From NCBI RefSeq assembly GCF_033001325.1, contig NZ_CP133114.1:124001-188000 (forward strand): 64,000 bases of DNA, read 5' to 3'. The stretch comes from Rhodopseudomonas sp. BAL398. GTDB taxonomy: Bacteria > Pseudomonadota > Alphaproteobacteria > Rhizobiales > Xanthobacteraceae. Position 1 is the first letter of the stretch, and each line of letters starts with the position of its first letter. Of the stretch, positions 1 through 64,000 are shown in pieces. The translations under genes and the position numbers were made by a program. The notes under the pieces are model-generated. The model saw only the letters and a list, made by a program, of their open reading frames with translations. It made no database searches and had not been told where the DNA came from.

Positions 1-164
1 GCCAGCCACGCCCCTGATGAGGTGACGAGGAAGTCTCGTCATTCCCGGACGCAGAACCCGCACAGCGGTTCACATGCGAAGGCCCCGCCACGAGGCGAGG
101 CCTTGGTGAGCTCGCGAAGAGCTAGCGGTGGACGACAAGAAATCCGAGCGCAATGTCCTTGCGC

Positions 165-1091
165 TTATGCCGCCTCGTTGACCTCTGCTGCTTTCGGCTG
201 GAGGCCGTGCAAGAACGTCACGGCGCGCTGCGCGTGCGCGGCAGCAGAGAAGATGAAGCGCTTGTCATTGGAGAGCACCTCCAACCACGATGCGAGGTAG
301 CTCGCGTGGTCCGCGCGCGGATCGAGTTCGGGCACGATCCCGAGGTCTGCGCTGAGGAAGCAGGCGCCGAGCTCCGCGACCAGCTCTTCGCGGGCGCGCT
401 CGCTGCGGTCCTTGGCGTAACGGCTGAGATCGCGGTTGACGCGATGTGCCGGCGCCGTCCAGTGCACGCACTCATGCGCGAGGGTGGCCGTGTAGCTCTC
501 CGCGTCGCGGAAGCTCTCGAACGGCGGCATCTGGATGAGGTCGAGCGATGGCGCGAAATACGCCTTGTCGCCACCGTGCCGGATCGTCGCGGCGGTATTG
601 GCGAAGAAGGCGTCCGCATGTGCGATGCGCTGCGCCGGCGGCGTGCTCGGAACACCGGCCTTGTAGTACTGCTCGGGCAGATCATCGATCTGGTCGACAC
701 AGAACACCGTATAGACGCGCAGGAACGGCACCGTCCGCTCGACGTCATCTCCGTTGTCGTCCGTCTCCGTCTTGGTGACCTTGTTGGCGTAGACCACTAT
801 CGTTCCGCTCTCGCCTTTGCGGATGTGGCCGCCGAGTTCGAGCGATTGCTTGAATGTCATCCACGTCGACGACGCGAAGCCGCGCGCGACGGCTTCCGAC
901 CACAGCAACACGACGTTGATGCCCTGGTACGGCATTCCATTGTGGCGCAGCGGCCGGGTGATGCGACCGGCGGCATTTGCTGTGCTCCAAGGCCTCACCC
1001 ACGGCCGCACCCCGCGCTCCAGGTCGGCGACGATGCGATTGGTGATGCGCGCGTAGACGTCGGCGCGCGGCTTCTCTTCCATCCTGCTCAT
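165..1091 (-). CDS. ardC: ArdC-type antirestriction protein (zincin-like)
   Basis: A 308-residue protein of the ArdC family. Residues about 8-130 form the N-terminal ssDNA-binding ArdC domain, with the typical opening 'VYARITNRIVADLERGVRPW'. Residues about 150-300 form a metallopeptidase-like domain with HECVH at 206-210 and a likely third zinc ligand, Glu240, in 'REELVAELG'. Known ArdC proteins protect incoming conjugative DNA from restriction by the recipient; this role is inferred from the family. It is the last gene of a minus-strand plasmid/ICE block. Length and motifs look complete. The ATG lies close to the window's first terminator region, but the start is supported by alignment to the family's usual N-terminus. 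Confidence 0.9.
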   Translation of the reverse strand: MSRMEEKPRADVYARITNRIVADLERGVRPWVRPWSTANAAGRITRPLRHNGMPYQGINVVLLWSEAVARGFASSTWMTFKQSLELGGHIRKGESGTIVVYANKVTKTETDDNGDDVERTVPFLRVYTVFCVDQIDDLPEQYYKAGVPSTPPAQRIAHADAFFANTAATIRHGGDKAYFAPSLDLIQMPPFESFRDAESYTATLAHECVHWTAPAHRVNRDLSRYAKDRSERAREELVAELGACFLSADLGIVPELDPRADHASYLASWLEVLSNDKRFIFSAAAHAQRAVTFLHGLQPKAAEVNEAA

Positions 1092-1323
1092 TTCAACAAC
1101 CTCCGGTTCGGAGGCCGCGCCTGTCGCGGCCCCTCACGGGGTCCGCGGCGGCGGCATCTCGCGCTCGCGCACCCACCGGGCCGCAGCGGAGCGGAGGACG
1201 GCGCAGCCGTTGCGCGTGCGCGGCATCCGCCGCATGGACCGCGAACCGGGAGGGGCCGTCGGCGCGGAGCGTCGCTCTTCTCTTTCTCATCGGGTTTGTC
1301 TTGGTTTTGCCGGCGACACGAAA

Positions 1324-1349
1324 AAGGGCCGGTCTCACAACCGGCCCTT
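1324..1349 (-). terminator. Rho-independent terminator
   Basis: A perfect 10-bp stem (AAGGGCCGGT / ACCGGCCCTT) with a 6-base loop. Read on the minus strand it is followed by five T residues, the usual form of an intrinsic terminator. It lies just downstream of the gene ending at 1395. A second GC-rich hairpin (stem GGCGGGGC, 1368-1375 with 1380-1387) sits between the stop codon and this terminator. The remaining bases of the 1092-1394 gap show no convincing gene. Confidence 0.75.
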
Positions 1350-1394
1350 AGAGTGAGCGAAGTGAAAGGCGGGGCCCAAGCCCCGCCCTGAGGC

Positions 1395-1982
1395 CTATTC
1401 GAAAGCCGACATCTGGACCGCGGCGGCCTTCTTCGAGACGGTCTCACCGGCGTGTTCGACCTGCCGCTCGAAGGGCTTCCAGGCTTCGCCGATGACCTGC
1501 TCGTAGGCGGCGACGGCGCCCTCGGCCGCCATGCGGAGTGCGTGGGCCTGCAGTCCCATGTCGGCCGCGAACTCGCGTTTGCGCTGCGCCTGGCTGTCGA
1601 AGCCGACGGGGCCGTCGAGGTCCTCGTCGCGGGCATCGTTGGCAAGTTTGGCAGTGACCTCGCGCGCCTCGGTCACGGCGCGGGAGTAGAACTGGCCGGC
1701 GCCGTGGGCAGAGCCGACATAGGAGCCGACGATGCGCTGGAGGTGAATTTCCATCGCACGGTCGCTGAGCCCCTCTTTGAGGGCGTCGGCGGTCTCGACG
1801 ACGAGCCGCTCGTGCAGGTCGCGGATGCCGTCGCTGTCGAGGACAGCGAGCCCGAAGCTCTCGGATATGCGCAGGGTCTGCGCCGAGTCGGGGCAGGCGA
1901 GGCGGACCATTTCGAGGGTCGTGCCGCGGCGGAGCGGGATGACGCGGGCTGCGGAGCGAGGAGAGCGGGCGGTCTTGGTCAT
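1395..1982 (-). CDS. Conserved plasmid/ICE hypothetical protein
   Basis: A 195-residue soluble, Ala- and Glu-rich protein predicted to be mostly helical, with no signal peptide or membrane segment. I do not recognise a catalytic motif. The ATG at 1982 is preferred over an in-frame ATG 8 codons upstream because AAAGGATC sits at the right distance before it. The protein begins MTKTARSPRSAARV and its basic N-terminus could contact nucleic acid, which is inference. It lies between ardC and a group of small unknown genes, and its own terminator follows, so it is probably transcribed alone or as the end of a short unit. Confidence 0.7.
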   Translation of the reverse strand: MTKTARSPRSAARVIPLRRGTTLEMVRLACPDSAQTLRISESFGLAVLDSDGIRDLHERLVVETADALKEGLSDRAMEIHLQRIVGSYVGSAHGAGQFYSRAVTEAREVTAKLANDARDEDLDGPVGFDSQAQRKREFAADMGLQAHALRMAAEGAVAAYEQVIGEAWKPFERQVEHAGETVSKKAAAVQMSAFE

Positions 1983-2367
1983 GGTGTGATCCTTTCTCGG
2001 TTTCACCTGGGATGCGATTGGGCCTTTGCCGTCGCTCCCTCGGGTGCGGTCGACCAGAACCGGCCCCAGCGGGCCGCTTCAGGGGGCGGCGGCTGCCAGC
2101 GCGAGCATGGGCGGGTTGCGGACAAGCGGGCCTTCAGGCCTGCGAAGGACGCGGCCCCCCATCGCGAGACGGCGGCCGCCGATCGCTTCGCGACTTGCCC
2201 TTGAAGCGGACCGCGGACGGTTCAGACCGCAGCACAAACCGAGGGAGTGACGGCAAAGGGGCACCCGCCGCCGAAACCGGGAGGTCACGGCAGGCCGTAC
2301 GACACACGACGCCGCCGGCACGCGTCAGGTCTCTTCGCTCGCCTTCGCAATGTTGAGGCTTGATCTC
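1983..2367. other. Intergenic stretch with no gene seen
   Basis: About 385 bp between two minus-strand genes. Open frames here have no good ribosome binding site or protein-like composition. It should hold the promoter for the 1395-1982 gene, but I could not pick out a clear -35/-10 pair. Confidence 0.4.
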
Positions 2368-2694
2368 TCACTGCCCCGCAGCGGAAACGAGATTGCGACT
2401 CCGAAACTCGGCGATCGCCGTCTCCTGCCGGTCGAGCCTGCGTGTAAGTGCGTCGATGTCGCCGCGGCGGGCGAGGGCAAGTTCTGCGAGGTGCTGCTGA
2501 AACAGACGCTCGTCAGCGTTCGTCCAGCTCGAAGCGCTCCGGACGTGCCGCCGTCGCTTCGCCCGATCGGTGACCGTCAGCCGCTCTGCGCGTGCCGCGA
2601 TCTGGCGCTCGATGACGCCGAGATGGCGTTGCGTCTCGGCCTGCGCGACCTCCATGCGCGCGAGCGCGAAGCGGCGGTCCGGTGGCCCGTTCAT
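2368..2694 (-). CDS. Small helical hypothetical protein
   Basis: A 108-residue Arg-, Ala- and Glu-rich protein, probably a coiled coil ('ERQIAARAERL' and 'DIDALTRRLDRQETAIAEF' have heptad-like spacing). No known domain was recognised. The ATG at 2694 overlaps the stop of the upstream gene as ATGA, which indicates translational coupling and supports this start over an in-frame Met 7 codons earlier. It is the last of a run of overlapping small genes (4018 to 2368) typical of rhizobial plasmid backbones. Confidence 0.6.
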   Translation of the reverse strand: MNGPPDRRFALARMEVAQAETQRHLGVIERQIAARAERLTVTDRAKRRRHVRSASSWTNADERLFQQHLAELALARRGDIDALTRRLDRQETAIAEFRSRNLVSAAGQ

Positions 2695-2942
2695 CGCACC
2701 GTCCCCACCGGCCACAAGGGAAAAGCGGACACGTCCGCCGTGTAGTCATCGGCGAGGGAGACACCCGCGATGGATGAAGAGAGATCGTCGCCGGCGACCG
2801 CCCAGTCGATCAGCGCCGAGTTGGCCCCGGCGTGCTTGCGCATATCAGGCGTCAGGATGCCGTCGAGCGCGTCAGCGATGGCGCTCTCGGGATTGTGGTG
2901 CGCGTGAACCAGGAGGTTCACGGCGACGAGGTACGCTTTCAT
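2691..2942 (-). CDS. Small hypothetical protein, overlapped operon gene
   Basis: An 83-residue protein beginning MKAYLVAVNLLVHAHHNPES. It is acidic in its middle part ('DWAVAGDDLSSS', 'SLADDYTADVSAF'). Its start overlaps the stop of the 2939-3142 gene (ATGA) and its stop overlaps the next start, so three genes are translationally coupled. I do not recognise the family. The position in a conserved-looking block and the GC-rich third codon positions argue that it is real. Confidence 0.6.
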   Translation of the reverse strand: MKAYLVAVNLLVHAHHNPESAIADALDGILTPDMRKHAGANSALIDWAVAGDDLSSSIAGVSLADDYTADVSAFPLWPVGTVR

Positions 2943-3142
2943 GACCGGACCTCCTCTCTGGCCGTATCGGTTGGGTAAGGCTCCGGCGCGCGGACGGAGA
3001 CGCGCACGGCGCGTCTCCAGGCGTCGGAGCCGGTGAAGTGCCGCTTGAGGCGCGGGTGCCAGACGACGAGGAGCGGCGTTTCGCCGTCCTCGTCGTTCGC
3101 GGTTCGCCAGCCGAAGGCTTTGGCAATGAGGCGCCAGGGCAT
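2939..3142 (-). CDS. Small basic hypothetical protein
   Basis: A 67-residue basic protein beginning MPWRLIAKAFGWRTANDEDG, with a Trp- and Arg-rich second half ('WHPRLKRHFTGSDAWRRAVR'). No domain is recognised. It starts 3 bp after the end of the 3146-4018 gene and overlaps the next gene by 4 bases. A nucleic-acid-binding role would fit the charge but is only a guess. Confidence 0.55.
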   Translation of the reverse strand: MPWRLIAKAFGWRTANDEDGETPLLVVWHPRLKRHFTGSDAWRRAVRVSVRAPEPYPTDTAREEVRS

Positions 3143-3145
3143 GGG

Positions 3146-4018
3146 TCACCTCCATCCGGCGAAGTCGGAGGGGCCGCCGTAGATCTGGTGGCGTGCCTCG
3201 TCGATCACGAAGCCGAAGCGACCGATGCTGTATTCCGCGCACGGGACGAGGAAGCGGCGCTCCTCGGTCCCCGGGCCGCGCTTGCCGCCGAGCGTGGCAA
3301 CGACCTCGACGAAGCCGGGCTCGTGCTTCGACGTAATGGCCGAGGTGACGATCCAATGGCCGGCGTGCTCGCGCTCGAACGCACGCCGGTCCTTCTCGTG
3401 GGACTCGCCCGGCTGCAGCACGGTGCCGAAGATCGCCTCCCAGGCATCCGGCCACGAGTCCTTGATCGTGCGCTCGGCGCAGCGACGCTCAAACGCCGTG
3501 AAGAGGTGCGGAAAGGTGATCGCGACGATCGCCCACGCGGCATCCTCTTCGTACCAACCGCCTGGTGAGCGGAGCATGGGATGGACGTTGCGGTTGCGCT
3601 CGGCCGAGAGCTTGAAGCCGCCGTGACCCGCCGTCGAATGCGCTGTGACACCTTCGGCGTAGACGCTCGCGCCTTGCGAGGCGCCCCACGGCGTGCCGGC
3701 GCGCGAGCAAATCTCGTGACGACCGAGCGCGCGCTTCTCGCGCTGGTGCTCGGCATTTTCGAGCACGCGTGCCCGAAACGCCGCCTCGTCGACGAGCTCG
3801 CCCGAGTGCCCGTAGAAATCGCCGCGCGTCCACTCGCCCATCGGTCGCGCGAGGCGCCAGGCGGTGACGCGATAGTGACGGTTGTCGCGCGCGTTCGCCA
3901 TGGCGAAGGCGGTGTCGCCGACCAGCGCGACAGGCATGCCGTCGGCACTGGTGCCGAAAGAAACCCCCGGAAATCCAGGGGTCTGGGTTTGAGGGCGAGC
4001 AGGGGAGGGTGCGTTCAT
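3146..4018 (-). CDS. DUF7007-like plasmid protein
   Basis: A 290-residue soluble protein with a Pro-rich N-terminus (MNAPSPARPQTQTPGFPG). The central region 'SPGGWYEEDAAWAIVAITFP' is followed by a 'FERRCAERTIKDSWPDAWEAIFG' type segment, written here in parts because it recurs in DUF7007-type proteins of rhizobial plasmids. That family assignment is from memory and is tentative. The start at 4018 overlaps the upstream stop (ATGA), which is why longer in-frame starts were not used. No catalytic residues could be named. Confidence 0.6.
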   Translation of the reverse strand: MNAPSPARPQTQTPGFPGVSFGTSADGMPVALVGDTAFAMANARDNRHYRVTAWRLARPMGEWTRGDFYGHSGELVDEAAFRARVLENAEHQREKRALGRHEICSRAGTPWGASQGASVYAEGVTAHSTAGHGGFKLSAERNRNVHPMLRSPGGWYEEDAAWAIVAITFPHLFTAFERRCAERTIKDSWPDAWEAIFGTVLQPGESHEKDRRAFEREHAGHWIVTSAITSKHEPGFVEVVATLGGKRGPGTEERRFLVPCAEYSIGRFGFVIDEARHQIYGGPSDFAGWR

Positions 4019-4491
4019 GCCGCGGTCCTCCCCTCGATGATATCGGCGCCGACTTGGTCGGCTGTCACGTCTTGAAGCACCGCGCGCGGATAGCCGTGGC
4101 GCGTGAGCCATTCTCGCGCGTCGGCCTCGTTGGTTGCGAGATAGACGAGCTCGGCATCGTCGCCGGCGCGGTCGAACACGCGAACCGAGCCGATCGCCGG
4201 ACGCTCGGCGATCGTGAACTGCAGCCGCGAGCCGAGCGAGAAGGTCCGGTGGACGCGGATCGCGATGACCCCGCCGCCGCCGTAGTCGGCCTCGTGCAGG
4301 GTGAAACACGCCGACAGCGAGAGGTTGCCGACGCCACGCGCGCCCTGCTTCCGGATCAGCCGGCCGCGACTGTTGCTGGTCCGCCAGGCAGCCAATTTTT
4401 TGTTGAAGCGCGCCGGCGGCTGTGGCGTTCCGTCGGACCAGGCGATCAGAGACCCGATCGGTGCATTGTCGAAGATGGTGTGCGCGGACAT
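4015..4491 (-). CDS. Hypothetical protein, first gene of coupled set
   Basis: A 158-residue protein of mixed alpha/beta composition beginning MSAHTIFDNAPIGSLIAWSD. The segment 'FNKKLAAWRTSNSRGRLIRK' is basic and could contact nucleic acid. No family is recognised. A good AGGAGGACACC ribosome site precedes the ATG. It appears to head the 4491-to-2368 operon of five overlapping small genes, downstream of a strong hairpin. Confidence 0.6.
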   Translation of the reverse strand: MSAHTIFDNAPIGSLIAWSDGTPQPPARFNKKLAAWRTSNSRGRLIRKQGARGVGNLSLSACFTLHEADYGGGGVIAIRVHRTFSLGSRLQFTIAERPAIGSVRVFDRAGDDAELVYLATNEADAREWLTRHGYPRAVLQDVTADQVGADIIEGRTAA

Positions 4492-4526
4492 GGTGTCCTC
4501 CTTGTTTGCGCGAGCGTTGAAACAGA

Positions 4527-4553
4527 GCCGCCGCCGGCAAGGCCGGCGGCGGC
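4527..4553 (-). terminator. GC-rich hairpin after ParB-like gene
   Basis: A perfect 12-bp inverted repeat (GCCGCCGCCGGC / GCCGGCGGCGGC) around a 3-base loop. It lies between the ParB-like gene and the next minus-strand operon. There is no long T-run after it, so it may be a weak terminator or an RNA-stabilising hairpin. Confidence 0.45.
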
Positions 4554-4579
4554 GGATCGTCCGGAAGGGAAGCGCGCCG

Positions 4580-6256
4580 CTATTCGGCGGCCTCCTGGAA
4601 AGCTTCGGTCGCTTCGTCAGAGGCGTCGTCGCCGGTGCTGTCGGCGTCCTCTTCCGTCTCGTCGTCGTCTGCCGCGGTCACGCCAGACGACAGGAAGTCG
4701 GAGAGTTTCGCCGGGTCGGGCGCGAAGAGCGCGGAGGGGTGGACGAAGTGTCCCTCCTTGAAGTGCTCGACGAGCGCGGCGCGCGTGTCCTTCACGCGCT
4801 GGCGCGGCAGGACCGGCGTGTCCTTGCACGACGCCTCAAGTGCCGGGCGCGAGAGGCAGGCGAGGAAGTCCTCCGTGCCCATGTTCGGCAGGAAGGCGTC
4901 AGCGCCGACGACCTCGCCGGCCACGCGGGCGACGATGCCGCTATTGGTGGCGTTCTCCCGGCACGAGAACACGTCGACCAGCATGGTGCGCGCCGCGACG
5001 CGCAGCGTGTCCATGTCGAAGGCGAGCTTGCCGTTGGCGTCGAACAACACAACTGCGTTCTTCGCCAGCCGGCTGTGACCATAGGTGGTGCCGCCGCTTC
5101 CCGTCGTCACCGAGACGTTCTGCCCGGCGAACGCGAGGATCAGCAACGCCATCAGCGTGTCGTCCTCGATCGGCGCGCGGCCGAGCGCTTCGCGCAGTGC
5201 GTCGGTGCGGAGGTCGCCGATCATCTCGACGCCCTTGCGCGTCACGTCGGGACGCGGCTTCGACACTTCGCCGACGTCGTCCGCGGCGTTGTCCGGACCG
5301 GTCGCGCCCTTGCCCTTCGGCTTCTTCGCCGCCGGCAGGCGGTAGTGGACGGTCTGCACGCGGCCGTCGCGGTCGAGGTACATCGCGGTGCAGTCCGACT
5401 TCGTCGGCTTGCCGTAGACGCGCTCGGCCTTCGGCGGCAGCTTCACCTCGCCGTAATTCGTGGTCTCGGCGATGACGCCCTTCTTCGGAAGGTTGGCCGT
5501 CATCCACTCCTGTTGCGCGCCGAGGAAGGCCTCGACGTCCGTGGTATAGCGGCTGTCCTCGTCCGCCGGGGCGAACAGGTCCTCGACCCAGGCAATGCCG
5601 TAGGCTTGCGCGAGGTCGTCGCCGAAGCTTGCGTGCCGCGCGTACATGCGTGTCTTCTGCAGCGCCTGGGCGACGCTCCACCACGAGACCTGTGGGTCGG
5701 CCTTCGACGGCTTGTGCTTCTTCCAGACCTCCTTCTGCTCGTCGAGCGATGCCGCCGCGATGGTGCGCAGCTGCCGCTCGTCGGGCATGTCGCCCTTGGC
5801 CATGTGGTCGAGCATCGCCAGCAGCACGTTGGCGAGCAGGCGCAGCTTCCTGATCTGGCGCACCGGCAGGGCGAGCGCGACGCCGATCGCTTCTTCGGTC
5901 CAGCCGAGCGCGACCAGGCGCTCGATCGCTCGCCACTGGTCGACCGGGTTCAACGCCTCGCGGGCGATGTTCTCGACCATCGAGCGCATGGCGCCGTTAT
6001 CGTTTGCCGGATCGTCGACGAGCACGTCGATCTCCTCGAGGCCCGCGGCGATGGCGAGGCGCACGCGTCGCCGGCCGGCATTGATGAGGAAGCCGTTGCC
6101 ACCGTCCGCCTGCTGCGACACGACGGGCGGTTGCACGATTCCGACGGCCTTGATCGATGCCAGCAAGAGCGCGTCGGCCTGCGGCGACGACTTGGTCTGG
6201 CGCGAATGGTCGGGGCTCTCCACCAGCGCGCGCGGATCGACCTTGATGAGTTGCAT
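4580..6256 (-). CDS. ParB/Srx-fold partition-like protein
   Basis: A 558-residue protein. Residues about 1-130 match the ParB N-terminal domain: 'RALVESPDHSRQ', 'ADALLLASIKAVGIVQPPVV', 'INAGRRRVRLAI' (the GxRR-type motif) and 'MVENIARE'. A helix-turn-helix-like region follows at about 110-150 ('LGWTEEAIGVALALPVRQIRKL'; shown in two overlapping pieces of the same helix pair). The long C-terminal part is unusual and ends in an acidic tail of Asp/Glu. Start 6256 is supported by AAAGGAG upstream. No ParA partner is adjacent, so it may be a plasmid-encoded ParB-fold nuclease or regulator rather than a partition protein. Confidence 0.8.
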   Translation of the reverse strand: MQLIKVDPRALVESPDHSRQTKSSPQADALLLASIKAVGIVQPPVVSQQADGGNGFLINAGRRRVRLAIAAGLEEIDVLVDDPANDNGAMRSMVENIAREALNPVDQWRAIERLVALGWTEEAIGVALALPVRQIRKLRLLANVLLAMLDHMAKGDMPDERQLRTIAAASLDEQKEVWKKHKPSKADPQVSWWSVAQALQKTRMYARHASFGDDLAQAYGIAWVEDLFAPADEDSRYTTDVEAFLGAQQEWMTANLPKKGVIAETTNYGEVKLPPKAERVYGKPTKSDCTAMYLDRDGRVQTVHYRLPAAKKPKGKGATGPDNAADDVGEVSKPRPDVTRKGVEMIGDLRTDALREALGRAPIEDDTLMALLILAFAGQNVSVTTGSGGTTYGHSRLAKNAVVLFDANGKLAFDMDTLRVAARTMLVDVFSCRENATNSGIVARVAGEVVGADAFLPNMGTEDFLACLSRPALEASCKDTPVLPRQRVKDTRAALVEHFKEGHFVHPSALFAPDPAKLSDFLSSGVTAADDDETEEDADSTGDDASDEATEAFQEAAE

Positions 6257-6508
6257 GGGAACACTCCTTTTGAGGTTGCGGACCGGCATCGCCAGCCCTT
6301 TCTCGTCTTCTTCCCGAAGACACCCCCCGGCCCGCGGAGCGGTCGGACCGGTGCAACTGCGGCCGAGCATCCCTGCCCGGCTGGACCAGCAGGGCCAAAG
6401 CCCTGCGCAGGACGACGGGCCGGGATCGCGCAGGCGGTGGTTGAGCGCCAGCGTCGACGGCCCGCCCGATCTGCGAGCAGGCATCTCTCCGGTTTTCCAT
6501 TTCGTTTT

Positions 6509-9500
6509 TCAGGCGGCCGCGGCCATGCCGCCTTCGCTCTCGCTGTCCTCCGCCAAAGCCTTCTCCACCTCTGCGAGCTGCCTGCGCTTCTCCGCGAGCT
6601 CGCCGGCAAAGGCGAAGTCGCCGCCGTCGCGCGACTCGTAGGAGGCGAGCCGCTTGCGAGCGTCCGCCAGGCGCTGGCTGAAGCGCTCCCGCTCCCCGTC
6701 GAAGTCGTCGAGCGCGTGCTCAAGCCGGGCGACGGCGCCGAGCGGCGTGACCGTCACCGGCAACTCGATCTCGTAGTCGGCGCCGGTGCGCAGCAGCGCC
6801 GTGGCGTAGCGGTAGCCGTCTTTCCCGAAGCGCTCGCCGCTGTATTCAAGGTCAAAGCCGCCGATCGATCCGATCACGCTCTCGCCTTCCTGCTGGAGCT
6901 GCACCAGCGTCAGGATTTCCTTCAGCAGCGCCCGGCCCGCGAGCTTGCGCTCACCGTGCGTTTCGCCCGTCACCGTCATGGTGAAGACGTCGCCCGAAGT
7001 CGGAATGCGGCGCTCGATGTCCTGCCCGATCTCACTGACCCGGCGGGTGGAGAACTCGATGTCGCGCTCGGCGTCGCGGATTTGCCGGCGCACCGCGTGC
7101 TGGTCGTCGATGTGCGCAGCCCGCAGGCGCTCAAGCCGGGCGACGTCGGCCTCGAGCCCCGCTTTCAGCATCAGCCGCGGGTCGCCTGACGCGATCGCCT
7201 TGGCCATCGCGAACTGGTTCGCCTGGCTCTCGCCCATGTCCTCGAGCCGGCGGATCGAGGTGTCGCCCGAGAGCGCGGCCGCGATGAAACGCGCCTTGCG
7301 CTCGTTGTTCTGCCACATCTGCGCGTCGAGGCTGCCCTCAGTCGCGTAGGCGAAGACGTCGACCTCGTCGTTCTGGTTGCCCTGCCGCACGATGCGGCCC
7401 TCGCGCTGCTCGATCTGCGACGGCAGCCAGGGCACATCCAGGTGATGCAAGGCCTTCAGGCGCAACTGCGCATTGACGCCGGTCCCCATCGTCTCGGACG
7501 ATCCGATCAGGAAGCGAACCTTACCGGCGCGCACGTCGCCGAACAGGCGTTGCTTCGCCTCGGACTTCTTGTAGTCCTGCATGAAAGCGATCTCGGACGC
7601 GGGCACGCCCATGCGGACAAGCTCGTCGCGGATCCAGCGGTAGGCGGAGAAGCCGCGCGACTTCTCGACACTGATCGTGCCGAGGTCGGAGAAGATCATC
7701 TGCGCGGCGCCTGGCAGTTCGAACGGCTTGCCGTCGGAGCGGACGTAGGCGTTGTCGGCCGTCTCGCTCCAAATGCGGAAAGCGTTGCCGACGAGCTGGT
7801 TCAGCTTGTTGTCGGCTTCGTTGTCGTTGTCCGGATCGACGAGGCGGAGGTCGATCGCCGCATGCCGCCCATCGGTGATAACCGACAACAGGATGTCGTC
7901 GCCGGGCTCGGGCGCGCGGTCGCGCTCCTCGATCGCCTTGATGCGCTCGCCGAGCAGGGTTTGGTAGCGCTTGAACGCCGACGACGGCTTCGCGGTGAGG
8001 ATCTGCCGTTTGCCCGTCGAGATCGCCGGCACCCTCACGTACTGCCGCAGGTCCTGCGGCATCACGACGTCCGCGAAGGAGCGGAACATCGCGATCAGCT
8101 CCGGCACATTGACGAAGGTGGCGAAGCGCGTCACCGGCTTGTACTTGCCGGACGGCTGCAGTTCGAGCTCGGTCGAGACGTCGCCAAAAGTCGATGCCCA
8201 GGCGTCGAACTCGTGCAGGCCGCGCTCGCTCAGCGCCGCGTAGCCGAGGTAGCGCTGCACCGAGAACATCTCGCCCAGCGTGTTGGTGATCGGCGTGCCC
8301 GAGGCGAGCACGAGCGCGCGGCCCGGGTTCTTCGTCTCGACGAAGCGGGACTTCACATAAAGGTCCCAGGCGCGCTGCGAGCCGTTCGGGTCGACGCCCT
8401 TGAGCGTCGACATGTTGGTGGCGAAGGAGAGCTTCCTAAACTCCTGCGCCTCGTCGACGATGATCTGGTCGACGCCGATCTCCGAGATGGTCAGCAGGTC
8501 GTCCTTGCGCGTCGAGAGCGACTCCAGCCGCTCCTGCAGGCCCTCCTTCAAGCGCTCGAGGCGCTTGCGCGAGACGCGGTCGTCGCTCTCCACCTTCGTG
8601 AGCAGCGTCTCGTAAAGCTCCAGCTCGTCCTGGATCATCTGCTGCTCGAACACCGACGGCACGGCGATGAAGCGGAATGCGCTGTGGGTGATGATGATCG
8701 CGTCCCAGGTCGCGGTCGCCGCACGCGACAGGAAGCGGTGACGCTTATCCTTGGTGAAGTTCGTCTCGTCGGCGACGAGGATGCGCGCGTTCGGGTAGAG
8801 CGCCAGGAATTCGCGCGCGGCCTGCGCCAGGCAGTGGCCCGGCACGACCAGCATTGCCTTGGCGATCAGGCCGAGGCGGCGCTGTTCCATGACGGCGGCG
8901 GCCATCGTCATGGTCTTGCCGGCGCCGACGGCGTGCGCGAGGTAGGTCGATCCGGCCGAGACGATGCGCCAGATGCCGCGCTTCTGGTGGCCATAAAGAG
9001 AAAAGGCGCCAGAGGCGCCGGGAAGCTTCAGGTGGGAGCCGTCGAAGGCTCTCGGCGCGATGTTGTTGAAGCGGTCGTTGTAGACGCGCGCCAGCCGGTC
9101 GGTGCGGTCGGGATCGGACCAGATCCAGCGCTGGAACGCCTCCTTGATCTTCGAGAGCTTCGTCTTCGCGGCCTCGGTGTCGACGACATTGAGGACGCGC
9201 CGTTCGTTGTCGCCGTCCCTGATCGTGTCGAAGATCTGTGGCACCCGGCTGTTGAGAGCGTCGGCGAGTAGTTCTCCCGCGTGCCGGCGGTCCGTGCCCC
9301 ACTCCGACGTGCCTGTCGCCGTCCACCCGAGTTGCCGCGCCTCGACGGTCCATGAGGCGAGCTCCGGCATGTGGTGGATCCTGATCTCTGCCTCCATCGT
9401 CTCCTTGACGAAGGCGACGACGTCGGCGGCCGGAATCCATGGTGCCCCGAGACGCGCCGTGATGTCGGACGGCTTTAGGTCGACGGGCTGCACGCTCTGC

Positions 9501-11611
9501 AGGGCAGAGACATTGCGTTCGTACTCCGGGTCGAGGGCGGCCGCGGCCTCCGCGGTTTTCAGCTTCTCGCGGACAGGGCCGGACAGGTAGGCATCGGCCG
9601 TCTGCCACGATCCGTCAGACGGGTCGCGGAAGATCGCTCTGCCGAGTTCGGCGACGACATCCTGCGTGTCGCGATGCAAGAGCTCGGCGATGTGATCGAT
9701 ATCGACGTGCCCGCGCTCGTTGAGGACGACGGCGAGTGCGTCGGCCGCACTCGCGATCACCGGCGCCGCCGGCGGCGCGATGACACGCTCGGTGAACAAC
9801 GGCCCGGGCTTCGCGGTGTTGGTCTCGAGGTCGTAATCCTCGATCGAGGCGACGAGCCAGCAGTCGGGGTCGTCGAGGAAGGGCTGGATGTTCGGCCGGC
9901 GGTGCGTCTCGCGTGTTTCGCCGGTTTCGACATCCTCCGTCATGGAGACGGTCGTGAAATTGATCGGGCCGAAGTCGCGGACGAAGCTTGACCAGGCGAT
10001 GCGCAGGCGGATCTGCGCGTCCTTCCACGGCCGGTCGAGCTCCTGGGCCTTCAGCACCTCGCGCACGGCGTCGCGGATCGGGATCAGCTTGCGGATGACG
10101 CGGACGTGTTTCTCCGGGATGCCGTCGGTACTACGCCCTTTGCGCGTTTTCACCGCGACAGGTTCACCGTCGAGGACCTGCATCAGCCCCTGGGCCTTGT
10201 CGAAGAAGTAGCTGCCCTCGCGGACGTGGCGATCGGACGGCCGGTCGACGCCGGACAAATCGCTCGCATCTTCCAGATCGCGATCGATCGCCTCAGGCTC
10301 GCCGTCGTAGACCGCTTCCGGAAGGAGATTGACGGCGGCCGCAAGCGCTGCGGCGAGGTCCTCGCCGTCACGCGGCAGGCACGTGTAAGCCTCGCCGAAG
10401 GGGCCCGAGGCGAGCGCGTGCACGCCGAGCACGAAGTCGGGGTGCCGCGCGAACCAGCGGTTCACGCGGATCGCGCTCTCGTCTTCGGTCGCTGGACGGA
10501 CCTCCTCAAGGTCGAGCCACGACAGGTCACCCTCGGCGTCGCCGACCTTGCGCTTGCGGAAGAACAGGAGGTCGACCACGACGTCGGTGCCGGCGGCAAG
10601 GCGGAAGCTGCCCTCAGGGAGACGAACGGCGGCGACCAGGTCAGCCGACTTGGCGATGCGCTCGCGCGCGGCGAAATCCGCCTTGTCCATCGTGCCGTGC
10701 GAGGTGACGAAGGCGGCGAGCGCACCAGGCTTCAAGAGGTCGATCGCGCGCGCGATGAAGTAGTCGTGCAGGCGCAGGCCCATGGAACGGTAGGCGCGGT
10801 CGGACCGCACCGTGCGGTCGGAGAACGGCGGATTGCCGACGGCGAGGTCGAAACTCGCGGGCAACTCGGTGCGCGCGAAGTCGCCGGTAATGATGCGCGC
10901 GCCGGGCTGCAGCAGGCGGACGATCCGCGCCGTGACCGGATCGAGTTCGATTCCGGTGACGTGCGAGACATCGCGCAGTCCCTCCGGCATCAGCGCCGGG
11001 AACAGCCCGGTGCCGATCCCCGGCTCGAGGACGCGGCCGCCGCGCCAGCCGAGGCGCCGCAAGCCGTTCCAGATCGCGCGAACGATGAACTCCGGCGTGA
11101 AGTGCGCATACTGCGTGCAGCGCGCCAGCGAGGCGTGGTCGAGGTCGTCGACCGCGTCCTGCAAATCCTCGCCGATCGCTTCCCAACCCTTGCGGAATTC
11201 CGTCTCGCCAGGGCGTTGGAAGACGGAGTTGGTGAGCTCGGAGGCGCCGAATCCGGTGAAGCGGACCAACTGCTCCTGCTCCTCGGCAGTCGCCGCGCGC
11301 TCCTCCGCGTCGATGCTCGCTGCGAGCCGGATCGCGGTGATGTTGTCTCGCGCGCGGTCTTTCCAGCCCTTCGCCAAGGCGCGATCGCCGGCGAGGTGGA
11401 AATCCGCTCCGCGCGCTCGGTGGAGAGAGGGTGTCGGACGCGCGGCTGCCGCGACCGGAAGCGCGGGCGCCGGTGACGACGGACCGGGGTCGTCGCCATC
11501 GTCCGGGTCTATGCCCAGGCCAGCTCCGAAGGCTGTGACGCCGAGGCCGAGGCCGGATGAGAGTGCGGTGTCTCCGAAGAGATCGAGCGTGAAGGGGTCG
11601 TCATGCGCCAT
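6509..11611 (-). CDS. Giant DNA methylase-helicase (Strawberry-notch-like)
   Basis: A 1700-residue protein. The N-terminal third is an adenine-methyltransferase fold: SAM-binding 'VLEPGIGTGLF' at 194-204 and catalytic NPPF at 260-263. The central part is a superfamily-2 helicase with Walker A 'AVGAGKTMTMA' near residue 890 and a DEAQ box near 1052. A helicase C domain follows ('GSSETMGTGVNAQ', then 'QREGRIVRQGNQ'). The C-terminus is a coiled-coil region. Such fused proteins are common on alphaproteobacterial plasmids and ICEs and are thought to modify or protect transferred DNA; the exact role is unknown. AAGGAGA precedes the ATG. It is among the largest genes of the backbone. Confidence 0.85.
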   Translation of the reverse strand: MAHDDPFTLDLFGDTALSSGLGLGVTAFGAGLGIDPDDGDDPGPSSPAPALPVAAAARPTPSLHRARGADFHLAGDRALAKGWKDRARDNITAIRLAASIDAEERAATAEEQEQLVRFTGFGASELTNSVFQRPGETEFRKGWEAIGEDLQDAVDDLDHASLARCTQYAHFTPEFIVRAIWNGLRRLGWRGGRVLEPGIGTGLFPALMPEGLRDVSHVTGIELDPVTARIVRLLQPGARIITGDFARTELPASFDLAVGNPPFSDRTVRSDRAYRSMGLRLHDYFIARAIDLLKPGALAAFVTSHGTMDKADFAARERIAKSADLVAAVRLPEGSFRLAAGTDVVVDLLFFRKRKVGDAEGDLSWLDLEEVRPATEDESAIRVNRWFARHPDFVLGVHALASGPFGEAYTCLPRDGEDLAAALAAAVNLLPEAVYDGEPEAIDRDLEDASDLSGVDRPSDRHVREGSYFFDKAQGLMQVLDGEPVAVKTRKGRSTDGIPEKHVRVIRKLIPIRDAVREVLKAQELDRPWKDAQIRLRIAWSSFVRDFGPINFTTVSMTEDVETGETRETHRRPNIQPFLDDPDCWLVASIEDYDLETNTAKPGPLFTERVIAPPAAPVIASAADALAVVLNERGHVDIDHIAELLHRDTQDVVAELGRAIFRDPSDGSWQTADAYLSGPVREKLKTAEAAAALDPEYERNVSALQSVQPVDLKPSDITARLGAPWIPAADVVAFVKETMEAEIRIHHMPELASWTVEARQLGWTATGTSEWGTDRRHAGELLADALNSRVPQIFDTIRDGDNERRVLNVVDTEAAKTKLSKIKEAFQRWIWSDPDRTDRLARVYNDRFNNIAPRAFDGSHLKLPGASGAFSLYGHQKRGIWRIVSAGSTYLAHAVGAGKTMTMAAAVMEQRRLGLIAKAMLVVPGHCLAQAAREFLALYPNARILVADETNFTKDKRHRFLSRAATATWDAIIITHSAFRFIAVPSVFEQQMIQDELELYETLLTKVESDDRVSRKRLERLKEGLQERLESLSTRKDDLLTISEIGVDQIIVDEAQEFRKLSFATNMSTLKGVDPNGSQRAWDLYVKSRFVETKNPGRALVLASGTPITNTLGEMFSVQRYLGYAALSERGLHEFDAWASTFGDVSTELELQPSGKYKPVTRFATFVNVPELIAMFRSFADVVMPQDLRQYVRVPAISTGKRQILTAKPSSAFKRYQTLLGERIKAIEERDRAPEPGDDILLSVITDGRHAAIDLRLVDPDNDNEADNKLNQLVGNAFRIWSETADNAYVRSDGKPFELPGAAQMIFSDLGTISVEKSRGFSAYRWIRDELVRMGVPASEIAFMQDYKKSEAKQRLFGDVRAGKVRFLIGSSETMGTGVNAQLRLKALHHLDVPWLPSQIEQREGRIVRQGNQNDEVDVFAYATEGSLDAQMWQNNERKARFIAAALSGDTSIRRLEDMGESQANQFAMAKAIASGDPRLMLKAGLEADVARLERLRAAHIDDQHAVRRQIRDAERDIEFSTRRVSEIGQDIERRIPTSGDVFTMTVTGETHGERKLAGRALLKEILTLVQLQQEGESVIGSIGGFDLEYSGERFGKDGYRYATALLRTGADYEIELPVTVTPLGAVARLEHALDDFDGERERFSQRLADARKRLASYESRDGGDFAFAGELAEKRRQLAEVEKALAEDSESEGGMAAAA

Positions 11612-11718
11612 TGGAGCATCTCCTTGTGATGAAGGCGCGCGCCATCGGCCCGCCGGCGGATGTCAGCGGGATCGATGGTCGCGAGGGGTTGGGGAAGCCG
11701 GCCGTGCGACCGGAGAGG

Positions 11719-12120
11719 TCAGCGGCAGATCGGCTTGATCGACATGCTGTCGTCGGTCATCGCGAGCGTGAGGTGCGTGGCTGCGGGTGCTGCTGCGATC
11801 AGCTTCACGAGCATCTCGGCGTCGAGGAACTCGATGCCGTCGTCGCCCCCGAAATACTGGCGCTTGTAGTGCCAGTATTCGGGATTGGTCTTCGGATCGC
11901 ATTCCTCGGCGTAGACGACGAGCGGGCGCTGCTGTCCCTCGGCGAGCTTGCCGTTGGACATGATGTAGACGCCTTCGTCGCCCACCAGCCAGACGCCGGG
12001 CTTCTCGTCCTTGCCGGGCGCGAGACCGTAGTGCGGATTGCGGAAGCCGCCGTTCAGAAAGGCGTCGATGCGCCCGCGCATGATGACGGCGCGTACCGCC
12101 GTGACGGAGAACGTGAACAT
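11719..12120 (-). CDS. DUF3085-like protein
   Basis: A 133-residue protein beginning MFTFSVTAVRAVIMRGRIDA. The central stretch 'VWLVGDEGVYIMSNG' and 'VVYAEECDP' resemble the DUF3085 family of plasmid-borne proteins, which has no established function. No signal peptide is present. It ends 107 bp before the giant methylase-helicase gene and follows the DUF1419-like gene by 10 bp, so both are probably co-transcribed. The start has a GGAGGCGGCG Shine-Dalgarno sequence. Confidence 0.7.
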   Translation of the reverse strand: MFTFSVTAVRAVIMRGRIDAFLNGGFRNPHYGLAPGKDEKPGVWLVGDEGVYIMSNGKLAEGQQRPLVVYAEECDPKTNPEYWHYKRQYFGGDDGIEFLDAEMLVKLIAAAPAATHLTLAMTDDSMSIKPICR

Positions 12121-12130
12121 CGCCGCCTCC

Positions 12131-12730
12131 TCACGCTGCCATCGCGTCGGGGAGGTAGCGCAGGTGCACCGGCAGCTTCGCCGAGACCTCCGCGTCGGTG
12201 AGTTCGTCCAACAGCTTCAGCACCGTCCCGCTCTGCCCTCCGTAGAAGAGCACTGTGCGCATACCGCGCTGGCGCTCGGGAAAGCGATCGCCCGCATAGC
12301 CGCGGTAGTCGTCGTGGGTGCTCGACCAGATGTGCTCGAGCCGCTCCTCACGCGTCATCGCACGGACTGGCCGTGACTCGCGCTCGACGATCGCGGTACG
12401 CATGCAGCCTGGCGAGGCGCGATCTGACAGATCGCAGTAGCCGTGGAAGTAGCGGGCGCGGTCGTCGATCATCAGTTCGAAGAACACGCTCGTGACGCTG
12501 CCTGTGAGGAATTCGCGCATGGCGAACATGTCGCTGCGCACCCACAGGGGTGGCAGGATGTCGAGCATGGTGTCGTACTCGGCCTCGCCGATCTCAAACC
12601 ACTCGCCGCGGTAGAGGGCGCCGTCGTCCGGCGAGCGGTTCGGCCGCTGCGCGTGGCGATCGAACATGCGGAACATTTGCCGGCGGTCGGCGGTCCCTTG
12701 GAAGACCTTGCAGATCGGAGAGAGGGTCAT
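12131..12730 (-). CDS. DUF1419-like protein
   Basis: A 199-residue soluble protein. The N-terminal 'KVFQGTADRRQMFRMFDRHA' is the signature I associate with the DUF1419 family, found on rhizobial plasmids. The middle part is acidic and aromatic ('LDILPPLWVRSDMFAMREFL'). Function is unknown. It is the first gene of the minus-strand backbone operon and faces away from the divergent csoR-like gene; the 290 bp between them should hold both promoters. Confidence 0.75.
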   Translation of the reverse strand: MTLSPICKVFQGTADRRQMFRMFDRHAQRPNRSPDDGALYRGEWFEIGEAEYDTMLDILPPLWVRSDMFAMREFLTGSVTSVFFELMIDDRARYFHGYCDLSDRASPGCMRTAIVERESRPVRAMTREERLEHIWSSTHDDYRGYAGDRFPERQRGMRTVLFYGGQSGTVLKLLDELTDAEVSAKLPVHLRYLPDAMAA

Positions 12731-12998
12731 GGGCGGGCTCCTTTCAGCCTCGTCGGGCTGGAGCGCGGCTCACCCTTCGGTCCGCCATCCTCTTCAGCCC
12801 TTCTGACCCCTCCTTCGCGGCCGCCTCTCCGGACCGGCGGGTCAAGGGCCGCGTAGCGGGCGAAGCCTCCCTTGACGCGCCGGCCGGGCATGCGGCACGT
12901 CATTCCTCCTTTCCTCGTTTTTCCCCCTCCCTCATCCTCAAAGCCGGCGCTCGGCGCGCCGGTTGGCGGAACGACGTCGATCCGGCAGCGTTCAACAC

Positions 12999-13015
12999 AT
13001 ACTCAGTGGGAGTAT
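12999..13015 (+). promoter_or_regulatory. CsoR/RcnR-type operator
   Basis: ATACTC-AGTGG-GAGTAT is a perfect inverted repeat with 6-bp arms. Its core TACT-N7-AGTA has the spacing known for RcnR operators (TACT-G6-N-AGTA). It ends 2-5 bp before the GTG start of the CsoR-family gene and covers its GGGAG ribosome site, so autorepression is likely. Identification is by similarity to known operators. Confidence 0.6.
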
Positions 13016-13020
13016 CTGTG

Positions 13021-13302
13021 GTGGATGCGGCGAGCGCTCGGACGAAGGCGAAGGTAAACCGCTTCAATCGTATCGCCGGCCAGGTCCAGGGCATCGCGCG
13101 GATGGTGCAGGAGGGCCGCTACTGCATTGATGTGCTGCAGCAGATCCAGGCGGTGAAGACGGCGCTCGCGCGCGCCGAGGGCGAGGTCCTGCGCGACCAC
13201 GCGGCCAACTGCGTCGCCCACGCGATCAGCACGGGAGACAAAGCCGAGCAGAGGGAGAAGGTCGACGAGATCGTCGCCCTCTTCGACCGCGCGAGGCGCT
13301 AG
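13021..13302 (+). CDS. CsoR-family copper-sensing repressor
   Basis: A 93-residue all-helical repressor of the CsoR/RcnR/FrmR family, recognised by 'RFNRIAGQVQGIARM' and 'YCIDVLQQIQAVKTAL'. The metal site residues are Cys35, His60 and Cys64 (HAANC), the Cys-His-Cys set of Cu(I)-sensing CsoR; FrmR proteins lack the last Cys. GTG at 13021 gives good spacing to GGGAG, though GTG at 13018 is also possible. It precedes the glutaredoxin-MauE membrane gene by 18 bp and probably controls it through the operator over its own start. Copper as ligand is inferred from the residues. Confidence 0.85.
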   Translation: MDAASARTKAKVNRFNRIAGQVQGIARMVQEGRYCIDVLQQIQAVKTALARAEGEVLRDHAANCVAHAISTGDKAEQREKVDEIVALFDRARR

Positions 13303-13320
13303 CAAGGAAGGGAAGAGCAA

Positions 13321-14061
13321 GTGAGCGCACCGGTGCGTCAAGCCCAGCTGTTTCGAATGGTGACGGACCAGCACATCTGCCCGTTCGGGCTGAAGTCCCG
13401 CGACCTTCTCGGGCGCGAGGGATACGAGGTCGACGACCACGAGCTGAAGACGCGCAGCGAGACCGACGCATTCATGGCCGAGCACGGGGTCAAGACGACA
13501 CCGCAGACGTTCATCGGCGGAGAGCGCATCGGGGGCTACCAAGACCTGCTTCGCTACTTCGGCAAGGAAGTGGCGGATCCGAAGACGACGTCATACCAGC
13601 CCGTCATTGCCGTCTTCGCGATCGCGGCGCTGATCGCGCTCGCCGCGAGCTGGAGCGCGTTCGGGACTCTCGCGACGGTGCGGGCAGGCGAGTGGTTCAT
13701 TGCGATATCGATGTGCATCCTCGCCATGTTGAAGCTGCGCGACCTCGACAGCTTCTCGAACATGTTCCTGGGCTACGACCTGCTTGCGCAACGATGGGTC
13801 CGCTACGCGTACATCTATCCCTTTGGCGAGGCGGCAGCCGGCATCCTCATGATCGCCGGCGCGTTGCTGTGGGTCGCTATCCCCGTCGCGCTCGTCATCG
13901 GCTCGATCGGTGCTGTCTCCGTGTTCAAGGCGGTCTACATCGACCGCCGCGAGCTCAAGTGCGCGTGCGTCGGCGGCGACAGCAACGTTCCGCTTGACTT
14001 CGTCTCGCTGACCGAGAACCTGATGATGGTCGCGATGGCAGTCTGGATGCTGCTCAAGTAA
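13321..14061 (+). CDS. Glutaredoxin-MauE/DoxX-like membrane fusion
   Basis: A 246-residue protein with two parts. Residues about 1-85 form a glutaredoxin fold with CPFG (Cys20) in place of CPYC and the usual TTPQTFIGGERIGGY cis-Pro and glutathione-binding segment. Residues about 92-246 hold four or five membrane helices like MauE/DoxX redox proteins, with a 'CACVGGDS' cysteine motif near the end. The second active-site Cys of the glutaredoxin is missing, which suggests monothiol chemistry. GTG start after AGGAAGG. It is the likely target of the adjacent CsoR-type repressor, so a role in copper or thiol stress is inferred. Confidence 0.75.
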   Translation: MSAPVRQAQLFRMVTDQHICPFGLKSRDLLGREGYEVDDHELKTRSETDAFMAEHGVKTTPQTFIGGERIGGYQDLLRYFGKEVADPKTTSYQPVIAVFAIAALIALAASWSAFGTLATVRAGEWFIAISMCILAMLKLRDLDSFSNMFLGYDLLAQRWVRYAYIYPFGEAAAGILMIAGALLWVAIPVALVIGSIGAVSVFKAVYIDRRELKCACVGGDSNVPLDFVSLTENLMMVAMAVWMLLK

Positions 14062-14085
14062 GGCGAGCGATTTCCCGCGGCGCCG

Positions 14086-15012
14086 TCACCCCGCTTTTGC
14101 CAGCGGCTCGCTCTCGATCCGCGCGAGAAGCGCCTTCAGGTCTTCGTTCCAGTCGCCGGCGCGCGGCCGCGAGCGTGCGTAGCCGGCGCCGGCCTCGGCC
14201 GCGATCGCGCGGATGCGGTCGGCGTAGACATCGCCCTGTCGGTTGTTGTCGGTCGCCGCCACCAGCCGCGTGCCCGGCCGCGCCGCGAGTCGGCGGATCG
14301 CCTTCTCGCTTGCGGGTGACCAGCCGCCACCTGTGCTGACGTAGAGCGTGTCCGGGCGAAGCACCTGGATTGCCGCGAGACTCATGGCGTCGATTGCCGC
14401 CTCGGTGACGCAGATCCGCGGCGCCGCCGATTGGCCAAACCGGAGCATCTCCTTGGCGCCGCCGGTGGCAAAGCCGCGCCACTGCGGGCCACGCTCCTCC
14501 CAACCGATAAGGGCACCGTCGCCATTGCGGTGTGCCGCCCACATGCTGCCGTGCGGTCCCTCGCGCAGCAGATCCTGCTGGACCGCCGTCGCCACGATCG
14601 ATTCGGGGATACCGCGCTCTTCCGTCAGGTAGCGCCAGGTCGCCGAGCCGGGCCGGGGCCTCGCGCGGCGAGCCCAGCGGTCGGCGACGGAGTGGACGGG
14701 CGCGGGCCGGCTCTGCCGCTCCCATGCGGGTGCAGCCGGAATGAACCCAACAAGCGCGGCGACACGCGCCGAGGCTTCCATGAAGCCGTGGGCGCCCAAG
14801 TGCTCGGCCAAGTCGAACACGTCGCCTTTCGCAGTGGACAGCGGATCGAACCAGCCGCGGCCCTCGTGGATCACGATGACGATCTTCGCATCGCGGCGGT
14901 ACTTCACCGCGCGTCGGGTGCTCTCCTTCACGTCGACTTTCCAGCCGTCGTCTTCCAACAAGGCGGCACAGCCGACCCTGTCTCTCAATTCTTCGATTTC
15001 GCTCTTCTCCAT
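14086..15012 (-). CDS. Toprim-domain protein (DUF3991-like)
   Basis: A 308-residue protein. The N-terminal part (about 1-90) resembles DUF3991, which lies next to Toprim domains in plasmid mobilisation and primase-like proteins. The C-terminal Toprim domain has the catalytic Glu in 'CVTEAAIDAMSL' and the acidic motif in 'VAATDNNRQGD'. Such proteins are conserved neighbours of the methylase-helicase on alphaproteobacterial plasmids. The ATG at 15012 was chosen because the protein's conserved part begins there; its ribosome site is weak. The RIT element is inserted about 250 bp upstream and may have separated the gene from its former upstream neighbour. Confidence 0.8.
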   Translation of the reverse strand: MEKSEIEELRDRVGCAALLEDDGWKVDVKESTRRAVKYRRDAKIVIVIHEGRGWFDPLSTAKGDVFDLAEHLGAHGFMEASARVAALVGFIPAAPAWERQSRPAPVHSVADRWARRARPRPGSATWRYLTEERGIPESIVATAVQQDLLREGPHGSMWAAHRNGDGALIGWEERGPQWRGFATGGAKEMLRFGQSAAPRICVTEAAIDAMSLAAIQVLRPDTLYVSTGGGWSPASEKAIRRLAARPGTRLVAATDNNRQGDVYADRIRAIAAEAGAGYARSRPRAGDWNEDLKALLARIESEPLAKAG

Positions 15013-15239
15013 GGCTTCACTACTCGGGCTCCGGCCCGATCCTTTCTTCGGTTGACGCCCGTCGACACACCAACGAGACGCCGTCCGCCTGCCGCGAAGC
15101 GTGCCGGATGCAAGGGCGCGCTGGCAAGTCGTTACGATGGTTTCGTTTGTCCGCGGCGCAGCCTCCCTTGCATCTGGCGCAGCGCCAGCGGCACCGGTCG
15201 CCCGGCTCAGTGAGCCGGGGACCACGGGTCGTATTCATG

Positions 15240-15261
15240 CTTATGTCGATATCCGCATAAG
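15240..15261. promoter_or_regulatory. 22-bp palindrome abutting RIT left end
   Basis: CTTATG-N10-CATAAG, with GATATC in the middle. It ends at the base before the left terminal repeat. It lies upstream of the Toprim gene and could be an operator or promoter element; no binding protein is known to me. Confidence 0.35.
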
Positions 15262-15373
15262 CACGATTATGACCCGTTCGAGATTATGGAGAGCTGACAC
15301 CTTAGACAGTCGGCCAATCCGCCAAAGCGCCGGGCGCTCAGCCCGGCGCTTCTCCTGTCGACTGCACATAATC
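15262..15373 (+). repeat. RIT left terminal inverted repeat
   Basis: 112 bp, identical base for base to the reverse complement of 18614-18725. It contains an internal perfect palindrome, AAGCGCCGGGC-GCTCA-GCCCGGCGCTT (15325-15351), a likely recombinase binding or hairpin site. Confidence 0.95.
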
Positions 15374-15414
15374 CTCAGCTTCAGAATGATCTCCCACCAA
15401 CGAGGAGATCAAGC

Positions 15415-16650
15415 ATGGCCACATCTCTCAGACTTCAACTCCGCCCTGACGATCCTGCCAACGTTCTCGCACCGATCGTCCAAGACTATCGCGAGCACTT
15501 CGAAGCAAGGCGCTATCAGGCCAAACGCGTTCGCCGTTATGTCGCCAGCGTCTTCCATTTCGGGGATTGGCTGCGTTCGGAAGACTGGGCGGTCCAGAAT
15601 GTCGACGAAGCAGTCGTCGGCCGATTCATTTCCGATCATTTGCCCAACTGCACCTGTCCACGCCCCGTTCAGCGCAACCCGATCATCAATAGGGCCGCCC
15701 TCAATCACCTGATCCACATCCTCTACGCGAAGGGGATCATCCGCCGTCCTGTCGCCGACCCGATCACGCGTGAACTCGCGTTGTTCGACGAGAAGATGAC
15801 GGAAGTCTGGGGCTTGGCCCAAGGCACGCGCGATCACCGATGCCGGATCATCAGGCGCCTGCTCAAAGCTCAATTCGGATCGGGACCAATCGATCCAACA
15901 TCCATCAGCCCATCGGCGATTCGAAGCTTCGTTTTAGATGACGCTACATGGAGCAGGAGTACGATCCGCGTCATGGCGGGCGCGGTTCGATGCTATCTCC
16001 GCCATCGCAAACTACTCGGCGACAACGTCACCGATCTGATGCACGCTGTGCCTCAACCAGCGTGCTGGGGTCAAACCAAATTGCCCGAGGCACTTTCTGG
16101 GGACGAACTGGAACAGCTTTTCCGGTCGTTCGATGCGGCCTGTCCATCGCGACGGCGCGGCTATGCGATGGTCCGATGCCTTGCCGATCTCGGTCTCAGA
16201 AGCAGCGAGGTCGTCCGGCTGAGCCTAGACGACATCGACTGGCAAGCCGGCACCATCCGGATCACCGCGGGCAAAGGCCGCCGAGCTGACGTGCTGCCGC
16301 TCCCAAGGGCGACAGGTGAGGCCATCGCCGACTATCTTCTTCACGAGCGGCCGAAGACGACATGTCGCCAGATTTTCGTTCGACATGTTGCCCCTTTGGG
16401 CGAGCCGGTTGGTCGGCGCGTGGTCCAGAAAGCCGTTCATGCCGCCTATCAACGGCTGGGTTGGGACCGCACACGCGTTCACATCCTGCGACACACCCTG
16501 GCCACTCGGCTCGTCAATGCCGGGACACCAATGAAGCAGATTGCCGATGTTCTGCGTCACCGCAGCATCGTGACGTCGGCCACCTACACCCGTGTTGACA
16601 GTTCGCGCCTCACGGCGGTCGCGCTGTGCTGGCCGGGGAGCGTGGCATGA
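15415..16650 (+). CDS. ritA: RitA-like tyrosine recombinase
   Basis: A 411-residue tyrosine recombinase, first of the RIT trio. An N-terminal SAM-like core-binding domain spans about 1-200. The C-terminal catalytic domain shows 'LADLGLRSSEVVRLSLDDID' with the first Arg, the Lys hairpin 'ITAGKGRRADVLPLP', 'HILRHTLATRLV' with His-x-x-Arg, a further His in 'LRHRSIVTSATYTRVD', and the nucleophile Tyr in TYTRVD. The ATG follows CGAGGAGATCAAGC. Its stop overlaps the next start (ATGA). It is about 80 residues longer than the other two recombinases because of its N-terminal domain. Confidence 0.92.
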   Translation: MATSLRLQLRPDDPANVLAPIVQDYREHFEARRYQAKRVRRYVASVFHFGDWLRSEDWAVQNVDEAVVGRFISDHLPNCTCPRPVQRNPIINRAALNHLIHILYAKGIIRRPVADPITRELALFDEKMTEVWGLAQGTRDHRCRIIRRLLKAQFGSGPIDPTSISPSAIRSFVLDDATWSRSTIRVMAGAVRCYLRHRKLLGDNVTDLMHAVPQPACWGQTKLPEALSGDELEQLFRSFDAACPSRRRGYAMVRCLADLGLRSSEVVRLSLDDIDWQAGTIRITAGKGRRADVLPLPRATGEAIADYLLHERPKTTCRQIFVRHVAPLGEPVGRRVVQKAVHAAYQRLGWDRTRVHILRHTLATRLVNAGTPMKQIADVLRHRSIVTSATYTRVDSSRLTAVALCWPGSVA

Positions 16651-17612
16651 GCGCTCCGTACACCATGCTATCGCGGGCGGAAGCCTACCTCGCAGAGCGC
16701 CGTCGCCTCGGCTTCGCGTTGAAACGACCAGGCAGTCAAATATTGGCTTTCGCGTGTTTTGCGGACGCGGGCGGTCACAAGGGGCCTTTGACGTCCGCCA
16801 TAGTTCTCCGATGGGCGAAGGAAGAAGCGCAGGTCGATGACCCTTACACATGGGCCAGACGGGTCGACGTTCTTCGCCCGTTCGCACGCTATCTCACCGA
16901 TCTCGATCCACACACCGAGTTTCCAGCCGGCTTTCCTTTCGGTCGTTCAAAACGCCGGCTCGCACCGCATATCTATACACCAGCGGAAGTCGAGGCGTTG
17001 ATCGGAGCAGCGAGCCGTCTCTCGCCACAAGGAGGATTGACGCCGGCAACCTTCACGACGCTCTTTGGTTTGCTGGCCGCTACGGGCCTGCGGATATCCG
17101 AAGCACTGAACCTACGCTGTGGCGACATTGACGGCACGCGGGCGCACCTCACAGTCCGACACTCAAAGTTCCAGCGGACTCGGCTCGTTCCCCTGCACTC
17201 GACCACGACCCAGGTGTTGCGACGCTATCTGCGCGCACGCGCCAGATATGGTTCAATGAATATCACCACGCCGCTCTTCATGTCCGAGAAGACAGGGGGC
17301 GTGCTTCGGTACAGCGAGGTGCGAGGAGTATTTCTTCGCTTTGCGGCCGAGTTGAGGATCATTCCCCGCGGCGGCCATCGCTACATACGCGTTCACGACC
17401 TCCGGCACACCTTCATCTGTCGACGCCTGATGCTGTGGCAGGAGAACGGCACGGATGTCGACAACGCCATGATGACGCTCTCCACCTATGTGGGCCATGT
17501 CAACCTGGGGGATACCTATTGGTATTTGCAGGCCGTGCCGGAGTTGATGGCTGTCGCCGGCGCACGCTTCGAGGCACAAGCAATCATGACCGGGGAGGTG
17601 GATCATGGTTGA
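16647..17612 (+). CDS. ritB: RitB-like tyrosine recombinase
   Basis: A 321-residue tyrosine recombinase, second of the RIT trio. The catalytic motifs are 'LLAATGLRISEALNLRCGDI' (Arg), 'VRHSKFQRTRLVPLH' (Lys region), 'RVHDLRHTFICRRL' (His-x-x-Arg), 'YVGHVNLGDTYWYL' (His/Trp) and Tyr in DTYWYL. The ATG at 16647 overlaps the ritA stop and has GGGGAG 8 bases upstream; a GTG seven codons earlier is less likely. It overlaps ritC by 8 bp, so all three are probably translated together in a fixed ratio. Confidence 0.92.
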   Translation: MSAPYTMLSRAEAYLAERRRLGFALKRPGSQILAFACFADAGGHKGPLTSAIVLRWAKEEAQVDDPYTWARRVDVLRPFARYLTDLDPHTEFPAGFPFGRSKRRLAPHIYTPAEVEALIGAASRLSPQGGLTPATFTTLFGLLAATGLRISEALNLRCGDIDGTRAHLTVRHSKFQRTRLVPLHSTTTQVLRRYLRARARYGSMNITTPLFMSEKTGGVLRYSEVRGVFLRFAAELRIIPRGGHRYIRVHDLRHTFICRRLMLWQENGTDVDNAMMTLSTYVGHVNLGDTYWYLQAVPELMAVAGARFEAQAIMTGEVDHG

Positions 17613-18615
17613 TGCGAGCCTACATTCATCGTTTCCGACGTTGTTGCAGCACTTCTTCGTCGACCATTTGCACCAACAGCGGGCCGTCAGCCCGAACACG
17701 ATCGCAGCCTACCGCGACACGTTCAAATTGCTCCTGCTCTATGCGGAGAAATCCATCGGCAAGTCGCCAACCGGTCTGTCGCTCCGAGATTTGGATGCGA
17801 CGTTGATCCTTGGCTTCCTCGATCATCTCGAGCGGAATCGCGGCAACAGCGTACGTAGCCGCAACGCCCGCCTGTCGGCGATCCGATCGTTCCTGAAGTA
17901 CGCTGCCCATCACGACCTCTCGGCCTTGGCCACCATCGAGCACGGCCTAGCAATTCCGTCGAAGCGTCATGACAAACCGGTGCTCGGCTTTCTGACCAAG
18001 CCAGAGATGGAGGCAATCATCGCGGCGCCCGATCAGCGAAGTTGGGTTGGGCGGCGGGATCGTGCGCTGTTCACATTGCTCTACAACACCGGCGCACGAG
18101 TATCGGAGGCCATCAATCTACGGGTCGGCGACGTCATCTTGGACATATCGCCTGTGGCACATCTCCATGGGAAAGGAAGGAAGAGGCGGAGCATGCCGCT
18201 CTGGAAAACAACAGCCAGCACTCTTCGACAATGGAAGCGCCAGCTCGCCAGGGCCGAAGATTCCGACTTCCTGTTTCCAAATGGCGCGAGCGGGAAGTTG
18301 TCACGCTCGAGCGTAACACAACGCCTCGCTCTGGCGGTTAAGCATGCCATTCAACAACATCCTCGGCTCGCCGGCCAAGCGATCTCGCCGCATACGATCC
18401 GCCACACGACGGCGATGCACCTCCTTCAGGCGGGCGTCGACATCACCGTAATCGCCCTGTGGCTCGGGCATGAAAGCCCGACGACAACCCACATGTATCT
18501 GGAAGCTGACCTAGCAATGAAAGAAGTCGCGCTCAGTCGATTGCAGCCCGTGAACGCTGCACCAGCCCGCTATCGGCCGCCAGATCAGCTTATGGCATTC
18601 CTCCAAAGCCTTTGA
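17605..18615 (+). CDS. ritC: RitC-like tyrosine recombinase
   Basis: A 336-residue tyrosine recombinase, third of the RIT trio. It has an N-terminal core-binding domain ('FFVDHLHQQRAVSPNTIAAY') and catalytic motifs 'LLYNTGARVSEAINLRVGDV' (Arg), 'HGKGRKRRSMPLW' (Lys), 'PHTIRHTTAMHLLQAGVDI' (His-x-x-Arg), 'WLGHESPTTTHMYLEADL' (His) and Tyr in HMYLEA. GGGGAGG precedes the ATG inside ritB. It stops right at the inner edge of the right terminal repeat. Confidence 0.92.
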   Translation: MVDASLHSSFPTLLQHFFVDHLHQQRAVSPNTIAAYRDTFKLLLLYAEKSIGKSPTGLSLRDLDATLILGFLDHLERNRGNSVRSRNARLSAIRSFLKYAAHHDLSALATIEHGLAIPSKRHDKPVLGFLTKPEMEAIIAAPDQRSWVGRRDRALFTLLYNTGARVSEAINLRVGDVILDISPVAHLHGKGRKRRSMPLWKTTASTLRQWKRQLARAEDSDFLFPNGASGKLSRSSVTQRLALAVKHAIQQHPRLAGQAISPHTIRHTTAMHLLQAGVDITVIALWLGHESPTTTHMYLEADLAMKEVALSRLQPVNAAPARYRPPDQLMAFLQSL

Positions 18616-18725
18616 TTATGTGCAGTCGACAGGAGAAGCGCCGGGCTGAGCGCCCGGCGCTTTGGCGGATTGGCCGACTGTCTAAGGTGTCAGCTCTCCA
18701 TAATCTCGAACGGGTCATAATCGTG
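18614..18725 (-). repeat. RIT right terminal inverted repeat
   Basis: The inverse copy of 15262-15373 with no mismatch over 112 bp. Read on the minus strand its first 36 bases are the last 11 codons and stop of the gene starting at 18869. Confidence 0.95.
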
Positions 18726-18869
18726 AACGATGGTGTCTTCTTCGCCGTCGTATTCGCTCGAAACCATCACGCCGAAGGCGTCGTCGACCTGGAAGAGCAC
18801 AACAGGCACCATCAGGGTGCGGGCGAGGTTGAAGGCGTTCTCCTGGGCGAGGTTTAGGTTCTGCGACAT
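18690..18869 (-). CDS. Small plasmid protein completed by RIT repeat
   Basis: A 59-residue acidic protein beginning MSQNLNLAQENAFNLARTLM and ending with a conserved-looking 'VHDYDPFEIMES'. GGGAG precedes the ATG. The last 11 residues and the stop lie inside the right terminal repeat of the RIT element, so either the element supplied a new C-terminus or the repeat has captured host sequence. Similar short proteins with 'VxFQV..GFGV' and a terminal 'xDPFE' occur on rhizobial plasmids as far as I recall. Function is unknown. Confidence 0.65.
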   Translation of the reverse strand: MSQNLNLAQENAFNLARTLMVPVVLFQVDDAFGVMVSSEYDGEEDTIVHDYDPFEIMES

Positions 18870-19783
18870 CGTGGGCTCCCGTCTTTGGGCAGGGACCATC
18901 CCCGCTCGACAGGCGCCGACGTGTCCGGGCGCGGCCGCGGTCACCTCGCAGGCGAAGCCGCAGAGGTCGCACGCTTGCGTAGCGAACCCCTCGCGGGTTG
19001 ATCGTGGAAGGCCGTGGCTGGGACCAAGGAAAGCCCATTTGAGAGCGGGGTGGGTCGTTCCCCGGACGCTTGGGGCCCGGTCGTCGCGGTGTCGACCAGA
19101 CGATCGCCGCCGTCTGGCTCGCGCGGTGTCGCGCGCGCGTCGCTCCTCTGTGTCGACAAGCGGGTGCTGGCGGGTTCGCGTGGCGGCGGAAGCGGCGCAC
19201 ACCGCGAGGCCGCCGCCAGTTCGGCCTATTCCCCTGGTAAGTAGCGTCGGCACGCCAGGTCGAAGAATCCAATCGGCAGGCTCGAGCGCGCCGCGTCAGG
19301 GATGGCAGCCCGCCGGGGGAAGACCCGCGATGCGGGGCTTCAGCGCAGCCGCCAGCCCGACCCCGCAGGGGTGACGCCCAAACACTTCAGCCAAGGCATA
19401 CGCCGAGGCATCCTGCAGCCTTGCCCGGCATGCCCCGCGGCGGCTTTCTCTAAATTCTTCCGTCCGCTCAAGTATTTGCTTCAGCCCGCTGGCGATTGCC
19501 CTGCGAATCCATCTGGAACAGCGCGTCGCGAGGGGTTATGAGTCGTGCGGGGCAGTACGCGCTGCCCTGGGGCGTGGAAACCCCGCTAGCGGTTTGGTGC
19601 CGGCCGTTACGGCGCCGCACTCCTTGACCTTATGGTCGGGGGGCCTGTGGCGTATGCAACAGGTTCACCCGAACTAAAGGCCATAGGGCCGTCTAGCACG
19701 GTTTCCAACTCCCCGATCACCAAGAGTCAGCGAGGGTTCGTTTGCGGGGGCGCACCGCAGACACTGCCCGCCGGGAGAGTTAA
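18870..19783. other. Gene-poor stretch, about 0.9 kb
   Basis: No open frame here combines a ribosome site with protein-like composition. It is rich in short hairpins, and the part from about 19540 on looks like a structured RNA (annotated separately). It also includes the region upstream of the 59-residue gene. Confidence 0.5.
19550..19722 (+). ncRNA. Candidate structured RNA or leader
   Basis: A chain of hairpins on the plus strand: GGGCAG/CTGCCC (19550-19567), GGGG/CCCC (19569-19584), a long GC hairpin with outer stem GTGC/GCAC (19597-19620), and CCTGT/ACAGG (19644-19663). G-rich (19638-19643) and C-rich (19710-19714) tracts could close the structure. Short non-repetitive loops such as GTCTAGCACGG resemble conserved RNA blocks more than coding DNA. 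It lies just before the GTG of a small gene, so it could be its leader. No Rfam family is assigned. Confidence 0.35.
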
Positions 19784-20080
19784 GTGGCGAGGGAGCGACG
19801 TGAAACTTCGCTCGAGGCGCGGGCGGTCGCGGCCCAGCGCGCCTATGTTGAGGCGCTGGCGGAATTGGAGCGCACGGTCCACATCGCGAATTGCCCGGCC
19901 TGCCGCCCCGACGGCACCATGGAGTGCGAGCACATTCTTCGCTGTTCCTCCGCGGAGGCCGAGAAGGAGCGCCGGCGCGTTTTCTTTCGCGACCTGTGCG
20001 ACGAGCTCGGCTACGTCCCCGTCGGTCACGGGATCGCCCTGCCGGCCGTTCATTGCCCCTCGCAGCCCCGCGCCGGGTGA
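19784..20080 (+). CDS. Small Cys-containing hypothetical protein
   Basis: A 98-residue protein with a charged helical N-terminus ('RETSLEARAVAAQRAYVEAL') and a possible metal site: 'CPACRPDGTMECEH' followed by 'LRCSS'. The three or four Cys and a His could bind zinc. The GTG start follows GGGAGAG. It is preceded by the candidate structured RNA. The family is not recognised, and the gene call rests on composition and the ribosome site. Confidence 0.5.
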   Translation: MARERRETSLEARAVAAQRAYVEALAELERTVHIANCPACRPDGTMECEHILRCSSAEAEKERRRVFFRDLCDELGYVPVGHGIALPAVHCPSQPRAG

Positions 20081-20218
20081 CGTGATATTTGGCGTCCCGC
20101 CAATTACAGCGTCATCACCGCGTCGTCGCCTGCGGCTACAATGACACTGGTCGGCTCCGAATCTTTGGGCGCCGCCGCAACAGCGGCGCATCAACTGACT
20201 CCACAACTCGTCGCGGCA

Positions 20219-20236
20219 ATGGTCATTTGTGACCAT
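20219..20236 (+). promoter_or_regulatory. lux/tra-box-like dyad upstream of luxI-type gene
   Basis: ATGGTCA-TTTG-TGACCAT, a perfect 18-bp dyad centred 67 bp before the AHL synthase start. LuxR/TraR-type boxes are 18-20 bp dyads in this position. Recognition is by size, symmetry and place, not by identity to a known box. Confidence 0.5.
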
Positions 20237-20294
20237 ACCGGCGCGACGCCATGCGTGGCCAACTCGGCTCATTCAACAAGCCGAGGAGTCGCCT

Positions 20295-20918
20295 ATGCTT
20301 ATGGTCATCCCTGGCTCGGACATCAGCCGCCATGCTGTGCTGATGGATCGGGCCTTCCGTTTCCGCCACGCGGTGTTCGTCGAGGAGAAGGGCTGGGAGG
20401 ACTTGCGCCAGCCAGACGGTCTTGAGCGCGATCGGTTCGACGACGCACATGCAACTCATCATATCTGCCTGCGCGGCGACGAGATCGTGGGCTACCAGCG
20501 CCTGCTGCCGACGACGCGTCCGCACCTGCTCACCGAAGTGCTGTCGGACCTGTGCCGTAAGCGCCCGCCGCGCGGGCCGCGCGTGGTCGAGTGGACCCGT
20601 TTTTGCGTCGCGCCCGGCCATCGCGAGATGCGTCCGCGCGGCGACAGTCCCTTTCTGGAGCTCGCGCAGGGCGTTGTCGAGTGGGGCATGGCGAGCAAGG
20701 TCGACACTGTCACGGTCGCGATCGACTGGCGATTGATGGTGATCGCGATGCAGCTTCGCTTCTTTGTCCGTCCCCTCGGATTTCCGAAACGCATCGGCCG
20801 CGACGAGGTGGTCGCTCTGCGTATGTCGTTCAACCGGGAGACGCTCGCCGCGCTCCAGCAGGCCCGCGGCTGCGAGGACCGCGTGCTTCCCGACACCAGG
20901 CTGCCTTCGGCTGCGTGA
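20295..20918 (+). CDS. LuxI-family acyl-homoserine-lactone synthase
   Basis: A 207-residue AHL synthase. It keeps the family residues: 'FRFRHAVFVEEKGWE' (Arg, Phe, Trp), 'ERDRFDDAHATH' (the two Asp), 'GYQRLLPTTRPHLL' (Arg) and 'VVEWTRFCVAP' (Glu-Trp-x-Arg). It would join an acyl chain to SAM to make a quorum signal. GAGGAG precedes ATG 20295. There is no luxR/traR gene next to it in the window, although an 18-bp dyad lies upstream. The position beside the transfer genes suggests control of conjugation by cell density, as with TraI in rhizobial plasmids. Confidence 0.9.
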   Translation: MLMVIPGSDISRHAVLMDRAFRFRHAVFVEEKGWEDLRQPDGLERDRFDDAHATHHICLRGDEIVGYQRLLPTTRPHLLTEVLSDLCRKRPPRGPRVVEWTRFCVAPGHREMRPRGDSPFLELAQGVVEWGMASKVDTVTVAIDWRLMVIAMQLRFFVRPLGFPKRIGRDEVVALRMSFNRETLAALQQARGCEDRVLPDTRLPSAA

Positions 20919-20946
20919 GTGAGTCATCTACAAGAGAGGAGGTCGC

Positions 20947-21195
20947 GTGGTGATCCGCAGTGCAGACACGAAGATCGTCGCCCAGGAACTTCATACGCGC
21001 TACGACCACATCCGTGCTGTTACAATCATCGGTCGCACGCTACAGAAGGCGCTCTTCGCCGGGCGGTCCGACGAGGTCGTTTTCTGGGCCCTCGTGCACG
21101 CGCACTATCGCGGTGGGAATTTATGTTCGACCACGGAGCAGCAGTTGCACGCCTTCGCCGACTTCATCATCCGCGATCCGTCAGAGGTGAACTGA
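20947..21195 (+). CDS. Small protein downstream of AHL synthase
   Basis: An 82-residue protein, mostly helical, beginning (GTG) MVIRSADTKIVAQELHTRYD. AGGAGG sits just upstream at good spacing. It follows the AHL synthase by 28 bp on the same strand and is probably co-transcribed. Similar short genes follow traI/luxI genes in some rhizobia as far as I recall, but no function is known. It has no signal peptide. Confidence 0.65.
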   Translation: MVIRSADTKIVAQELHTRYDHIRAVTIIGRTLQKALFAGRSDEVVFWALVHAHYRGGNLCSTTEQQLHAFADFIIRDPSEVN

Positions 21196-21206
21196 GGTCA
21201 CGATCG

Positions 21207-21911
21207 TTAAACGTCGGTCGGACTGACAACGATCGACGCGCTCGACGCGGTCGGGGGGTTGGCGGCGACGCCCGTTGTCGTCGGAAAATCGCCCGGCCCT
21301 GAGGGCCCGCACACGGCTTGCCCATCTTTGCAGTTCGGGTCCGCGAGCGCGCGCGCATTGTTCGACATCTTGCAGATGGTCGTCCCGTTGATGTCGGAGA
21401 AGCCGGAGCACGAGCCGGAATTCAACATTTTCTGGCAGTTGCCGGTGCCGAGCTGAATGCAGGCGGCAATAAAACTGGCGTCCACCTTCTGGCCGTCGAA
21501 GGTCGACATCGAGGCCAGCTGCCTGACAGCGGGTGAGTCGTAGCCGTCGTTAGTGAGCTTCGCCCAGGCGTCGACCTGGTCCTGCAGCGACATGCAGCCA
21601 TAGCCCGCCCGGTCGGTCGCAGCGTATTTCTGGACGTTGGCGTTGTTGAGCTGAAAAACTCCGGTGCAGCAGCTGCCATTGTAATTGCCTTTGTTGCCGC
21701 TGGACTCGAAGCGTCCCAGGCCGCCAAGCGAGCAGGACGTTCCCTTAAGGTCATCCCGCAGCGGAGAGCTCCTCACCGCATCGGTGATCTGTTGGGCTGA
21801 GTAATTCGTGCGCTCGCAATATTGTGCAGCAACGGCCTGCCTGCTTCCCAGCCATTGAGTGATCACGCACAGGACCAGGAAAAGCACAAGGCTTCCAAAC
21901 CGCATGCACAT
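21207..21911 (-). CDS. Exported transglycosylase-like Cys-rich protein
   Basis: A 234-residue exported protein: signal peptide about 1-28 (FLVLCVITQWLGSRQAVAAQ), then a Cys-rich domain with at least ten Cys. 'FESSGNKGNYNGSCCTGVFQLN' has the order Glu-Ser-x-Gly-Asn...Gly-x-Phe-Gln-Leu seen in lysozyme-like transglycosylases, so a peptidoglycan-cutting or binding role is plausible. Many Cys suggest disulfides in the periplasm. AGGAGG lies 6 bases before the ATG. It is the last gene of the minus-strand transfer accessory cluster and has a Ser/Thr/Pro tail. Confidence 0.65.
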   Translation of the reverse strand: MCMRFGSLVLFLVLCVITQWLGSRQAVAAQYCERTNYSAQQITDAVRSSPLRDDLKGTSCSLGGLGRFESSGNKGNYNGSCCTGVFQLNNANVQKYAATDRAGYGCMSLQDQVDAWAKLTNDGYDSPAVRQLASMSTFDGQKVDASFIAACIQLGTGNCQKMLNSGSCSGFSDINGTTICKMSNNARALADPNCKDGQAVCGPSGPGDFPTTTGVAANPPTASSASIVVSPTDV

Positions 21912-21935
21912 GAAATCCCTCCTAATTCCCGAATC

Positions 21936-22502
21936 TTACTTGAGCGAATAGACCCGTTCGCAGCTCGGCACGTCGCTTCCGCCGATCGACGTGCGGAAGC
22001 TGATGGTGCCGGCCGTCGCGTCGTAGCGCGTGTAGGAAATATCGTTGCGGTTCTTCGCGGGCAGATCGGGATCGGCATGGTCCGTGTAGCAGCCGGTGTC
22101 CGACTTGATGGATATCACCTTCCCGTTTTCGATCGTGACGATGCGCACAGGGCAGGTCGACGGCTCGATCGCGGCCCCCTTATCATTGGCGCCGCTATCG
22201 CACGCGCGCGATAGCGCCGTGCTCACGATGATGGTGCGGTTGCCGTCGCGATAGGTCGAGGCGAGCGCGGTGACAAGCGCGTTCTTGCCGTCGAGAGACC
22301 GCTTGAGCTCGGTCGTCACATAGGCGTTGGCCTCGCGGATCACGTCGGGCCACACCAGCGTCTGCAACGGGTCGGTCGCCGACGGGGTCTGGAAACTGTA
22401 ATAGTTCATAGCCTGCCAGCCATCGGCAGCTTGATCCTGCGCGGCGGCGATGCCTGACATCGCAAGCAGCGCGAGAAACGGAAGGGTGAACCGGAATCGC
22501 AT
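21936..22502 (-). CDS. Exported protein, tandem paralogue A
   Basis: A 188-residue exported protein with a clear signal peptide (MRFRFTLPFLALLAMSGIAA, cut near AQDQ). The mature part holds 'GWQAMNYYSFQ', 'TCPVRIVTIENGKV' and 'CERVYSLK'. It is homologous along its length to the product of the next upstream gene (22646-23200), so the two arose by duplication. No known domain was recognised. AGGAGG precedes the ATG. It is encoded in the transfer accessory cluster; a role in the mating channel or surface is inference. Confidence 0.7.
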   Translation of the reverse strand: MRFRFTLPFLALLAMSGIAAAQDQAADGWQAMNYYSFQTPSATDPLQTLVWPDVIREANAYVTTELKRSLDGKNALVTALASTYRDGNRTIIVSTALSRACDSGANDKGAAIEPSTCPVRIVTIENGKVISIKSDTGCYTDHADPDLPAKNRNDISYTRYDATAGTISFRTSIGGSDVPSCERVYSLK

Positions 22503-22645
22503 CGAATCCTCCTGATGCTGAGATCGCCAACCAGCATGGCACGGCTGCGAGCGCCGTCCAGGCCGCGCGCCAGCGCGCCCCGTAGGGGTCGCCTTGACGG
22601 CGCCCTCAGCGGGCGTGGCACCACGTTGGGCGGGCGGGCAGCGTT

Positions 22646-23200
22646 TCATTGGGAATTCAGCGCGATGTTTTGTGAGCAGCCGTCGACGGGCTGGTGATCG
22701 ATGATGAGGCCGGTTTTCACGGTCTTGGTGGCGACATCGTAGGAAGCGTAGGAAGCAGCCTGTACGTCGCTGCTGCCGCCGGCGACGGCCGCAGCAAGTT
22801 CGAGAAAGCAGGCATAGCCGCCATCGAGAGTCCGGACCTGGATTCCCTCGTAGATGGCGATCCTCAACGGGCAAAGTTTGACGGTCGCACCGGCGGCCGC
22901 GCGCAGTTCTTTGAGCGTGCAGCCGGTGACCGTGTTAAGGATCGAGAGTACGACGGATTTCTTAGGACTCCAGATCACGAAGTGCGCCTCCGTGGCGGGG
23001 GCGTTACCGTCGTTGAATCTCTGGTCGCCACGCGCCTGATAGGCGCGATTGTTGATGTCGATGGCGTCTTTCCAAATGTCCCGATAGGTCGCAGTCCCCG
23101 GGGAGGAATTCTGGAGGTTTGCGTACGACATCGGCCGCCAAGATCCTGGGTCGAGCGTCAGCGATTGCGTGTGAGCACCGGTGGTAAGGCTGACTATCAT
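22646..23200 (-). CDS. Exported protein, tandem paralogue B (start uncertain)
   Basis: A 184-residue call starting at ATG 23200. The reading frame stays open upstream and encodes 'LKRNGARALGAVVMIVSL', which with the residues after it would make a complete signal peptide, but no ATG, GTG or TTG is found between 23206 and 23281. The true start may be a rare codon or be masked by a small indel. The mature part 'SWRPMSYANLQNSSPG' to 'CSQNIALNSQ' aligns with paralogue A. It shares the transfer accessory cluster. Confidence 0.6.
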   Translation of the reverse strand: MIVSLTTGAHTQSLTLDPGSWRPMSYANLQNSSPGTATYRDIWKDAIDINNRAYQARGDQRFNDGNAPATEAHFVIWSPKKSVVLSILNTVTGCTLKELRAAAGATVKLCPLRIAIYEGIQVRTLDGGYACFLELAAAVAGGSSDVQAASYASYDVATKTVKTGLIIDHQPVDGCSQNIALNSQ

Positions 23201-23269
23201 CACCACCGCGCCAAGGGCGCGCGCGCCATTCCGTTTTAGCTGACGTCTCTTCGGACGCGGATAACATCT

Positions 23270-23281
23270 AATATATTGTCT
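23270..23281. repeat. Shared 12-mer, copy 1
   Basis: AATATATTGTCT, with a palindromic AATATATT core, upstream of paralogue B. The same 12-mer occurs at 25980-25991 upstream of virB1. It may be a shared promoter or operator element. Confidence 0.35.
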
Positions 23282-23307
23282 TTGTCCGATCGGCACAACC
23301 GGGTTCC

Positions 23308-23856
23308 TTATTCGTAGCGGGGGCGGCCGGGGACCCACCACCAGACGTCCTGGGGGGAGCGCTCGCGATTGCGCCACGGCGCTGCGACGCGCGGCGGGTA
23401 CACTGGCTGCATGTTCCAGATGGCGCCGTAATAGTAGAAATTTGCGGTCTCACGGCGCAGCCGTCTCCCGGAAGCATCCAGGAAATCCGTCGCGCAATGC
23501 ACCACAGGGCCGCGATAGCGCGTCACCCGCGCGGTCTGCTCGTCGAGGGCCCCGGGCTTGCATCCGAACAGCCAGATCGACGACGCGTAGGAACGGTCCG
23601 ATGGCGCGGCGGCGATCAGGCGACGATAGGCGGCGTTCGCCTCCGGCTGCGTGGGATAGGGGAAGCGTTCGGTCAGCAGCGGCGCGAAGGTCGAGCGGTC
23701 CGGCGCATATTCAAGGCGGCCCGGCTTGACCCGTTCGGGACTAAAGAGCGCTTCGGGCGCCGGCGGTCCCAGGTCGGCGACAGATGCCGCCGGCGCGGCG
23801 CAACCCGCCAGAACGATCAACAGCGGCGCAAACAGGATATGAGATGCACGGATCAC
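23308..23856 (-). CDS. Lipoprotein of transfer region
   Basis: A 182-residue predicted lipoprotein: signal MIRASHILFAPLLIVLAGCA with lipobox LAGC at about 15-18. The mature part is Pro- and aromatic-rich, ending in 'WWWVPGRPRYE'. No conserved domain is recognised. It overlaps the SNase-like gene by 4 bp (ATGA), so translation is coupled. An outer-membrane position next to a VirB system suggests a role in the transfer channel or surface exclusion, which is inference only. Confidence 0.7.
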   Translation of the reverse strand: MIRASHILFAPLLIVLAGCAAPAASVADLGPPAPEALFSPERVKPGRLEYAPDRSTFAPLLTERFPYPTQPEANAAYRRLIAAAPSDRSYASSIWLFGCKPGALDEQTARVTRYRGPVVHCATDFLDASGRRLRRETANFYYYGAIWNMQPVYPPRVAAPWRNRERSPQDVWWWVPGRPRYE

Positions 23857-24443
23857 GGCGTGGCCTCGCCCTGCGCGGCAGCCTGCCGCTTGGGATCATG
23901 ATTGGCGCGCCAGTCCCACGGCATTTGGAAGGTGCTCGCCCACAGACCGCGATAGGCCTTGCGGGCGTCCTGCTCGGCGAGCGCATAAGCGCGAATGCGG
24001 GGATCATCCGGCGACGGCGGACGAGCAACGGCAACGCCCTCGCGCACCATGTCCGCCGCGATGTCGGGATGACCGGCCGAGGCGCATCGCGCCAGATGCT
24101 CACCGGCCTCGTCGCGCAGGGTTCTGCAGGCCAGCCAGACGTTGAGCGTCACCTTCACAAGCCAAGCCGTCGCCATCGTTCCACACGGCCAGGGCTGGCG
24201 ACCAAGGCGCGCGGTTTGTTCGGGCGCGCAGGTCTCGATTCCATAAAGCCGATAGACCGCATGGGTCTCGATATCGCGAAAGCGTGTGCCGTCGACCACC
24301 TCGACGCGCAGCGGCGGCGACTGGACCGCAGCCTTCGGCGAATAGATGCCGGGTGGCGGCTCGGGCGTTTGTGCGAGGCTTGTCTGGGCGCCGAAGATAG
24401 CCAGACCTGACAACACACCCACAACGAGTTTAGGCCGCGGCAT
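23853..24443 (-). CDS. Exported SNase-like protein A
   Basis: A 196-residue exported protein with signal peptide MPRPKLVVGVLSGLAIFGAQ... and a staphylococcal-nuclease-like (thermonuclease) core: 'VVDGTRFRDIETHAVYRLYG' then 'IETCAPEQTARLG', 'CGTMATAWL' and 'GVAVARP...YALAEQDARKAYRGLW'. The Arg of 'RLYG' is kept, but the usual D-x-P-E segment is altered to ETCAPE, so catalysis is uncertain. It overlaps ssb by 14 bp and the lipoprotein by 4 bp. It may act on extracellular or entering DNA, or be a binding-only relative. Confidence 0.75.
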   Translation of the reverse strand: MPRPKLVVGVLSGLAIFGAQTSLAQTPEPPPGIYSPKAAVQSPPLRVEVVDGTRFRDIETHAVYRLYGIETCAPEQTARLGRQPWPCGTMATAWLVKVTLNVWLACRTLRDEAGEHLARCASAGHPDIAADMVREGVAVARPPSPDDPRIRAYALAEQDARKAYRGLWASTFQMPWDWRANHDPKRQAAAQGEATP

Positions 24444-24768
24444 CGTCGCGTGATCCGAGATCGAGTTTGTGGAAGACGCTGGCGATGATGTCGGTCGTAT
24501 AGATGGTTTCCCCATCCTTCTTGTAAGACCCATCCGCGACCCGGCATTCCGCATAGACCGCGTCGCCTTTGGCGACGTTGGCGATCGCCCATTCCGCCAC
24601 CTTTTCGTTGAGGATGGTGACGGTCACCCAATCGGTTTCTTCGCGACGCTCGCCTTTACCATCGGTCCAGGCCCGATCGGTCGCGACGTTGATCTTGGCG
24701 GCCTTGTTGAAGGCTTTCGGAGCCTGGCCGACGCGACCGCGCAGGATGAACAGGTTTGTCGTTCTCAT
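24430..24768 (-). CDS. ssb: Single-stranded DNA-binding protein
   Basis: A 112-residue SSB with one OB fold: 'MRTTNLFILRGRVGQAP', 'DWVTVTILNEKVAEWA', 'KGDAVYAECRV' and 'TTDIIASVFHKLD'. The acidic C-terminal tip typical of housekeeping SSB (DDDIPF) is missing; it ends in SRDDAAA. It is therefore a plasmid-type SSB that likely coats transferred single strands. GGAGGAAGTATC precedes the ATG. It sits between two SNase-like genes. Confidence 0.88.
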   Translation of the reverse strand: MRTTNLFILRGRVGQAPKAFNKAAKINVATDRAWTDGKGERREETDWVTVTILNEKVAEWAIANVAKGDAVYAECRVADGSYKKDGETIYTTDIIASVFHKLDLGSRDDAAA

Positions 24769-24801
24769 GATACTTCCTCCTCTTGGGTAGCTGCTTGGAT
24801 G

Positions 24802-25413
24802 TCAGGGTGTTGTGGTTTGCGGGGATGACGTCGTCGAAAGAGACGAAGCTGGCGGCGCTTGCTCGCGCAGCGCACGCAGGATAATGGCGTTCGGGTCGGG
24901 CAGATCGGGAAACGCCCATAGGCCGGCCTTGGCGCGTTGCGCCACGAGCTGGGCGACGAAATAAGGCGCGTGCACCGGCTGACCATCCGGCTTCAGGGCC
25001 GCGAACGCAAAGCCCGTCGCGACCAGCGCCGTGCCGAGATCGATGCGGGATCCCGCGCCCGCACCAGTGGTGCGGCTTGAGACGCAAAACACGAAAATTG
25101 TCTTGGTCTTGGGTTGCTCGGCAGCGTCATAGCATTGCGGTCGCAGGTCGCGCGTGAGCGCCACCAGCATGGCAAGGGAGGCCTCGCCGCAATCGCGCTG
25201 GAGACCGTGCGCGTTGGTGAAGTTCGTTCCGCGCAGGCAGGATTGGACGCCATAGAGGCGATAGGTGACACCATTGTCGGACCAGCTGTCGCCCGTCAGA
25301 TAGAGCGCATTCGCCGGGACCGGAAACCATCGTGATGCGGCCGGGTCTGCGATTGCCGCGTTGAATGCCAGCACCGGAACCACGACTGCGGCGAAAACCT
25401 CAGCTCTTGCCAT
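24802..25413 (-). CDS. Exported SNase-like protein B
   Basis: A 203-residue exported relative of SNase-like protein A, with signal MARAEVFAAVVVPVLAFNAA. The core has 'VTYRLYGVQSCLRG', 'RDCGEASLAMLVAL' and 'GTALVATGFAFAALK', with 'AKAGLWAF' near the end. The Arg of RLYG is kept but the catalytic Asp/Glu segment reads VQSCL, so it is probably inactive as a nuclease. It ends in a Ser/Thr tail. Its start lies 1 bp after the stop of the 25415-25915 gene, so it belongs to the same operon as ssb. Confidence 0.7.
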   Translation of the reverse strand: MARAEVFAAVVVPVLAFNAAIADPAASRWFPVPANALYLTGDSWSDNGVTYRLYGVQSCLRGTNFTNAHGLQRDCGEASLAMLVALTRDLRPQCYDAAEQPKTKTIFVFCVSSRTTGAGAGSRIDLGTALVATGFAFAALKPDGQPVHAPYFVAQLVAQRAKAGLWAFPDLPDPNAIILRALREQAPPASSLSTTSSPQTTTP

Positions 25414-25414
25414 G

Positions 25415-25915
25415 TCAGTAACCCCGCAAGGAAAAGTAGAACCGCTGGCTGCCATTCGCCGAACTGATGTCGACGTAATAAGGATCGCTCCGCGGGTCTC
25501 GCGCCGTCGTGGGATAGGTGGTGCTGCAACCGCCGTCGCCATCCGCACAAACTTGTTGCGGCTTCGACAGGTCCGCACAGAGATCGCCGTTCGGCGCTGC
25601 GGACAGACCGAGGACACCGTCCGGCGCTGATTGAACGGGCGTCAACCCGGCGGGACAGGCCTGATAAGGCTCGTAACCGACCCCACTGGCGTTCCCCTCG
25701 GGACACGACGGCCAGCCGCCGCCTTTTGCCAACTGCCGAAACAACGTCTGCATCACTGGCACGCAATAAGGGATGCCCGACCAGCCTGGCACGCTCGCGG
25801 CCGCGCAGAGCAGCACCTTGCATCCGAACGACGCATCCTGTGCGCGCGCCGTCCCGCCGATGCCGGACGCGCAACACAGGCCGACGGCCATCCACAGAAC
25901 TGCACCGCGTTTCAT
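25415..25915 (-). CDS. Exported Cys-rich protein, first of accessory operon
   Basis: A 166-residue exported protein: signal peptide about 1-26 ending ARAQ, then a mature part with eight Cys (for example 'GCKVLLCAAA', 'YCVPV', 'SCPEG', 'ACPAG'), likely paired as disulfides. No domain is recognised. GGAGGATGG precedes the ATG. It heads the minus-strand accessory operon that diverges from virB1; about 100 bp separate the two starts, including the AATATATTGTCT repeat. Confidence 0.65.
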   Translation of the reverse strand: MKRGAVLWMAVGLCCASGIGGTARAQDASFGCKVLLCAAASVPGWSGIPYCVPVMQTLFRQLAKGGGWPSCPEGNASGVGYEPYQACPAGLTPVQSAPDGVLGLSAAPNGDLCADLSKPQQVCADGDGGCSTTYPTTARDPRSDPYYVDISSANGSQRFYFSLRGY

Positions 25916-25979
25916 CCATCCTCCGGGAGTGCGCGCAGGGGACGCTTGGCTTAATCCAGTTGCCAAAGTATCAACATTC

Positions 25980-25991
25980 AATATATTGTCT
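25980..25991. repeat. Shared 12-mer, copy 2
   Basis: AATATATTGTCT identical to 23270-23281. It is 25 bp before virB1 in the divergent promoter region of the two transfer operons, so it could be part of a promoter or operator. Confidence 0.4.
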
Positions 25992-26015
25992 ATTGGAAAG
26001 TGGAGGCGGGGTGGC

Positions 26016-26750
26016 ATGTCTATTCGCATCGCAGCGCTCGGATTGGGCGTCCTGGCCATGTTCGCGACCGCAAGCGCGCAGGATTCATCTCCGCCGCCCA
26101 GGCTGGCGGCCATCGATGCGACGGGTCGGATTCTGCCGCTGAATACGCCTCCGGCCGCGATCGAGCGGATCGATATCGCTTTTGCCGCAACCGTTCCCTG
26201 CCTTGATGCCAAGGCGATGGCGCCGGAAGCGGCACGCGCTCTGGTCGTGCGTATCGCCACGGAGGAGAATTTCTATCCGGATTTTGTGCAGTCAGTCGCC
26301 AAGGCTGAGAGTGACTTCAATTCTGTCGCGCTGTCCGACAAGGGCGCATTCGGTTTGATGCAGTTGAAGCCGGAGACGGCGCGGCGTTTCAAGGTTGATC
26401 TCTGCGACCCCGCAGACAACGTCCGCGGCGGCGTTCGCTTTCTGCGCGCGCTTCATGACAAGTACCGCAATCCGCTCTTCATCCTCGCGGCCTACAACGC
26501 GGGCGAGGGGGCCGTAGAGGACAGCCATGGTGTCCCTCCGTTTCCCGAGACGGTGCGTTTCGTCGCCAAGGTGATCAACGACTTCTACGTCTGGCCCGCG
26601 CCGGGCGGCCGCGCTCACGCCGAGCCGCGCAACCGGATGAGCAGTCTCGACCTGATCGAGCCCGAAACCCCGCCCTCCGCTTCGCCTCCCGCACCAAAAG
26701 CAACGCCTCAAAAGGGCTGGAGCGACGGATTCGTTATGCATGTCGACTGA
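26016..26750 (+). CDS. virB1: VirB1 lytic transglycosylase
   Basis: A 244-residue exported muramidase. Signal peptide MSIRIAALGLGVLAMFATAS is followed by an SLT domain at about 85-190: catalytic Glu in 'KAESDFNSVALSDKGAFGLM', then 'QLKPETARRF', 'NVRGGVRFLRAL' and 'ILAAYNAGEGAV'. It opens the cell wall for assembly of the mating channel. The C-terminus is Pro-rich and variable. It is the first gene of the plus-strand virB operon; GGAGG lies near the ATG. The divergent region upstream contains the AATATATTGTCT repeat. Confidence 0.92.
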   Translation: MSIRIAALGLGVLAMFATASAQDSSPPPRLAAIDATGRILPLNTPPAAIERIDIAFAATVPCLDAKAMAPEAARALVVRIATEENFYPDFVQSVAKAESDFNSVALSDKGAFGLMQLKPETARRFKVDLCDPADNVRGGVRFLRALHDKYRNPLFILAAYNAGEGAVEDSHGVPPFPETVRFVAKVINDFYVWPAPGGRAHAEPRNRMSSLDLIEPETPPSASPPAPKATPQKGWSDGFVMHVD

Positions 26751-26763
26751 ACCGGAGGATTGG

Positions 26764-27066
26764 ATGAAAAAATCGATACCGCGCTGGACCCTTGCGGGAG
26801 CGCTCCTGACGGCGAGCATCGCGGACGCGGCCGCGCAGACCGGCGGCACGCTTCAACCTGTTCAATCCACGCTGACGCAATTGGTGTCGGCCCTCACCGG
26901 GCCGATCGCCACAGCGCTGGCAACGCTCGCCGTGATCGCTTGCGGATTTTTCGCCTGGTCCGGGCGGCTGACCTGGGGCATTGCGGGCAGCGTCATCTTC
27001 GGCATCGTGCTCGTGTTCGGCTCGGCGCAGATCGTGCAGTTTTTCCAGTCGGCGGTCGGACAATGA
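26764..27066 (+). CDS. virB2: VirB2-like pilin
   Basis: A 100-residue prepilin with signal peptide (about 1-25, ending AAAQ) and two membrane helices, 'LVSALTGPIATALATLAVIA' and 'GIAGSVIFGIVLVFGSAQIV'. Size, order and position match VirB2, the pilus subunit. CGGAGGATTGG precedes ATG 26764. Its stop overlaps virB3 (ATGA). Confidence 0.9.
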   Translation: MKKSIPRWTLAGALLTASIADAAAQTGGTLQPVQSTLTQLVSALTGPIATALATLAVIACGFFAWSGRLTWGIAGSVIFGIVLVFGSAQIVQFFQSAVGQ

Positions 27067-27359
27067 CAGAGAACGAGCTTGAGGATCCCCTCATCACGCC
27101 GCTCGTCAAGGCATTGACGCGCGCGCCGACGCTGATGGGGGTGCCCTACATGTACTTCATGTTCAACGGCGTGGTTTCGAGCGTCTGCTTCCTCGTCACG
27201 CACAATCTCTTCATGCTGCTGGTGGCGATCCCGCTGCATCTGTTCGGCTTCGTCATGACGCTGCGCGACGATCGGATCTTCGAAATTCTTTTCGTCAAAT
27301 CCACCAAATGCCCGCCTCGCTCGCGCGCCTTCTGGGCCGCGGACAGCTACTCAGCGTGA
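27063..27359 (+). CDS. virB3: VirB3 inner-membrane protein
   Basis: A 98-residue protein with the usual VirB3 N-terminus (DPLITPLVKALTRAPTLMGV) and one or two membrane helices ('VVSSVCFLVTHNLFMLLVAI', 'PLHLFGFVMTL'). VirB3 works with VirB4 in pilus assembly. Start 27063 overlaps the virB2 stop. The motif 'RDDRIFEILFVK' at the C-terminal end is typical. Confidence 0.9.
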   Translation: MTENELEDPLITPLVKALTRAPTLMGVPYMYFMFNGVVSSVCFLVTHNLFMLLVAIPLHLFGFVMTLRDDRIFEILFVKSTKCPPRSRAFWAADSYSA

Positions 27360-27368
27360 GGGTTGGCG

Positions 27369-29780
27369 ATGGTCGCGCGTGCCCTGCTCGATGAACTGAC
27401 CTTCGGCGCGGTCTCACGGCGCGAGCGGCCAGTCGCCTCGCACGTGTGCTATACACGCCACGTCGACGATAACATCATGAAGACCCGCGACGGCCTGGTG
27501 CTGACCGTTCTGAAGCTCGACGGGTATTCCTTCGAGACCTCCGACATGAGCGAGGTTAATGCCCGCCTGCTGGGACGCAACGATGTCGTCCGCACGCTGG
27601 CCAATTCGCGGTTCGCGCTCGTCAGCCACATCATCCGCCGCGAGGTGCAGCCACGGATCGACTCGACTTTCGACAATCCGTTGTGCCGCGAGCTCGACGA
27701 GCGCTACGACGCGGCACTGTCGCAGCGGCGCATGTTCGTCAACGACATTTACCTGACCATCGTGCGGCGTCCGTTGCAGGGTCAGGCCGGGACGTTCGAC
27801 GTCATGCTGACCAAGCTGCTCGGCCGCAAGGACGAAGCCGGCGAGTCGGTCGCGATGCAGACCGCCTTAACTGAGTTGCGCGATGCCGCCACCGCAGTGC
27901 GCGAGAATCTCGCCGGCTACGGCGCGCGTCAGCTCGGCGTCGTGCGCCGCGAGGGCGTGTGGTTTTCCGAACCGCTCGAGTTTCTGGTGCAATTGCTCAA
28001 TGGCGGCATTCCGCGCCCGATGCACCTTCCGCGCATGGACATCGCAGATGCGCTGTCGATGAAGCGGCTCTTTTTCGGTCGCAACGCGATCGAAATGCGC
28101 GGCGCCGGACCTGACGATACCCGCTTCGGCGCCATGGTCTCGATCCGCGAATACCCGGCGCAGACGGGACCCGGCTCGTTCGACAACCTCTTGCGTGTTC
28201 CCCACGAGTTCATCGCCACGCAGACCTTTGCCATCGTCGACCGCCCCGAGGCCGCCAAGCAGATCGACCGGGTATCGCGACAGGTCGATATGTCGGACGA
28301 GGCCGGCTCCATCGTCGCCGAGCATCTCGACGACGCGCGCGACGAGCTGCTCGCGTCGGAGGCGATCTATGGCGAGCACCACATGACGGTGATGTGCCTC
28401 GGCCGGAGTCTGCCGGAGGTGGGAGCCGCGGTCACGGCAGTCGGCGCGGCGCTGACCGATCGGTCTGTGATCTGGACGCGCGAGGACCTCAATTGCGAGC
28501 CGGCGTTCTGGGCGCAGCTTCCGGGGAATTTCCAGTACATCGCGCGCAAGGGCGTGATCTCCTCGAAGAACTTCGCCGGCTTCACCTCATTGCACAATTA
28601 TCCGAGCGGACGGCCGAACGGCAATCATTGGGGTCCGGCTATCTCGGTGTTCGAGACGACGTCGCAGACCGCCTACTATTATAATCATCACGTCCGCGAC
28701 ATCGGCAATTTCACGGTGGTCGGGCCAACCGGCTCGGGCAAAACGGTGTTCCTGTCTTTCATCGCGGCGCAGACGCAGCGCGTGCAGCCGCGACCCAAGC
28801 TGTTGTTTGTCGACAAGGATCGCGGCGCTGAGATCTTCATCCGAGCGCTCGGCGGACAATACGAGACGCTGGTGCCGGGTGAACCCACCGGATTTAATCC
28901 TCTGTCGCTGCCGGACAACGCGCCCAACCGCGAGTTTCTGTATCAGCTCTTTGCCTTCATGTTGCGCCCCGCGAACGGTTCGGATCTGAGCGCGTCGGAA
29001 GAGCAGGTGATCCGCAACGCGATCGCAGCCGCCCTCATCGGCGGGCCAGCGGGTCGAACGCTGAAGGCGTTCTCGACGTTGCTGCGCGGACGGATCCGCG
29101 CCGGCGAGGGTGATCTGCTGGCGCGGCTCGAAAGCTGGATGCGTTCCGACCAGCGCGGCTGGCTGTTCAACAATGAGCAGGATCAGTTCTCGCTGTCGAG
29201 CGTGTTCGGTTTCGACATGACGCGGGTGCTCGATGATCCGGTGATCCGCACTGCAGCCCTCATGTACATTTTCCACAGGACGGCGGAGTTGCTGACCGGC
29301 GATCCGGTGATGATTTTCCTCGATGAGGGCTGGCGCCTGCTCGATGATGACGTGTTTGCATTCTTCATTCGGGACAAGCTCAAGACGATCCGCAAGCAGA
29401 ACGGCATCGTCGGCTTCGGCACCCAGTCGGCCGCGGACATTGTGCGATCCAAAGCATCGAATACGCTGATCGAACAGACCAGCACCAACATCTTCTTCCC
29501 CAATCCAAAAGCGGATGACGAGAGTTACCAGAAAGCCTTCCGCCTCTCGGGGCGCGAGGTTGCATGGATCCGCAGCACGGCGCCGGAAAGCCGATCCTTC
29601 CTGATCAAGCACGGCCGCGACAGCGTGGTGGCGCGGCTCAATCTCGCCAGCATGCCCGATCTGATCAAGGTCTTGTCCGGGCGCACCGAGACGGTTGCCG
29701 AACTCGACGCGCTGCGCGCGCGTGTTGGTGACGACCCGGCGGTGTGGCTGCCGATCTTTATGGGAAGGAGCCAGGCATGA
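27369..29780 (+). CDS. virB4: VirB4 transfer ATPase
   Basis: An 803-residue ATPase that powers pilus assembly and substrate transfer at the inner membrane. Walker A is 'VVGPTGSGKTVFLSFIAAQ', Walker B 'PVMIFLDEGWRLLDDD', and a Q-motif-like 'GFGTQSAADIVRS' follows. The N-terminal VirB4 domain spans about 1-420. ATG 27369 is preferred to TTG 27363 because GAGGG lies 7-8 bases before it. Its stop overlaps the next start (ATGA). Length is typical. Confidence 0.95.
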   Translation: MVARALLDELTFGAVSRRERPVASHVCYTRHVDDNIMKTRDGLVLTVLKLDGYSFETSDMSEVNARLLGRNDVVRTLANSRFALVSHIIRREVQPRIDSTFDNPLCRELDERYDAALSQRRMFVNDIYLTIVRRPLQGQAGTFDVMLTKLLGRKDEAGESVAMQTALTELRDAATAVRENLAGYGARQLGVVRREGVWFSEPLEFLVQLLNGGIPRPMHLPRMDIADALSMKRLFFGRNAIEMRGAGPDDTRFGAMVSIREYPAQTGPGSFDNLLRVPHEFIATQTFAIVDRPEAAKQIDRVSRQVDMSDEAGSIVAEHLDDARDELLASEAIYGEHHMTVMCLGRSLPEVGAAVTAVGAALTDRSVIWTREDLNCEPAFWAQLPGNFQYIARKGVISSKNFAGFTSLHNYPSGRPNGNHWGPAISVFETTSQTAYYYNHHVRDIGNFTVVGPTGSGKTVFLSFIAAQTQRVQPRPKLLFVDKDRGAEIFIRALGGQYETLVPGEPTGFNPLSLPDNAPNREFLYQLFAFMLRPANGSDLSASEEQVIRNAIAAALIGGPAGRTLKAFSTLLRGRIRAGEGDLLARLESWMRSDQRGWLFNNEQDQFSLSSVFGFDMTRVLDDPVIRTAALMYIFHRTAELLTGDPVMIFLDEGWRLLDDDVFAFFIRDKLKTIRKQNGIVGFGTQSAADIVRSKASNTLIEQTSTNIFFPNPKADDESYQKAFRLSGREVAWIRSTAPESRSFLIKHGRDSVVARLNLASMPDLIKVLSGRTETVAELDALRARVGDDPAVWLPIFMGRSQA

Positions 29781-30673
29781 AGCTCCAGATCGCGATCATA
29801 GCAACAGCACTCCTGTTCAGTGTGCCGCCCGCGCTGGCGGATATTCCGGTCAACGATGCGGCGCAATTGACGCAGCGTTCGCAGACAGCCGGCACGACCG
29901 TGAAGCTCGTGCCGGTCACGACGCAGCGCCAAGACGCCAATAGCAGCGTCAAATGTGCGGTGACGACGGGGAAGAAGGCCAACGTCACCGATCCGACCGT
30001 GCAGCCGCAGAGCGGCGCCGGCGCCCAGGCGATCCAGTCCTACGGCCCGGATTTGCCTGTGACCCCCGATCCGGGCGCCCAGGGCGCGACGCTGAACAGC
30101 CAGACGCTGTTCAAGTTGAGCGGCGATGTCGTCGCCGGTCTCGATGCAAGCCGTCAGACGATGACGGCGGCGCAGTCGGCATTCCAAGCCTCCGCACAGC
30201 AGGTCGGGACCGCGCCGACGGTGATGGCCGCGATCGACATGAACAGTGCGGCGCGTCTTCAGAACAATCTGGTTTGGAACGGCGCGATCGGTTCGGCCAA
30301 TCTGTGGGTCACGGCGCTGAACGCGCTTAATCTTGCTCTCAACAGCGACATGAGCCAGGCCGCACTCGGGATGCGGGCGACCGTGACCAGCACCCAGCCC
30401 GCGACCGGACCGGCATGCCCCGTCGGCATGATCGGCGCGGGAACGGCCGCCAATCCCTGCCGGCCGCCCACGGCCTGCTCGACCACACCACCCGGATCAT
30501 CGCCCGACCCATCGTGCGTCAGTGCGCGCTATGTCGACAGCAACGGCAACGTCATCTTTTACCTCGCGCAAGCCCAGACGGCGGCGACCGGCGCCAACGC
30601 CGGCGCGACCGCGGCACTGAGCGTCGCTGACGTGACTGCGGCGCTTGGCGCGATTTCTGCAAACAGTCGATAG
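29777..30673 (+). CDS. Exported protein between virB4 and virB5
   Basis: A 298-residue exported protein (signal MKLQIAIIATALLFSVPPALA). The mature part is Gln-, Ala- and Thr-rich with a central region 'LNSQTLFKLSGDVVAGLDAS' and a Cys pair region 'CPVGMIGAGTAANPCRPPTAC'. Canonical virB operons do not have a gene here. It resembles the VirB5-like minor pilus proteins only in size and composition. It overlaps virB4 by 4 bp, so it is translated with the core apparatus and may be an adhesin or a second pilus-tip subunit, which is inference. Confidence 0.7.
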   Translation: MKLQIAIIATALLFSVPPALADIPVNDAAQLTQRSQTAGTTVKLVPVTTQRQDANSSVKCAVTTGKKANVTDPTVQPQSGAGAQAIQSYGPDLPVTPDPGAQGATLNSQTLFKLSGDVVAGLDASRQTMTAAQSAFQASAQQVGTAPTVMAAIDMNSAARLQNNLVWNGAIGSANLWVTALNALNLALNSDMSQAALGMRATVTSTQPATGPACPVGMIGAGTAANPCRPPTACSTTPPGSSPDPSCVSARYVDSNGNVIFYLAQAQTAATGANAGATAALSVADVTAALGAISANSR

Positions 30674-30683
30674 GGAGGCTCCG

Positions 30684-31400
30684 ATGCGCTTGATTGTCTT
30701 GCTCGCCATGCTGTCTCTGGCGGTTGCCGGCGCTGCGCCGGCAATGGCGCAGGTGCCTGTGATCGACAGCGCCAATCTCGCCAAGGCGCAGCAGATCGCG
30801 ACCAGTACCCAGCAAATCCTGAACGCCGATCAGCAAATCCTTCAGTTCACGCAAAAGACCTTGCAGGCCGTCACCGGCGATCGATCCTCGCAAGCACAGG
30901 GGACGCTGGCCCAGATGGCACTCGGCGGCGGTTTCTCGATGGCGCAGGCGCCTTCGCTCGGTTCGGTGATCTCGGGCGGGGCTTTGTCATTCGCCGGCAT
31001 GGGATCGGCGTCGCAGAACATCGTCTCGACCCTGATCAACGGTCTGCAGCTCGTGCAGACCATCACCGGTCTCATCAGCGGCCAGACCCATCCGGCGGAT
31101 ACCGCCTACAAGAACTCGGTCAACGTAGCAGCCACCCTGTCGGGATTGATCAACTCAACCCAAGGCGCCGTGCAGCAGCGATCGTCGGCCTTCACGCAGG
31201 GCGGACAGCAAATCGGCAAGGCGCAGGATCTCAAAGGCAGCGTCGACCAGAACACGCAGGTTCAGATTCAGACCGGTCAGACCATCAACGAGCTCAATGG
31301 CGTTGTGAACAACGCCGCGGCCGCCGCCAACCAGGCAAACCTCGATCGGATCGCCGCCGAGTCATCGGCGGCCCGCGCAATGAAATTCACGCAGCAGTAA
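30684..31400 (+). CDS. virB5: VirB5-like minor pilus protein
   Basis: A 238-residue exported helical protein: signal MRLIVLLAMLSLAVAGAAPAMA, then 'QVPVIDSANLAKAQQIATST', which is the VirB5/TrbJ opening. The rest is Gln-rich and helical, as in pilus-tip VirB5. GGAGG precedes the ATG. The C-terminus 'SAARAMKFTQQ' is echoed by the next small protein ('ASRAMTFTQ'). Confidence 0.82.
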   Translation: MRLIVLLAMLSLAVAGAAPAMAQVPVIDSANLAKAQQIATSTQQILNADQQILQFTQKTLQAVTGDRSSQAQGTLAQMALGGGFSMAQAPSLGSVISGGALSFAGMGSASQNIVSTLINGLQLVQTITGLISGQTHPADTAYKNSVNVAATLSGLINSTQGAVQQRSSAFTQGGQQIGKAQDLKGSVDQNTQVQIQTGQTINELNGVVNNAAAAANQANLDRIAAESSAARAMKFTQQ

Positions 31401-31419
31401 CAGTCGTGTTGGAGGACTC

Positions 31420-31608
31420 GTGTCCAGGCGTACTCTGATCCTTATCGTACTCCTTGTGCTCGTTGCCGGCATCGCAATCGGCCGTTACGTGCTTGGGCCA
31501 GCTCGAGCGCCAGCCGTCAGCGCCGGGACGAGAGGCGCTCAAGATGCCGCGGCAAACGCCGCGTCGCGCGCCATGACATTCACCCAACCCAAGGCGCCGG
31601 CGCCGTGA
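31420..31608 (+). CDS. Small membrane-anchored protein of virB operon
   Basis: A 62-residue protein with one N-terminal membrane helix (LILIVLLVLVAGIAIGRYVL) and an Ala-rich tail ending 'ASRAMTFTQPKAPAP'. The GTG start follows GGAGGACTC. The RAM-x-FTQ tail also ends VirB5, suggesting a shared partner or partial duplication. Its stop overlaps the virB7-like start (GTGA). In TrbK-type systems a small entry-exclusion lipoprotein lies after the VirB5-like gene; an exclusion role is possible but no lipobox is seen. Confidence 0.65.
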   Translation: MSRRTLILIVLLVLVAGIAIGRYVLGPARAPAVSAGTRGAQDAAANAASRAMTFTQPKAPAP

Positions 31609-31799
31609 AGATCATCACCACATTCGCCATCGTTGCGGTGATGGCTGCCGTGCTCGGCGGCTGCGCCTACAAGCCGTTGAAAGCGCCATGCTCTCCCGAT
31701 GAGGGCGGGACGCCGCTCGCTTATTCGGATCTGACAACGCCGGCCGTTCCGGAGGCTTTCCGGCGCCTCGATCGTTGCGGCCCGATGCGGTCGATCTGA
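31605..31799 (+). CDS. virB7: VirB7-like lipoprotein
   Basis: A 64-residue lipoprotein: signal MKIITTFAIVAVMAAVLGGC with lipobox LGGC. The mature part is short and contains 'CSPDEGG' and a second Cys near the end, as in VirB7 proteins that pair with VirB9. GTG start within the upstream stop. Assignment is by size, lipobox and place between virB5 and virB6. Confidence 0.78.
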   Translation: MKIITTFAIVAVMAAVLGGCAYKPLKAPCSPDEGGTPLAYSDLTTPAVPEAFRRLDRCGPMRSI

Positions 31800-31807
31800 G
31801 AGGGGCG

Positions 31808-32938
31808 ATGGCCAACACCTTCAACATCACCACGTTGCTGCAGTCGGTCGACCAGCTCGGTCAGAACTATGTCTCGACCGCCTATCAAGCTCTGGCGACC
31901 GCGGCGACGTCGGGCGGCGCCACCGGCGTCGCCGGTCTGCTGCTCACGCTCTATGTGATTTTTTGGGGTGTGGGCATCTGGCAAGGCACCGCGACCGGCG
32001 GCCCCGCCGACCATGCATTCCGGCTGTTCCGCGCGATGCTGATCTACGCCATGGCCACGAAGTGGGGCGACTTCCAGACGTTGGCGTACAACCTCCTCAA
32101 CGACGGCCCCTCCGCCATCGGCAACGCCCTGCTCAGCGCCGTCACGACCGCCAACAACACCGGAACGTCTGCAAATCTCAACTCGGTCAACGGCGTGCAG
32201 TCGGCGTTGCAGAACATGTGGGACACCACCAACAGCGCGACCGAGGCGTTTCTGCAGAATGCCGGCATCACCAATTGGGGGCCCTATATCTTCGCCGCGG
32301 TGTTCTATGTGGTGATGGCGATCCTGATCGGCTTCGCAATCTTCCTGATCGTGCTGTCGAAGATGTTCATGTGGCTGCTGCTGGCATTGGCGCCGCTGTT
32401 CATCATCCTGCTGCTGTTCGGCGTTACGACGCGGTTCTTCAGCGGCTGGATGAGTTCACTGGTTCAGTATTTCCTGGTCCAGGTGCTCGTCTATGCGTTT
32501 CTTGCGTTCTATGTCTCGCTGATCCAGCAGACGATCGATACGCTGAACGGCGTTGCCAATTCCAAATCCGCCACCTGGGCAACGATCGGCCCGGTCGTGC
32601 TGCTTGCCATCATCGGAATCCTGCTGCTGAGCCAGATCAACAACGTGGCGGCGGCGATCGCCGGCGGCGTCCCTATATTTGCGCCGCGCATCGGATCGGT
32701 CATTGCCACTGCCACCGGCTATCGGCTCGGCGCAACGGCCAACCGGGCGCGCCTTGCATTCCGTAATCCGCTCGATCCCGCGTCGATGTCGCGGCGCGAG
32801 GAGCTTGTCTCGCGTCAACGGGCGCGTGTCGGTTTGCGCGCGGCGTCCTGGGCGCAGTCCGCTGAATTTCGTCGTCTGGCTGATCAGCTTCGCAATCCCG
32901 GCGTCCCACCGGCGTCCAGTGGGGGAGGGCGGCCATGA
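31808..32938 (+). CDS. virB6: VirB6 polytopic membrane protein
   Basis: A 376-residue inner-membrane protein with about six helices ('GLLLTLYVIFWGVGIW', 'AVFYVVMAILIGFAIFLIVL', 'MWLLLALAPLFIILLLFGV', 'FLVQVLVYAFLAFYVSLI', 'VVLLAIIGILLLSQI'). The conserved Trp of 'FFSGWMSSLVQYFL' matches the TrbL/VirB6 family. The C-terminal tail is basic. GAGAGGGG precedes ATG 31808. Its stop overlaps virB8. Confidence 0.92.
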   Translation: MANTFNITTLLQSVDQLGQNYVSTAYQALATAATSGGATGVAGLLLTLYVIFWGVGIWQGTATGGPADHAFRLFRAMLIYAMATKWGDFQTLAYNLLNDGPSAIGNALLSAVTTANNTGTSANLNSVNGVQSALQNMWDTTNSATEAFLQNAGITNWGPYIFAAVFYVVMAILIGFAIFLIVLSKMFMWLLLALAPLFIILLLFGVTTRFFSGWMSSLVQYFLVQVLVYAFLAFYVSLIQQTIDTLNGVANSKSATWATIGPVVLLAIIGILLLSQINNVAAAIAGGVPIFAPRIGSVIATATGYRLGATANRARLAFRNPLDPASMSRREELVSRQRARVGLRAASWAQSAEFRRLADQLRNPGVPPASSGGGRP

Positions 32939-33651
32939 CCGAAACGACAGCCCCGGAGCCGGCACGGGTCGATCCGCGCTATTACGCCGATGGCCTGACG
33001 TGGGAGCAGGATATCGCGCGCCGCAACCGCAATTCGCGGGCGCTCGCCTGGATCGTCGCTGCGGTGATGACCATCGTGGCCGTCGGCACGCTCGGCACCC
33101 TGGCTTTGCTGGTGCCGCTCAAGACCTACGAGCCCTACATGGTCGTGGTCGACAAGACAACCGGCTTCGTCGAGGTGAAGCGGCCCATGGCCGAGGGGTC
33201 ACTGACGCAGGACGAGGCCATCACGACATTTAACGTCGTGCGCTACATCAAGGCGCGCGAGACCTATGATCCGAAGGCCCTGAAGGACAATTTCGATCTG
33301 GCGCAATTGCTCGCGACCGCTGACGCCGCGCGCGAGCTCACCGAGATCTACTCGCCGGCCAATCCCAGTAACCCCGTGAAAGTCTACGGTTCCAATACCG
33401 TGGTCGCCGTCACCATCAAGTCGGTCACGTTCCCGAACAATCGCACCGCGCTGGCGCGTTTTTCCACCGAAGAGAAGTCGCCGACCAACATCATCACCCG
33501 CAACTGGGTGTCGCTGGTTCGCTTCCGCTATACGTCCGCACCGATGCGCAATGAATGGCGGTTTGACAATCCGCTCGGCTTCCAGGTGCTCGAGTATCGC
33601 CGCGATCAGGAGACGGCGCCCTCGCCGGGAACTGCAGGTGCGCAGCCATGA
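32935..33651 (+). CDS. virB8: VirB8 assembly factor
   Basis: A 238-residue bitopic protein with a short cytoplasmic N-terminus, one helix ('ALAWIVAAVMTIVAVGTLGT') and a periplasmic NTF2-like domain ('TYEPYMVVVDKTTGFVEV', 'VVRYIKARETYD', 'WVSLVRFRYTS'). It nucleates assembly of the channel. Both ends overlap neighbours by 4 bp (ATGA), as usual in this operon. Confidence 0.93.
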   Translation: MTETTAPEPARVDPRYYADGLTWEQDIARRNRNSRALAWIVAAVMTIVAVGTLGTLALLVPLKTYEPYMVVVDKTTGFVEVKRPMAEGSLTQDEAITTFNVVRYIKARETYDPKALKDNFDLAQLLATADAARELTEIYSPANPSNPVKVYGSNTVVAVTIKSVTFPNNRTALARFSTEEKSPTNIITRNWVSLVRFRYTSAPMRNEWRFDNPLGFQVLEYRRDQETAPSPGTAGAQP

Positions 33652-34451
33652 TCAAATGTTGCGTCGCCTCCATTTTCATTCTGTGCATCGCGTCTGGCGC
33701 TGCCTTTCCGGAAGCGTTGCCGCGACCGGGACGGGTGGATGCGCGGGTACGCGACGTCGTCTACAATAAGGACAACGTCACCGCGATCGACGCCAGCTAC
33801 GGCACGTCGACGATGATCGAGCTGCAGCCGGACGAGAAGATCGAAACCCTGGCGCTCGGCGACTCGATCGCGTGGAAGGTCGAGCCGAACCGCAAAGGCG
33901 ACATCATCTTCGTCAAGCCGGTCGACAAGAATGCGATATCGAACCTCAACGTCGTCACCGACAAGCGTATCTATTCGTTCCTGCTGCGCTCGAACACGCG
34001 GCCGCCCGGCGGGCAGATCTATGCGGTGCGGTTTCGGTTTCCGGATGATGAGGCGAGCGCCCGGCTTCTGGCCGAAGCCAAGGAGCGCGCCGCCAACCCG
34101 AACCTCAAGGATCTGAACATCGCCAACGCCAACAGCGACTACGGCTACAAGGGCTCGTCGGTGAACAAGCCGGTCGCCGTGTTCGACGACGGGACGAAGA
34201 CCTGGTTTCGGTTTCAGGGCGAGACGCCGGCGATCTACATCGTCGATGCCGAGCGCAATGAAAGCCTCGTCAATTTCCGGACCGAAGGGCCTTACGTCAT
34301 CGTCGACAAGGTGTCGCCGCAATGGACGTTGCGCAACGGTCAGGAGTCGACCTGCATCTTCAACCGACGTCTGACCAACGTGCATGAGCCGAACGGACTT
34401 GAGCCCTACGCGCCGCAGCGCGCGGGAGCGACCGCGGCTTTGGGAGGTTGA
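33648..34451 (+). CDS. virB9: VirB9 outer-membrane core protein
   Basis: A 267-residue exported protein of the CagX/TrbG/VirB9 family. After a signal peptide (to about residue 20) it has 'PGRVDARVRDVVYNKDNVTA', 'IAWKVEPNRKGDIIFVKP' and the C-terminal 'WFRFQGETPAIYIVDAE', 'GPYVIVDKVSPQWTLRNG'. It forms the outer-membrane ring with VirB7 and VirB10. The start overlaps the virB8 stop. Length is typical. Confidence 0.93.
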   Translation: MIKCCVASIFILCIASGAAFPEALPRPGRVDARVRDVVYNKDNVTAIDASYGTSTMIELQPDEKIETLALGDSIAWKVEPNRKGDIIFVKPVDKNAISNLNVVTDKRIYSFLLRSNTRPPGGQIYAVRFRFPDDEASARLLAEAKERAANPNLKDLNIANANSDYGYKGSSVNKPVAVFDDGTKTWFRFQGETPAIYIVDAERNESLVNFRTEGPYVIVDKVSPQWTLRNGQESTCIFNRRLTNVHEPNGLEPYAPQRAGATAALGG

Positions 34452-34457
34452 CGCGCG

Positions 34458-35807
34458 ATGCCCAGCCCCGACGACTATCGCTCGTTTGAACTTGAAGCCG
34501 CGGCCGCCACCTCCGTCGCGCGCGGTCGCACGGCGCTCGGCAGTTTCCTGAAATACGGGGTGCCGATCGGCGCTCTCGTGGTGGCGGCCTGGATGATCTA
34601 CGGCTCCGTGGTGCGGCGTTCGCCTCTGCTGACGACGCCTGACAAGGAGGAATTCACCACTACGCAGTTTCCGGCTCCCTCGCTATCTGCGCGGCGGACG
34701 CAAACCAACCAGGGAACGATCGTCATCCCGCCGGCGCCGGCCGAACCGGTCCTGCCGCCGCCTCCGGTAGCTCCTCCCTTGGCGCTTCCGGCACCGCCGC
34801 CGCCTGAACCGCCGCTGGCCGCAGCTGTACCGAACGACGACGAAGCGCGGCGTCTCGCGGAGCTTGAACGTCAGCGCCAGGAGGAAGAGCGGCGGAAATG
34901 GGAGCGCCTGCGGGCGCCCCAGGTAATCGCCGACAATGCATCGGCGACGGCGAACGCTGCAAATCCGGATGACAGCGCGAGGACCGCCGCAGGCCCGGAG
35001 GACGATCCCAATCGTCGCTTTCTGGCGTCGGTGTCGGCCGCCGGCGTCGAGGTCACGCGCGCCACCAAGAACAACCGGATCGACGCGCTGGTGGCGCAGG
35101 GCACGACGGTTCGCGGCGTGCTTGAGACGGCCGTTCAAAGCGACCTGCCGGGCATGGTGCGCGCGGTCGTGACCGAGAACGTCTGGTCGTTCGATGGACG
35201 GCGAGTCCTGATCCCGGCTGGAAGCCGCCTTGTCGGGGAATACAAATCGGGGATCGCCCAAGGGCAGACGCGCGTATTTGTCGTCTGGACGCGCATGCTG
35301 CGGTCGGATGGCGTCTCGGTCCAGCTCGGATCGAACGGCACGGACGAACTCGGCCGTGCCGGCAATGCCGGCTTTGTCGATAACCACTACCTCGAGCGGT
35401 TTGGCTCGGCGATCATGCTCTCCATCGTGGGCGGCGCGGCACAGTTCCTGAGCGCTTACGGACAGAACACCAACGGCTATGGCAACGGCACGATCATCAC
35501 CACGACCGACCCGGTGACGGGCGCGGTGACGCAGACGCAGACAGGCGTGAACCAGAACCAGTTGTCGCTGCAGGCCCGTCAGATTGCGGCGCAGAACGTA
35601 TCGCAAACACTGACCAACATCGCCCAGGAGGCGCTGCGCAACTCGATCAACATTCCGCCGACCATCTACCTCGACCAGGGCACGCGGATCATCGTCTTCG
35701 TACGGCGCGATCTCGACTTCTCGGCGCTCTATCCCGATCCGGTCAAGGAAGCCTTGAGGGAGCTCAAGCGTGAACGCGCTGGCACGAAGTCTGACAGTCT
35801 TCATTGA
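34458..35807 (+). CDS. virB10: VirB10 channel protein
   Basis: A 449-residue protein spanning both membranes. A short cytoplasmic segment precedes one helix ('YGVPIGALVVAAWMIYGS'), a long Pro-rich stretch (about 85-130), a charged coiled coil ('RRLAELERQRQEEERRKWE') and the C-terminal beta-barrel domain ('VLETAVQSDLPGMVRAVV', 'LIPAGSRLVGEYKSG', 'NSINIPPTIYLDQGTRI'). The start follows virB9 by 6 bp. Its end overlaps virB11 by 38 bp. Confidence 0.93.
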   Translation: MPSPDDYRSFELEAAAATSVARGRTALGSFLKYGVPIGALVVAAWMIYGSVVRRSPLLTTPDKEEFTTTQFPAPSLSARRTQTNQGTIVIPPAPAEPVLPPPPVAPPLALPAPPPPEPPLAAAVPNDDEARRLAELERQRQEEERRKWERLRAPQVIADNASATANAANPDDSARTAAGPEDDPNRRFLASVSAAGVEVTRATKNNRIDALVAQGTTVRGVLETAVQSDLPGMVRAVVTENVWSFDGRRVLIPAGSRLVGEYKSGIAQGQTRVFVVWTRMLRSDGVSVQLGSNGTDELGRAGNAGFVDNHYLERFGSAIMLSIVGGAAQFLSAYGQNTNGYGNGTIITTTDPVTGAVTQTQTGVNQNQLSLQARQIAAQNVSQTLTNIAQEALRNSINIPPTIYLDQGTRIIVFVRRDLDFSALYPDPVKEALRELKRERAGTKSDSLH

Positions 35808-36828
35808 CCGCGCGCTCGATCCCGTTCGGCCGTGGCTCGAGGACGACCAGGTCGTTGAGATCTGCGCGAACGGGCCTGGGGAAGTGTGGGTCGAGCGCTT
35901 CGGACAATCGGCGATGGAGCGTCACGAGGTGCCAAGCCTGACCGAGCATGCGATCCGTCACCTGGCCGAACGCGTCGCCGGACACTCGGGCCAGAGCGTC
36001 AATGAGGAGCACCCGCTGCTCTCGGCCGCGCTGCCGACAGGGGAGCGGTTTCAGGGCGTGATGCCGCCGGCGACGACGGCCGGAGGCGCCTTCGCGATCC
36101 GCAAGCAGGTCATCAAGGAGATGCGGCTCGATGATTATCGCAAGCTCGGATCGTTCGACAAGGTGACGACGGCAAGCGACGGCACGCTGTCGGAGACTGA
36201 TCGGCATCTGTGCGAACATCTCGACTCCGGCCGGATCGAGGAGTTCATCCGCCTTGCCGTCGTCAACCGCTACTCGATTCTTCTTTCGGGCGGGACAAGT
36301 TCGGGCAAGACCACGTTCCTCAATGCGATCCTTAAGGACGTGCCGGTCGACGAGCGCATCATCACCATCGAGGACACGCGGGAGGTCAACCCGATCCAGA
36401 AGAACTACCTGCCGCTTGTCGCCTCCAAGGGCGATCAGGGCGAGGCGCGCGTCACGGTTGAAACGCTGCTGCAAGCCTCAATGCGTCTGCGGCCCGACCG
36501 CATCTTCCTCGGCGAGATTCGCGGCGCCGAGGCTTATTCGTTTCTGCGCGCGATCAACACCGGCCATCCGGGCAGCATCACCACGGTGCATGCCGACAGC
36601 CCGGCGGGCGCGTTTGAGCAGCTCGCGCTCATGGTGATGCAGGCCGGCCTCGGGCTGCGGCGCGACGAGATTGTCGGATACATCAAATCGGTGCTGCCGA
36701 TCGTGATCCAGCAGACCAAGGTTGGCGGATGGCGTGGCACCTCGGCCGTCTATTTCTCGCGGGTTGCCGAGTGGCGACAGGAACGGGCAGGGGGGAAAGG
36801 CCGCCATGGCACGCGTCGTCGCCTATAG
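35770..36828 (+). CDS. virB11: VirB11 traffic ATPase
   Basis: A 352-residue hexameric ATPase of the VirB11 family: Walker A 'LLSGGTSSGKTTFLNAIL', Asp box 'IITIEDTREV', Walker B region 'RIFLGEIRGAEAYSFLRA' and His box 'INTGHPGSITTVHADSP'. It switches the system between pilus assembly and DNA transfer. The GTG start lies inside virB10. Its C-terminus is extended and overlaps virD4 by 23 bp. Confidence 0.94.
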   Translation: MNALARSLTVFIDRALDPVRPWLEDDQVVEICANGPGEVWVERFGQSAMERHEVPSLTEHAIRHLAERVAGHSGQSVNEEHPLLSAALPTGERFQGVMPPATTAGGAFAIRKQVIKEMRLDDYRKLGSFDKVTTASDGTLSETDRHLCEHLDSGRIEEFIRLAVVNRYSILLSGGTSSGKTTFLNAILKDVPVDERIITIEDTREVNPIQKNYLPLVASKGDQGEARVTVETLLQASMRLRPDRIFLGEIRGAEAYSFLRAINTGHPGSITTVHADSPAGAFEQLALMVMQAGLGLRRDEIVGYIKSVLPIVIQQTKVGGWRGTSAVYFSRVAEWRQERAGGKGRHGTRRRL

Positions 36829-38956
36829 GATCGGCATCGCTATCCTTCTTCTCCTCGCCTTCTGGCTGTTGTGGAGCATGGCCTATGAGGTGGTCGTGGC
36901 GCAGCGCTGGGCGCCGACGCGATTTCCCAGCGAAGGCGCCAGCCGCTGGGCGCTCTTCCGGATGCAGAATGCCGACCGCTCGGCCGACTTTTTCCTTGTC
37001 GCCTGGCGTCATTTCTATGACCGCCTTGTCTTTGCGCCGACCCGCACCGAGGCGCTCATCCGCGGCCTCTACGCCGCGGCGGCGGTCGTGACGCTGGGCC
37101 TGGCTGGCGCGCTCTTTGCGTTTATCAACCGCCGGCAAATGCCTTATGGCGCCGCTCGCTTCGGCACGGTGATGGAGGCCGCCAAGCAGGGCCTCACCGC
37201 CAGGCAGGGCATCGTGCTCGGAACGCTCAGTGGGGCAACGATCCGCTCCGACGAACCCGCTCATATCCTGGTCGTCGGGCCCTCGCGGTCGGGCAAAGGC
37301 ACCGGCTTCGTCCTCCCGAACGGCTACTCCTGGCGGGGATCGGCGGTGTTCTTCGATCCCAAGCGCGAGAATTTCGACGCGTTGGCCAATCATCGGCAAG
37401 CGATGGGCAACAAGGTCTTCATGTTCTCGCCAGGCTCGAATGACACCCATCGCTATAATCCGCTGGATTTCGTGCGGCGCGACGAGCGCATGGCGACCGA
37501 CTGTTTGGTGGTGGCTTCGTTCGTGATTCCCGAGAAAGCGGACGACACCTGGGCTGGCGCGGGCCGTCTCTTGCTGTCGGCGCTGATCGGCTACGTGCTG
37601 TCGTCGCCTTTGATTGCCGGCGCGCAACACATGCGCACCGTCGCGCGGATGACGACGACCGGCAAGGACATCTCCTCGGTGCTGCGTGCGATCGTGCGGA
37701 CCGAACGCCAGCATTTGCCGACCTGGGTCATCGACAGCTTCAACCAGTACATCGCGCTCGAGCCGGAGACGCGCAACAGCGCTGTCTTCAATGTCAACAT
37801 GGCGATGTCGCTGTGGAACAATGGGTTGATCTCGGCGGCAACGGAGACGTCGGACTTCGATATTCGCGAACTGCGCCGCAAACAGATGACGATCTTCATC
37901 GGCTGCACCATCGCGGAGCTGTCGATTTTCCGGCCGCTGATCCGAATTCTTTTTCAGCAGATCCACGATCTGATGATGGTGAAGATTCCGGGCGACGACG
38001 AGCCGCATCAGGTGCTGCTGATGCTCGACGAATTCTACCATGTCGGGCGGATGGATTCGCTGATCTCGAAGATCACGATCAGCGCTGGCTACGGCTTCCG
38101 CATGGCCATCGTCATGCAGGACATCGCGCAACTCGACGAGCTCTATGGTAGGAACACCCGCATCACCACGGTGTCGGGCTCGCAGATCAAGCTGTTCATT
38201 CAGATCAACGATCTCGAAACATCGGAGTTCGTCTCCGAAATGCTGGGCGAGACGACGCAAGTTTACAAGACGCCGATCCAGCGGCCGGGGCAGGGTATCT
38301 TCGCGCCGCGCGTCTGGGCGCCCCACTACACGCCGCGGCCGCTCCGCAATCCGCTCGAACTTCGGGAGATGTCGGCGCGGCTGTCAATCCTGATGGTGAA
38401 GAACTCGCGCTCGTTCGAACTCACGAAGATCCGGCACTATCTCGATAAGCCGTATCGCGCCTTCTATGAAAAGGCGAAGGGCTCGCCTCCGTCCCTTCCT
38501 GCACTTCGGCAGTGGCAGGACGAGGTGCTGGGCGGCGCGATCAGCCCGGCCTCTGCCGAGATCGCAGCCGCGGTCGAAGAGAGGGTCGAGGAGGCGCCGG
38601 CGTCGGCGCGCAAGTTGGCCGCCAAACGAACGCCCGCGCCAAAAACCGCCAAAGCGAAGACCGGGAGGAAGCCGGAGCAAACCGCCAACGGACCAATTAC
38701 GCGGCTGGTTCTGACGCCACGCCAGACGGCTTCAAAGCCGAGCCGCAAGGAGCTGTCCTTGGGCGTGGCGCCCGCGCCGGTTGGCGAAAGCTGTGACCTT
38801 TGCGATATTCTCGCCTTGGCCGGGGAACGGCAGGATGAAGTCTTCGATACGATGATGGGTGTCTTGAAATCTCATCAAGCCGAGGCGGGGCCTGTGACTG
38901 AGGCCGCAAGAACATTGGAAGGCCTGCATCGTTTGTTCGGAGATGACGACAAGTAG
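36806..38956 (+). CDS. virD4: VirD4/TraG coupling protein
   Basis: A 716-residue ATPase that brings the relaxase-DNA complex to the channel. Two N-terminal helices ('IGIAILLLLAFWLLWSMAYE' and 'AAVVTLGLAGALFAFI') precede the ATPase domain with Walker A 'VVGPSRSGKGTGFVLPNG' and Walker B 'HQVLLMLDEFYHVGRMDS'. A basic, Lys/Pro/Ala-rich region and a separate C-terminal helical part ('CDLCDILALAGERQDEVFDT') form a long tail that may recognise substrate. ATG 36806 follows GGGGGGAAAGG. It is the last gene of the virB operon; no relaxase gene follows in the window. Confidence 0.93.
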   Translation: MARVVAYRIGIAILLLLAFWLLWSMAYEVVVAQRWAPTRFPSEGASRWALFRMQNADRSADFFLVAWRHFYDRLVFAPTRTEALIRGLYAAAAVVTLGLAGALFAFINRRQMPYGAARFGTVMEAAKQGLTARQGIVLGTLSGATIRSDEPAHILVVGPSRSGKGTGFVLPNGYSWRGSAVFFDPKRENFDALANHRQAMGNKVFMFSPGSNDTHRYNPLDFVRRDERMATDCLVVASFVIPEKADDTWAGAGRLLLSALIGYVLSSPLIAGAQHMRTVARMTTTGKDISSVLRAIVRTERQHLPTWVIDSFNQYIALEPETRNSAVFNVNMAMSLWNNGLISAATETSDFDIRELRRKQMTIFIGCTIAELSIFRPLIRILFQQIHDLMMVKIPGDDEPHQVLLMLDEFYHVGRMDSLISKITISAGYGFRMAIVMQDIAQLDELYGRNTRITTVSGSQIKLFIQINDLETSEFVSEMLGETTQVYKTPIQRPGQGIFAPRVWAPHYTPRPLRNPLELREMSARLSILMVKNSRSFELTKIRHYLDKPYRAFYEKAKGSPPSLPALRQWQDEVLGGAISPASAEIAAAVEERVEEAPASARKLAAKRTPAPKTAKAKTGRKPEQTANGPITRLVLTPRQTASKPSRKELSLGVAPAPVGESCDLCDILALAGERQDEVFDTMMGVLKSHQAEAGPVTEAARTLEGLHRLFGDDDK

Positions 38957-39096
38957 ACATATGGCTGCCCGTCTCGCCACGGCGGAAGAAGGCGGGATGT
39001 GAAAATCCGGTCATCCGCGTGCAGCGAACTTCAGCGTTGAGTGCGATCGTGTGTGAGCCACCACGCAGATCGGGCCTCCCCAAAAGACCGATAGTA

Positions 39097-39220
39097 TGCT
39101 CTTAAGAGCACCAAATCTGTCTTATTGTGCTCTCAAGAGCACGATACACTTGCTGTTAGGATGTTTTTGCCTATATGCTCTTAAGAGCCTCAAAACCGGG
39201 ATTTGGAGCCCTTAAGAGCA
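39097..39220 (+). promoter_or_regulatory. Four palindromic hipBA operators
   Basis: Four 14-bp sites based on TGCTCTTAAGAGCA lie at 39097-39110, 39128-39141, 39176-39189 and 39207-39220. The first is perfect, the others have one or two changes. Centres are 31, 48 and 31 bp apart, so there are two pairs, each about three helix turns apart. The last site touches the ATG of hipB, which fits autorepression by HipB or HipAB. The rest of the 38957-39096 gap has no gene. Confidence 0.8.
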
Positions 39221-39221
39221 T

Positions 39222-39563
39222 ATGACCGCTAAGAACAACTTAGTCCAGGCGCCGCCCTTCGAGGTCGATCGAGCCTTGAAAAAGCTTGGTGCCGATCTGC
39301 GCACGGCACGCCTGCGACGCAACCTGACCGTCGAGGCCACTGCCGCCAAGATCGGGACCGGCCGTCGTGCCATCCTGGATGCCGAGAAGGGCAAGATCTC
39401 GACGCAGATCGGGGTCTATGCGGGCCTGCTGTGGGCCTACGGCCTCGTCGACCGCTTCAGTGACGCAGCCGATCCGCGATTCGATGAAGAGGGCCAGCGC
39501 CTCGCCTTGATTGGGGATCGTGTCCACGCCCGCAGCCCGAAGGGATTGGACAATGAGTTCTAA
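39222..39563 (+). CDS. hipB: HipB-type antitoxin
   Basis: A 113-residue Xre-family antitoxin. The HTH lies at about 20-75 ('LGADLRTARLRRNLTVEATA', 'KIGTGRRAILDAEKG'). It should bind the four palindromes upstream and hold HipA inactive. The ATG follows the last operator directly. It overlaps hipA by 11 bp. The C-terminal tail is charged, as in other HipB proteins that degrade quickly. Confidence 0.88.
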   Translation: MTAKNNLVQAPPFEVDRALKKLGADLRTARLRRNLTVEATAAKIGTGRRAILDAEKGKISTQIGVYAGLLWAYGLVDRFSDAADPRFDEEGQRLALIGDRVHARSPKGLDNEF

Positions 39564-40845
39564 CGTCACGCCAACAGAATGCTTCGTCTACGTTACTTTG
39601 CCCGGTCAAACCGCGCCGGTTACGGCGGCGCGGTTTGAGCTTACCAAAGACAGGCGCGACATTGCGATCGGCAGACTGGTCTATGGCCGCACCTATCTCG
39701 CCCGCGCCGAGGCCGTGCCGATCGATCCGATCGAACTCAGGCTTGCTAATCAGACCTATGGAACCGTCAGCATGAAAGGCTTGTTCGGCGCGCTGCGTGA
39801 TGCAGGGCCGGACTACTGGGGCCGCCGCCTTATCGAAAGGCATCTCGGTGCTGCCCAGCTCAACGAGATGGATTACCTGCTGCACTCACCTGATGATCGG
39901 GCGGGCGCCCTCGGCTTCGGACTGAATCAGCAGCCTCCGGCGCCCAAGCGGGATTTCAACAAGACCCTCAGCCTCGCTCGGCTGCAGAAGATCGCCGATG
40001 CAATCGTCGATGAAGAAGATCGCCCCGATGACGCCGAAGTCGCTCAGGTCGAAGAACTGCTGCTGGTCGGCACGTCAATGGGCGGTGCGCGGCCGAAGGC
40101 CGTGGTCGAGGACACCGATGGGCTATGGATCGCCAAGTTCAACAGGAAGGACGACAAATGGAACAACGCGCGCGCTGAACACGCCATGCTCATGCTCGCA
40201 CGGGCATGCGGTATCACGACGGCGGAAAGCAAGGTGATCGTCGTCGGCGGTCGTGACGTCCTCATGGTCAAACGCTTTGATCGCGAGCGGGCCGACGGTG
40301 GTTATCTGCGCGCCCGCATGCTTAGCGGTCTGACGCTGCTTCGCGCCGAAGAGGGGCATGACACGCGCGATCGATGGTCCTATGTGCTGCTGGTCGAAGA
40401 GCTGCGGCGAGTTTCGGCCAACCCCCGGGGTGATGCTGCCGAACTGTTTCGCAGGATGTGCTTCAACGCATTGATTTCGAACACCGACGATCACCCGCGC
40501 AATCATGCGGTCATGGCAATGACTCCTGACTGGAACCTATCGCCAGCCTACGATCTCACGCCGGGACCCTTGATCAGTGAGGAGCGGCGCGATCTCGCCA
40601 TGATCTGCGGCGACGCGGGCCGCTATGCCAATGCCGAGAACATTGTCTCGCAAAGCATGCGCTTCCTGCTTGAAAAAGACGTGGCCGAAAAGATCGTGTC
40701 GGACATGGAAGAGCAGGTTCGAAGCAAGTGGTATGAGGTCGTACGGCGGGAGGGGCTCTCGGAAGCGGACTGCAACACGATCAGCCGGTCCTTCGTCTAC
40801 CCGGGCTTCCGGTATCCTATATCACGAGCCGCGCCACCGATCTGA
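39553..40845 (+). CDS. hipA: HipA-type toxin kinase
   Basis: A 430-residue HipA kinase. The N-terminal subdomain ('FVYVTLPGQTAPVTAARFEL') is followed by the ATP-binding part ('LLLVGTSMGGARPKAVVED') and the catalytic loop 'NALISNTDDHPRNHAVM', with 'WNLSPAYDLTPGP' after it. Family members phosphorylate glutamyl-tRNA synthetase or other targets and cause growth arrest. ATG 39553 lies within hipB, which keeps the two proteins coupled. It may stabilise the plasmid or act as a defence gene. Confidence 0.9.
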   Translation: MSSNVTPTECFVYVTLPGQTAPVTAARFELTKDRRDIAIGRLVYGRTYLARAEAVPIDPIELRLANQTYGTVSMKGLFGALRDAGPDYWGRRLIERHLGAAQLNEMDYLLHSPDDRAGALGFGLNQQPPAPKRDFNKTLSLARLQKIADAIVDEEDRPDDAEVAQVEELLLVGTSMGGARPKAVVEDTDGLWIAKFNRKDDKWNNARAEHAMLMLARACGITTAESKVIVVGGRDVLMVKRFDRERADGGYLRARMLSGLTLLRAEEGHDTRDRWSYVLLVEELRRVSANPRGDAAELFRRMCFNALISNTDDHPRNHAVMAMTPDWNLSPAYDLTPGPLISEERRDLAMICGDAGRYANAENIVSQSMRFLLEKDVAEKIVSDMEEQVRSKWYEVVRREGLSEADCNTISRSFVYPGFRYPISRAAPPI

Positions 40846-41029
40846 CCCTTTGATCTGCTAAGTGCCTGCCAGTGAGCACGAACGCCGCGCCGGCGCGACA
40901 CGTGCGAGAAGTGCGGACTTTATTTTCTCGAGATGCGCATCATCCCTTCTCGTTGCGAACAGCCCAGGTCGCCAATCCTGGGTCACGCCACACCTTGCTC
41001 GGCGCCAGCCGTATCCCCGCGTTGATCAC
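40846..41029. other. Intergenic end of hipA region
   Basis: No gene seen between hipA and the minus-strand small open frame. The convergent ends should contain terminators, but no strong hairpin with a T-run was found. Confidence 0.35.
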
Positions 41030-41278
41030 CTACGAAGAAGTCCCCGAATCCACCAGCGGTAAGAAGACTTCGTCGACGATCTCGTTGATGGCTTTGTCTG
41101 ACAGAGGCTCGAACGTCATCAGAATCTCATGGCGCGCAAGGTCCGTCGGAAGCAGCACGATCCGCGGGGTGAGGCGGGCAGCGACGATCTCGCCACGATT
41201 GATCGCGCGTCCCAGGAGAACCGACCCTATTTTCAGGTAAATCAGCTTTCCTCGATCAGCTTGAACCCGCCGTTGCAA
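41030..41278 (-). CDS. Possible small gene or remnant after HNH gene
   Basis: An 82-residue open frame with GC-rich third positions and protein-like composition ('LARHEILMTFEPLSDKAINE'). It overlaps the end of the HNH gene. Only a TTG start with no clear ribosome site is available, so it may be translated by coupling, start at an internal GTG, or be a fragment of a lost gene. No family is recognised. Confidence 0.35.
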   Translation of the reverse strand: MQRRVQADRGKLIYLKIGSVLLGRAINRGEIVAARLTPRIVLLPTDLARHEILMTFEPLSDKAINEIVDEVFLPLVDSGTSS

Positions 41279-42081
41279 AACTCATCGCTTGCCGCAAGGC
41301 CCCAATAGAGCGCCGCGCGCCACGCATTCAAATTGCCGCGCTGGCGGCTGCGCGCGGTGTGCTTTAGTTCCGATCGAAGGATGTCTGCACCGCCGGTAAA
41401 ATTGCGCCGAAACGTGTCCTTGCATTCGACCAATTCGACTGCGGCACTCCCCGCGTACAATGACCCGAGTTCGAACAGCTCAAAATGTCGCCGCGCTCTG
41501 GCTATACGCGCCGCCGGCACTCCGGCGACGGGGTCGATGGAAAAACTGACCTGCACGGTGTTGGTAATACCGATCGTTGCTCGGAGAATCCGGTGCGAAC
41601 TCCAGTCGTCAAAATACGGATGAAATGTCTGTTCGGCGTGTGCGCGAGGCGCATGTTCCTGTTTGACTTTGTTACAATCCGAACAGCTCGGCACCAGGTT
41701 GGCTGGAAAGACGGCAAACTCGGGATACCCTGATTGCGGCAGATAGTGATCGAGCGTTTTGACGTCCCGCGCGCCACAGAGCGGGCAGCGTCGATACTTC
41801 GCGCCCGCCCGCAGGCGGTCATAGACCGGGCGCCCTTTGCCACGGACGAGAACGCGATCATAGACGTTAGAAAGATCTTCCTTGCTGACACCGTCGGGAT
41901 CTTCAGCCATCAGCTGGAAGAGTTCTGTGCGAGTCGCCAATTCCAGATATTCGGTCGCGCGCTCCCCGATCCGTTCGGACAGGGCAAGAAGCGCACTGCG
42001 AAGTTTTGGGTCTCGGGTGCGCGCTGCCAATCCGCGAAACACCACCTCTGCATCATCCGTTGGACACGAAATCGCAATCAC
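41242..42081 (-). CDS. HNH endonuclease of Septu-like pair
   Basis: A 279-residue nuclease. The HNH core lies at about 99-140: Cys99-x-x-Cys102 ('RCPLCGARDVKTLDHYLP'), Asp111-His112, Asn128 in 'FPANLVPSCSDCNK' and Cys133-x-x-Cys136, so a zinc-stabilised HNH/beta-beta-alpha-metal active site is intact. The N-terminal 95 residues are helical and the C-terminal half lacks known motifs. The GTG start is 3 bp after the ATPase stop. An ATPase-HNH pair in this order is the make-up of Septu (PtuA-PtuB) anti-phage defence. Confidence 0.8.
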   Translation of the reverse strand: MIAISCPTDDAEVVFRGLAARTRDPKLRSALLALSERIGERATEYLELATRTELFQLMAEDPDGVSKEDLSNVYDRVLVRGKGRPVYDRLRAGAKYRRCPLCGARDVKTLDHYLPQSGYPEFAVFPANLVPSCSDCNKVKQEHAPRAHAEQTFHPYFDDWSSHRILRATIGITNTVQVSFSIDPVAGVPAARIARARRHFELFELGSLYAGSAAVELVECKDTFRRNFTGGADILRSELKHTARSRQRGNLNAWRAALYWGLAASDEFCNGGFKLIEES

Positions 42082-42084
42082 GGC

Positions 42085-43599
42085 TCAGCGCTCCTCCCAG
42101 AGCGCGCGAACTAGTGCGCGGCCCTCGGCACCTATATGGTCCTCGAAGGTCGCCAGTGCCTGGTCGACAGTGTTTGATCTTGAAACGACGTCCGAGATCA
42201 GCGCGTGATATCCGCTTGCGGTGAATTCAACCCGAAAAATCTCGCGTGTCAGCAGCCCGACATTCTCAGCAAAGGTTTCGACCTCTGGACGCTCGATCCC
42301 AATGCTTGCTCCGTCACGGAAAAACAGCGACACACAATTGCTGGGTACTTCCTGAGCAATGACGGGTGAGTGAGTGGCCAGAATGGCCACGCCGTTGCGT
42401 TGCGCCAATAGACCCGAGAGCGCACGGACGAACGATGCCGCGAGCGGGGGATGAAGATGGGCTTCCGGCTCGTCGATCAGAACCAGCGTTCGCTCGCTGA
42501 CCAGCTCGACTAACCGCGTCATGGTGAGCAACACAATCTTGTGGCCGGAGCTTGCCGCGTCAAACAATTGAACTGCAGTGTTCTCGAAGTCGTCTTGCGG
42601 CAAGTCGGCAAGTCGTTCTAATCGCAGTGCGGCAAAAAGCGGATCGCTTTCCAGGATGCGCATGGCAGACCGCCATCGCGGCTTTCGCGAGCTGCGCAGG
42701 CATTTGAGGGTACTCGCGACAAAGTCAGTGCGCAGATCAGCTGTCGTCTTATTTCGTGCCTCATGCCTACCGCTCTTCAGGCGCACGTTCTTCTTCAGGC
42801 CAATATAGGCGTATTGCAGGCCTGTGGCGGTCCCATCATTGGGTATGGCGGGGTCAAATTCATCGAACGCGCTGAAGGCCACGGTGACAAGGTTTGCGAA
42901 GCCTTCCTCACCATTGAGCTCATCGTCGTCGGTGATGAAGGTCAGGCGTCCGAGCGATCGTTTCCGCCCGACCCGCAGTAGGGTACTGATCGAACGAAGA
43001 AGTGTTGTTTTTCCGACGCCGTTGCGGCCGATAATGGCATGAATATTTGTCGGCGGAACCGCGTCGGGGGTCACCTGAACTTCGATGACGGCATCGTCCG
43101 ATTCGGGAAACTTGTACCGGAAATGGAACGGCGTCAGCATCGCCTGCTCGTGTGCAATGGTTCTGAGTTTGGTCAACTCTCGTGCCGAAACAGACCGGAG
43201 CAACGACGTCTCGAACGCGGTTTCGTTCTGGACGGCGGCGAAAATATCATCATTCCAGACCACGTCCTGCAGTGCTTCGAAAATCGCGATGCGATCCTCT
43301 TCATCGACCGCAATTAGATTTTCGTAATATTCTTGGCTTTGTCCAAGTGATGCATATTCCGGCCCGAGGGCGGCAAAGCCGTCTTCGACCTGGGTGTATC
43401 CGTGGCGCATGTTGCGTTGCATAATCTTAACAGCGCCGATGTCATGACGGGTACCATCGCCGTCCAAATAGATAAGCGAGAACGCCGTTTTATAGGAATA
43501 GTCGTCCCAATTATCGGTTACGAGAAAACATTGCCGGCCACCGGCAATGTCGCGCTCCACGCGCGAACTGCGCGAATACGGTATGACCGTGAACTGCAA
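42085..43599 (-). CDS. ABC-like ATPase of Septu-like pair
   Basis: A 504-residue ATPase. Walker A 'IIGRNGVGKTTLLRSI' at about 189-204, a signature-like 'SSGHKIVLLT' at 350-359, Walker B 'LVLIDEPEAHLHP' at 372-384, and the H-loop 'ATHSP' at 408-412. The sequence order matches SMC/ABC-type ATPases in PtuA, OLD and retron effectors. About 185 residues precede Walker A, opening with beta-rich 'DNWDDYSYKTAFSLIYLD', whereas in typical PtuA as I know it Walker A is near the N-terminus. The C-terminal 100 residues are helical. Defence function is inferred from the pairing. Confidence 0.78.
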   Translation of the reverse strand: MQFTVIPYSRSSRVERDIAGGRQCFLVTDNWDDYSYKTAFSLIYLDGDGTRHDIGAVKIMQRNMRHGYTQVEDGFAALGPEYASLGQSQEYYENLIAVDEEDRIAIFEALQDVVWNDDIFAAVQNETAFETSLLRSVSARELTKLRTIAHEQAMLTPFHFRYKFPESDDAVIEVQVTPDAVPPTNIHAIIGRNGVGKTTLLRSISTLLRVGRKRSLGRLTFITDDDELNGEEGFANLVTVAFSAFDEFDPAIPNDGTATGLQYAYIGLKKNVRLKSGRHEARNKTTADLRTDFVASTLKCLRSSRKPRWRSAMRILESDPLFAALRLERLADLPQDDFENTAVQLFDAASSGHKIVLLTMTRLVELVSERTLVLIDEPEAHLHPPLAASFVRALSGLLAQRNGVAILATHSPVIAQEVPSNCVSLFFRDGASIGIERPEVETFAENVGLLTREIFRVEFTASGYHALISDVVSRSNTVDQALATFEDHIGAEGRALVRALWEER

Positions 43600-43965
43600 G
43601 GGGAATCTCCAAGCGGCGGCGTATGCAGGTCGCCGAATAAAATTGAGTAAAATTGATACGTGCTTTGCGGCGATCCCGCTAGCATCGGGCGGCTGCCGGG
43701 TGCTTGAGAACCCTTTGCGCCCTTACTAATGGGGAGGATGAGATGGGTTGATTTCAGAAGGGTCGCCTCGTGTGACATACGTCGCAGCTAGCAAGGTCGG
43801 ATGGACGACTTGTTTCTGCCATAAGGAGTGCCTATCCATTGCTGTGAAATCTCTTATTTCTTCAACTATTTCAATTACTTATGTTCCATAATCTATATTA
43901 TGCGAATCAAATTTCTAACCTGCTTAACAGCGGCCGATGTTATTAACGGTGGGATCGCAATGCCA
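43600..43965. other. AT-richer gap before arsenic island
   Basis: About 366 bp with lower GC than the surroundings, especially 43840-43930. No gene is seen. It probably holds the promoter of the ATPase-HNH pair and marks the junction of two separately acquired segments, which is inference from composition. Confidence 0.4.
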
Positions 43966-45598
43966 TCAGCTTTTCGCCTCTTCGGCCACGGTGTTCTTGG
44001 TTGCATGCCTTGGCACCAATAACAGCGCAGCGAATGCGACAAGACTCAGTAACGACAATACAACCAGAACCCCTCCCCATAGTGGATCAATCAGCAGGCT
44101 GAATCCCAACGGAGCCAATGCCTGACAAACGCGCGAAGGTGCGCCCAATAATCCAAGCCGATAGCCATAGTTTTCGGGGCCGAAGATCGCCAGCGGCAAC
44201 GTTCCCCGAGCGATCGTGAGCAGGCCGTTGCCTGCGCCGTGAAGCAAAGCAAATGCCGCGGCCGCAGGCCCTCCGAATATCCCGATCACGCAGGCATCGA
44301 TCGGATGCGTGATGCAGGCAAGCCGCGTCGAAAGCAATGGATGGAATCTGCCAAGCGTACTCGCTTCAAGGACATGCGCCGCGACCTGGGCCGGACCGAT
44401 CATCATCCCCGCAAAGACGGCCTGCCCCGGTGTGGCACCGAACGCCTCGACGATGCGCGGTAGATGTTCACACCCCGTGATCATCAGGAACGTCGGCGCC
44501 CGCCCATAGGACTTCATGCCGGCGAGATACAGCCCCGGTTCATCCTGCCGGAGTTCGGGGGCGCACCGTCCCGCAACTGTGTTCGTTTGGATCGATCAAG
44601 GGCGCTAGATCGACCGGGGCCTCGATCGCGGAATCCAGGCGCAACCGCATTTCGCCCAGAAACGAGAGATCGGGCCGGAATCCCGTCGCCACGATCAACT
44701 CATCGACGACGACGTGGCGGCCGCAGCAGGCTAACCCTGCCCCGATGCGTAACCGTTCTCCCAACGCGGAAACGTGCGTGACGCCGAAACCATTCCACCT
44801 TGATCCTGCCGTTGGCAACGAGGCCAGCAAATACCGCGCCCAATTCGCCACGGGCGACCAACTTGTCGTTGGCACCTCCGCCGAATGCTTTCGACGGATC
44901 GGTGCCGCGGAGAAGCCAGATGACCTCCGTTGTCGGGGCCTCATCGCGAAGGCGCGCCAGATCGGTCAACGTACCGATGGCGGAATGGCCTGCGCCGAGC
45001 ACAGCAACGGTTTTGCCCTTGTACCGCTCCCGATCGTTTCCGGAGACGTCAGGCATTCCATAGATGATCCGGCTTGCACAGTCCCGTTCCCCGATTGCAG
45101 GAAGCCCGTTCGCGCCCGCGGGATTGGGAGACGACCACGTTCCAGACACGTCGATCACGGCGTCGGCCCGCAAGACCTAAGGCCCCTTGCCGTTCTGAAA
45201 CCGGATTTCGAACGGCGCGTTCTCACGGCCTCTCGTCTTTGCCTTGTCGAATCCGACGCGGCTGATCGCCGTCACGCGACTGGATGTCCGGATGACATCC
45301 TTCAGCGGCGTCTTGGTCCCAAGGGGATCGAGATAGTGGTCGAGCAACTCGCCGCCCGTAGGATAGACTTCCGGATCGGGGGATTCCACCCCGTTGAAGC
45401 CAGCAGGCGAGCCGCCGCGCCGTCGATGTTGTACTTCCAAGGCGAGAACAGTTGAACGTGCCGCCACTGCCTGACCGCGTGACCGGTCCGCTCTCCAGCC
45501 TCCAGCACGATCGGTGTCATGCCGCGTTCCATCAAGTGAGCGGCGGCGGCAAGACCGACGGGATCCCCGCCGATGACGGCTACGGTTTTCGATGTCAT
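43966..45598 (-). pseudogene. Decayed flavoprotein fused to MFS transporter end
   Basis: Read on the minus strand from 45598 this begins as an FAD/NAD(P)-binding oxidoreductase of the type found in ars operons ('KTVAVIGGDPVGLAAAAHL'). It carries a 1-base loss in a C-run near 45380, an in-frame TAG at 45177-45179, an extra T near 44788 and a frameshift in a C-run near 44565. The frames then continue to 'LAGMKSYGRAPTFLMITG', the flavoprotein C-terminal signature. From about 'FGATPGQAVFAG' the sequence is the last third of an MFS transporter ('FALLHGAGNGLLTIARGTLP'), so a deletion has joined two genes. It cannot make a functional flavoprotein. Confidence 0.8.
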
Positions 45599-45608
45599 TT
45601 TCCATTCT

Positions 45609-45631
45609 CCATATTTCTAGAATGACCGAAA
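45609..45631. promoter_or_regulatory. ArsR-type operator, copy 1
   Basis: CCATATTTCTAGAAT-N3-CGAAAT, just upstream of the decayed flavoprotein gene. It recurs at 46006-46028 with only the three spacer bases changed. It is an imperfect dyad typical of ArsR/SmtB sites. Confidence 0.55.
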
Positions 45632-45648
45632 TTTAAGGTCCGAAAGAC

Positions 45649-45969
45649 TTAGGCAGCGGTCTTTGTCTCGTTACATCCGGTGGCTTCGTCGGCACAGCAT
45701 TCAGCCACGAGGAAATCCACCAGCCCACGCATCGTGTCGTACTCGGCATGACACACGAGCGTCGTCCCTTCCCGGACTTGCCGGATCAGGCCGACGCTCA
45801 CCAGCGACTTGACGTGATGGGACAAGGTGGACGGAGCGACCTTCAATTTTTCCTGCAAACGGCCAACGGGCATTCCGGACTGCCCCGCCCGCACGAGCGT
45901 CCGATAAATCCGGAGCCTCGTCGGATTGCCGAGGGCTTCGAGGCGCGATGCTGCGTCGATGAGTTTCAT
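45649..45969 (-). CDS. arsR: ArsR/SmtB repressor 1
   Basis: A 106-residue winged-helix repressor beginning MKLIDAASRLEALGNPTRLR. The recognition region is 'KVAPSTLSHHVKSLVSVGLI'. The C-terminus has 'AECCADEATGC', a cluster of Cys that could bind arsenite. The start at ATG 45969 fits the family's N-terminus; longer in-frame starts run into the divergent promoter. It diverges from a second arsR (46094), with about 125 bp of shared regulatory DNA, and reads toward the decayed flavoprotein gene. Confidence 0.88.
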   Translation of the reverse strand: MKLIDAASRLEALGNPTRLRIYRTLVRAGQSGMPVGRLQEKLKVAPSTLSHHVKSLVSVGLIRQVREGTTLVCHAEYDTMRGLVDFLVAECCADEATGCNETKTAA

Positions 45970-46005
45970 GCCAGAATACTGAGCGGGAAGCTTTCTGGAG
46001 TCAAA

Positions 46006-46028
46006 CCATATTTCTAGAATATTCGAAA
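46006..46028. promoter_or_regulatory. ArsR-type operator, copy 2
   Basis: CCATATTTCTAGAAT-N3-CGAAAT in the divergent region of the two arsR genes. A related AT-rich dyad (around 46062-46090) lies next to the second arsR start and may be that protein's own site. Confidence 0.6.
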
Positions 46029-46093
46029 TATAAGTACCTCCGATTTCCTCGAAACAGGTTGACAAAATCGAATATTTCCATAAGTCTGGATAT

Positions 46094-46456
46094 ATGGAAA
46101 TCGAACAAGCCATTCTGGCGCTCGGCGCCCTCGCTCAGCAAACCCGCCTCCAGGCCTTCCGGGTCCTGGTACAACATGAACCCGATGGATTGGCCGCCGG
46201 CGATCTCGCGCGATTGCTTGAGGTGCCGCAGAACACGCTTTCGGCCCACCTCTCCGTGCTGACCCGGGCCGATCTCGTGACGTCCGAGCGGCACAGCCGT
46301 TCGATCGTGTATCGGGCGAACCTCACAACCTTCCAGGCGATCACCGTCTTCCTGTTGCAGGACTGCTGCGGCGGTCGACAGGAAATTTGCGCGCCCATTT
46401 TCGAAAGTCTCGTCCCTTGCTGTCCGCCTCCGAAGAAGGAGAAATCTCGTGCCTGA
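46094..46456 (+). CDS. arsR: ArsR repressor 2
   Basis: A 120-residue ArsR-family protein. Helix-turn-helix at about 30-75 ('ARLLEVPQNTLSAHLSVLTR'). Metal-binding candidates are in the C-terminal part: 'DCCGG', 'EIC' and 'PCCPPPKKE', as in ArsR proteins with C-terminal As(III) sites. It differs strongly from repressor 1, so the island has two sensors. It overlaps arsC by 8 bp and heads the plus-strand ars operon. Confidence 0.88.
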   Translation: MEIEQAILALGALAQQTRLQAFRVLVQHEPDGLAAGDLARLLEVPQNTLSAHLSVLTRADLVTSERHSRSIVYRANLTTFQAITVFLLQDCCGGRQEICAPIFESLVPCCPPPKKEKSRA

Positions 46457-46976
46457 CCGCGTCTATAACGTCCTGTTTCTCTGCACGGGCAATTCCGCCC
46501 GCTCAATTCTGGCCGAATCCATCCTGCGCAAGGACGGAAGCGACCGCTTCCGCTCATTCTCCGCAGGTAGCCAACCGAAGGGAGCGGTCAATCCGGTTGC
46601 ATTGCGCGTACTGGCCAGCCTCGACTATCCCACGGACGGTTTGCGTTCGAAGAGCTGGCAAGAATTCGCCGCTCCGGATGCGCCCGTGATGGACTTCGTC
46701 TTTACGGTTTGCGACGGCGCCGCCGGGGAAAGTTGCCCTGTCTGGCCGGGGCAGCCGATGACGGCGCATTGGGGCATCGAAGACCCCGCGGCCGTGGAAG
46801 GAATCGACATCCAGAAGGAAGCCGCGTTCGTTGCCGCACTTCGCTACATGAAGAATCGCATTTCGCTATTCACCGCTCTTCGGCTTGCTTCGATCGACAG
46901 AATGGCGCTCGGCACCAAACTTCATGACATCGGAAACTCCGAGGGCTCGACGTCGGACCGACCTCAGGTGGCCTGA
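46449..46976 (+). CDS. arsC: Arsenate reductase, LMW-phosphatase type
   Basis: A 175-residue arsenate reductase of the low-molecular-weight tyrosine phosphatase fold. P-loop CTGNSARS begins at about residue 12; other Cys include 'TVCDGAAGESCPVWPG', which carries the resolving residues. It reduces As(V) to As(III) for efflux by Acr3. It has about 35 residues more than short ArsC proteins at the C-terminus. GTG start inside arsR2. Confidence 0.9.
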   Translation: MPDRVYNVLFLCTGNSARSILAESILRKDGSDRFRSFSAGSQPKGAVNPVALRVLASLDYPTDGLRSKSWQEFAAPDAPVMDFVFTVCDGAAGESCPVWPGQPMTAHWGIEDPAAVEGIDIQKEAAFVAALRYMKNRISLFTALRLASIDRMALGTKLHDIGNSEGSTSDRPQVA

Positions 46977-46978
46977 TC

Positions 46979-48034
46979 ATGAATACGTTCGAACGATATC
47001 TGTCTCTATGGGTCGCCCTTTGCATCGTCGTGGGCATCGGCCTCGGCCAACTGGTGCCAGGTTTCTTTGCCGCGGTTTCAGGCGCTGAAATCGCGAAGGT
47101 CAACCTGCCGATCGCGGTGCTGATCTGGCTCATGATCATCCCGATGTTGCTGAAGATCGACTTCGCCGCCATGGGGAAAGTCACGGAGCACGCGCGCGGC
47201 GTCGGCGTGACCCTCTTCATCAACTGGGCGGTCAAACCATTCTCGATGGCATTGCTGGGGACGCTGTTGATCGGTCATGTGTTTGCGCCGATGCTCCCGG
47301 CTGACCAAATCCAGTCCTACATCGCCGGTTTGATCTTGCTGGCGGCAGCGCCCTGCACGGCGATGGTCTTCGTCTGGTCCAATCTCGTGGGCGGCGAACC
47401 CCACTACACGCTGGGCCAAGTGGCGCTCAATGACGTGCTGATGGTGTTCCTGTTCGCGCCACTGGTCGGCCTGCTCCTCGGCGTGGCTTCCATCACCGTG
47501 CCATGGGAAACACTGTTGCTGTCCGTTGTCCTCTACATAGTGGTTCCGGTCGTCATCGCGCAGGTATGGCGTCGCGCCTTGCTCAACATCGGTTCGGCCG
47601 CATTCACCCGGACCCTAAGTCGGCTCGAGCCGCTATCCCTGATTGCCCTCCTCGCCACCCTGATCCTGCTGTTTGCATTCCAGGGCGAACAGATTGTCGC
47701 GCAGCCCGCCGTCATCGTCATTCTCGCAATCCCGATCCTGATTCAAGTCTACTTCAATGCGGGTCTCGCCTATTTGCTCGGTCGGCATTTCGGCGTGGCG
47801 TGGTGCGTGGCCGCACCCGCCGCGCTGATCGGCGCCAGCAATTTCTTCGAACTCGCCGTGGCGGCGGCCATCAGCCTGTTCGGGGTGAATTCCGGAGCGG
47901 CCCTTGCCACGGTCGTTGGCGTGCTCGTCGAAGTGCCCGTGATGCTTTCGGTCGTGAAGATCGTGCGGATGTCTCGCGGTTGGTACGAATCGCGCCAACC
48001 CGAAAAAACCAAAAGCGCTGAGGTTCGCTCATGA
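46979..48034 (+). CDS. acr3: Acr3 arsenite efflux permease
   Basis: A 351-residue ten-helix transporter of the ACR3 family. The 'LAAAPCTAMVFVWSNLVGGE' block holds the essential Cys, and 'AAPAALIGASNFFELAVAAA' is another family block. It exports As(III) using the proton gradient. It starts 2 bp after arsC, overlaps the next gene by 4 bp and belongs to the same operon. Confidence 0.93.
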   Translation: MNTFERYLSLWVALCIVVGIGLGQLVPGFFAAVSGAEIAKVNLPIAVLIWLMIIPMLLKIDFAAMGKVTEHARGVGVTLFINWAVKPFSMALLGTLLIGHVFAPMLPADQIQSYIAGLILLAAAPCTAMVFVWSNLVGGEPHYTLGQVALNDVLMVFLFAPLVGLLLGVASITVPWETLLLSVVLYIVVPVVIAQVWRRALLNIGSAAFTRTLSRLEPLSLIALLATLILLFAFQGEQIVAQPAVIVILAIPILIQVYFNAGLAYLLGRHFGVAWCVAAPAALIGASNFFELAVAAAISLFGVNSGAALATVVGVLVEVPVMLSVVKIVRMSRGWYESRQPEKTKSAEVRS

Positions 48035-48434
48035 GCGTCACCATCTACCACAATCCGGATTGCGGAACGTCCCGCAACACCTTGGCGATGATCCGCCAAA
48101 GCGGCGTCGAACCGGAAGTGATTGAGTATCTGGAACAACCGCCGTCGCGCGAGAAGCTGGTTGAATTGATCGCCCGCATGGGCATACGCCCTCGCGATCT
48201 GCTTCGGCAAAAGGAACGCCTTACGACGCGCTCGGTCTGGCGGATTCCAAGTGGAGCGACGACGATTTGATCGACTTCATGACTGCTCATCCGATCCTGA
48301 TCAACCGCCCGGTCGTCGTGACATCCAAGGGCGTCAAACTCTGCCGTCCTTCGGAAGATGTGCTGTCCATTCTTCCGAACCCGCATATCGGACGGTTCGT
48401 GAAGGAAGACGGTGAAATCATCAATGCGAACTGA
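48031..48434 (+). pseudogene. arsC: Glutaredoxin-type arsenate reductase, frameshifted
   Basis: The first 60 codons encode a normal ArsC of the glutaredoxin-dependent family ('YHNPDCGTSRNTLAMIRQSG', active-site Cys11 or Cys12). At 48213-48214 one G appears to be missing; adding it restores 'LRQKGTPYDALGLADSKWSD' and then 'ILINRPVVVTSKGVKLCRP' with both conserved Arg. The restored product would be about 134 residues, the usual length. It is therefore either a recent pseudogene or a single-base sequencing error in a G-run. It overlaps acr3 and arsH. Confidence 0.82.
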
Positions 48435-49146
48435 AATGCAAGATTTGCCAAACATCAACGACGAAGCCTTCGTCCATCCCGATCCCGGATCACTGCATCG
48501 CCCAATGCCAACCCATCGGCCGAGGATTCTTCTGCTGTACGGGTCATTGCGCGAACGTTCGTTCAGTCGCTTCGCCACGGTGGAAGCCGCGCGTCTCCTG
48601 CAAACCTTCGGTGCGGAAACCAGGATTTTCGATCCGTCCGGCCTCCCCCTTCCGGACGACGCTCCGGCGACACACGAGAAGGTTCAGGAACTTCGCGAAC
48701 TGTCGGCGTGGTCGGAAGGCCAGGTCTGGTGCAGTCCGGAGCGCCACGGTGCGATGACCGGTATCATGAAGGCGCAGATTGACTGGATTCCATTGTCGCT
48801 CGGCGCAGTACGGCCAACGCAAGGCAAAACGCTGGCCGTCATGCAGGTCTGCGGCGGTTCTCAATCGTTCAACGCCATCAACCAACTTCGTGTCCTCGGC
48901 CGATGGATGCGCATGATCACGATCCCCAACCAGTCATCGGTCGCCAAGGCTTATGAACAATTCGACGACGCGGGACTAATGAAACCGTCACCCTACTACG
49001 ACCGGATCGTCGACGTCATGGAAGAGCTTATGAAGTTCACGCTGCTGACGCGGGGCGTATCCGGATATCTCACGGATCGTTACAGCGAGCGCAAGGAAAC
49101 AGTGGAGAAGCTCGCACAGCGGCTCAAGCTCGACGAAGCGCTATGA
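48424..49146 (+). CDS. arsH: ArsH organoarsenical oxidase
   Basis: A 240-residue NADPH-dependent FMN reductase of the ArsH family. The FMN-binding '[20 protein letters not shown]' and '[20 protein letters not shown]' blocks are typical. Family members oxidise trivalent methyl and aromatic arsenicals to less toxic forms. ATG 48424 or 48436 are both possible; the start overlaps the end of the frameshifted arsC. It is the last gene of the ars operon. Confidence 0.92.
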
Positions 49147-49595
49147 TCTTGGACCCGAGGTCTACGCGAACCAGACCGGCACAGATCTCTAGAGTTAAGA
49201 AGAATGGTCCGAGCGGCGATTCCGCTCGGACCAAGGTAAAACCTTCAGTGGTGTACTCATCGGACTTAAAGCTCAGATGCTTCACGCCTCATATGCGGCG
49301 TCTGCGGGGGGTCAAAATCCACCAATCGACCGGAAGTGATTCGAACTTCTCTCGCCGCGAGATGCCGCCGTTTTTACGCTTTTTTGCCCGTTGGTCATTC
49401 CCCGCTCTTTGCCTGTGCGTAGTTTCGGCGGGAAACGGCGGCTATAGCGTGCTGTGGAGGGCAATCGGCGGTTTGGCGCGCCGTCTCTCAGGCGATGATG
49501 CGAACTATATCTACTCCATAGCCCTCTAAAGCCCTCCTTTTGCAAGTCTGATCCTACCGCCAAATTGCAGGGGAGGAGAAGTCGCGCGCCGGACT
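49147..49595. other. Intergenic region between ars and cus operons
   Basis: About 450 bp with no supported gene. It contains the hairpin after arsH (49206-49232). Open frames on either strand lack ribosome sites and a protein-like composition. Confidence 0.45.
49206..49232 (+). terminator. Hairpin after arsH
   Basis: A perfect 11-bp stem (GGTCCGAGCGG / CCGCTCGGACC) with a 5-base loop, 60 bp after arsH. It has no T-run after it, so it may be a weak or Rho-assisted terminator. Confidence 0.5.
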
Positions 49596-50300
49596 CTAGC
49601 ATTTTTTTTGGATGAACCTTCCGATCTCATCAGGTGCTGCGAAGATCACCGCCGCACGATCCCCCATCATTCCCGCAGGCATAATCGCGGGCGCACCTTT
49701 CTCTGGCCCGTCGTTGCTTGAATCGGTCATGAAGCGAAGATTGCGTTCCCAGAACGCACGCGTCTTTCCGTCGGCGGTAGCAACCCGATAAGTATCACGG
49801 CAATAGGTGATCGCCTTTACCTGCTTGGCGGGCTCGATCTTCTTCAGATTTGGGTCGCGGCCTCCGCCCATCATTCCGCCCCTGCCCTTCATCTGCATCT
49901 GCGCGGATTGCGTGGGTGCCGCTCCTGGCTTGGTGGCCTCCCTGAGGAACGCCAACAGGTCCGCGCGGGTGCCGGAGTCCCTGATGCCGTCGAACGGCAT
50001 GTCGTTGTCGGGCACCATCCGCTTTGGGTCGGTCAACCATCCGTCGAGCGCACGATCGTCCCAGATAATTCCCGACGATTTGAGCGCATCGGAATAGCGA
50101 TCGAAACCCGGCAGCGACCCGGCTTTCCGTCCCCAGAGGTCAGCCAGACTTGGCCCAGTGATATTGCGGCCGGGTTCGAGCGAGTGGCACGGCGCGCAGG
50201 CTCTGAAGTCGCGCTGACCGCGTGCGGCATCGCCCTGCTCGGCGAGAGCCGGCGTCAGCAATGCGACAGCGAGCAGTGCCGCGATCCCGAATTCTCTCAT
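49596..50300 (-). CDS. Cytochrome c-family protein of cus operon
   Basis: A 234-residue exported protein: signal peptide (to LAEQ), a class I cytochrome c domain with CAPCH at about 35-39 and a distal Met in the 'DNDMPFDGI' region. After a Met/Gly-rich linker ('MQMKGRGGMMGGG') there is a second part that begins 'KAITYCRDTYRV' and ends in 'QKKC'. The linker could bind copper. It overlaps the 45-residue membrane gene (4 bp) and is the last gene of the cus operon. Confidence 0.85.
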   Translation of the reverse strand: MREFGIAALLAVALLTPALAEQGDAARGQRDFRACAPCHSLEPGRNITGPSLADLWGRKAGSLPGFDRYSDALKSSGIIWDDRALDGWLTDPKRMVPDNDMPFDGIRDSGTRADLLAFLREATKPGAAPTQSAQMQMKGRGGMMGGGRDPNLKKIEPAKQVKAITYCRDTYRVATADGKTRAFWERNLRFMTDSSNDGPEKGAPAIMPAGMMGDRAAVIFAAPDEIGRFIQKKC

Positions 50301-50434
50301 GATCGGTCTCCTTTGTATCCGGACAACAGATACTTGACGAGCGCAGCCGCGGTCAGGATCAGAACGACGATGACCAGCAGCCCGACCAGCGCCACGCCCC
50401 ACATCATCCCGGGCATCATCATTCCGTTCATCAT
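50297..50434 (-). CDS. Tiny Met-rich membrane protein
   Basis: A 45-residue protein with a Met-rich N-terminus (MMNGMMMPGMM) and one membrane helix ('VALVGLLVIVVLILTAAALV'), then a short basic tail. Its first codons lie 8 bp after the cusA stop and GAGGTGAG precedes the ATG; its stop overlaps the cytochrome c start. A Cu(I)-binding role for the Met cluster is plausible from context but not proven. It is too short for many automatic gene callers. Confidence 0.75.
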   Translation of the reverse strand: MMNGMMMPGMMWGVALVGLLVIVVLILTAAALVKYLLSGYKGDRS

Positions 50435-50442
50435 GGCTCACC

Positions 50443-53400
50443 TCATTTGGCTGGTTCCGGAATATGCTGCGGTAGTCTCTTTGCAGGAGCCGAAGGCATT
50501 ACAGATGGATCGCCGCCGCTGCCGCCGTTCGGAAGTCTGAATCCCTTGACCAAGCCGAAGATCGCCGGGATCACGATCAGCGTCAGCAACGTCGACGAGA
50601 TCATGCCGCCGATCATCGGCACCGCGATCCGCTGCATGATTTCGGAACCGGTACCGGTGCTCCACATGATCGGCAGCAGGCCCGCCATGATAGCAACGAC
50701 CGTCATCATCTTCGGCCGCACCCGCTCGACCGCGCCTTCCATGATCGCGTCATAGAGGTGTCGACGCGTAACCTTCCGGCCCTTGAGCGTGCATCGCAGT
50801 TTGACCTCATCAAAGGCCTGATTGAGATAGATCAGCATCACCACCCCGGTTTCGGCGGCGACGCCTGCCAGCGCGATGAAACCGACGGCAACGGCGACGG
50901 ACAGGTTGAAGTTCAACAACCACATCAGCCACAGGCCGCCAACCAGCGCGAACGGCAGCGACAGCATCACAATCATGGTTTCGGTGATGGAGCGGAAGTT
51001 GAGGTACAGCAGCAGGAAGATGATCAGCAGCGTCACCGGCACTACGATTTTCAACCGCGCGGTGGCACGCTCGAGATATTCGTACTGGCCGCTCCAGACC
51101 ACGTAATAGCCCGGTGGAAACGCGATGCTGGCCTGGACTGCCTTCTGCGCATCGGTGACATAGCCGCCGAGATCGCGGTCGCGAATGTCGACGTAAACAT
51201 ACGTCGCGAGTTGCCCATTCTCCGTCCGGATCGAGGTCGGCCCGCGATCCAGCGTGATCTTGGCGACCTCGCCGAGCGGGACGGCACCACCCTGCGGCAT
51301 CGGCACCAGGACGTCGGACGCGATCTTTCGAGGATTGTCACGGAGGTCCCGGGGATACCGCATATTGACGGTGAAGCGCTGGCGGCCCTCAACGGTCGTG
51401 GTCACCGTCTGACCGCCCAGCGCGGTGGCGATCACCTCCTGGACATCCTGAATCATGATGCCGTAACGCGCCAGCGCCATCCGGTTGGGCGTTATGTCGA
51501 GATAGTATCCGCCGATACCGCGCTCGGCATAAGCCGACGATGTGCCCGGCACCGCCTTTAGAACCCGCTCGACCTGTTTCGCCAGCTTGTCGATCCCAGC
51601 CAGATCGGGGCCGATCACCTTGACGCCGACCGGTGTCCGGATTCCGGTCGACAGCATGTCGATACGGGCCTTGATTGGCATGGTCCAGGCATTGGAGACG
51701 CCCGGGAACTGCAACGCCTTGTCCATCTCCGCTGTGAGGCTGTCAACCGTCACGCCCGACCGCCATTGCTCCGTGGGCTTGAGGTTGATCACGGTCTCGA
51801 ACATTTCTGAAGGGGCCGGGTCGGTTGCCGTGGAAGCCCGTCCGGCCTTGCCGAATACCGAGGCCACTTCCGGAAACGACCGGATGATCCGGTCCTGGGT
51901 CTGCAGCAGTTCGGCCGCTTTCGTAACCGAGATGCCGGGCAAGGTGGTCGGCATGTAGAGCAACGTGCCTTCGTTGAGGTTGGGCATGAACTCGGTGCCA
52001 AGCTGCCTTGCGGGCCAAACGGTGGCTGCAAGCACGGCAACGGCGAGCAGGACCACCAGCGTCTTGGCGCGCAATACGCCCTTGATCACTGGCCGATAAA
52101 TCCAGATCAGGAACCGATTGATCGGATTCTTGTGCTCCGGAACGATCTGGCCCCGGACGAAAATCACCATCAGCGCTGGCACCAGCGTGACCGACAAAAG
52201 CGCGGCTGCCGCCATCGCAAACGTCTTGGTGAAGGCAAGCGGACTGAACAGACGCCCCTCCTGCGATTCCAGCGTGAAGATCGGCATGAACGAGACGGTA
52301 ATGATCAACAGGCTGAAGAACAGTGCGGGACCGACTTCGGTGGCCGCGTCGATCAGGATGCCGATCCGCGAACGCCCCGGCTCACCCCGTTCCAGATGCT
52401 TGTGGGCGTTCTCGATCATGACGATGGCGGCGTCCACCATGGCCCCGATCGCGATCGCGATGCCGCCGAGACTCATGATGTTTGAACCAAGACCCAGCAG
52501 CTTCATCGCACCGAACGCCATCAGCACGCCGACCGGCAGCATCAGGATCGCCACCAGAGCGCTCCTGACATGCAGCAGGAATATGATGCAGACCAGCGCG
52601 ACGACGATGCTTTCCTCGAACAACGTGTGCTTGAGGGTATCGATGGCTCTGTTGATCAAGGTGGATCGATCGTAGACCGGGACGATCTCGACCGATTTCG
52701 GCAGGCTGCTGGCGATCTCCTGAAAGCGCTTCTTGACGTTGTTGATGACGTCGAGGGCGTTGACGCCGAAGCGCTGCAGGACGATGCCGCTCGTGACCTC
52801 TCCCTCGCCGTTCAGTTCGGTGATGCCGCGGCGTTCGTCTGGACCAAGTTCAACGCGGGCGACGTCCTTGAGCAGCACCGGCGTGCCATTGTTCGTCTTC
52901 AGGACGATGTTGCCAAGGTCGTTGATGTCTTTCAGATAGCCCTTGCCGCGGATGACATATTCGAACTCCGACAACTCGACGGTGCGGCCGCCGACGTCGG
53001 CATTGCTGGCGCGGATCGCGTCGCGCATCTTCTGCATGGTGATGCCGAGATCACGCATCCGCTGCGGATCGAGAACAACATTGTATTGCTTGACGAAGCC
53101 ACCGACGCTGGCGACCTCGGCCACGCCTTCAGCCTTCGCCAAGGCGAATTTCAGATTCCAATCCTGGATGGCGCGCGTATCGGCGAGGTTCAATTCCTTC
53201 GACATCACCGCGTATTGGTAAACCCAACCAACGCCCGTCGCGTCCGGCCCGATGGTGGGCGTCACGCCCGATGGTAAGCGTGACGCCGCGCCGTTGAGAA
53301 ATTCCAGCACGCGCGAACGCGCCCAGTAGATGTCGGTGCCGTCTTCGAAAATCACGTAGACGAACGACACGCCGAAGAACGAGAAGCCACGGACCACTTT

Positions 53401-53637
53401 GGACTTCGGCACAGTCAGCATCGCCGTCGCGAGCGGATAAGTCACCTGATCCTCGACCACCTGCGGTGCCTGGCCGGGATACTCGGTGTAGACGATGACT
53501 TGCGTATCGGAGAGGTCCGGAATCGCGTCGAGCGGCAGATGGACCAGCGCATAAATGCCCGCGGCAGCCGCGAATCCGGCGCCGAATAGCACCAGCAGCA
53601 GATTGCGGGCCGACCAGGCGATCAGTCGGGCGATCAT
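50443..53637 (-). CDS. cusA: CusA-type Cu(I)/Ag(I) RND efflux pump
   Basis: A 1064-residue heavy-metal RND pump with twelve membrane helices. The periplasmic Met residues known from CusA are in the matching segments: 'LLYMPTTLPGISVTKA', 'PIKARIDMLSTGIRTPVGVK' and 'ITPNRMALARYGIM'. The proton-relay helix carries 'IAIGAMVDAAIVMIENAHKH'. It exports monovalent copper or silver across the outer membrane with CusB and an outer-membrane partner not found here. The start overlaps cusB by 4 bp. No cusC-type gene is seen in the window. Confidence 0.93.
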   Translation of the reverse strand: MIARLIAWSARNLLLVLFGAGFAAAAGIYALVHLPLDAIPDLSDTQVIVYTEYPGQAPQVVEDQVTYPLATAMLTVPKSKVVRGFSFFGVSFVYVIFEDGTDIYWARSRVLEFLNGAASRLPSGVTPTIGPDATGVGWVYQYAVMSKELNLADTRAIQDWNLKFALAKAEGVAEVASVGGFVKQYNVVLDPQRMRDLGITMQKMRDAIRASNADVGGRTVELSEFEYVIRGKGYLKDINDLGNIVLKTNNGTPVLLKDVARVELGPDERRGITELNGEGEVTSGIVLQRFGVNALDVINNVKKRFQEIASSLPKSVEIVPVYDRSTLINRAIDTLKHTLFEESIVVALVCIIFLLHVRSALVAILMLPVGVLMAFGAMKLLGLGSNIMSLGGIAIAIGAMVDAAIVMIENAHKHLERGEPGRSRIGILIDAATEVGPALFFSLLIITVSFMPIFTLESQEGRLFSPLAFTKTFAMAAAALLSVTLVPALMVIFVRGQIVPEHKNPINRFLIWIYRPVIKGVLRAKTLVVLLAVAVLAATVWPARQLGTEFMPNLNEGTLLYMPTTLPGISVTKAAELLQTQDRIIRSFPEVASVFGKAGRASTATDPAPSEMFETVINLKPTEQWRSGVTVDSLTAEMDKALQFPGVSNAWTMPIKARIDMLSTGIRTPVGVKVIGPDLAGIDKLAKQVERVLKAVPGTSSAYAERGIGGYYLDITPNRMALARYGIMIQDVQEVIATALGGQTVTTTVEGRQRFTVNMRYPRDLRDNPRKIASDVLVPMPQGGAVPLGEVAKITLDRGPTSIRTENGQLATYVYVDIRDRDLGGYVTDAQKAVQASIAFPPGYYVVWSGQYEYLERATARLKIVVPVTLLIIFLLLYLNFRSITETMIVMLSLPFALVGGLWLMWLLNFNLSVAVAVGFIALAGVAAETGVVMLIYLNQAFDEVKLRCTLKGRKVTRRHLYDAIMEGAVERVRPKMMTVVAIMAGLLPIMWSTGTGSEIMQRIAVPMIGGMISSTLLTLIVIPAIFGLVKGFRLPNGGSGGDPSVMPSAPAKRLPQHIPEPAK

Positions 53638-55061
53638 GGCTGGCCTCCCGCTTCCGAGAAGCCCTTCAATGCGGCCTTCAGATTGCTTTCAGCGTCGATC
53701 AGGAAGTTGGCGGAGACAACCACGGGGTCACCTTCAGCGAGCCCCTCACTGACTTCGACATAGTCACCTCCACGATGGCCCAACTTCACCTCGCGCGGTT
53801 CGAATCTTCCCTGCCCCTTGTCGACGAGCACCGATTGCCGGGCGCCGGTATCGAGAACCGCGCTCTCCGGAATGGACAGCACCGGTTCGGGCTTTCCGGT
53901 GTCGATCTCAGCGTCGACGTACATATCGGGAAGCAGAATGCCGTCCGGATTGGGCAGTTCGACCCGCACCCGTGCGGTGCGGGTTTCTTTATTCACTTGC
54001 GGATAGATCACGCCGACTGCTCCGGAAAATGTACGGCCGGGAAAGCTTCGGGCTTTCACCCTAACCGATTGACCGACCGCCAAGACGCCGAGATCGCGTT
54101 CCGCTACATCGACCATGGCCCATACAACCGAGGTATCGGCGACTCGGAACAGGACATCGCCCGGCTGCGCCCGCATGCCCTCAATGGCGTTGCGTTCCAG
54201 TACGATGCCGTCGCTCGGTGCCGACCATTCGATCGAGATCGGCACCGTGCGGCTCTTCTCCATCGCGACAATCGCCTTGTCCGGAACGTCGAGATTCATC
54301 AGCCGCTGCCGCGAGCCGCGTCCATATCGCTCAACGCCCCCGATCGCCGGCGAATTGATCGTTGAAATGTACTCGGCAGCCGCGGAGGCGACCGCCGGGC
54401 TGTAGATCTCCATCAGCGGCTGGCCTTTGCTGACCTGCGTACCGGTGGTCACGTTGGCGACCTTCTGCACCCAACTCTCGGCCCGCATGGAAATAACCGA
54501 GACGCGGCGCTCGTCGAGCTGGATGGTGCCGGGTGCGCGGATCAATGTCCGGATCACGCGGCGAGTAGTTGGCTCAGACTGAACCCCAGTGCGCTGAATC
54601 TTGCCGGGCGACAGCTTGACCGAGCCATCGTCGGTGTCGTCGCCCTCATAGACAGCGATGTAGTCCATCCCCATCGAGTCCTTCTTTGGCGTCGGCGACG
54701 TGTCCGGAAGTCCCATCGGGTTGCGGTAGTATTTGATCTTCCGCTCGGACTTGGCCTCGGCGGATTTGGTCTCCCGTGCGTCTGACGCTTCAGCTTCGTC
54801 AAAACTGATATCCGCATCTGCCGGAACGGAATGGTAGTCCCGACCGTCTTCGGTCTTCTTGGGCGTCAGCGAATACGAAGGCTTTCCATCGGGGTCCTGG
54901 TAGTAGATCGGCGCGCCGGTTGTCCGCGCGGCTGCCGGCGCAATGATGGCGATGCCTGATGGTTCACTCAGCCGAACTGGCATGCGGCCAATGACGAATC
55001 CGCCTCCAAGCGCCACGATCAATGCGGCTGCGGCGGCGCTGACAAAGGCGGCGCGGGTCAT
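53634..55061 (-). CDS. cusB: CusB-type membrane fusion protein
   Basis: A 475-residue periplasmic adaptor. One N-terminal helix, then two copies of a short heavy-metal-binding domain ('YYQDPDGKPSYSLTPKKTED' and 'KYYRNPMGLPDTSPTPKKDS', each ending in a G-x-D-Y motif), followed by the lipoyl, alpha-hairpin and beta-barrel parts ('IYSPAVASAAAEYIST', 'VWAMVDVAERDLGVL', 'ESAVLDTGARQSVLVD'). It works with CusA. It overlaps both neighbours by 4 bp. Confidence 0.92.
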   Translation of the reverse strand: MTRAAFVSAAAAALIVALGGGFVIGRMPVRLSEPSGIAIIAPAAARTTGAPIYYQDPDGKPSYSLTPKKTEDGRDYHSVPADADISFDEAEASDARETKSAEAKSERKIKYYRNPMGLPDTSPTPKKDSMGMDYIAVYEGDDTDDGSVKLSPGKIQRTGVQSEPTTRRVIRTLIRAPGTIQLDERRVSVISMRAESWVQKVANVTTGTQVSKGQPLMEIYSPAVASAAAEYISTINSPAIGGVERYGRGSRQRLMNLDVPDKAIVAMEKSRTVPISIEWSAPSDGIVLERNAIEGMRAQPGDVLFRVADTSVVWAMVDVAERDLGVLAVGQSVRVKARSFPGRTFSGAVGVIYPQVNKETRTARVRVELPNPDGILLPDMYVDAEIDTGKPEPVLSIPESAVLDTGARQSVLVDKGQGRFEPREVKLGHRGGDYVEVSEGLAEGDPVVVSANFLIDAESNLKAALKGFSEAGGQP

Positions 55062-55462
55062 TGCTGCACCAAGATGACGAGCTTGTTCTCGACGGTGCCG
55101 GTCTCACCCTGCACCTTGGCACCTATGGAAAGTTGCCACCGGCCCTGCATCGTGACAGCGGCTTTGAACCGATAGACGCCAGATTCGGTGCCCGGCATCG
55201 GCGCGATCTTGGTCGCCATCTCTGCCATGCCGTCCGGAGCCATGTCCAAGCGAGTCGCAAAGATCACGGCGTTCGGAACGGGCTTCCCGTCCCGCTTGCG
55301 CACCAACCGTACGGAGATGATCGCGTCGCCCTTCTTGACGGTTTGATCGACGAGTTGGAATTCGTAGTCCTTGATATCGGCGCGCGCGAGTGTGACCGAG
55401 CCGGCCATGGCAAGGCTAATGAGCACGGCCTGAAAGGCGCGCGCGTTATTGAAACGCTTCAT
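55058..55462 (-). CDS. FixH/YtkA-like exported protein
   Basis: A 134-residue exported protein with a signal peptide (about 1-28) and an Ig-like fold: 'EFQLVDQTVKKGDAIISVRL', 'AVTMQGRWQLSIGAKVQG'. FixH-like domains of this sort sit in several copper and cytochrome oxidase gene clusters. It overlaps cusB by 4 bp, so it is made with the efflux complex. It may help load or pass copper, which is inference. Confidence 0.8.
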   Translation of the reverse strand: MKRFNNARAFQAVLISLAMAGSVTLARADIKDYEFQLVDQTVKKGDAIISVRLVRKRDGKPVPNAVIFATRLDMAPDGMAEMATKIAPMPGTESGVYRFKAAVTMQGRWQLSIGAKVQGETGTVENKLVILVQQ

Positions 55463-55568
55463 TTTCGAAATTCCTCGATGTCCTGACGGGCCGCAAATAG
55501 CGGCATGGTTTTATCTGCCCGGCATTGAGGCCAAGCAAATAACAGATAGCGTATCGACGCCGATCAGG

Positions 55569-55925
55569 TCAGGTTCGGGGAGGATGATCCGGAGGATCGC
55601 CGATGAGCCCATCAGCGATCAAGTCATCGGGGGCAATGAATAATCTGCCGGGCCGTAAAGAGATCTGAATACCGTCGGCGGAGGTACGTTCCGGCTGAGC
55701 GAAGATAAGCGTGCACATCGCAAGCGGACATTCCTTACAGCCATTATTGTTTTGCTTTTCGGACTGGCAGCAAGCCATATCGACCGACATCGCAGATACG
55801 CTGGTCATCCGAGCGGAACTCATAGGCAGTTGCTTCGCAACTGCCTGAGTCATCAGCGGGTGCCAAACGAGTCCTACGATCACGAAGATCGCAAAAAAAC
55901 GGCTGGCGAGTCTGCGGAGTTTCAT
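55569..55925 (-). CDS. Small exported Cys-rich protein
   Basis: A 118-residue protein with a signal peptide or anchor (FFAIFVIVGLVWHPLMTQAV) and a Cys/Met-rich centre: 'DMACCQSEKQNNNGCKECPL' then 'AMCTLI'. Such sets of Cys and Met suggest copper binding. It is the first gene upstream of the FixH-like and cusBA genes on the same strand with about 100 bp between. DUF2946-type proteins look similar, but the assignment is tentative. Confidence 0.65.
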   Translation of the reverse strand: MKLRRLASRFFAIFVIVGLVWHPLMTQAVAKQLPMSSARMTSVSAMSVDMACCQSEKQNNNGCKECPLAMCTLIFAQPERTSADGIQISLRPGRLFIAPDDLIADGLIGDPPDHPPRT

Positions 55926-56356
55926 GATGCTCTTATTGCAGAGATTTGCAGACTTGGGAAGTATCCAGCCCCTTCACAAAATCGCCAATGACGAGATTTT
56001 GCATCAAAAACCCTTGCGAAATCATTTAGTTCCGTCAATTCCTGCGCCTTGAACCAATCCGACGAAGCGAACCAGGTCATCGACCCAACACGTCGCCCAC
56101 CTTCCCTTTTGCCAGCGCCATTGAAGGTGCCCAGCCTCTCAGAACTGCCGACCATATATATTTCGGCTAGCCAGCCCAAAAACGTGGTTCAGTTGCAGCA
56201 GCGGATTTTTCCAAGAGATGCCTCGTAAGCGTTACCAACTTGCGTGCCACCGAACCAGCGCCGTTCAGGCTTGCTTTCCCAGACAGGACGAGTTGCGGCG
56301 CGCAGCGTTGGCATATTGGCTGGACACGGCGGCTCGTTCCTCGGCCACCCCATAAA
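55926..56356. other. Intergenic region upstream of copper operon
   Basis: About 430 bp with no supported gene. It should hold the promoter of the copper operon. No clear CueR or CopR/CusR box was identified by eye. Confidence 0.4.
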
Positions 56357-57034
56357 TTAGCGCTTTCGTGCCTTCACGATCGAAATCCGTCCTGACTCGA
56401 ATGAATGAGATGACATCCGTGACGCGCCTGCGAGGCCAGCTTTCGCTAGAAAATCAACCCAACTACCGTCGAAGTGTGGCGTTACCGCAGCGGCTCCTGA
56501 GATGCGTGCCGCTAGCTCGAGAATCCGCCGTTCTTTAGCATTTTCCGGCTTGTCGAAATCGACTGCTCGTAACGTCCCACCATGCCGTAGAACCCGGCCC
56601 ATCTCTTTAATAATGCCGAGCTTCTCCTCCGGAGGACTGTCATGGAGCGCAAGCGTACAAATAACCGCGTCGAACGAACCTGCGTTCAGCGGAAGCTTGC
56701 CCAGAAGAGAAGCGTGAACAACAGTAATGTTCCCGAGCTGCTTCCGAGCAGCACTAAGCCGCATCCTTTCGGCAGCCTTTGAGTTTGGGTCCACAATGAC
56801 GAAAGTTGCTTCGGGATATCGAAGCGCGAGCGAAATCGCCGTGGAGGAACTGTGCGGCCCAAAATTGAGTATCCGATCACCTGCCTTGGGCTTAAGAGAA
56901 GCGACGAGTTCTTCCTGCCAGCTTGCATCGCGAGCCAAGATGGCAAACGAAAGATTATAAAACAGTTTAGCAACCCAAAATCGGTACCGGACTAATAGTC
57001 CTGGCGAACCTTGCTTGATAGATGACTTGATCAC
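56357..57034 (-). CDS. Class I SAM-dependent methyltransferase
   Basis: A 225-residue methyltransferase. SAM-binding motif I reads 'DRILNFGPHSSSTAISLALR', with NFGPHSSS instead of GxGxG, then 'ATFVIVDPNSKAAERM' (acidic residue of motif II) and 'FDAVICTLALHDSPPEEKLG'. It resembles UbiE-like enzymes in layout. Substrate is unknown. It stands alone between the copper operon and the NrsF-like gene; the surrounding gaps suggest its own promoter. Confidence 0.82.
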   Translation of the reverse strand: MIKSSIKQGSPGLLVRYRFWVAKLFYNLSFAILARDASWQEELVASLKPKAGDRILNFGPHSSSTAISLALRYPEATFVIVDPNSKAAERMRLSAARKQLGNITVVHASLLGKLPLNAGSFDAVICTLALHDSPPEEKLGIIKEMGRVLRHGGTLRAVDFDKPENAKERRILELAARISGAAAVTPHFDGSWVDFLAKAGLAGASRMSSHSFESGRISIVKARKR

Positions 57035-57147
57035 CGTTCGTCTCCGCCGGCGTTAAGTTGGTGTACGGGCCGCCAACGGACCTGTCCGTGTGGCGCAGCA
57101 TAGCAACTGTTCGTCGACCAAGACGTACGACGCCGACATCAAGCAAA

Positions 57148-57789
57148 TCACCACTGCAGCAGGCCCGGGCCGAGCTTGCTCCCCACGACGGCACAGATGA
57201 CGATCGGGAAGCTGTACCAAAGTGCGATCGATGGAAGCGCCCCATCCACACAAGGGAAGGCGCACGCCAATGCGGCAAGGCCGCCTGCCACGAGACCGGC
57301 GATTTCGCCGGCGCGCGTTGGATCGGTCGACGCCCCCACGCGCAGGCCCCAGATAATGCACGCGAAAGGTAAGACCGCGAGCACTGGAATCGCGACAAGA
57401 CATATCGACCAATCCCGCCCGACGATCATGCCGGCCCAGCCAGACCAATGAGACGAAGCGAGAGCCACGGTCGCCGATACCGCGACCGCAGCGAACGGAA
57501 TGAAGACGAGCTTGGGAAGACTGTGCATCTGCGCTTCAGGACGTGTTAGCTGTGGCAAGAATACCGCCGCGGTTGCAGCAACGCCTGACGCAAAGAAGAT
57601 CTTGATCAACAGGGTGTCCAGGGTTCTTCCACTCGGAAATTCAAGGCGAGGATTAAAAAGCAGGACCATCGCACCGAAAGCTGCCGCTGCGCCGAGCGCG
57701 ACGGCGAGGATCATCGTCCACATGATGCGCCGGCGCCCCACCGGCGTGAGGTCTGCGGCGAGTAACTCAATCAGCTGGTCGGTTGTCAT
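57148..57789 (-). CDS. NrsF/DUF1109-type anti-sigma factor
   Basis: A 213-residue membrane protein with six helices and a short cytoplasmic N-terminus ('TDQLIELLAADLTPVGRRRI'), matching the DUF1109/NrsF family that holds ECF sigma factors (SigF-type) inactive. Such genes normally follow their sigma gene; here the upstream neighbour is a protease and no sigma gene is present. It may be an orphan left by deletion, or its sigma factor may lie elsewhere. Redox and heavy-metal stress are the known inputs of this family. Confidence 0.8.
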   Translation of the reverse strand: MTTDQLIELLAADLTPVGRRRIMWTMILAVALGAAAAFGAMVLLFNPRLEFPSGRTLDTLLIKIFFASGVAATAAVFLPQLTRPEAQMHSLPKLVFIPFAAVAVSATVALASSHWSGWAGMIVGRDWSICLVAIPVLAVLPFACIIWGLRVGASTDPTRAGEIAGLVAGGLAALACAFPCVDGALPSIALWYSFPIVICAVVGSKLGPGLLQW

Positions 57790-57838
57790 GGCCTTCCCTT
57801 CTCGCGCTGATAGCCATATTGAATCCGCATCGCAGCGA

Positions 57839-58693
57839 TCAGTAATCTCCGGAGTTAACAGTTTGGACAGGACCGTTGTCCAGCCGCCTGGAGAGTGCGA
57901 GCGCCGCTTCCGAAAACATCCCGGAACCGACGGCCTGATTGCCGACAAATTTTCCAACGTGGCCTTCCGCGTCACTCGCAAAGATCGAAGCGGTGTGGAT
58001 GCCGATGAGGGCGTAACCTGACCCGTCTCGCAGCAGTAGCGGGGCTCCAGAAGAACCAGGCCGCGCCACACAGGTGTGAAGGAGTGTATCCCATACCAGA
58101 TCGCGAACACTGCAGACCGGATCGACGCTAAGGACTTCGGCGTTGCCGATATCGTTCGAATACGCCGGCAAGAGGATTTGCCGTTCAGACAACTCTTCGG
58201 TCCTCAACGAACGATGGCTCAGAAGAAGCGGCTGGACGTCTGTAGGCGCGCGATTAAGAACAAGTATAGCCCAATCTCTCGAAGCATCCCGGACAGATTC
58301 GTGCGTAAGGCTCTGCTTCGATCCGACGGCCCAGACTGTTGCCTGGAAGGGTCCAAGATCAGCTCCCGCTTGATAGGCCAGATGGAACGAAAAATTGGAT
58401 TTTCTTGTCGTGCCGTCTCTTTCAGTGACGCAATGACCTGCCGTAATGATGATCCTTGGATTGAGCACGATCGCTGCTGTACACGTCATTGTTCCTTTGA
58501 ATTTTCCGATCGCCGAATAAGGCGCCAAGCTTGCATCGACGATCTGATGATGGTCGATCTCAGAGCCGCTATGCCATGCATCGTCGCGCTGGCCTGCTGA
58601 ATGCGGATTGAAGCCCGAGGGTAACGCAGTAAATGCAACGGGAAGCAAAACGACAAGGCTTCCCAGTACGGCCAAAGTTTGTGAGGTTATCAT
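57839..58693 (-). CDS. Trypsin-like serine protease
   Basis: A 284-residue exported protease with signal sequence (ITSQTLAVLGSLVVLLPVAF). The catalytic triad is complete: His in 'ITAGHCVTERD', Asp in 'ASRDWAILVLNRAP', Ser in 'RPGSSGAPLLLRDGSG'. Four Cys can pair. No PDZ domain is present, so it is a simple secreted S1-type protease. GGGAGGACGAA precedes ATG 58693. It ends 50 bp before the NrsF-like gene; a functional link is unknown. Confidence 0.87.
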   Translation of the reverse strand: MITSQTLAVLGSLVVLLPVAFTALPSGFNPHSAGQRDDAWHSGSEIDHHQIVDASLAPYSAIGKFKGTMTCTAAIVLNPRIIITAGHCVTERDGTTRKSNFSFHLAYQAGADLGPFQATVWAVGSKQSLTHESVRDASRDWAILVLNRAPTDVQPLLLSHRSLRTEELSERQILLPAYSNDIGNAEVLSVDPVCSVRDLVWDTLLHTCVARPGSSGAPLLLRDGSGYALIGIHTASIFASDAEGHVGKFVGNQAVGSGMFSEAALALSRRLDNGPVQTVNSGDY

Positions 58694-58902
58694 TTCGTCC
58701 TCCCGGTCATTGCGTTGTCGCAATGCCAACCAATGGGATAACGGTTCGGCTGTTGACTGCTGATCTCAGGCGCCGCGCATTGAGATTATCGTCCGCCAGC
58801 AATCCGAACGATTAACCGCCGAAATGAATTGTTCGAGGACGCCTTCAGGCTTGATGTTGACCTGATGCGCACGAACCTGCGATGCCCGCGGGTGCGGCCA
58901 TC

Positions 58903-59268
58903 TCAACTGATGACGATAAGTCTCGGCGGAGGTGGATCAGGTGCGCGGCCGTGATCGAGAGCGGCTTCGAAAACGGATGGCGTTGCTGCCGGGAGGCTGA
59001 CCAATGCCAGAACAATCACAAGTGGAGCGAGGGCACTTGCCGTACTGCAACCGGTACCGCAAGCAACTGCACACGCGTCGCAAGCCTTTCCGAAGCATCG
59101 GCCGCATTTCATCGACATGCGACTTGCTTGACGAGGAATTGCAGATTGAACAAGGGTGGCTTGGGTCACAATCGGGGCTTCTGGGCGCGCACTCGTCTGC
59201 CCGACCGTAGGCAGCATCAATGCCATGGCTAGCAACAGCAAGGACAACGAACGTACGATGGCTTCCAT
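58903..59268 (-). CDS. Small membrane protein with Cys motif
   Basis: A 121-residue protein beginning MEAIVRSLSLLLLAMALMLP, with a signal sequence or anchor and a second helix near the C-terminus ('SALAPLVIVLALVSLPAA'). Between them are 'MKCGRCFGKACDACAVACGT', a dense Cys group that could bind a metal. No known family is recognised. It lies between the protease and the CcdA gene. Longer in-frame starts would add an unlikely N-terminus. Confidence 0.55.
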   Translation of the reverse strand: MEAIVRSLSLLLLAMALMLPTVGQTSARPEAPIVTQATLVQSAIPRQASRMSMKCGRCFGKACDACAVACGTGCSTASALAPLVIVLALVSLPAATPSVFEAALDHGRAPDPPPPRLIVIS

Positions 59269-59443
59269 ATCGATAGGATAGCAAAAACGCTCGGCTGAGC
59301 GCCACAGAATTGGCGTTGACGAGGTGGCAAGGCCGGACGCGAGTGCGATGCACAATTCCGTCAACGATACCGACCCAGTCGGCTTGCAACCTTGGCAAGA
59401 TCAAACAACTCGAAGCATCGCGACCCTGTTGAAAACTTGTCGC

Positions 59444-60184
59444 TCATCCTATGGTGGACAACAGCGGAAAGGTTTCCAACAGCCAGAATGAAAACGTCGA
59501 AAGCTGGCCGGTTATAATCGCCACGCCCATGAGGATCATGATGCCGCCAGCAACAATCTGAAGAATCCGCCCGACACGGCCGATCGACTTGAGTTTCGCC
59601 AAAAGTCCGCCCGTAAACAGGGCCACCAATAAAAATGGCAGACCAAGCCCGAGCGAATACACAGCAAGAAGCTTCACCCCTTCGGCAACCGTGGCCGAGG
59701 CTGCACTTACCGTGAGGATCGCGCCAAGCACGGGACCAATGCAGGGAGTCCAGCCAAACGCGAATGCCATTCCTAGGAGATAGGCGGCGACCGGGCGGCC
59801 GCCCGGAAGCACAATATCAAACCTGAAATCACGCTGAAGCCAGAAAGGACGCAGCAGTCCGGTCGCAAAAAGGCCAAAGCCAATCACGACCAACCCGCCG
59901 ATCAGATTCAGCTCATAGCGATAAGAGATGAGCGCTTGGCCGAGAGCCGTCGCACTCGCACCCAGGATTACGAAGATCGTCGCGAATCCCAGCACAAAGC
60001 AGGCACTCAGTGCAAGCGCGCGCACTCGCACGGCCAGCGCTCGTGACGTGCTCGAATCCGGCATCGACTGCCCGGCAATGTATGACACGTAACCCGGTAC
60101 GAGCGGCAGAACGCAAGGCGACAAGAACGAAATGACGCCCGCGATAAAGACGGCCGATGTCGCAGCAACCGAACTTTCCATCAC
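59444..60184 (-). CDS. ccdA: CcdA/DsbD-like thiol transporter
   Basis: A 246-residue polytopic membrane protein of the CcdA/DsbD-beta family: 'GVISFLSPCVLPLVPGYVSY' with the first active Cys, and 'MAFAFGWTPCIGPVLGAILT' with the second. It passes reducing power from cytoplasmic thioredoxin to periplasmic proteins, serving cytochrome c assembly and DsbA-like or SCO partners coded next to it. Six helices are seen. It follows the DsbA-like gene by about 28 bp. Confidence 0.92.
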   Translation of the reverse strand: MMESSVAATSAVFIAGVISFLSPCVLPLVPGYVSYIAGQSMPDSSTSRALAVRVRALALSACFVLGFATIFVILGASATALGQALISYRYELNLIGGLVVIGFGLFATGLLRPFWLQRDFRFDIVLPGGRPVAAYLLGMAFAFGWTPCIGPVLGAILTVSAASATVAEGVKLLAVYSLGLGLPFLLVALFTGGLLAKLKSIGRVGRILQIVAGGIMILMGVAIITGQLSTFSFWLLETFPLLSTIG

Positions 60185-60212
60185 TTGTCAAAACCGCGGG
60201 GGTTCGTCCTCG

Positions 60213-61022
60213 TCATTGCCGATGCTCTCGCGCTGTACGAATCATCGTCTGTAGGGTCTTCAGATCGGTCGCACCGCGCAGAATCTGATCACCTACAACA
60301 AAGCCTGGCGTGCCGTTGATGCGGAGCGCCTGAGCCAATGCAAAGTTCTTGGCAATCAACGCCTCGATTGCAGGGTCTTTCATGTCGGCGTTGAGACGAT
60401 CCATATCCAGTCCCACCGCGGCTGCGACCTCCTTGACCTTTCCTGAATCAACCGCGCCGTGCACTTCATAGAGCGCCCTATGGAACGCAACATACTTGCC
60501 TTGTTTGTTGGCCGCGAGTGCCGCTTTGGCAGCAACGATCGAGTTTGGCCCCAGAATCGGGAACTCCTTGTAAGCCACGCGCAGTTTTGGATCGGATTCC
60601 TCGGCCTTGGTCACGACTGACGCGACTTGGCGACAATAGGGGCAGTTATAGTCAAAGAATTCCACAAGAGTGATGTCCCCATCTACATTCCCGCTCACCG
60701 GGGTGGCCGCATCACGAAAAATCTCGTCTGCGCGGCTTTTGACAATCGCCTGAACTTCGGTCTCGTCTTTGGCGCGTTGATGCGCCTCAAGTTGATTGAC
60801 GGACTGCATGATAACGTCAGGGTGAGCCATCAGATAGTCATGCACGCGACGTTCAAATTCGTCTTTCGGCGCGCCTGTCGAGAGATTCGCGGTCTGCTGT
60901 CGGCGGAATCCGGGATCGAAAGCAAGCCATACAGCGGCCGCACTCACCAGAACAAGCGGCAAAACCAACCAAGCGATACGGCGCCCCGTCCAAAATCTTT
61001 GTGTCATCCGACCCCTCGTCAT
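60213..61022 (-). CDS. DsbA-like thiol-disulfide protein
   Basis: A 269-residue membrane-anchored thioredoxin-fold protein. One helix near the N-terminus ('IAWLVLPLVLVSAAAVWLAF'), a linker with 'EFERRVHDYLMAHPDVIMQS', then the DsbA/Com1-like domain with active site 'FFDYNCPYCRQVASVV' (CPYC) and cis-Pro in 'RINGTPGFVVGDQIL'. It likely moves disulfides or keeps them reduced together with CcdA, as in ScsC-type copper-tolerance proteins. The start overlaps the stop of the Cox11 fusion (ATGA). Confidence 0.88.
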   Translation of the reverse strand: MTRGRMTQRFWTGRRIAWLVLPLVLVSAAAVWLAFDPGFRRQQTANLSTGAPKDEFERRVHDYLMAHPDVIMQSVNQLEAHQRAKDETEVQAIVKSRADEIFRDAATPVSGNVDGDITLVEFFDYNCPYCRQVASVVTKAEESDPKLRVAYKEFPILGPNSIVAAKAALAANKQGKYVAFHRALYEVHGAVDSGKVKEVAAAVGLDMDRLNADMKDPAIEALIAKNFALAQALRINGTPGFVVGDQILRGATDLKTLQTMIRTAREHRQ

Positions 61023-61993
61023 TCTTTCCGATGCTGATCTGTTGAACCCTGCGCAACCGATCTCGATTGTGATCGGGCACTCGTCTCGCGGGTTGCCTTT
61101 TCCAGGTAGGCAATGATGTCTCTCCGGGACGCCGCATCTACAACGCGCGCTGGCATTCTCACGCCAGCAATGAATTTGCGAGGATCGGTCAGCCAGCGAT
61201 CGAGATTGTCAGCGGACCAGCTAAGACCGGTATTGGCCAGCGCAGGCGAATACTTATAACCGGCAGCTGAGCCGGCCTTCCGTTCAAACACACCGCCAAG
61301 CATCGGTCCTATCTTGTTGGCGCCAAGTGCATGGCACGAAGCGCACCTTTCGCTGAAGAGCACCTGCCCGCGAACTGGGTCAGGTTCGGCACTGGCAACG
61401 AAGCGCGAAAGATCTTTGGCATTCTCCGGCTTGACAGAGCGAAAGAACGTATATGACAGCGTAATGGTATCGACATCACGCGTATCGGGATCGCTGGCTA
61501 ACGCCGGGTCGACGAAGAAGACGACGGGCATATCGACCTTCTGATGTGCGTTGAGACGCTCCTCGTCAAAGCAGAAACATTGGATCTTATTGAAGTAGAT
61601 ACCCGTAGTCTGAGGCGTTACGTTAAACGTGGCATGCCCGACGATAGCCTGATCCGTGAGATTTTCGGCTGTGAAGGATACAAGCTGCTGCTCCCCGAGA
61701 CGGACTTTCACTTCGCGCTGCACCGGCTCAAAACGCCAGGGCAGGCCTGGCGCAACATTGCTATCGAACCGCACGGTAATGACACGACCTGAGATAGTGT
61801 TCATGTCGGAGTCAACCCTTTGCGTCGTGCCCCCATAGCCGGTTGCTGCACAGAACAGTCGGTAAAGCATTGGCGAATATGCAACGACGCCAAGCATGAT
61901 GCCGATGACGCCAATGGCCGGCACAACGACCCTCAAATTTCTGCGTCGCGTGAGATTCATCATCGATACTTTCGCTGCTCGATCGTCGCTCAT
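61019..61993 (-). CDS. Cox11 (CtaG)-cytochrome c fusion
   Basis: A 324-residue fusion. Residues about 1-205 are Cox11/CtaG: one helix ('VVPAIGVIGIMLGVVAYSPM'), 'YFNKIQCFCFDEERL' with the copper-binding CFCF, and 'MPVVFFVDPALASDPDT'. Residues about 210-305 are a class I cytochrome c with CASCH and a Met ligand in 'FIAGVRMPARVVD'. Cox11 delivers copper to the CuB site of cytochrome oxidase. The attached heme domain is unusual and resembles the domain of the 49596 cytochrome. Both ends overlap neighbours by 4 bp. Confidence 0.88.
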   Translation of the reverse strand: MSDDRAAKVSMMNLTRRRNLRVVVPAIGVIGIMLGVVAYSPMLYRLFCAATGYGGTTQRVDSDMNTISGRVITVRFDSNVAPGLPWRFEPVQREVKVRLGEQQLVSFTAENLTDQAIVGHATFNVTPQTTGIYFNKIQCFCFDEERLNAHQKVDMPVVFFVDPALASDPDTRDVDTITLSYTFFRSVKPENAKDLSRFVASAEPDPVRGQVLFSERCASCHALGANKIGPMLGGVFERKAGSAAGYKYSPALANTGLSWSADNLDRWLTDPRKFIAGVRMPARVVDAASRRDIIAYLEKATRETSARSQSRSVAQGSTDQHRKE

Positions 61994-62499
61994 TTCTTCA
62001 TCGGCTTGTCAGCCCCGTGCGCCATCGATCCCATACTCCCGCCTTGCATGGCGCCAACCTTCGCAACGGAAGCTGCCACGTTGACTTTGCCGGCCTTTTC
62101 GAAATCCAGGGTCAGCGGGATAGTCTGGCCTTCCTTCAACGGTTGTTTCAGTCCGACCAGCATCGCATGCGTATCACCGGGCTTTAGGATGACTTTCGCG
62201 CCGGGTGGAATATCCATCGCAGGCAGCTCACGCATACTGGAAACACCGTTTGCCTCGCTAACGCTGTGAAACTGGACCTTGTCTGCCACTCGCGTTGTCG
62301 CACCTAGCAGGCGATCCGGGATCGCACTTTTGTTGACCACAGTCATGTACACCGCGCCGGCCTTCGCTCCCGCCGGTGTCGCGCGCGCCCACACGTGCTC
62401 GACAGCAATCGTATTGGCGTCCGCCGTTTGCGCTTCCACCTGACCGCTGACGGACAACGCAACCGCCAACGCACCAATCAGTTTGTATGTGAGCTTCAT
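61990..62499 (-). CDS. PCu(A)C periplasmic copper chaperone
   Basis: A 169-residue exported copper chaperone. After a signal peptide (to EAQT) it has 'VEHVWARATPAGAKAGAVYM' and the metal site H-M...H-x-M: His and Met in 'FHSVSEANGVSSMRELP' and 'LKPGDTHAMLVGLKQPL'. The C-terminus has extra Met/His ('MQGGSMGSMAHGADKPMKK'). It passes Cu(I) to SCO and cytochrome oxidase. Its stop overlaps the Cox11 fusion start. Confidence 0.92.
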   Translation of the reverse strand: MKLTYKLIGALAVALSVSGQVEAQTADANTIAVEHVWARATPAGAKAGAVYMTVVNKSAIPDRLLGATTRVADKVQFHSVSEANGVSSMRELPAMDIPPGAKVILKPGDTHAMLVGLKQPLKEGQTIPLTLDFEKAGKVNVAASVAKVGAMQGGSMGSMAHGADKPMKK

Positions 62500-62511
62500 C
62501 TCATTTCTCCG

Positions 62512-63138
62512 TTACTGTCTTGAACGTGATATTTCCTTGCGCAGCCAGCTGGCGATCGCTTCGCCATCCTCGCTGCCCTGGATGACGCTCACGAATTTTC
62601 CCGTGGGACTCATCAGATAGAGGTAACCGCTGTGCGAGACGAGATAATCCCTGTCATCGGTCCCTGACTTCTGTTGCGCGACGTAGATACGGTATTCCTT
62701 GACGACGCGATCGATCTGCGCCTGAGTGCCCGTCAACCCGAGGATCCGTGAGTCAAACGATTTCAGGTACTCGCTCAAGACGTCCCGCGTATCGCGCGCG
62801 GGATCGATGGTAATGAACATGGGCTGGATCTTGACCGCATCCGAACCGAGCTTCTCGAGCGCCACGGTCATGTTGTTGAGCGTCGTCGGACAAACATCCG
62901 GGCAAAATGTGTAACCGAAGAAAATGAGGGCCCACTTGCCAAGATAGGTTTTCTCGCTGACGACTTCGCCATTCGTTGCAACGAGCGTGAACGGGCCGCC
63001 AATGAGAGGGGTACCGGACGTTGTTGGTTTTGGTAACGGTGGCGTCACCGGGCTGATGGTCCGCCACGCCCAAGCTATCGCAACAGACGTTGCGATAGCG
63101 AGAGCGACGATAATCAGAAATTTGCGTAGGCTTCTCAT
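62512..63138 (-). CDS. SCO1/SenC copper insertion protein
   Basis: A 208-residue membrane-anchored SCO protein. The helix 'FLIIVALAIATSVAIAWAWR' precedes the thioredoxin-like domain with CxxxC in 'FFGYTFCPDVCPTTLNN' and the copper-binding His in 'YLVSHSGYLYLMSPTG'. It gives copper to the CuA site of cytochrome oxidase. It lies 12 bp from the PCu(A)C gene, its known partner in CuA assembly. ATG 63138 matches the family N-terminus. Confidence 0.92.
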   Translation of the reverse strand: MRSLRKFLIIVALAIATSVAIAWAWRTISPVTPPLPKPTTSGTPLIGGPFTLVATNGEVVSEKTYLGKWALIFFGYTFCPDVCPTTLNNMTVALEKLGSDAVKIQPMFITIDPARDTRDVLSEYLKSFDSRILGLTGTQAQIDRVVKEYRIYVAQQKSGTDDRDYLVSHSGYLYLMSPTGKFVSVIQGSEDGEAIASWLRKEISRSRQ

Positions 63139-63169
63139 AAGAATCGATTGTCCTTGCGATAATCGAGAG

Positions 63170-63653
63170 CTAGGGCATCCGGCTCGGCGCGGGATGATCG
63201 CGGGTCTCTTCCGATTGAAACTGGCGTTGCTCGGGAGTCCACAGTGTCTTGAGATAACCAATCACCGCGCGAATCTGTGCCGGTGACATTTCCCCACCGA
63301 AGGCAGGCATGGTCAGCCGTTTAGACTTGTTGAACGGATCGCGCCAACCCTTGCTCACCATCTCGTACAGAGCGGCATCGGAGTTGCCGCCAGGTGTGAC
63401 CTTCTGCATTGTGCGGCGGCGCTGGAAGCTCGCCACGCGCATCGCGTTCCTGCCAATTTGGCGCCCCCTCAGCGTTGGCGCCATGACACGACGCGCAATG
63501 TTGTTCGTAGATCGCCCGCCCTGAATTGATCGAGTCGACATCGGGCACCGGCGTTTCACCATTCGCGCGTGCGATGACGGTCTGACCCGCCACGATAAGC
63601 ATCACACCCATCGCGACCCTACGCATCGACCCGAGTCCAGGTGTTACCGTCAT
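63170..63653 (-). pseudogene. Cytochrome c, frameshifted
   Basis: The first half encodes a signal peptide (MRRVAMGVMLIVAGQTVIAR) and a cytochrome c motif 'YEQHCASCHGANAEGAPNWQ'. After 'EGHTWR' the frame is lost: one extra A at about 63384-63385 (a 2-base run on the + strand as TT). Removing it gives 'HSDAALYEMVSKGWRDPF' and then 'LTMPAFGGEMSPAQIRAVIG', a normal class I end with the distal Met. The restored protein would be about 150 residues. It could be a real pseudogene or a single-base error. It overlaps the BNR protein. Confidence 0.78.
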
Positions 63654-64000
63654 CCGTGCTCCGGAACAAAGCGCCGTTCCCGTCGATCACGTAGAGGATA
63701 TTGGAAGGAGCAAACGTGACTGCAATCGCATTGGCGTTCGGCCAAACCATCTGACTCCAATTTTCTCCGCCATCCTTGCTGCGAAAAAGCCCTTTGTCGG
63801 TGACGGCATAAAAGTGATCGGGATGTCTCGGGTCGTAAGCAACGCTACGGGCCTCGGTCCCGAGCTTTCCGGCATCCTGCCAAAGGCAGAAGCAATCCAT
63901 CGTCCGCCGAACGCCTTTGGCGGTCGCAGCGAACAGCCAGCCAGTTTGCATACTTCCGGTCATATCGGAGTGGATCAACTGACGGATGCCACCCTGAGAG
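63619..64000 (-). CDS. BNR/sialidase-like repeat protein, cut by window
   Basis: The last 126 codons of a minus-strand gene that continues past the window end. BNR/Asp-box repeats are visible: 'GLFRSKDGGENWSQMVW' and 'ALFRSTDDGNTWTRVDA', each with S-x-D-x-G-x-x-W. Such repeats form a beta-propeller that is usually exported. It is probably a member of the family annotated as F510_1955-like glycosylhydrolase or WD40/YVTN/BNR protein, which is common in copper and cytochrome clusters. The start is outside. Confidence 0.75.
   Translation of the reverse strand, partial: SQGGIRQLIHSDMTGSMQTGWLFAATAKGVRRTMDCFCLWQDAGKLGTEARSVAYDPRHPDHFYAVTDKGLFRSKDGGENWSQMVWPNANAIAVTFAPSNILYVIDGNGALFRSTDDGNTWTRVDA

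Follow-up and report, generated by a model that had tools for sequence, protein, structure and literature searches.

A predicted muramidase exchanged with a matched exported partner beside the virB genes of Hyphomicrobiales plasmids

Exported peptidoglycan enzymes tied to type IV secretion systems (T4SSs) include VirB1, TrwN and TrbN, the last encoded in the IncP (R751) transfer operon together with the exported Cys protein TrbM. How T4SSs limit the cutting of their own cell wall is not fully understood, according to a 2025 review (PMC12624023). The muramidase PrgK of the pCF10 conjugation T4SS is described as self-regulated, with its activity held down (PMC11323569); this control is exerted by domains of the same protein. 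Accounts of X. citri describe a T4SS-linked lysozyme-like effector, XAC2609, with a conserved C-terminal region, an exported partner, XAC2610, that acts as a periplasmic inhibitor (PMC10933484), and the secretion domain XVIPCD of about 120 residues (PMC6536674). We describe here a locus that resembles each of these in part: an exported lysozyme-like protein, A, with a conserved C-terminal tail and a matched adjacent exported partner, as in the effector-partner arrangement (immunity being putative), and an exported Cys-rich protein, as in the TrbM-TrbN pair. A differs from VirB1, TrwN and TrbN in being additional to virB1, in its exchangeable cores, in its matched neighbor gene and in a tail that follows the plasmid backbone. 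It differs from PrgK in that the proposed control lies in a separate partner, and from XAC2609/XAC2610, as far as described, in that the cassette resides on conjugative plasmids, the N terminus of A is signal-like, the tail has only about 30 residues, and core and partner are exchanged; inhibition is putative here. RcgA and RcgR, considered as possible cluster genes, are different genes, coding for an alpha/beta hydrolase-like protein and a membrane protein (PMC9601222). In a literature search of titles and the beginnings of abstracts, with most subscription journals outside its coverage, we found no description of a core-partner cassette.

We analyzed 64,000 nucleotides of Rhodopseudomonas sp. 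BAL398 (NZ_CP133114.1, positions 124,001 to 188,000), hereafter the window. The minus strand carries eight open reading frames in tandem, genes A to H, between 21207 and 25915 (Table 1), and the N termini of all except F (i.e., A-E, G and H) read by eye as Sec or lipoprotein signals. On the opposite strand, from about 26013, run virB1, virB2 and virB4. VirB1, VirB2, VirB6 and VirD4 identified in the window mark an MPF_T neighborhood, as do VirB4 and the gene order in the relatives L002 and L003, which PLSDB types as MPF_T. The sequence-only reading had described seven exported proteins and an SSB: the set is real and co-linear, and the individual calls (transglycosylase-like, paralogue pair, lipoprotein, two SNase-like, Cys-rich and SSB) stand, with the matches of A and G under cut-off. 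The arrangement is beyond chance: plasmids from Bradyrhizobium sp. SK17 (79.6% identity) and Afipia carboxidovorans (78.7%) can be aligned with the whole of 21207-27066. That reading had also tied the set to VirB-type systems and staked itself on co-occurrence elsewhere; indeed, A-H recur adjoining virB1 in many Hyphomicrobiales plasmids. The 80 loci used for comparison are those, out of 187, with the greatest similarity to G, and of 24 VirB4 places the window's own and 20 others were read. No relative of G was found in viral contigs.

Table 1. Features of the module and its surroundings (positions in the window)
Feature	Position	Strand	Description
LuxI/TraI-type acyl-homoserine-lactone synthase	20229..20918	+	convergent neighbor; under family cut-offs
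gene J	20947..21195	+	small conserved protein, convergent with A
gene A	21207..21911	-	exported, muramidase-like, 234 aa, core type i
exchangeable unit by analogy	21300..22502	-	partner gene and A core; borders mapped in Mesorhizobium loci
gene B	21936..22502	-	exported partner of core type i, 188 aa; paralogue of C
gene C	22646..about 23296	-	exported, family common to B; start uncertain, 23206 possible
gene D	23308..23856	-	lipoprotein, lipobox LAGC (by eye); weak NTF2-like resemblance
gene E	23853..24443	-	exported SNase-fold protein, canonical active site incomplete
gene F	24430..24768	-	SSB, 112 aa; overlaps E
gene G	24802..25413	-	exported remote SNase relative; D40->Q, E43->L
gene H	25415..25915	-	exported, Cys-rich, KikA (R388) kind
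divergent control region	25916..26012	.	between H and virB1
virB1	26013..26750	+	SLT lytic transglycosylase of VirB operon, SLT 1.8e-20

Gene A occurs with one of three different catalytic cores (types i, ii and iii), followed in the window by a conserved C-terminal tail, GPGDFPTTTGVAANPPTASSASIVVSPTDV, at about 21210-21299. To judge from its sequence, A is predicted to be a muramidase. The Pfam match of the window copy is weak (Phage_lysozyme2, 0.0097, under the cut-off); within family A5, which comprises types i and ii, 7 of 18 members match SLT (best 0.016), none reaching a Pfam cut-off, and type iii cores are picked up by the VirB1 model. An invariant Glu, in what we take to be a lysozyme-like muramidase motif, is found in all compared cores: 31 of 31 of type i (a 32nd is truncated at a contig end), 18 of 18 of type ii and 7 of 7 of type iii. 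The cores also hold 11, 11 and 5 conserved Cys columns, respectively. When 376 genomes of the class were searched with A5, only two (G000 and G082) gave matches.

Each core has its own exported neighbor: B accompanies type i, X type ii and Y type iii. This pairing holds in 57 of 57 typed loci (32 i-B, 18 ii-X and 7 iii-Y), where the core patterns were picked after reading those same loci, and "B" means at least two C-family genes per locus, adjacency having been examined separately. These loci are not independent: the window region is repeated (L001, L035), L036 is a near-copy, L007 and L079 are one contig taken twice, and other loci are close relatives. With fixed models built from the first set only, 19 of the 21 loci scored later showed the pairing; these 21 comprise three genome loci and 18 of 41 plasmid matches, and some have relatives in the first set. 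In both exceptions the core is fused to a TrbL/VirB6-like protein. The pairing holds as well in the three loci that have a core and a partner without C (L088, L095, L106). Elsewhere Y is present without a typed A (L107), and C without a typed A (L056 and L059, with C near a contig end in both). B is related to C (24% identity, E 1.5e-4), the two merging into one profile; X reaches a probability of 28 in the comparison with the C profile, and Y gives no match to it. B has no match in Pfam, nor do X and Y fall in any convincing Pfam family. In 397 genomes X has no match at 1e-6, which says little alone. Y has four matches there, three without a core in the surrounding 11-12 kb; Y is therefore not solely a core partner. 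In type i loci, the distances between partners do not track those between cores beyond what VirB4 accounts for (partial correlation 0.17, versus 0.18 for C).

Partner and core have been exchanged jointly between plasmids, repeatedly. On a quick VirB4 tree of 51 of the 57 loci (those with VirB4 >400 aa), core type requires at least eight changes, two being the least possible, and the well-supported branches alone force five changes for type i, five for type ii and three for type iii, each taken against the rest. Core type differs among closely related Mesorhizobium plasmids, in which the borders of the exchange can be read directly. Between L067 and L070 the flanks match at 90.2% and 92.6%, and the unmatched block runs from 24 codons before the A stop to 6 nt inside the partner's likely start codon. 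L066 and L075 (flanks 91.7% and 91.8%) show the same borders, but with 25 codons. The swapped block is thus the partner gene plus the core, and the last 24-25 codons of A are retained. The tail tracks the VirB4 backbone and not the core. Among pairs with VirB4 identity of at least 85%, tail identity is 0.75 within a type (159 pairs) and 0.71 between types (181 pairs), whereas core identity is 0.85 and 0.33, respectively. Between types, tail and VirB4 show a rank correlation of 0.78 across the 40 of 57 loci with both tail pattern and VirB4 (L041, in which the frame overruns the usual end, was omitted), a value reached in 0 of 300 shuffles. Use of the tail as a homologous flank in recombination may be the sole cause of its retention.

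We suggest, with moderate confidence, that the cluster is an accessory envelope module of the VirB (MPF_T) system, in which a T4SS-docked muramidase, A, works with a core-matched periplasmic partner; its activity, its docking by the tail and its inhibition by the partner are what we infer. A would be exported to the periplasm as an extra muramidase, with its C-terminal tail tethering it to the T4SS. Immediately upstream, B, X or Y (depending on the core) would encode the core-matched periplasmic partner, most likely an inhibitor or gate that prevents A from lysing the donor before the machine is complete or mating starts. H, C, D, E and G would be fixed envelope parts of the module, and the SSB an optional passenger. 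The link of A to the machine comes from L134 and L117, where the core (type i in L134, type ii in L117) is fused to a TrbL/VirB6-like membrane protein (TrbL matches below the Pfam cut-off), each beside a C-family-like gene. Such a cassette suggests a way in which T4SSs might breach the cell wall and yet spare the host, and matched enzyme-partner sets swapped among close plasmids make the control of wall cutting directly testable.

The same exchange of an enzyme and its neighbor around a fixed tail recalls effector-immunity pairs. The cassette could encode a polymorphic antibacterial effector and the protein that confers immunity to it, A being guided by its tail through the T4SS into neighboring cells and B, X or Y protecting kin; the lone Y-type genes of three genomes would then fit orphan immunity genes. 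X. citri offers the precedent of a lysozyme-like T4SS effector with a periplasmic inhibitor, and the T4SS of RP4 kills recipients (PMC11045733). We nevertheless consider this unlikely: the N terminus of A is signal-like, whereas no signal was found in the X. citri effector, the secretion domain of that effector has about 120 residues, and cores fused to TrbL/VirB6-like proteins suit an enzyme of the machine better. A wall toxin and immunity pair carried on its own transfer machine, with the tail addressing the T4SS, the core attacking mates or rivals and the neighbor protecting the carrier, likewise seems unlikely to us. If core and partner were effector and immunity protein, kin discrimination would become tied to conjugation, and conjugation systems would evolve like contact-dependent toxin systems.

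The partner might instead be an activator, a folding helper or a substrate adaptor, its swapping fitting the plasmid to host peptidoglycans. The pairing and exchange data fit this too, activation and inhibition not being separable by them, and the several conserved cysteines of the cores make help in folding conceivable; close Mesorhizobium plasmids differ in type, however, so that type does not simply follow the host, and we regard this role as doubtful. A surface or entry exclusion module, with the variable pair as exclusion group, is quite improbable in our view: a variable exported pair within an otherwise conserved transfer region and a lipoprotein, D, speak for it, yet every compared core of the variable part carries a catalytic-type Glu, and D lies outside the exchanged block.

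Under the preferred reading of a docked muramidase with its partner, C, D and H belong to the fixed part. C stays in place when the cassette changes and has no Pfam match; its predicted structure (pLDDT 91) gave no Foldseek match at E <= 0.001 and no clear PDB match. In the fold search one VIA row scored Z 5.1 over 116 residues (rmsd 4.4), and several rows were beta-propellers (Z 3.4-5.1), which says little; PliI, Tsi1 and XAC2610 are not among the matches listed. Beta-propeller topology is given for PliI and XAC2610 in PMC10933484. For D the search was uninformative (best Z 4.3 over 75 residues, rmsd 3.4; IseA rows at Z 3.1-3.7). H, judged by profile comparison, is a KikA-type protein: it matches the open reading frame beside trwN of R388 (IncW) over 73 columns of the Cys-rich N-terminal part (hhalign probability 99.4, E 3.6e-21). 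We take that frame to be KikA, a name that fits its position; the record says hypothetical. The C-terminal parts differ, and H is divergent from virB1, whereas the R388 gene is not. H has no match in Pfam, and against R751 TrbM it gives only a weak profile match (83.6%). Pfam TrbM (PF07424) was rejected for H, with no match over the cut-off in 17 genomes and none among 10 A1 members.

The adjacency of an SSB and two SNase-fold genes had led the sequence-only reading to a DNA-handling module of SSB and exported nucleases. E does match SNase over the cut-off (2.5e-7), and G marginally and under it (Pfam 0.21, NCBIfam 1e-4). We compared both families (91 G and 64 E rows, the E alignment being less sure) with the R388 thermonuclease. 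The SNase catalytic set comprises D21, R35, D40, E43 and R87. In family G, D21 and R35 are kept, but D40 is replaced by Q in 90 of 90 ungapped rows and E43 by L or I in 90 of 90. Family E keeps R35, with mostly D40 or Glu at position 40, but most ungapped rows lack the other three residues, which are kept in 4 of 55 (D21), 19 of 61 (E43) and 1 of 63 (R87). Neither family thus has a complete active site, and the SNase-fold proteins E and G are probably inactive. F has an OB-fold SSB domain (PF00436, 5.4e-13, over the cut-off). Bacterial SSBs usually end in an acidic, DDDIPF-like tip; F lacks it, ending in LGSRDDAAA, and its close relatives end similarly. Moreover, among 35 loci holding D, at least two SNase-like genes and H, the SSB is present in 22 and absent from 13. 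DNA handling is thus a highly improbable role for the module, and the data favor a role in handling the cell wall at the T4SS.

In the control region between H and virB1, AATATATTG is invariant in five aligned loci and CAATATATTG is found in four of the five. A promoter-like pair faces virB1 at 25960-25987; three such sites were found in the stretch, versus 1.1 expected by shuffling. At the other end of the module, J has no match in Pfam, and the LuxI/TraI-type synthase gene adjoins the module in many loci.

The module beside the VirB-type conjugation machine (T4SS) harbours swapped cores of a predicted cell-wall enzyme linked to the T4SS, each with its matched partner, an arrangement for which our literature search found no description. 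Its eight genes, A to H, lie head to tail; virB1 (start at about 26013) diverges from them, and a small gene, J, and a gene for a LuxI/TraI-type synthase converge on them. They were found next to virB as listed in the sequence-only reading. Some annotations in relatives mislead: A genes of type ii appear as 'acyltransferase', and G as 'succinoglycan biosynthesis protein exoi'.

Gene A carries one of three alternative predicted catalytic cores: core i with a motif like GRFESGGN..CCTGIFQLN, core ii with SEGNFG..GAFQF, and core iii with the SLT-like HES..GFNSCAGSDTGVKGPMQLT. Each motif contains a single invariant Glu (31/31, 18/18 and 7/7, respectively). Cores i and ii show a distant likeness (28%, 7.8e-6), and BLASTP gave no convincing similarity of core iii to either. 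The partner of core i is B, a remote paralogue of C (24% identity, E 1.5e-4) separated from A by ∼100–130 nt; core ii is matched by exported proteins of family X and core iii by those of family Y. The partner gene adjoins the core and is mostly placed between A and C. This pairing is perfect in all 57 typed loci, near-copies among them, and was upheld in 19 of 21 additional loci using models built from the 57 alone. The two misfits, L117 and L134, are organised differently: each carries its core as the N-terminal portion of a membrane protein resembling TrbL/VirB6 (PF04610 E-values of 3.6e-4 and 0.02, both under the cut-off), and a C-family-like gene adjoins it.

On the tree of the backbone marker VirB4, core type needs eight changes (quick method, 51 loci), the least possible being two; the well-supported branches alone force five changes for core i, five for ii and three for iii, each scored against the other two. 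Among Mesorhizobium-type plasmids whose VirB4 proteins are very similar, some carry i/B and others iii/Y. Between loci L067 and L070, the DNA matches at 90.2% on one flank and 92.6% on the other, and the unmatched block runs from a point 24 codons ahead of the A stop to one lying 6 nt inside the partner's likely start codon (other in-frame starts exist). L066 and L075 (91.7% and 91.8%) have the same borders, but with 25 codons. The exchanged unit is therefore the partner plus the core, whereas gene C and the A tail remain in place.

The same tail of ∼30 residues ends different cores. It reads GPGDFPTxTGxAANPP...V in one backbone group, takes a sister form in Mesorhizobium and another Pro-rich form in Methylocystis-like loci, and is absent in three Rhizobium-type loci. 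Across 40 loci, tail identity tracks VirB4 identity regardless of whether core types agree. At VirB4 identities of at least 85%, tail identity is 0.75 within the same core type and 0.71 between types, whereas core identity drops from 0.85 to 0.33; thus the tail and the backbone travel together, as do the core and its partner. The tail may be read as a dock to the T4SS; more plainly, it may just be the stretch of homology that recombination uses as a flank.

Most simply, A would be exported, tethered to the machine through its tail and restrained by its partner. Any VirB-type machine needs a local opening in the wall, and A would be a second cell-wall enzyme for this, since virB1 is also present; the partner would then have to switch whenever the core switches. 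There are precedents for restraint: the pCF10 muramidase is described as held back by its own extra domains (PMC11323569), whereas a separate partner is proposed here, and a lysozyme-like effector of X. citri is described with a periplasmic inhibitor that guards the producer itself (PMC10933484). The TrbL/VirB6-like fusions would put such cores at the inner-membrane channel, and fusion to this channel family seems to extend to several kinds of cell-wall enzyme. The account of a restrained A is weakened because three of the four Y matches in 397 genomes had no core in the stretch examined, and because core–partner co-evolution within type i shows no excess. Possibly the cassette is instead an effector–immunity system, which solitary Y genes would fit and which, if true, would be the more surprising outcome. 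Y-family exported proteins with no muramidase core nearby (L137, L138, L139) could be lysozyme-inhibitor-like proteins of the host or orphan immunity genes.

The exported gene set with an SSB next to virB was confirmed, but its interpretation as a DNA-handling module for transfer was not. In G (90 ungapped rows), D40 is replaced by Q and E43 by L or I, while D21 and R35 are retained; in E, whose alignment around the active site is less certain, ungapped rows keep D21 in 4/55, E43 in 19/61 and R87 in 1/63, and R35 mostly. Since active-site residues are replaced or missing in these alignments, both SNase-like proteins are unlikely to be conventional nucleases. SSBs usually end in an acidic tip, which F does not have, and F is present in 22 of 35 comparable loci. 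C has a confident predicted structure and no clear PDB counterpart; D weakly resembles NTF2-like folds. In profile comparison, H matches the R388 protein at the KikA position with 99.4% probability; it gave no match to the TrbM family. R388 KorA is described as controlling the kikA promoter along with other T4SS promoters (PMC3937220). The H–virB1 intergenic region is conserved across five aligned loci, with AATATATTG invariant in all five and CAATATATTG in four, both in a promoter-like stretch facing virB1; the cluster and virB operons may therefore be under joint control.

Over its full length the cluster aligns to Bradyrhizobium sp. SK17 and Afipia carboxidovorans plasmids; partial alignments extend to Bosea, Nitrobacter, Mesorhizobium, Ancylobacter, Lichenihabitans and others. 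In 31 of 80 genome loci (the best 80 of 187, retrieved by similarity to G), A, C, D, an SNase-like gene, H and virB4 occur together. Complete sets have a largely constant order, J, A, (B), C, D, E, (F), G, H, with virB1 next on the opposite strand, and a LuxI-type gene is a common neighbour. Several Mesorhizobium plasmids hold the module in two pieces, and in many Rhizobiaceae loci only H-, E- and G-like genes remain. A module-independent search with VirB4, covering 397 genomes of the order, found 24 places spread over 19 genomes; 21 of these places were inspected. At each of the five inspected places with at least 53% identity, our own included, the genome encodes an A core together with a C-family gene and a partner (24 kb away in one case); at 52% or below, neither A nor C was found in the stretch examined at any of 16.

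Features of the window and their predicted roles
Feature	Position	Strand	Reading
Three tyrosine recombinase genes, adjacent and overlapping, each a Phage_integrase match	15415-18615	+	layout of a recombinase-in-trio (RIT) element
Genes A to H	25915-21207	-	
virB1	26013-26750	+	
HipA-like protein, downstream of the VirD4 gene	39511-40845	+	probably a plasmid maintenance toxin
AAA ATPase, AbiEii-like kind	42085-43599	-	possibly a defence gene
RND efflux pump and HlyD/CusB-type adaptor	50443-55061	-	probably metal export

Three further observations concern the compared loci and virB1. Downstream of A, at L007:4295-4579 (the same contig as L079:13140-13424 and L142), the C-terminal region of A recurs as a partial copy with an internal stop, a possible exchange remnant. 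Beside the core-ii fusion, L117:6611-8506 encodes a second TrbL-like protein, whose N-terminal stretch, judging from its motif, resembles an M15-type peptidase. VirB1 and its relatives share a recurring C-terminal motif, W..G[FM]V...[DN], preceded by a variable stretch.
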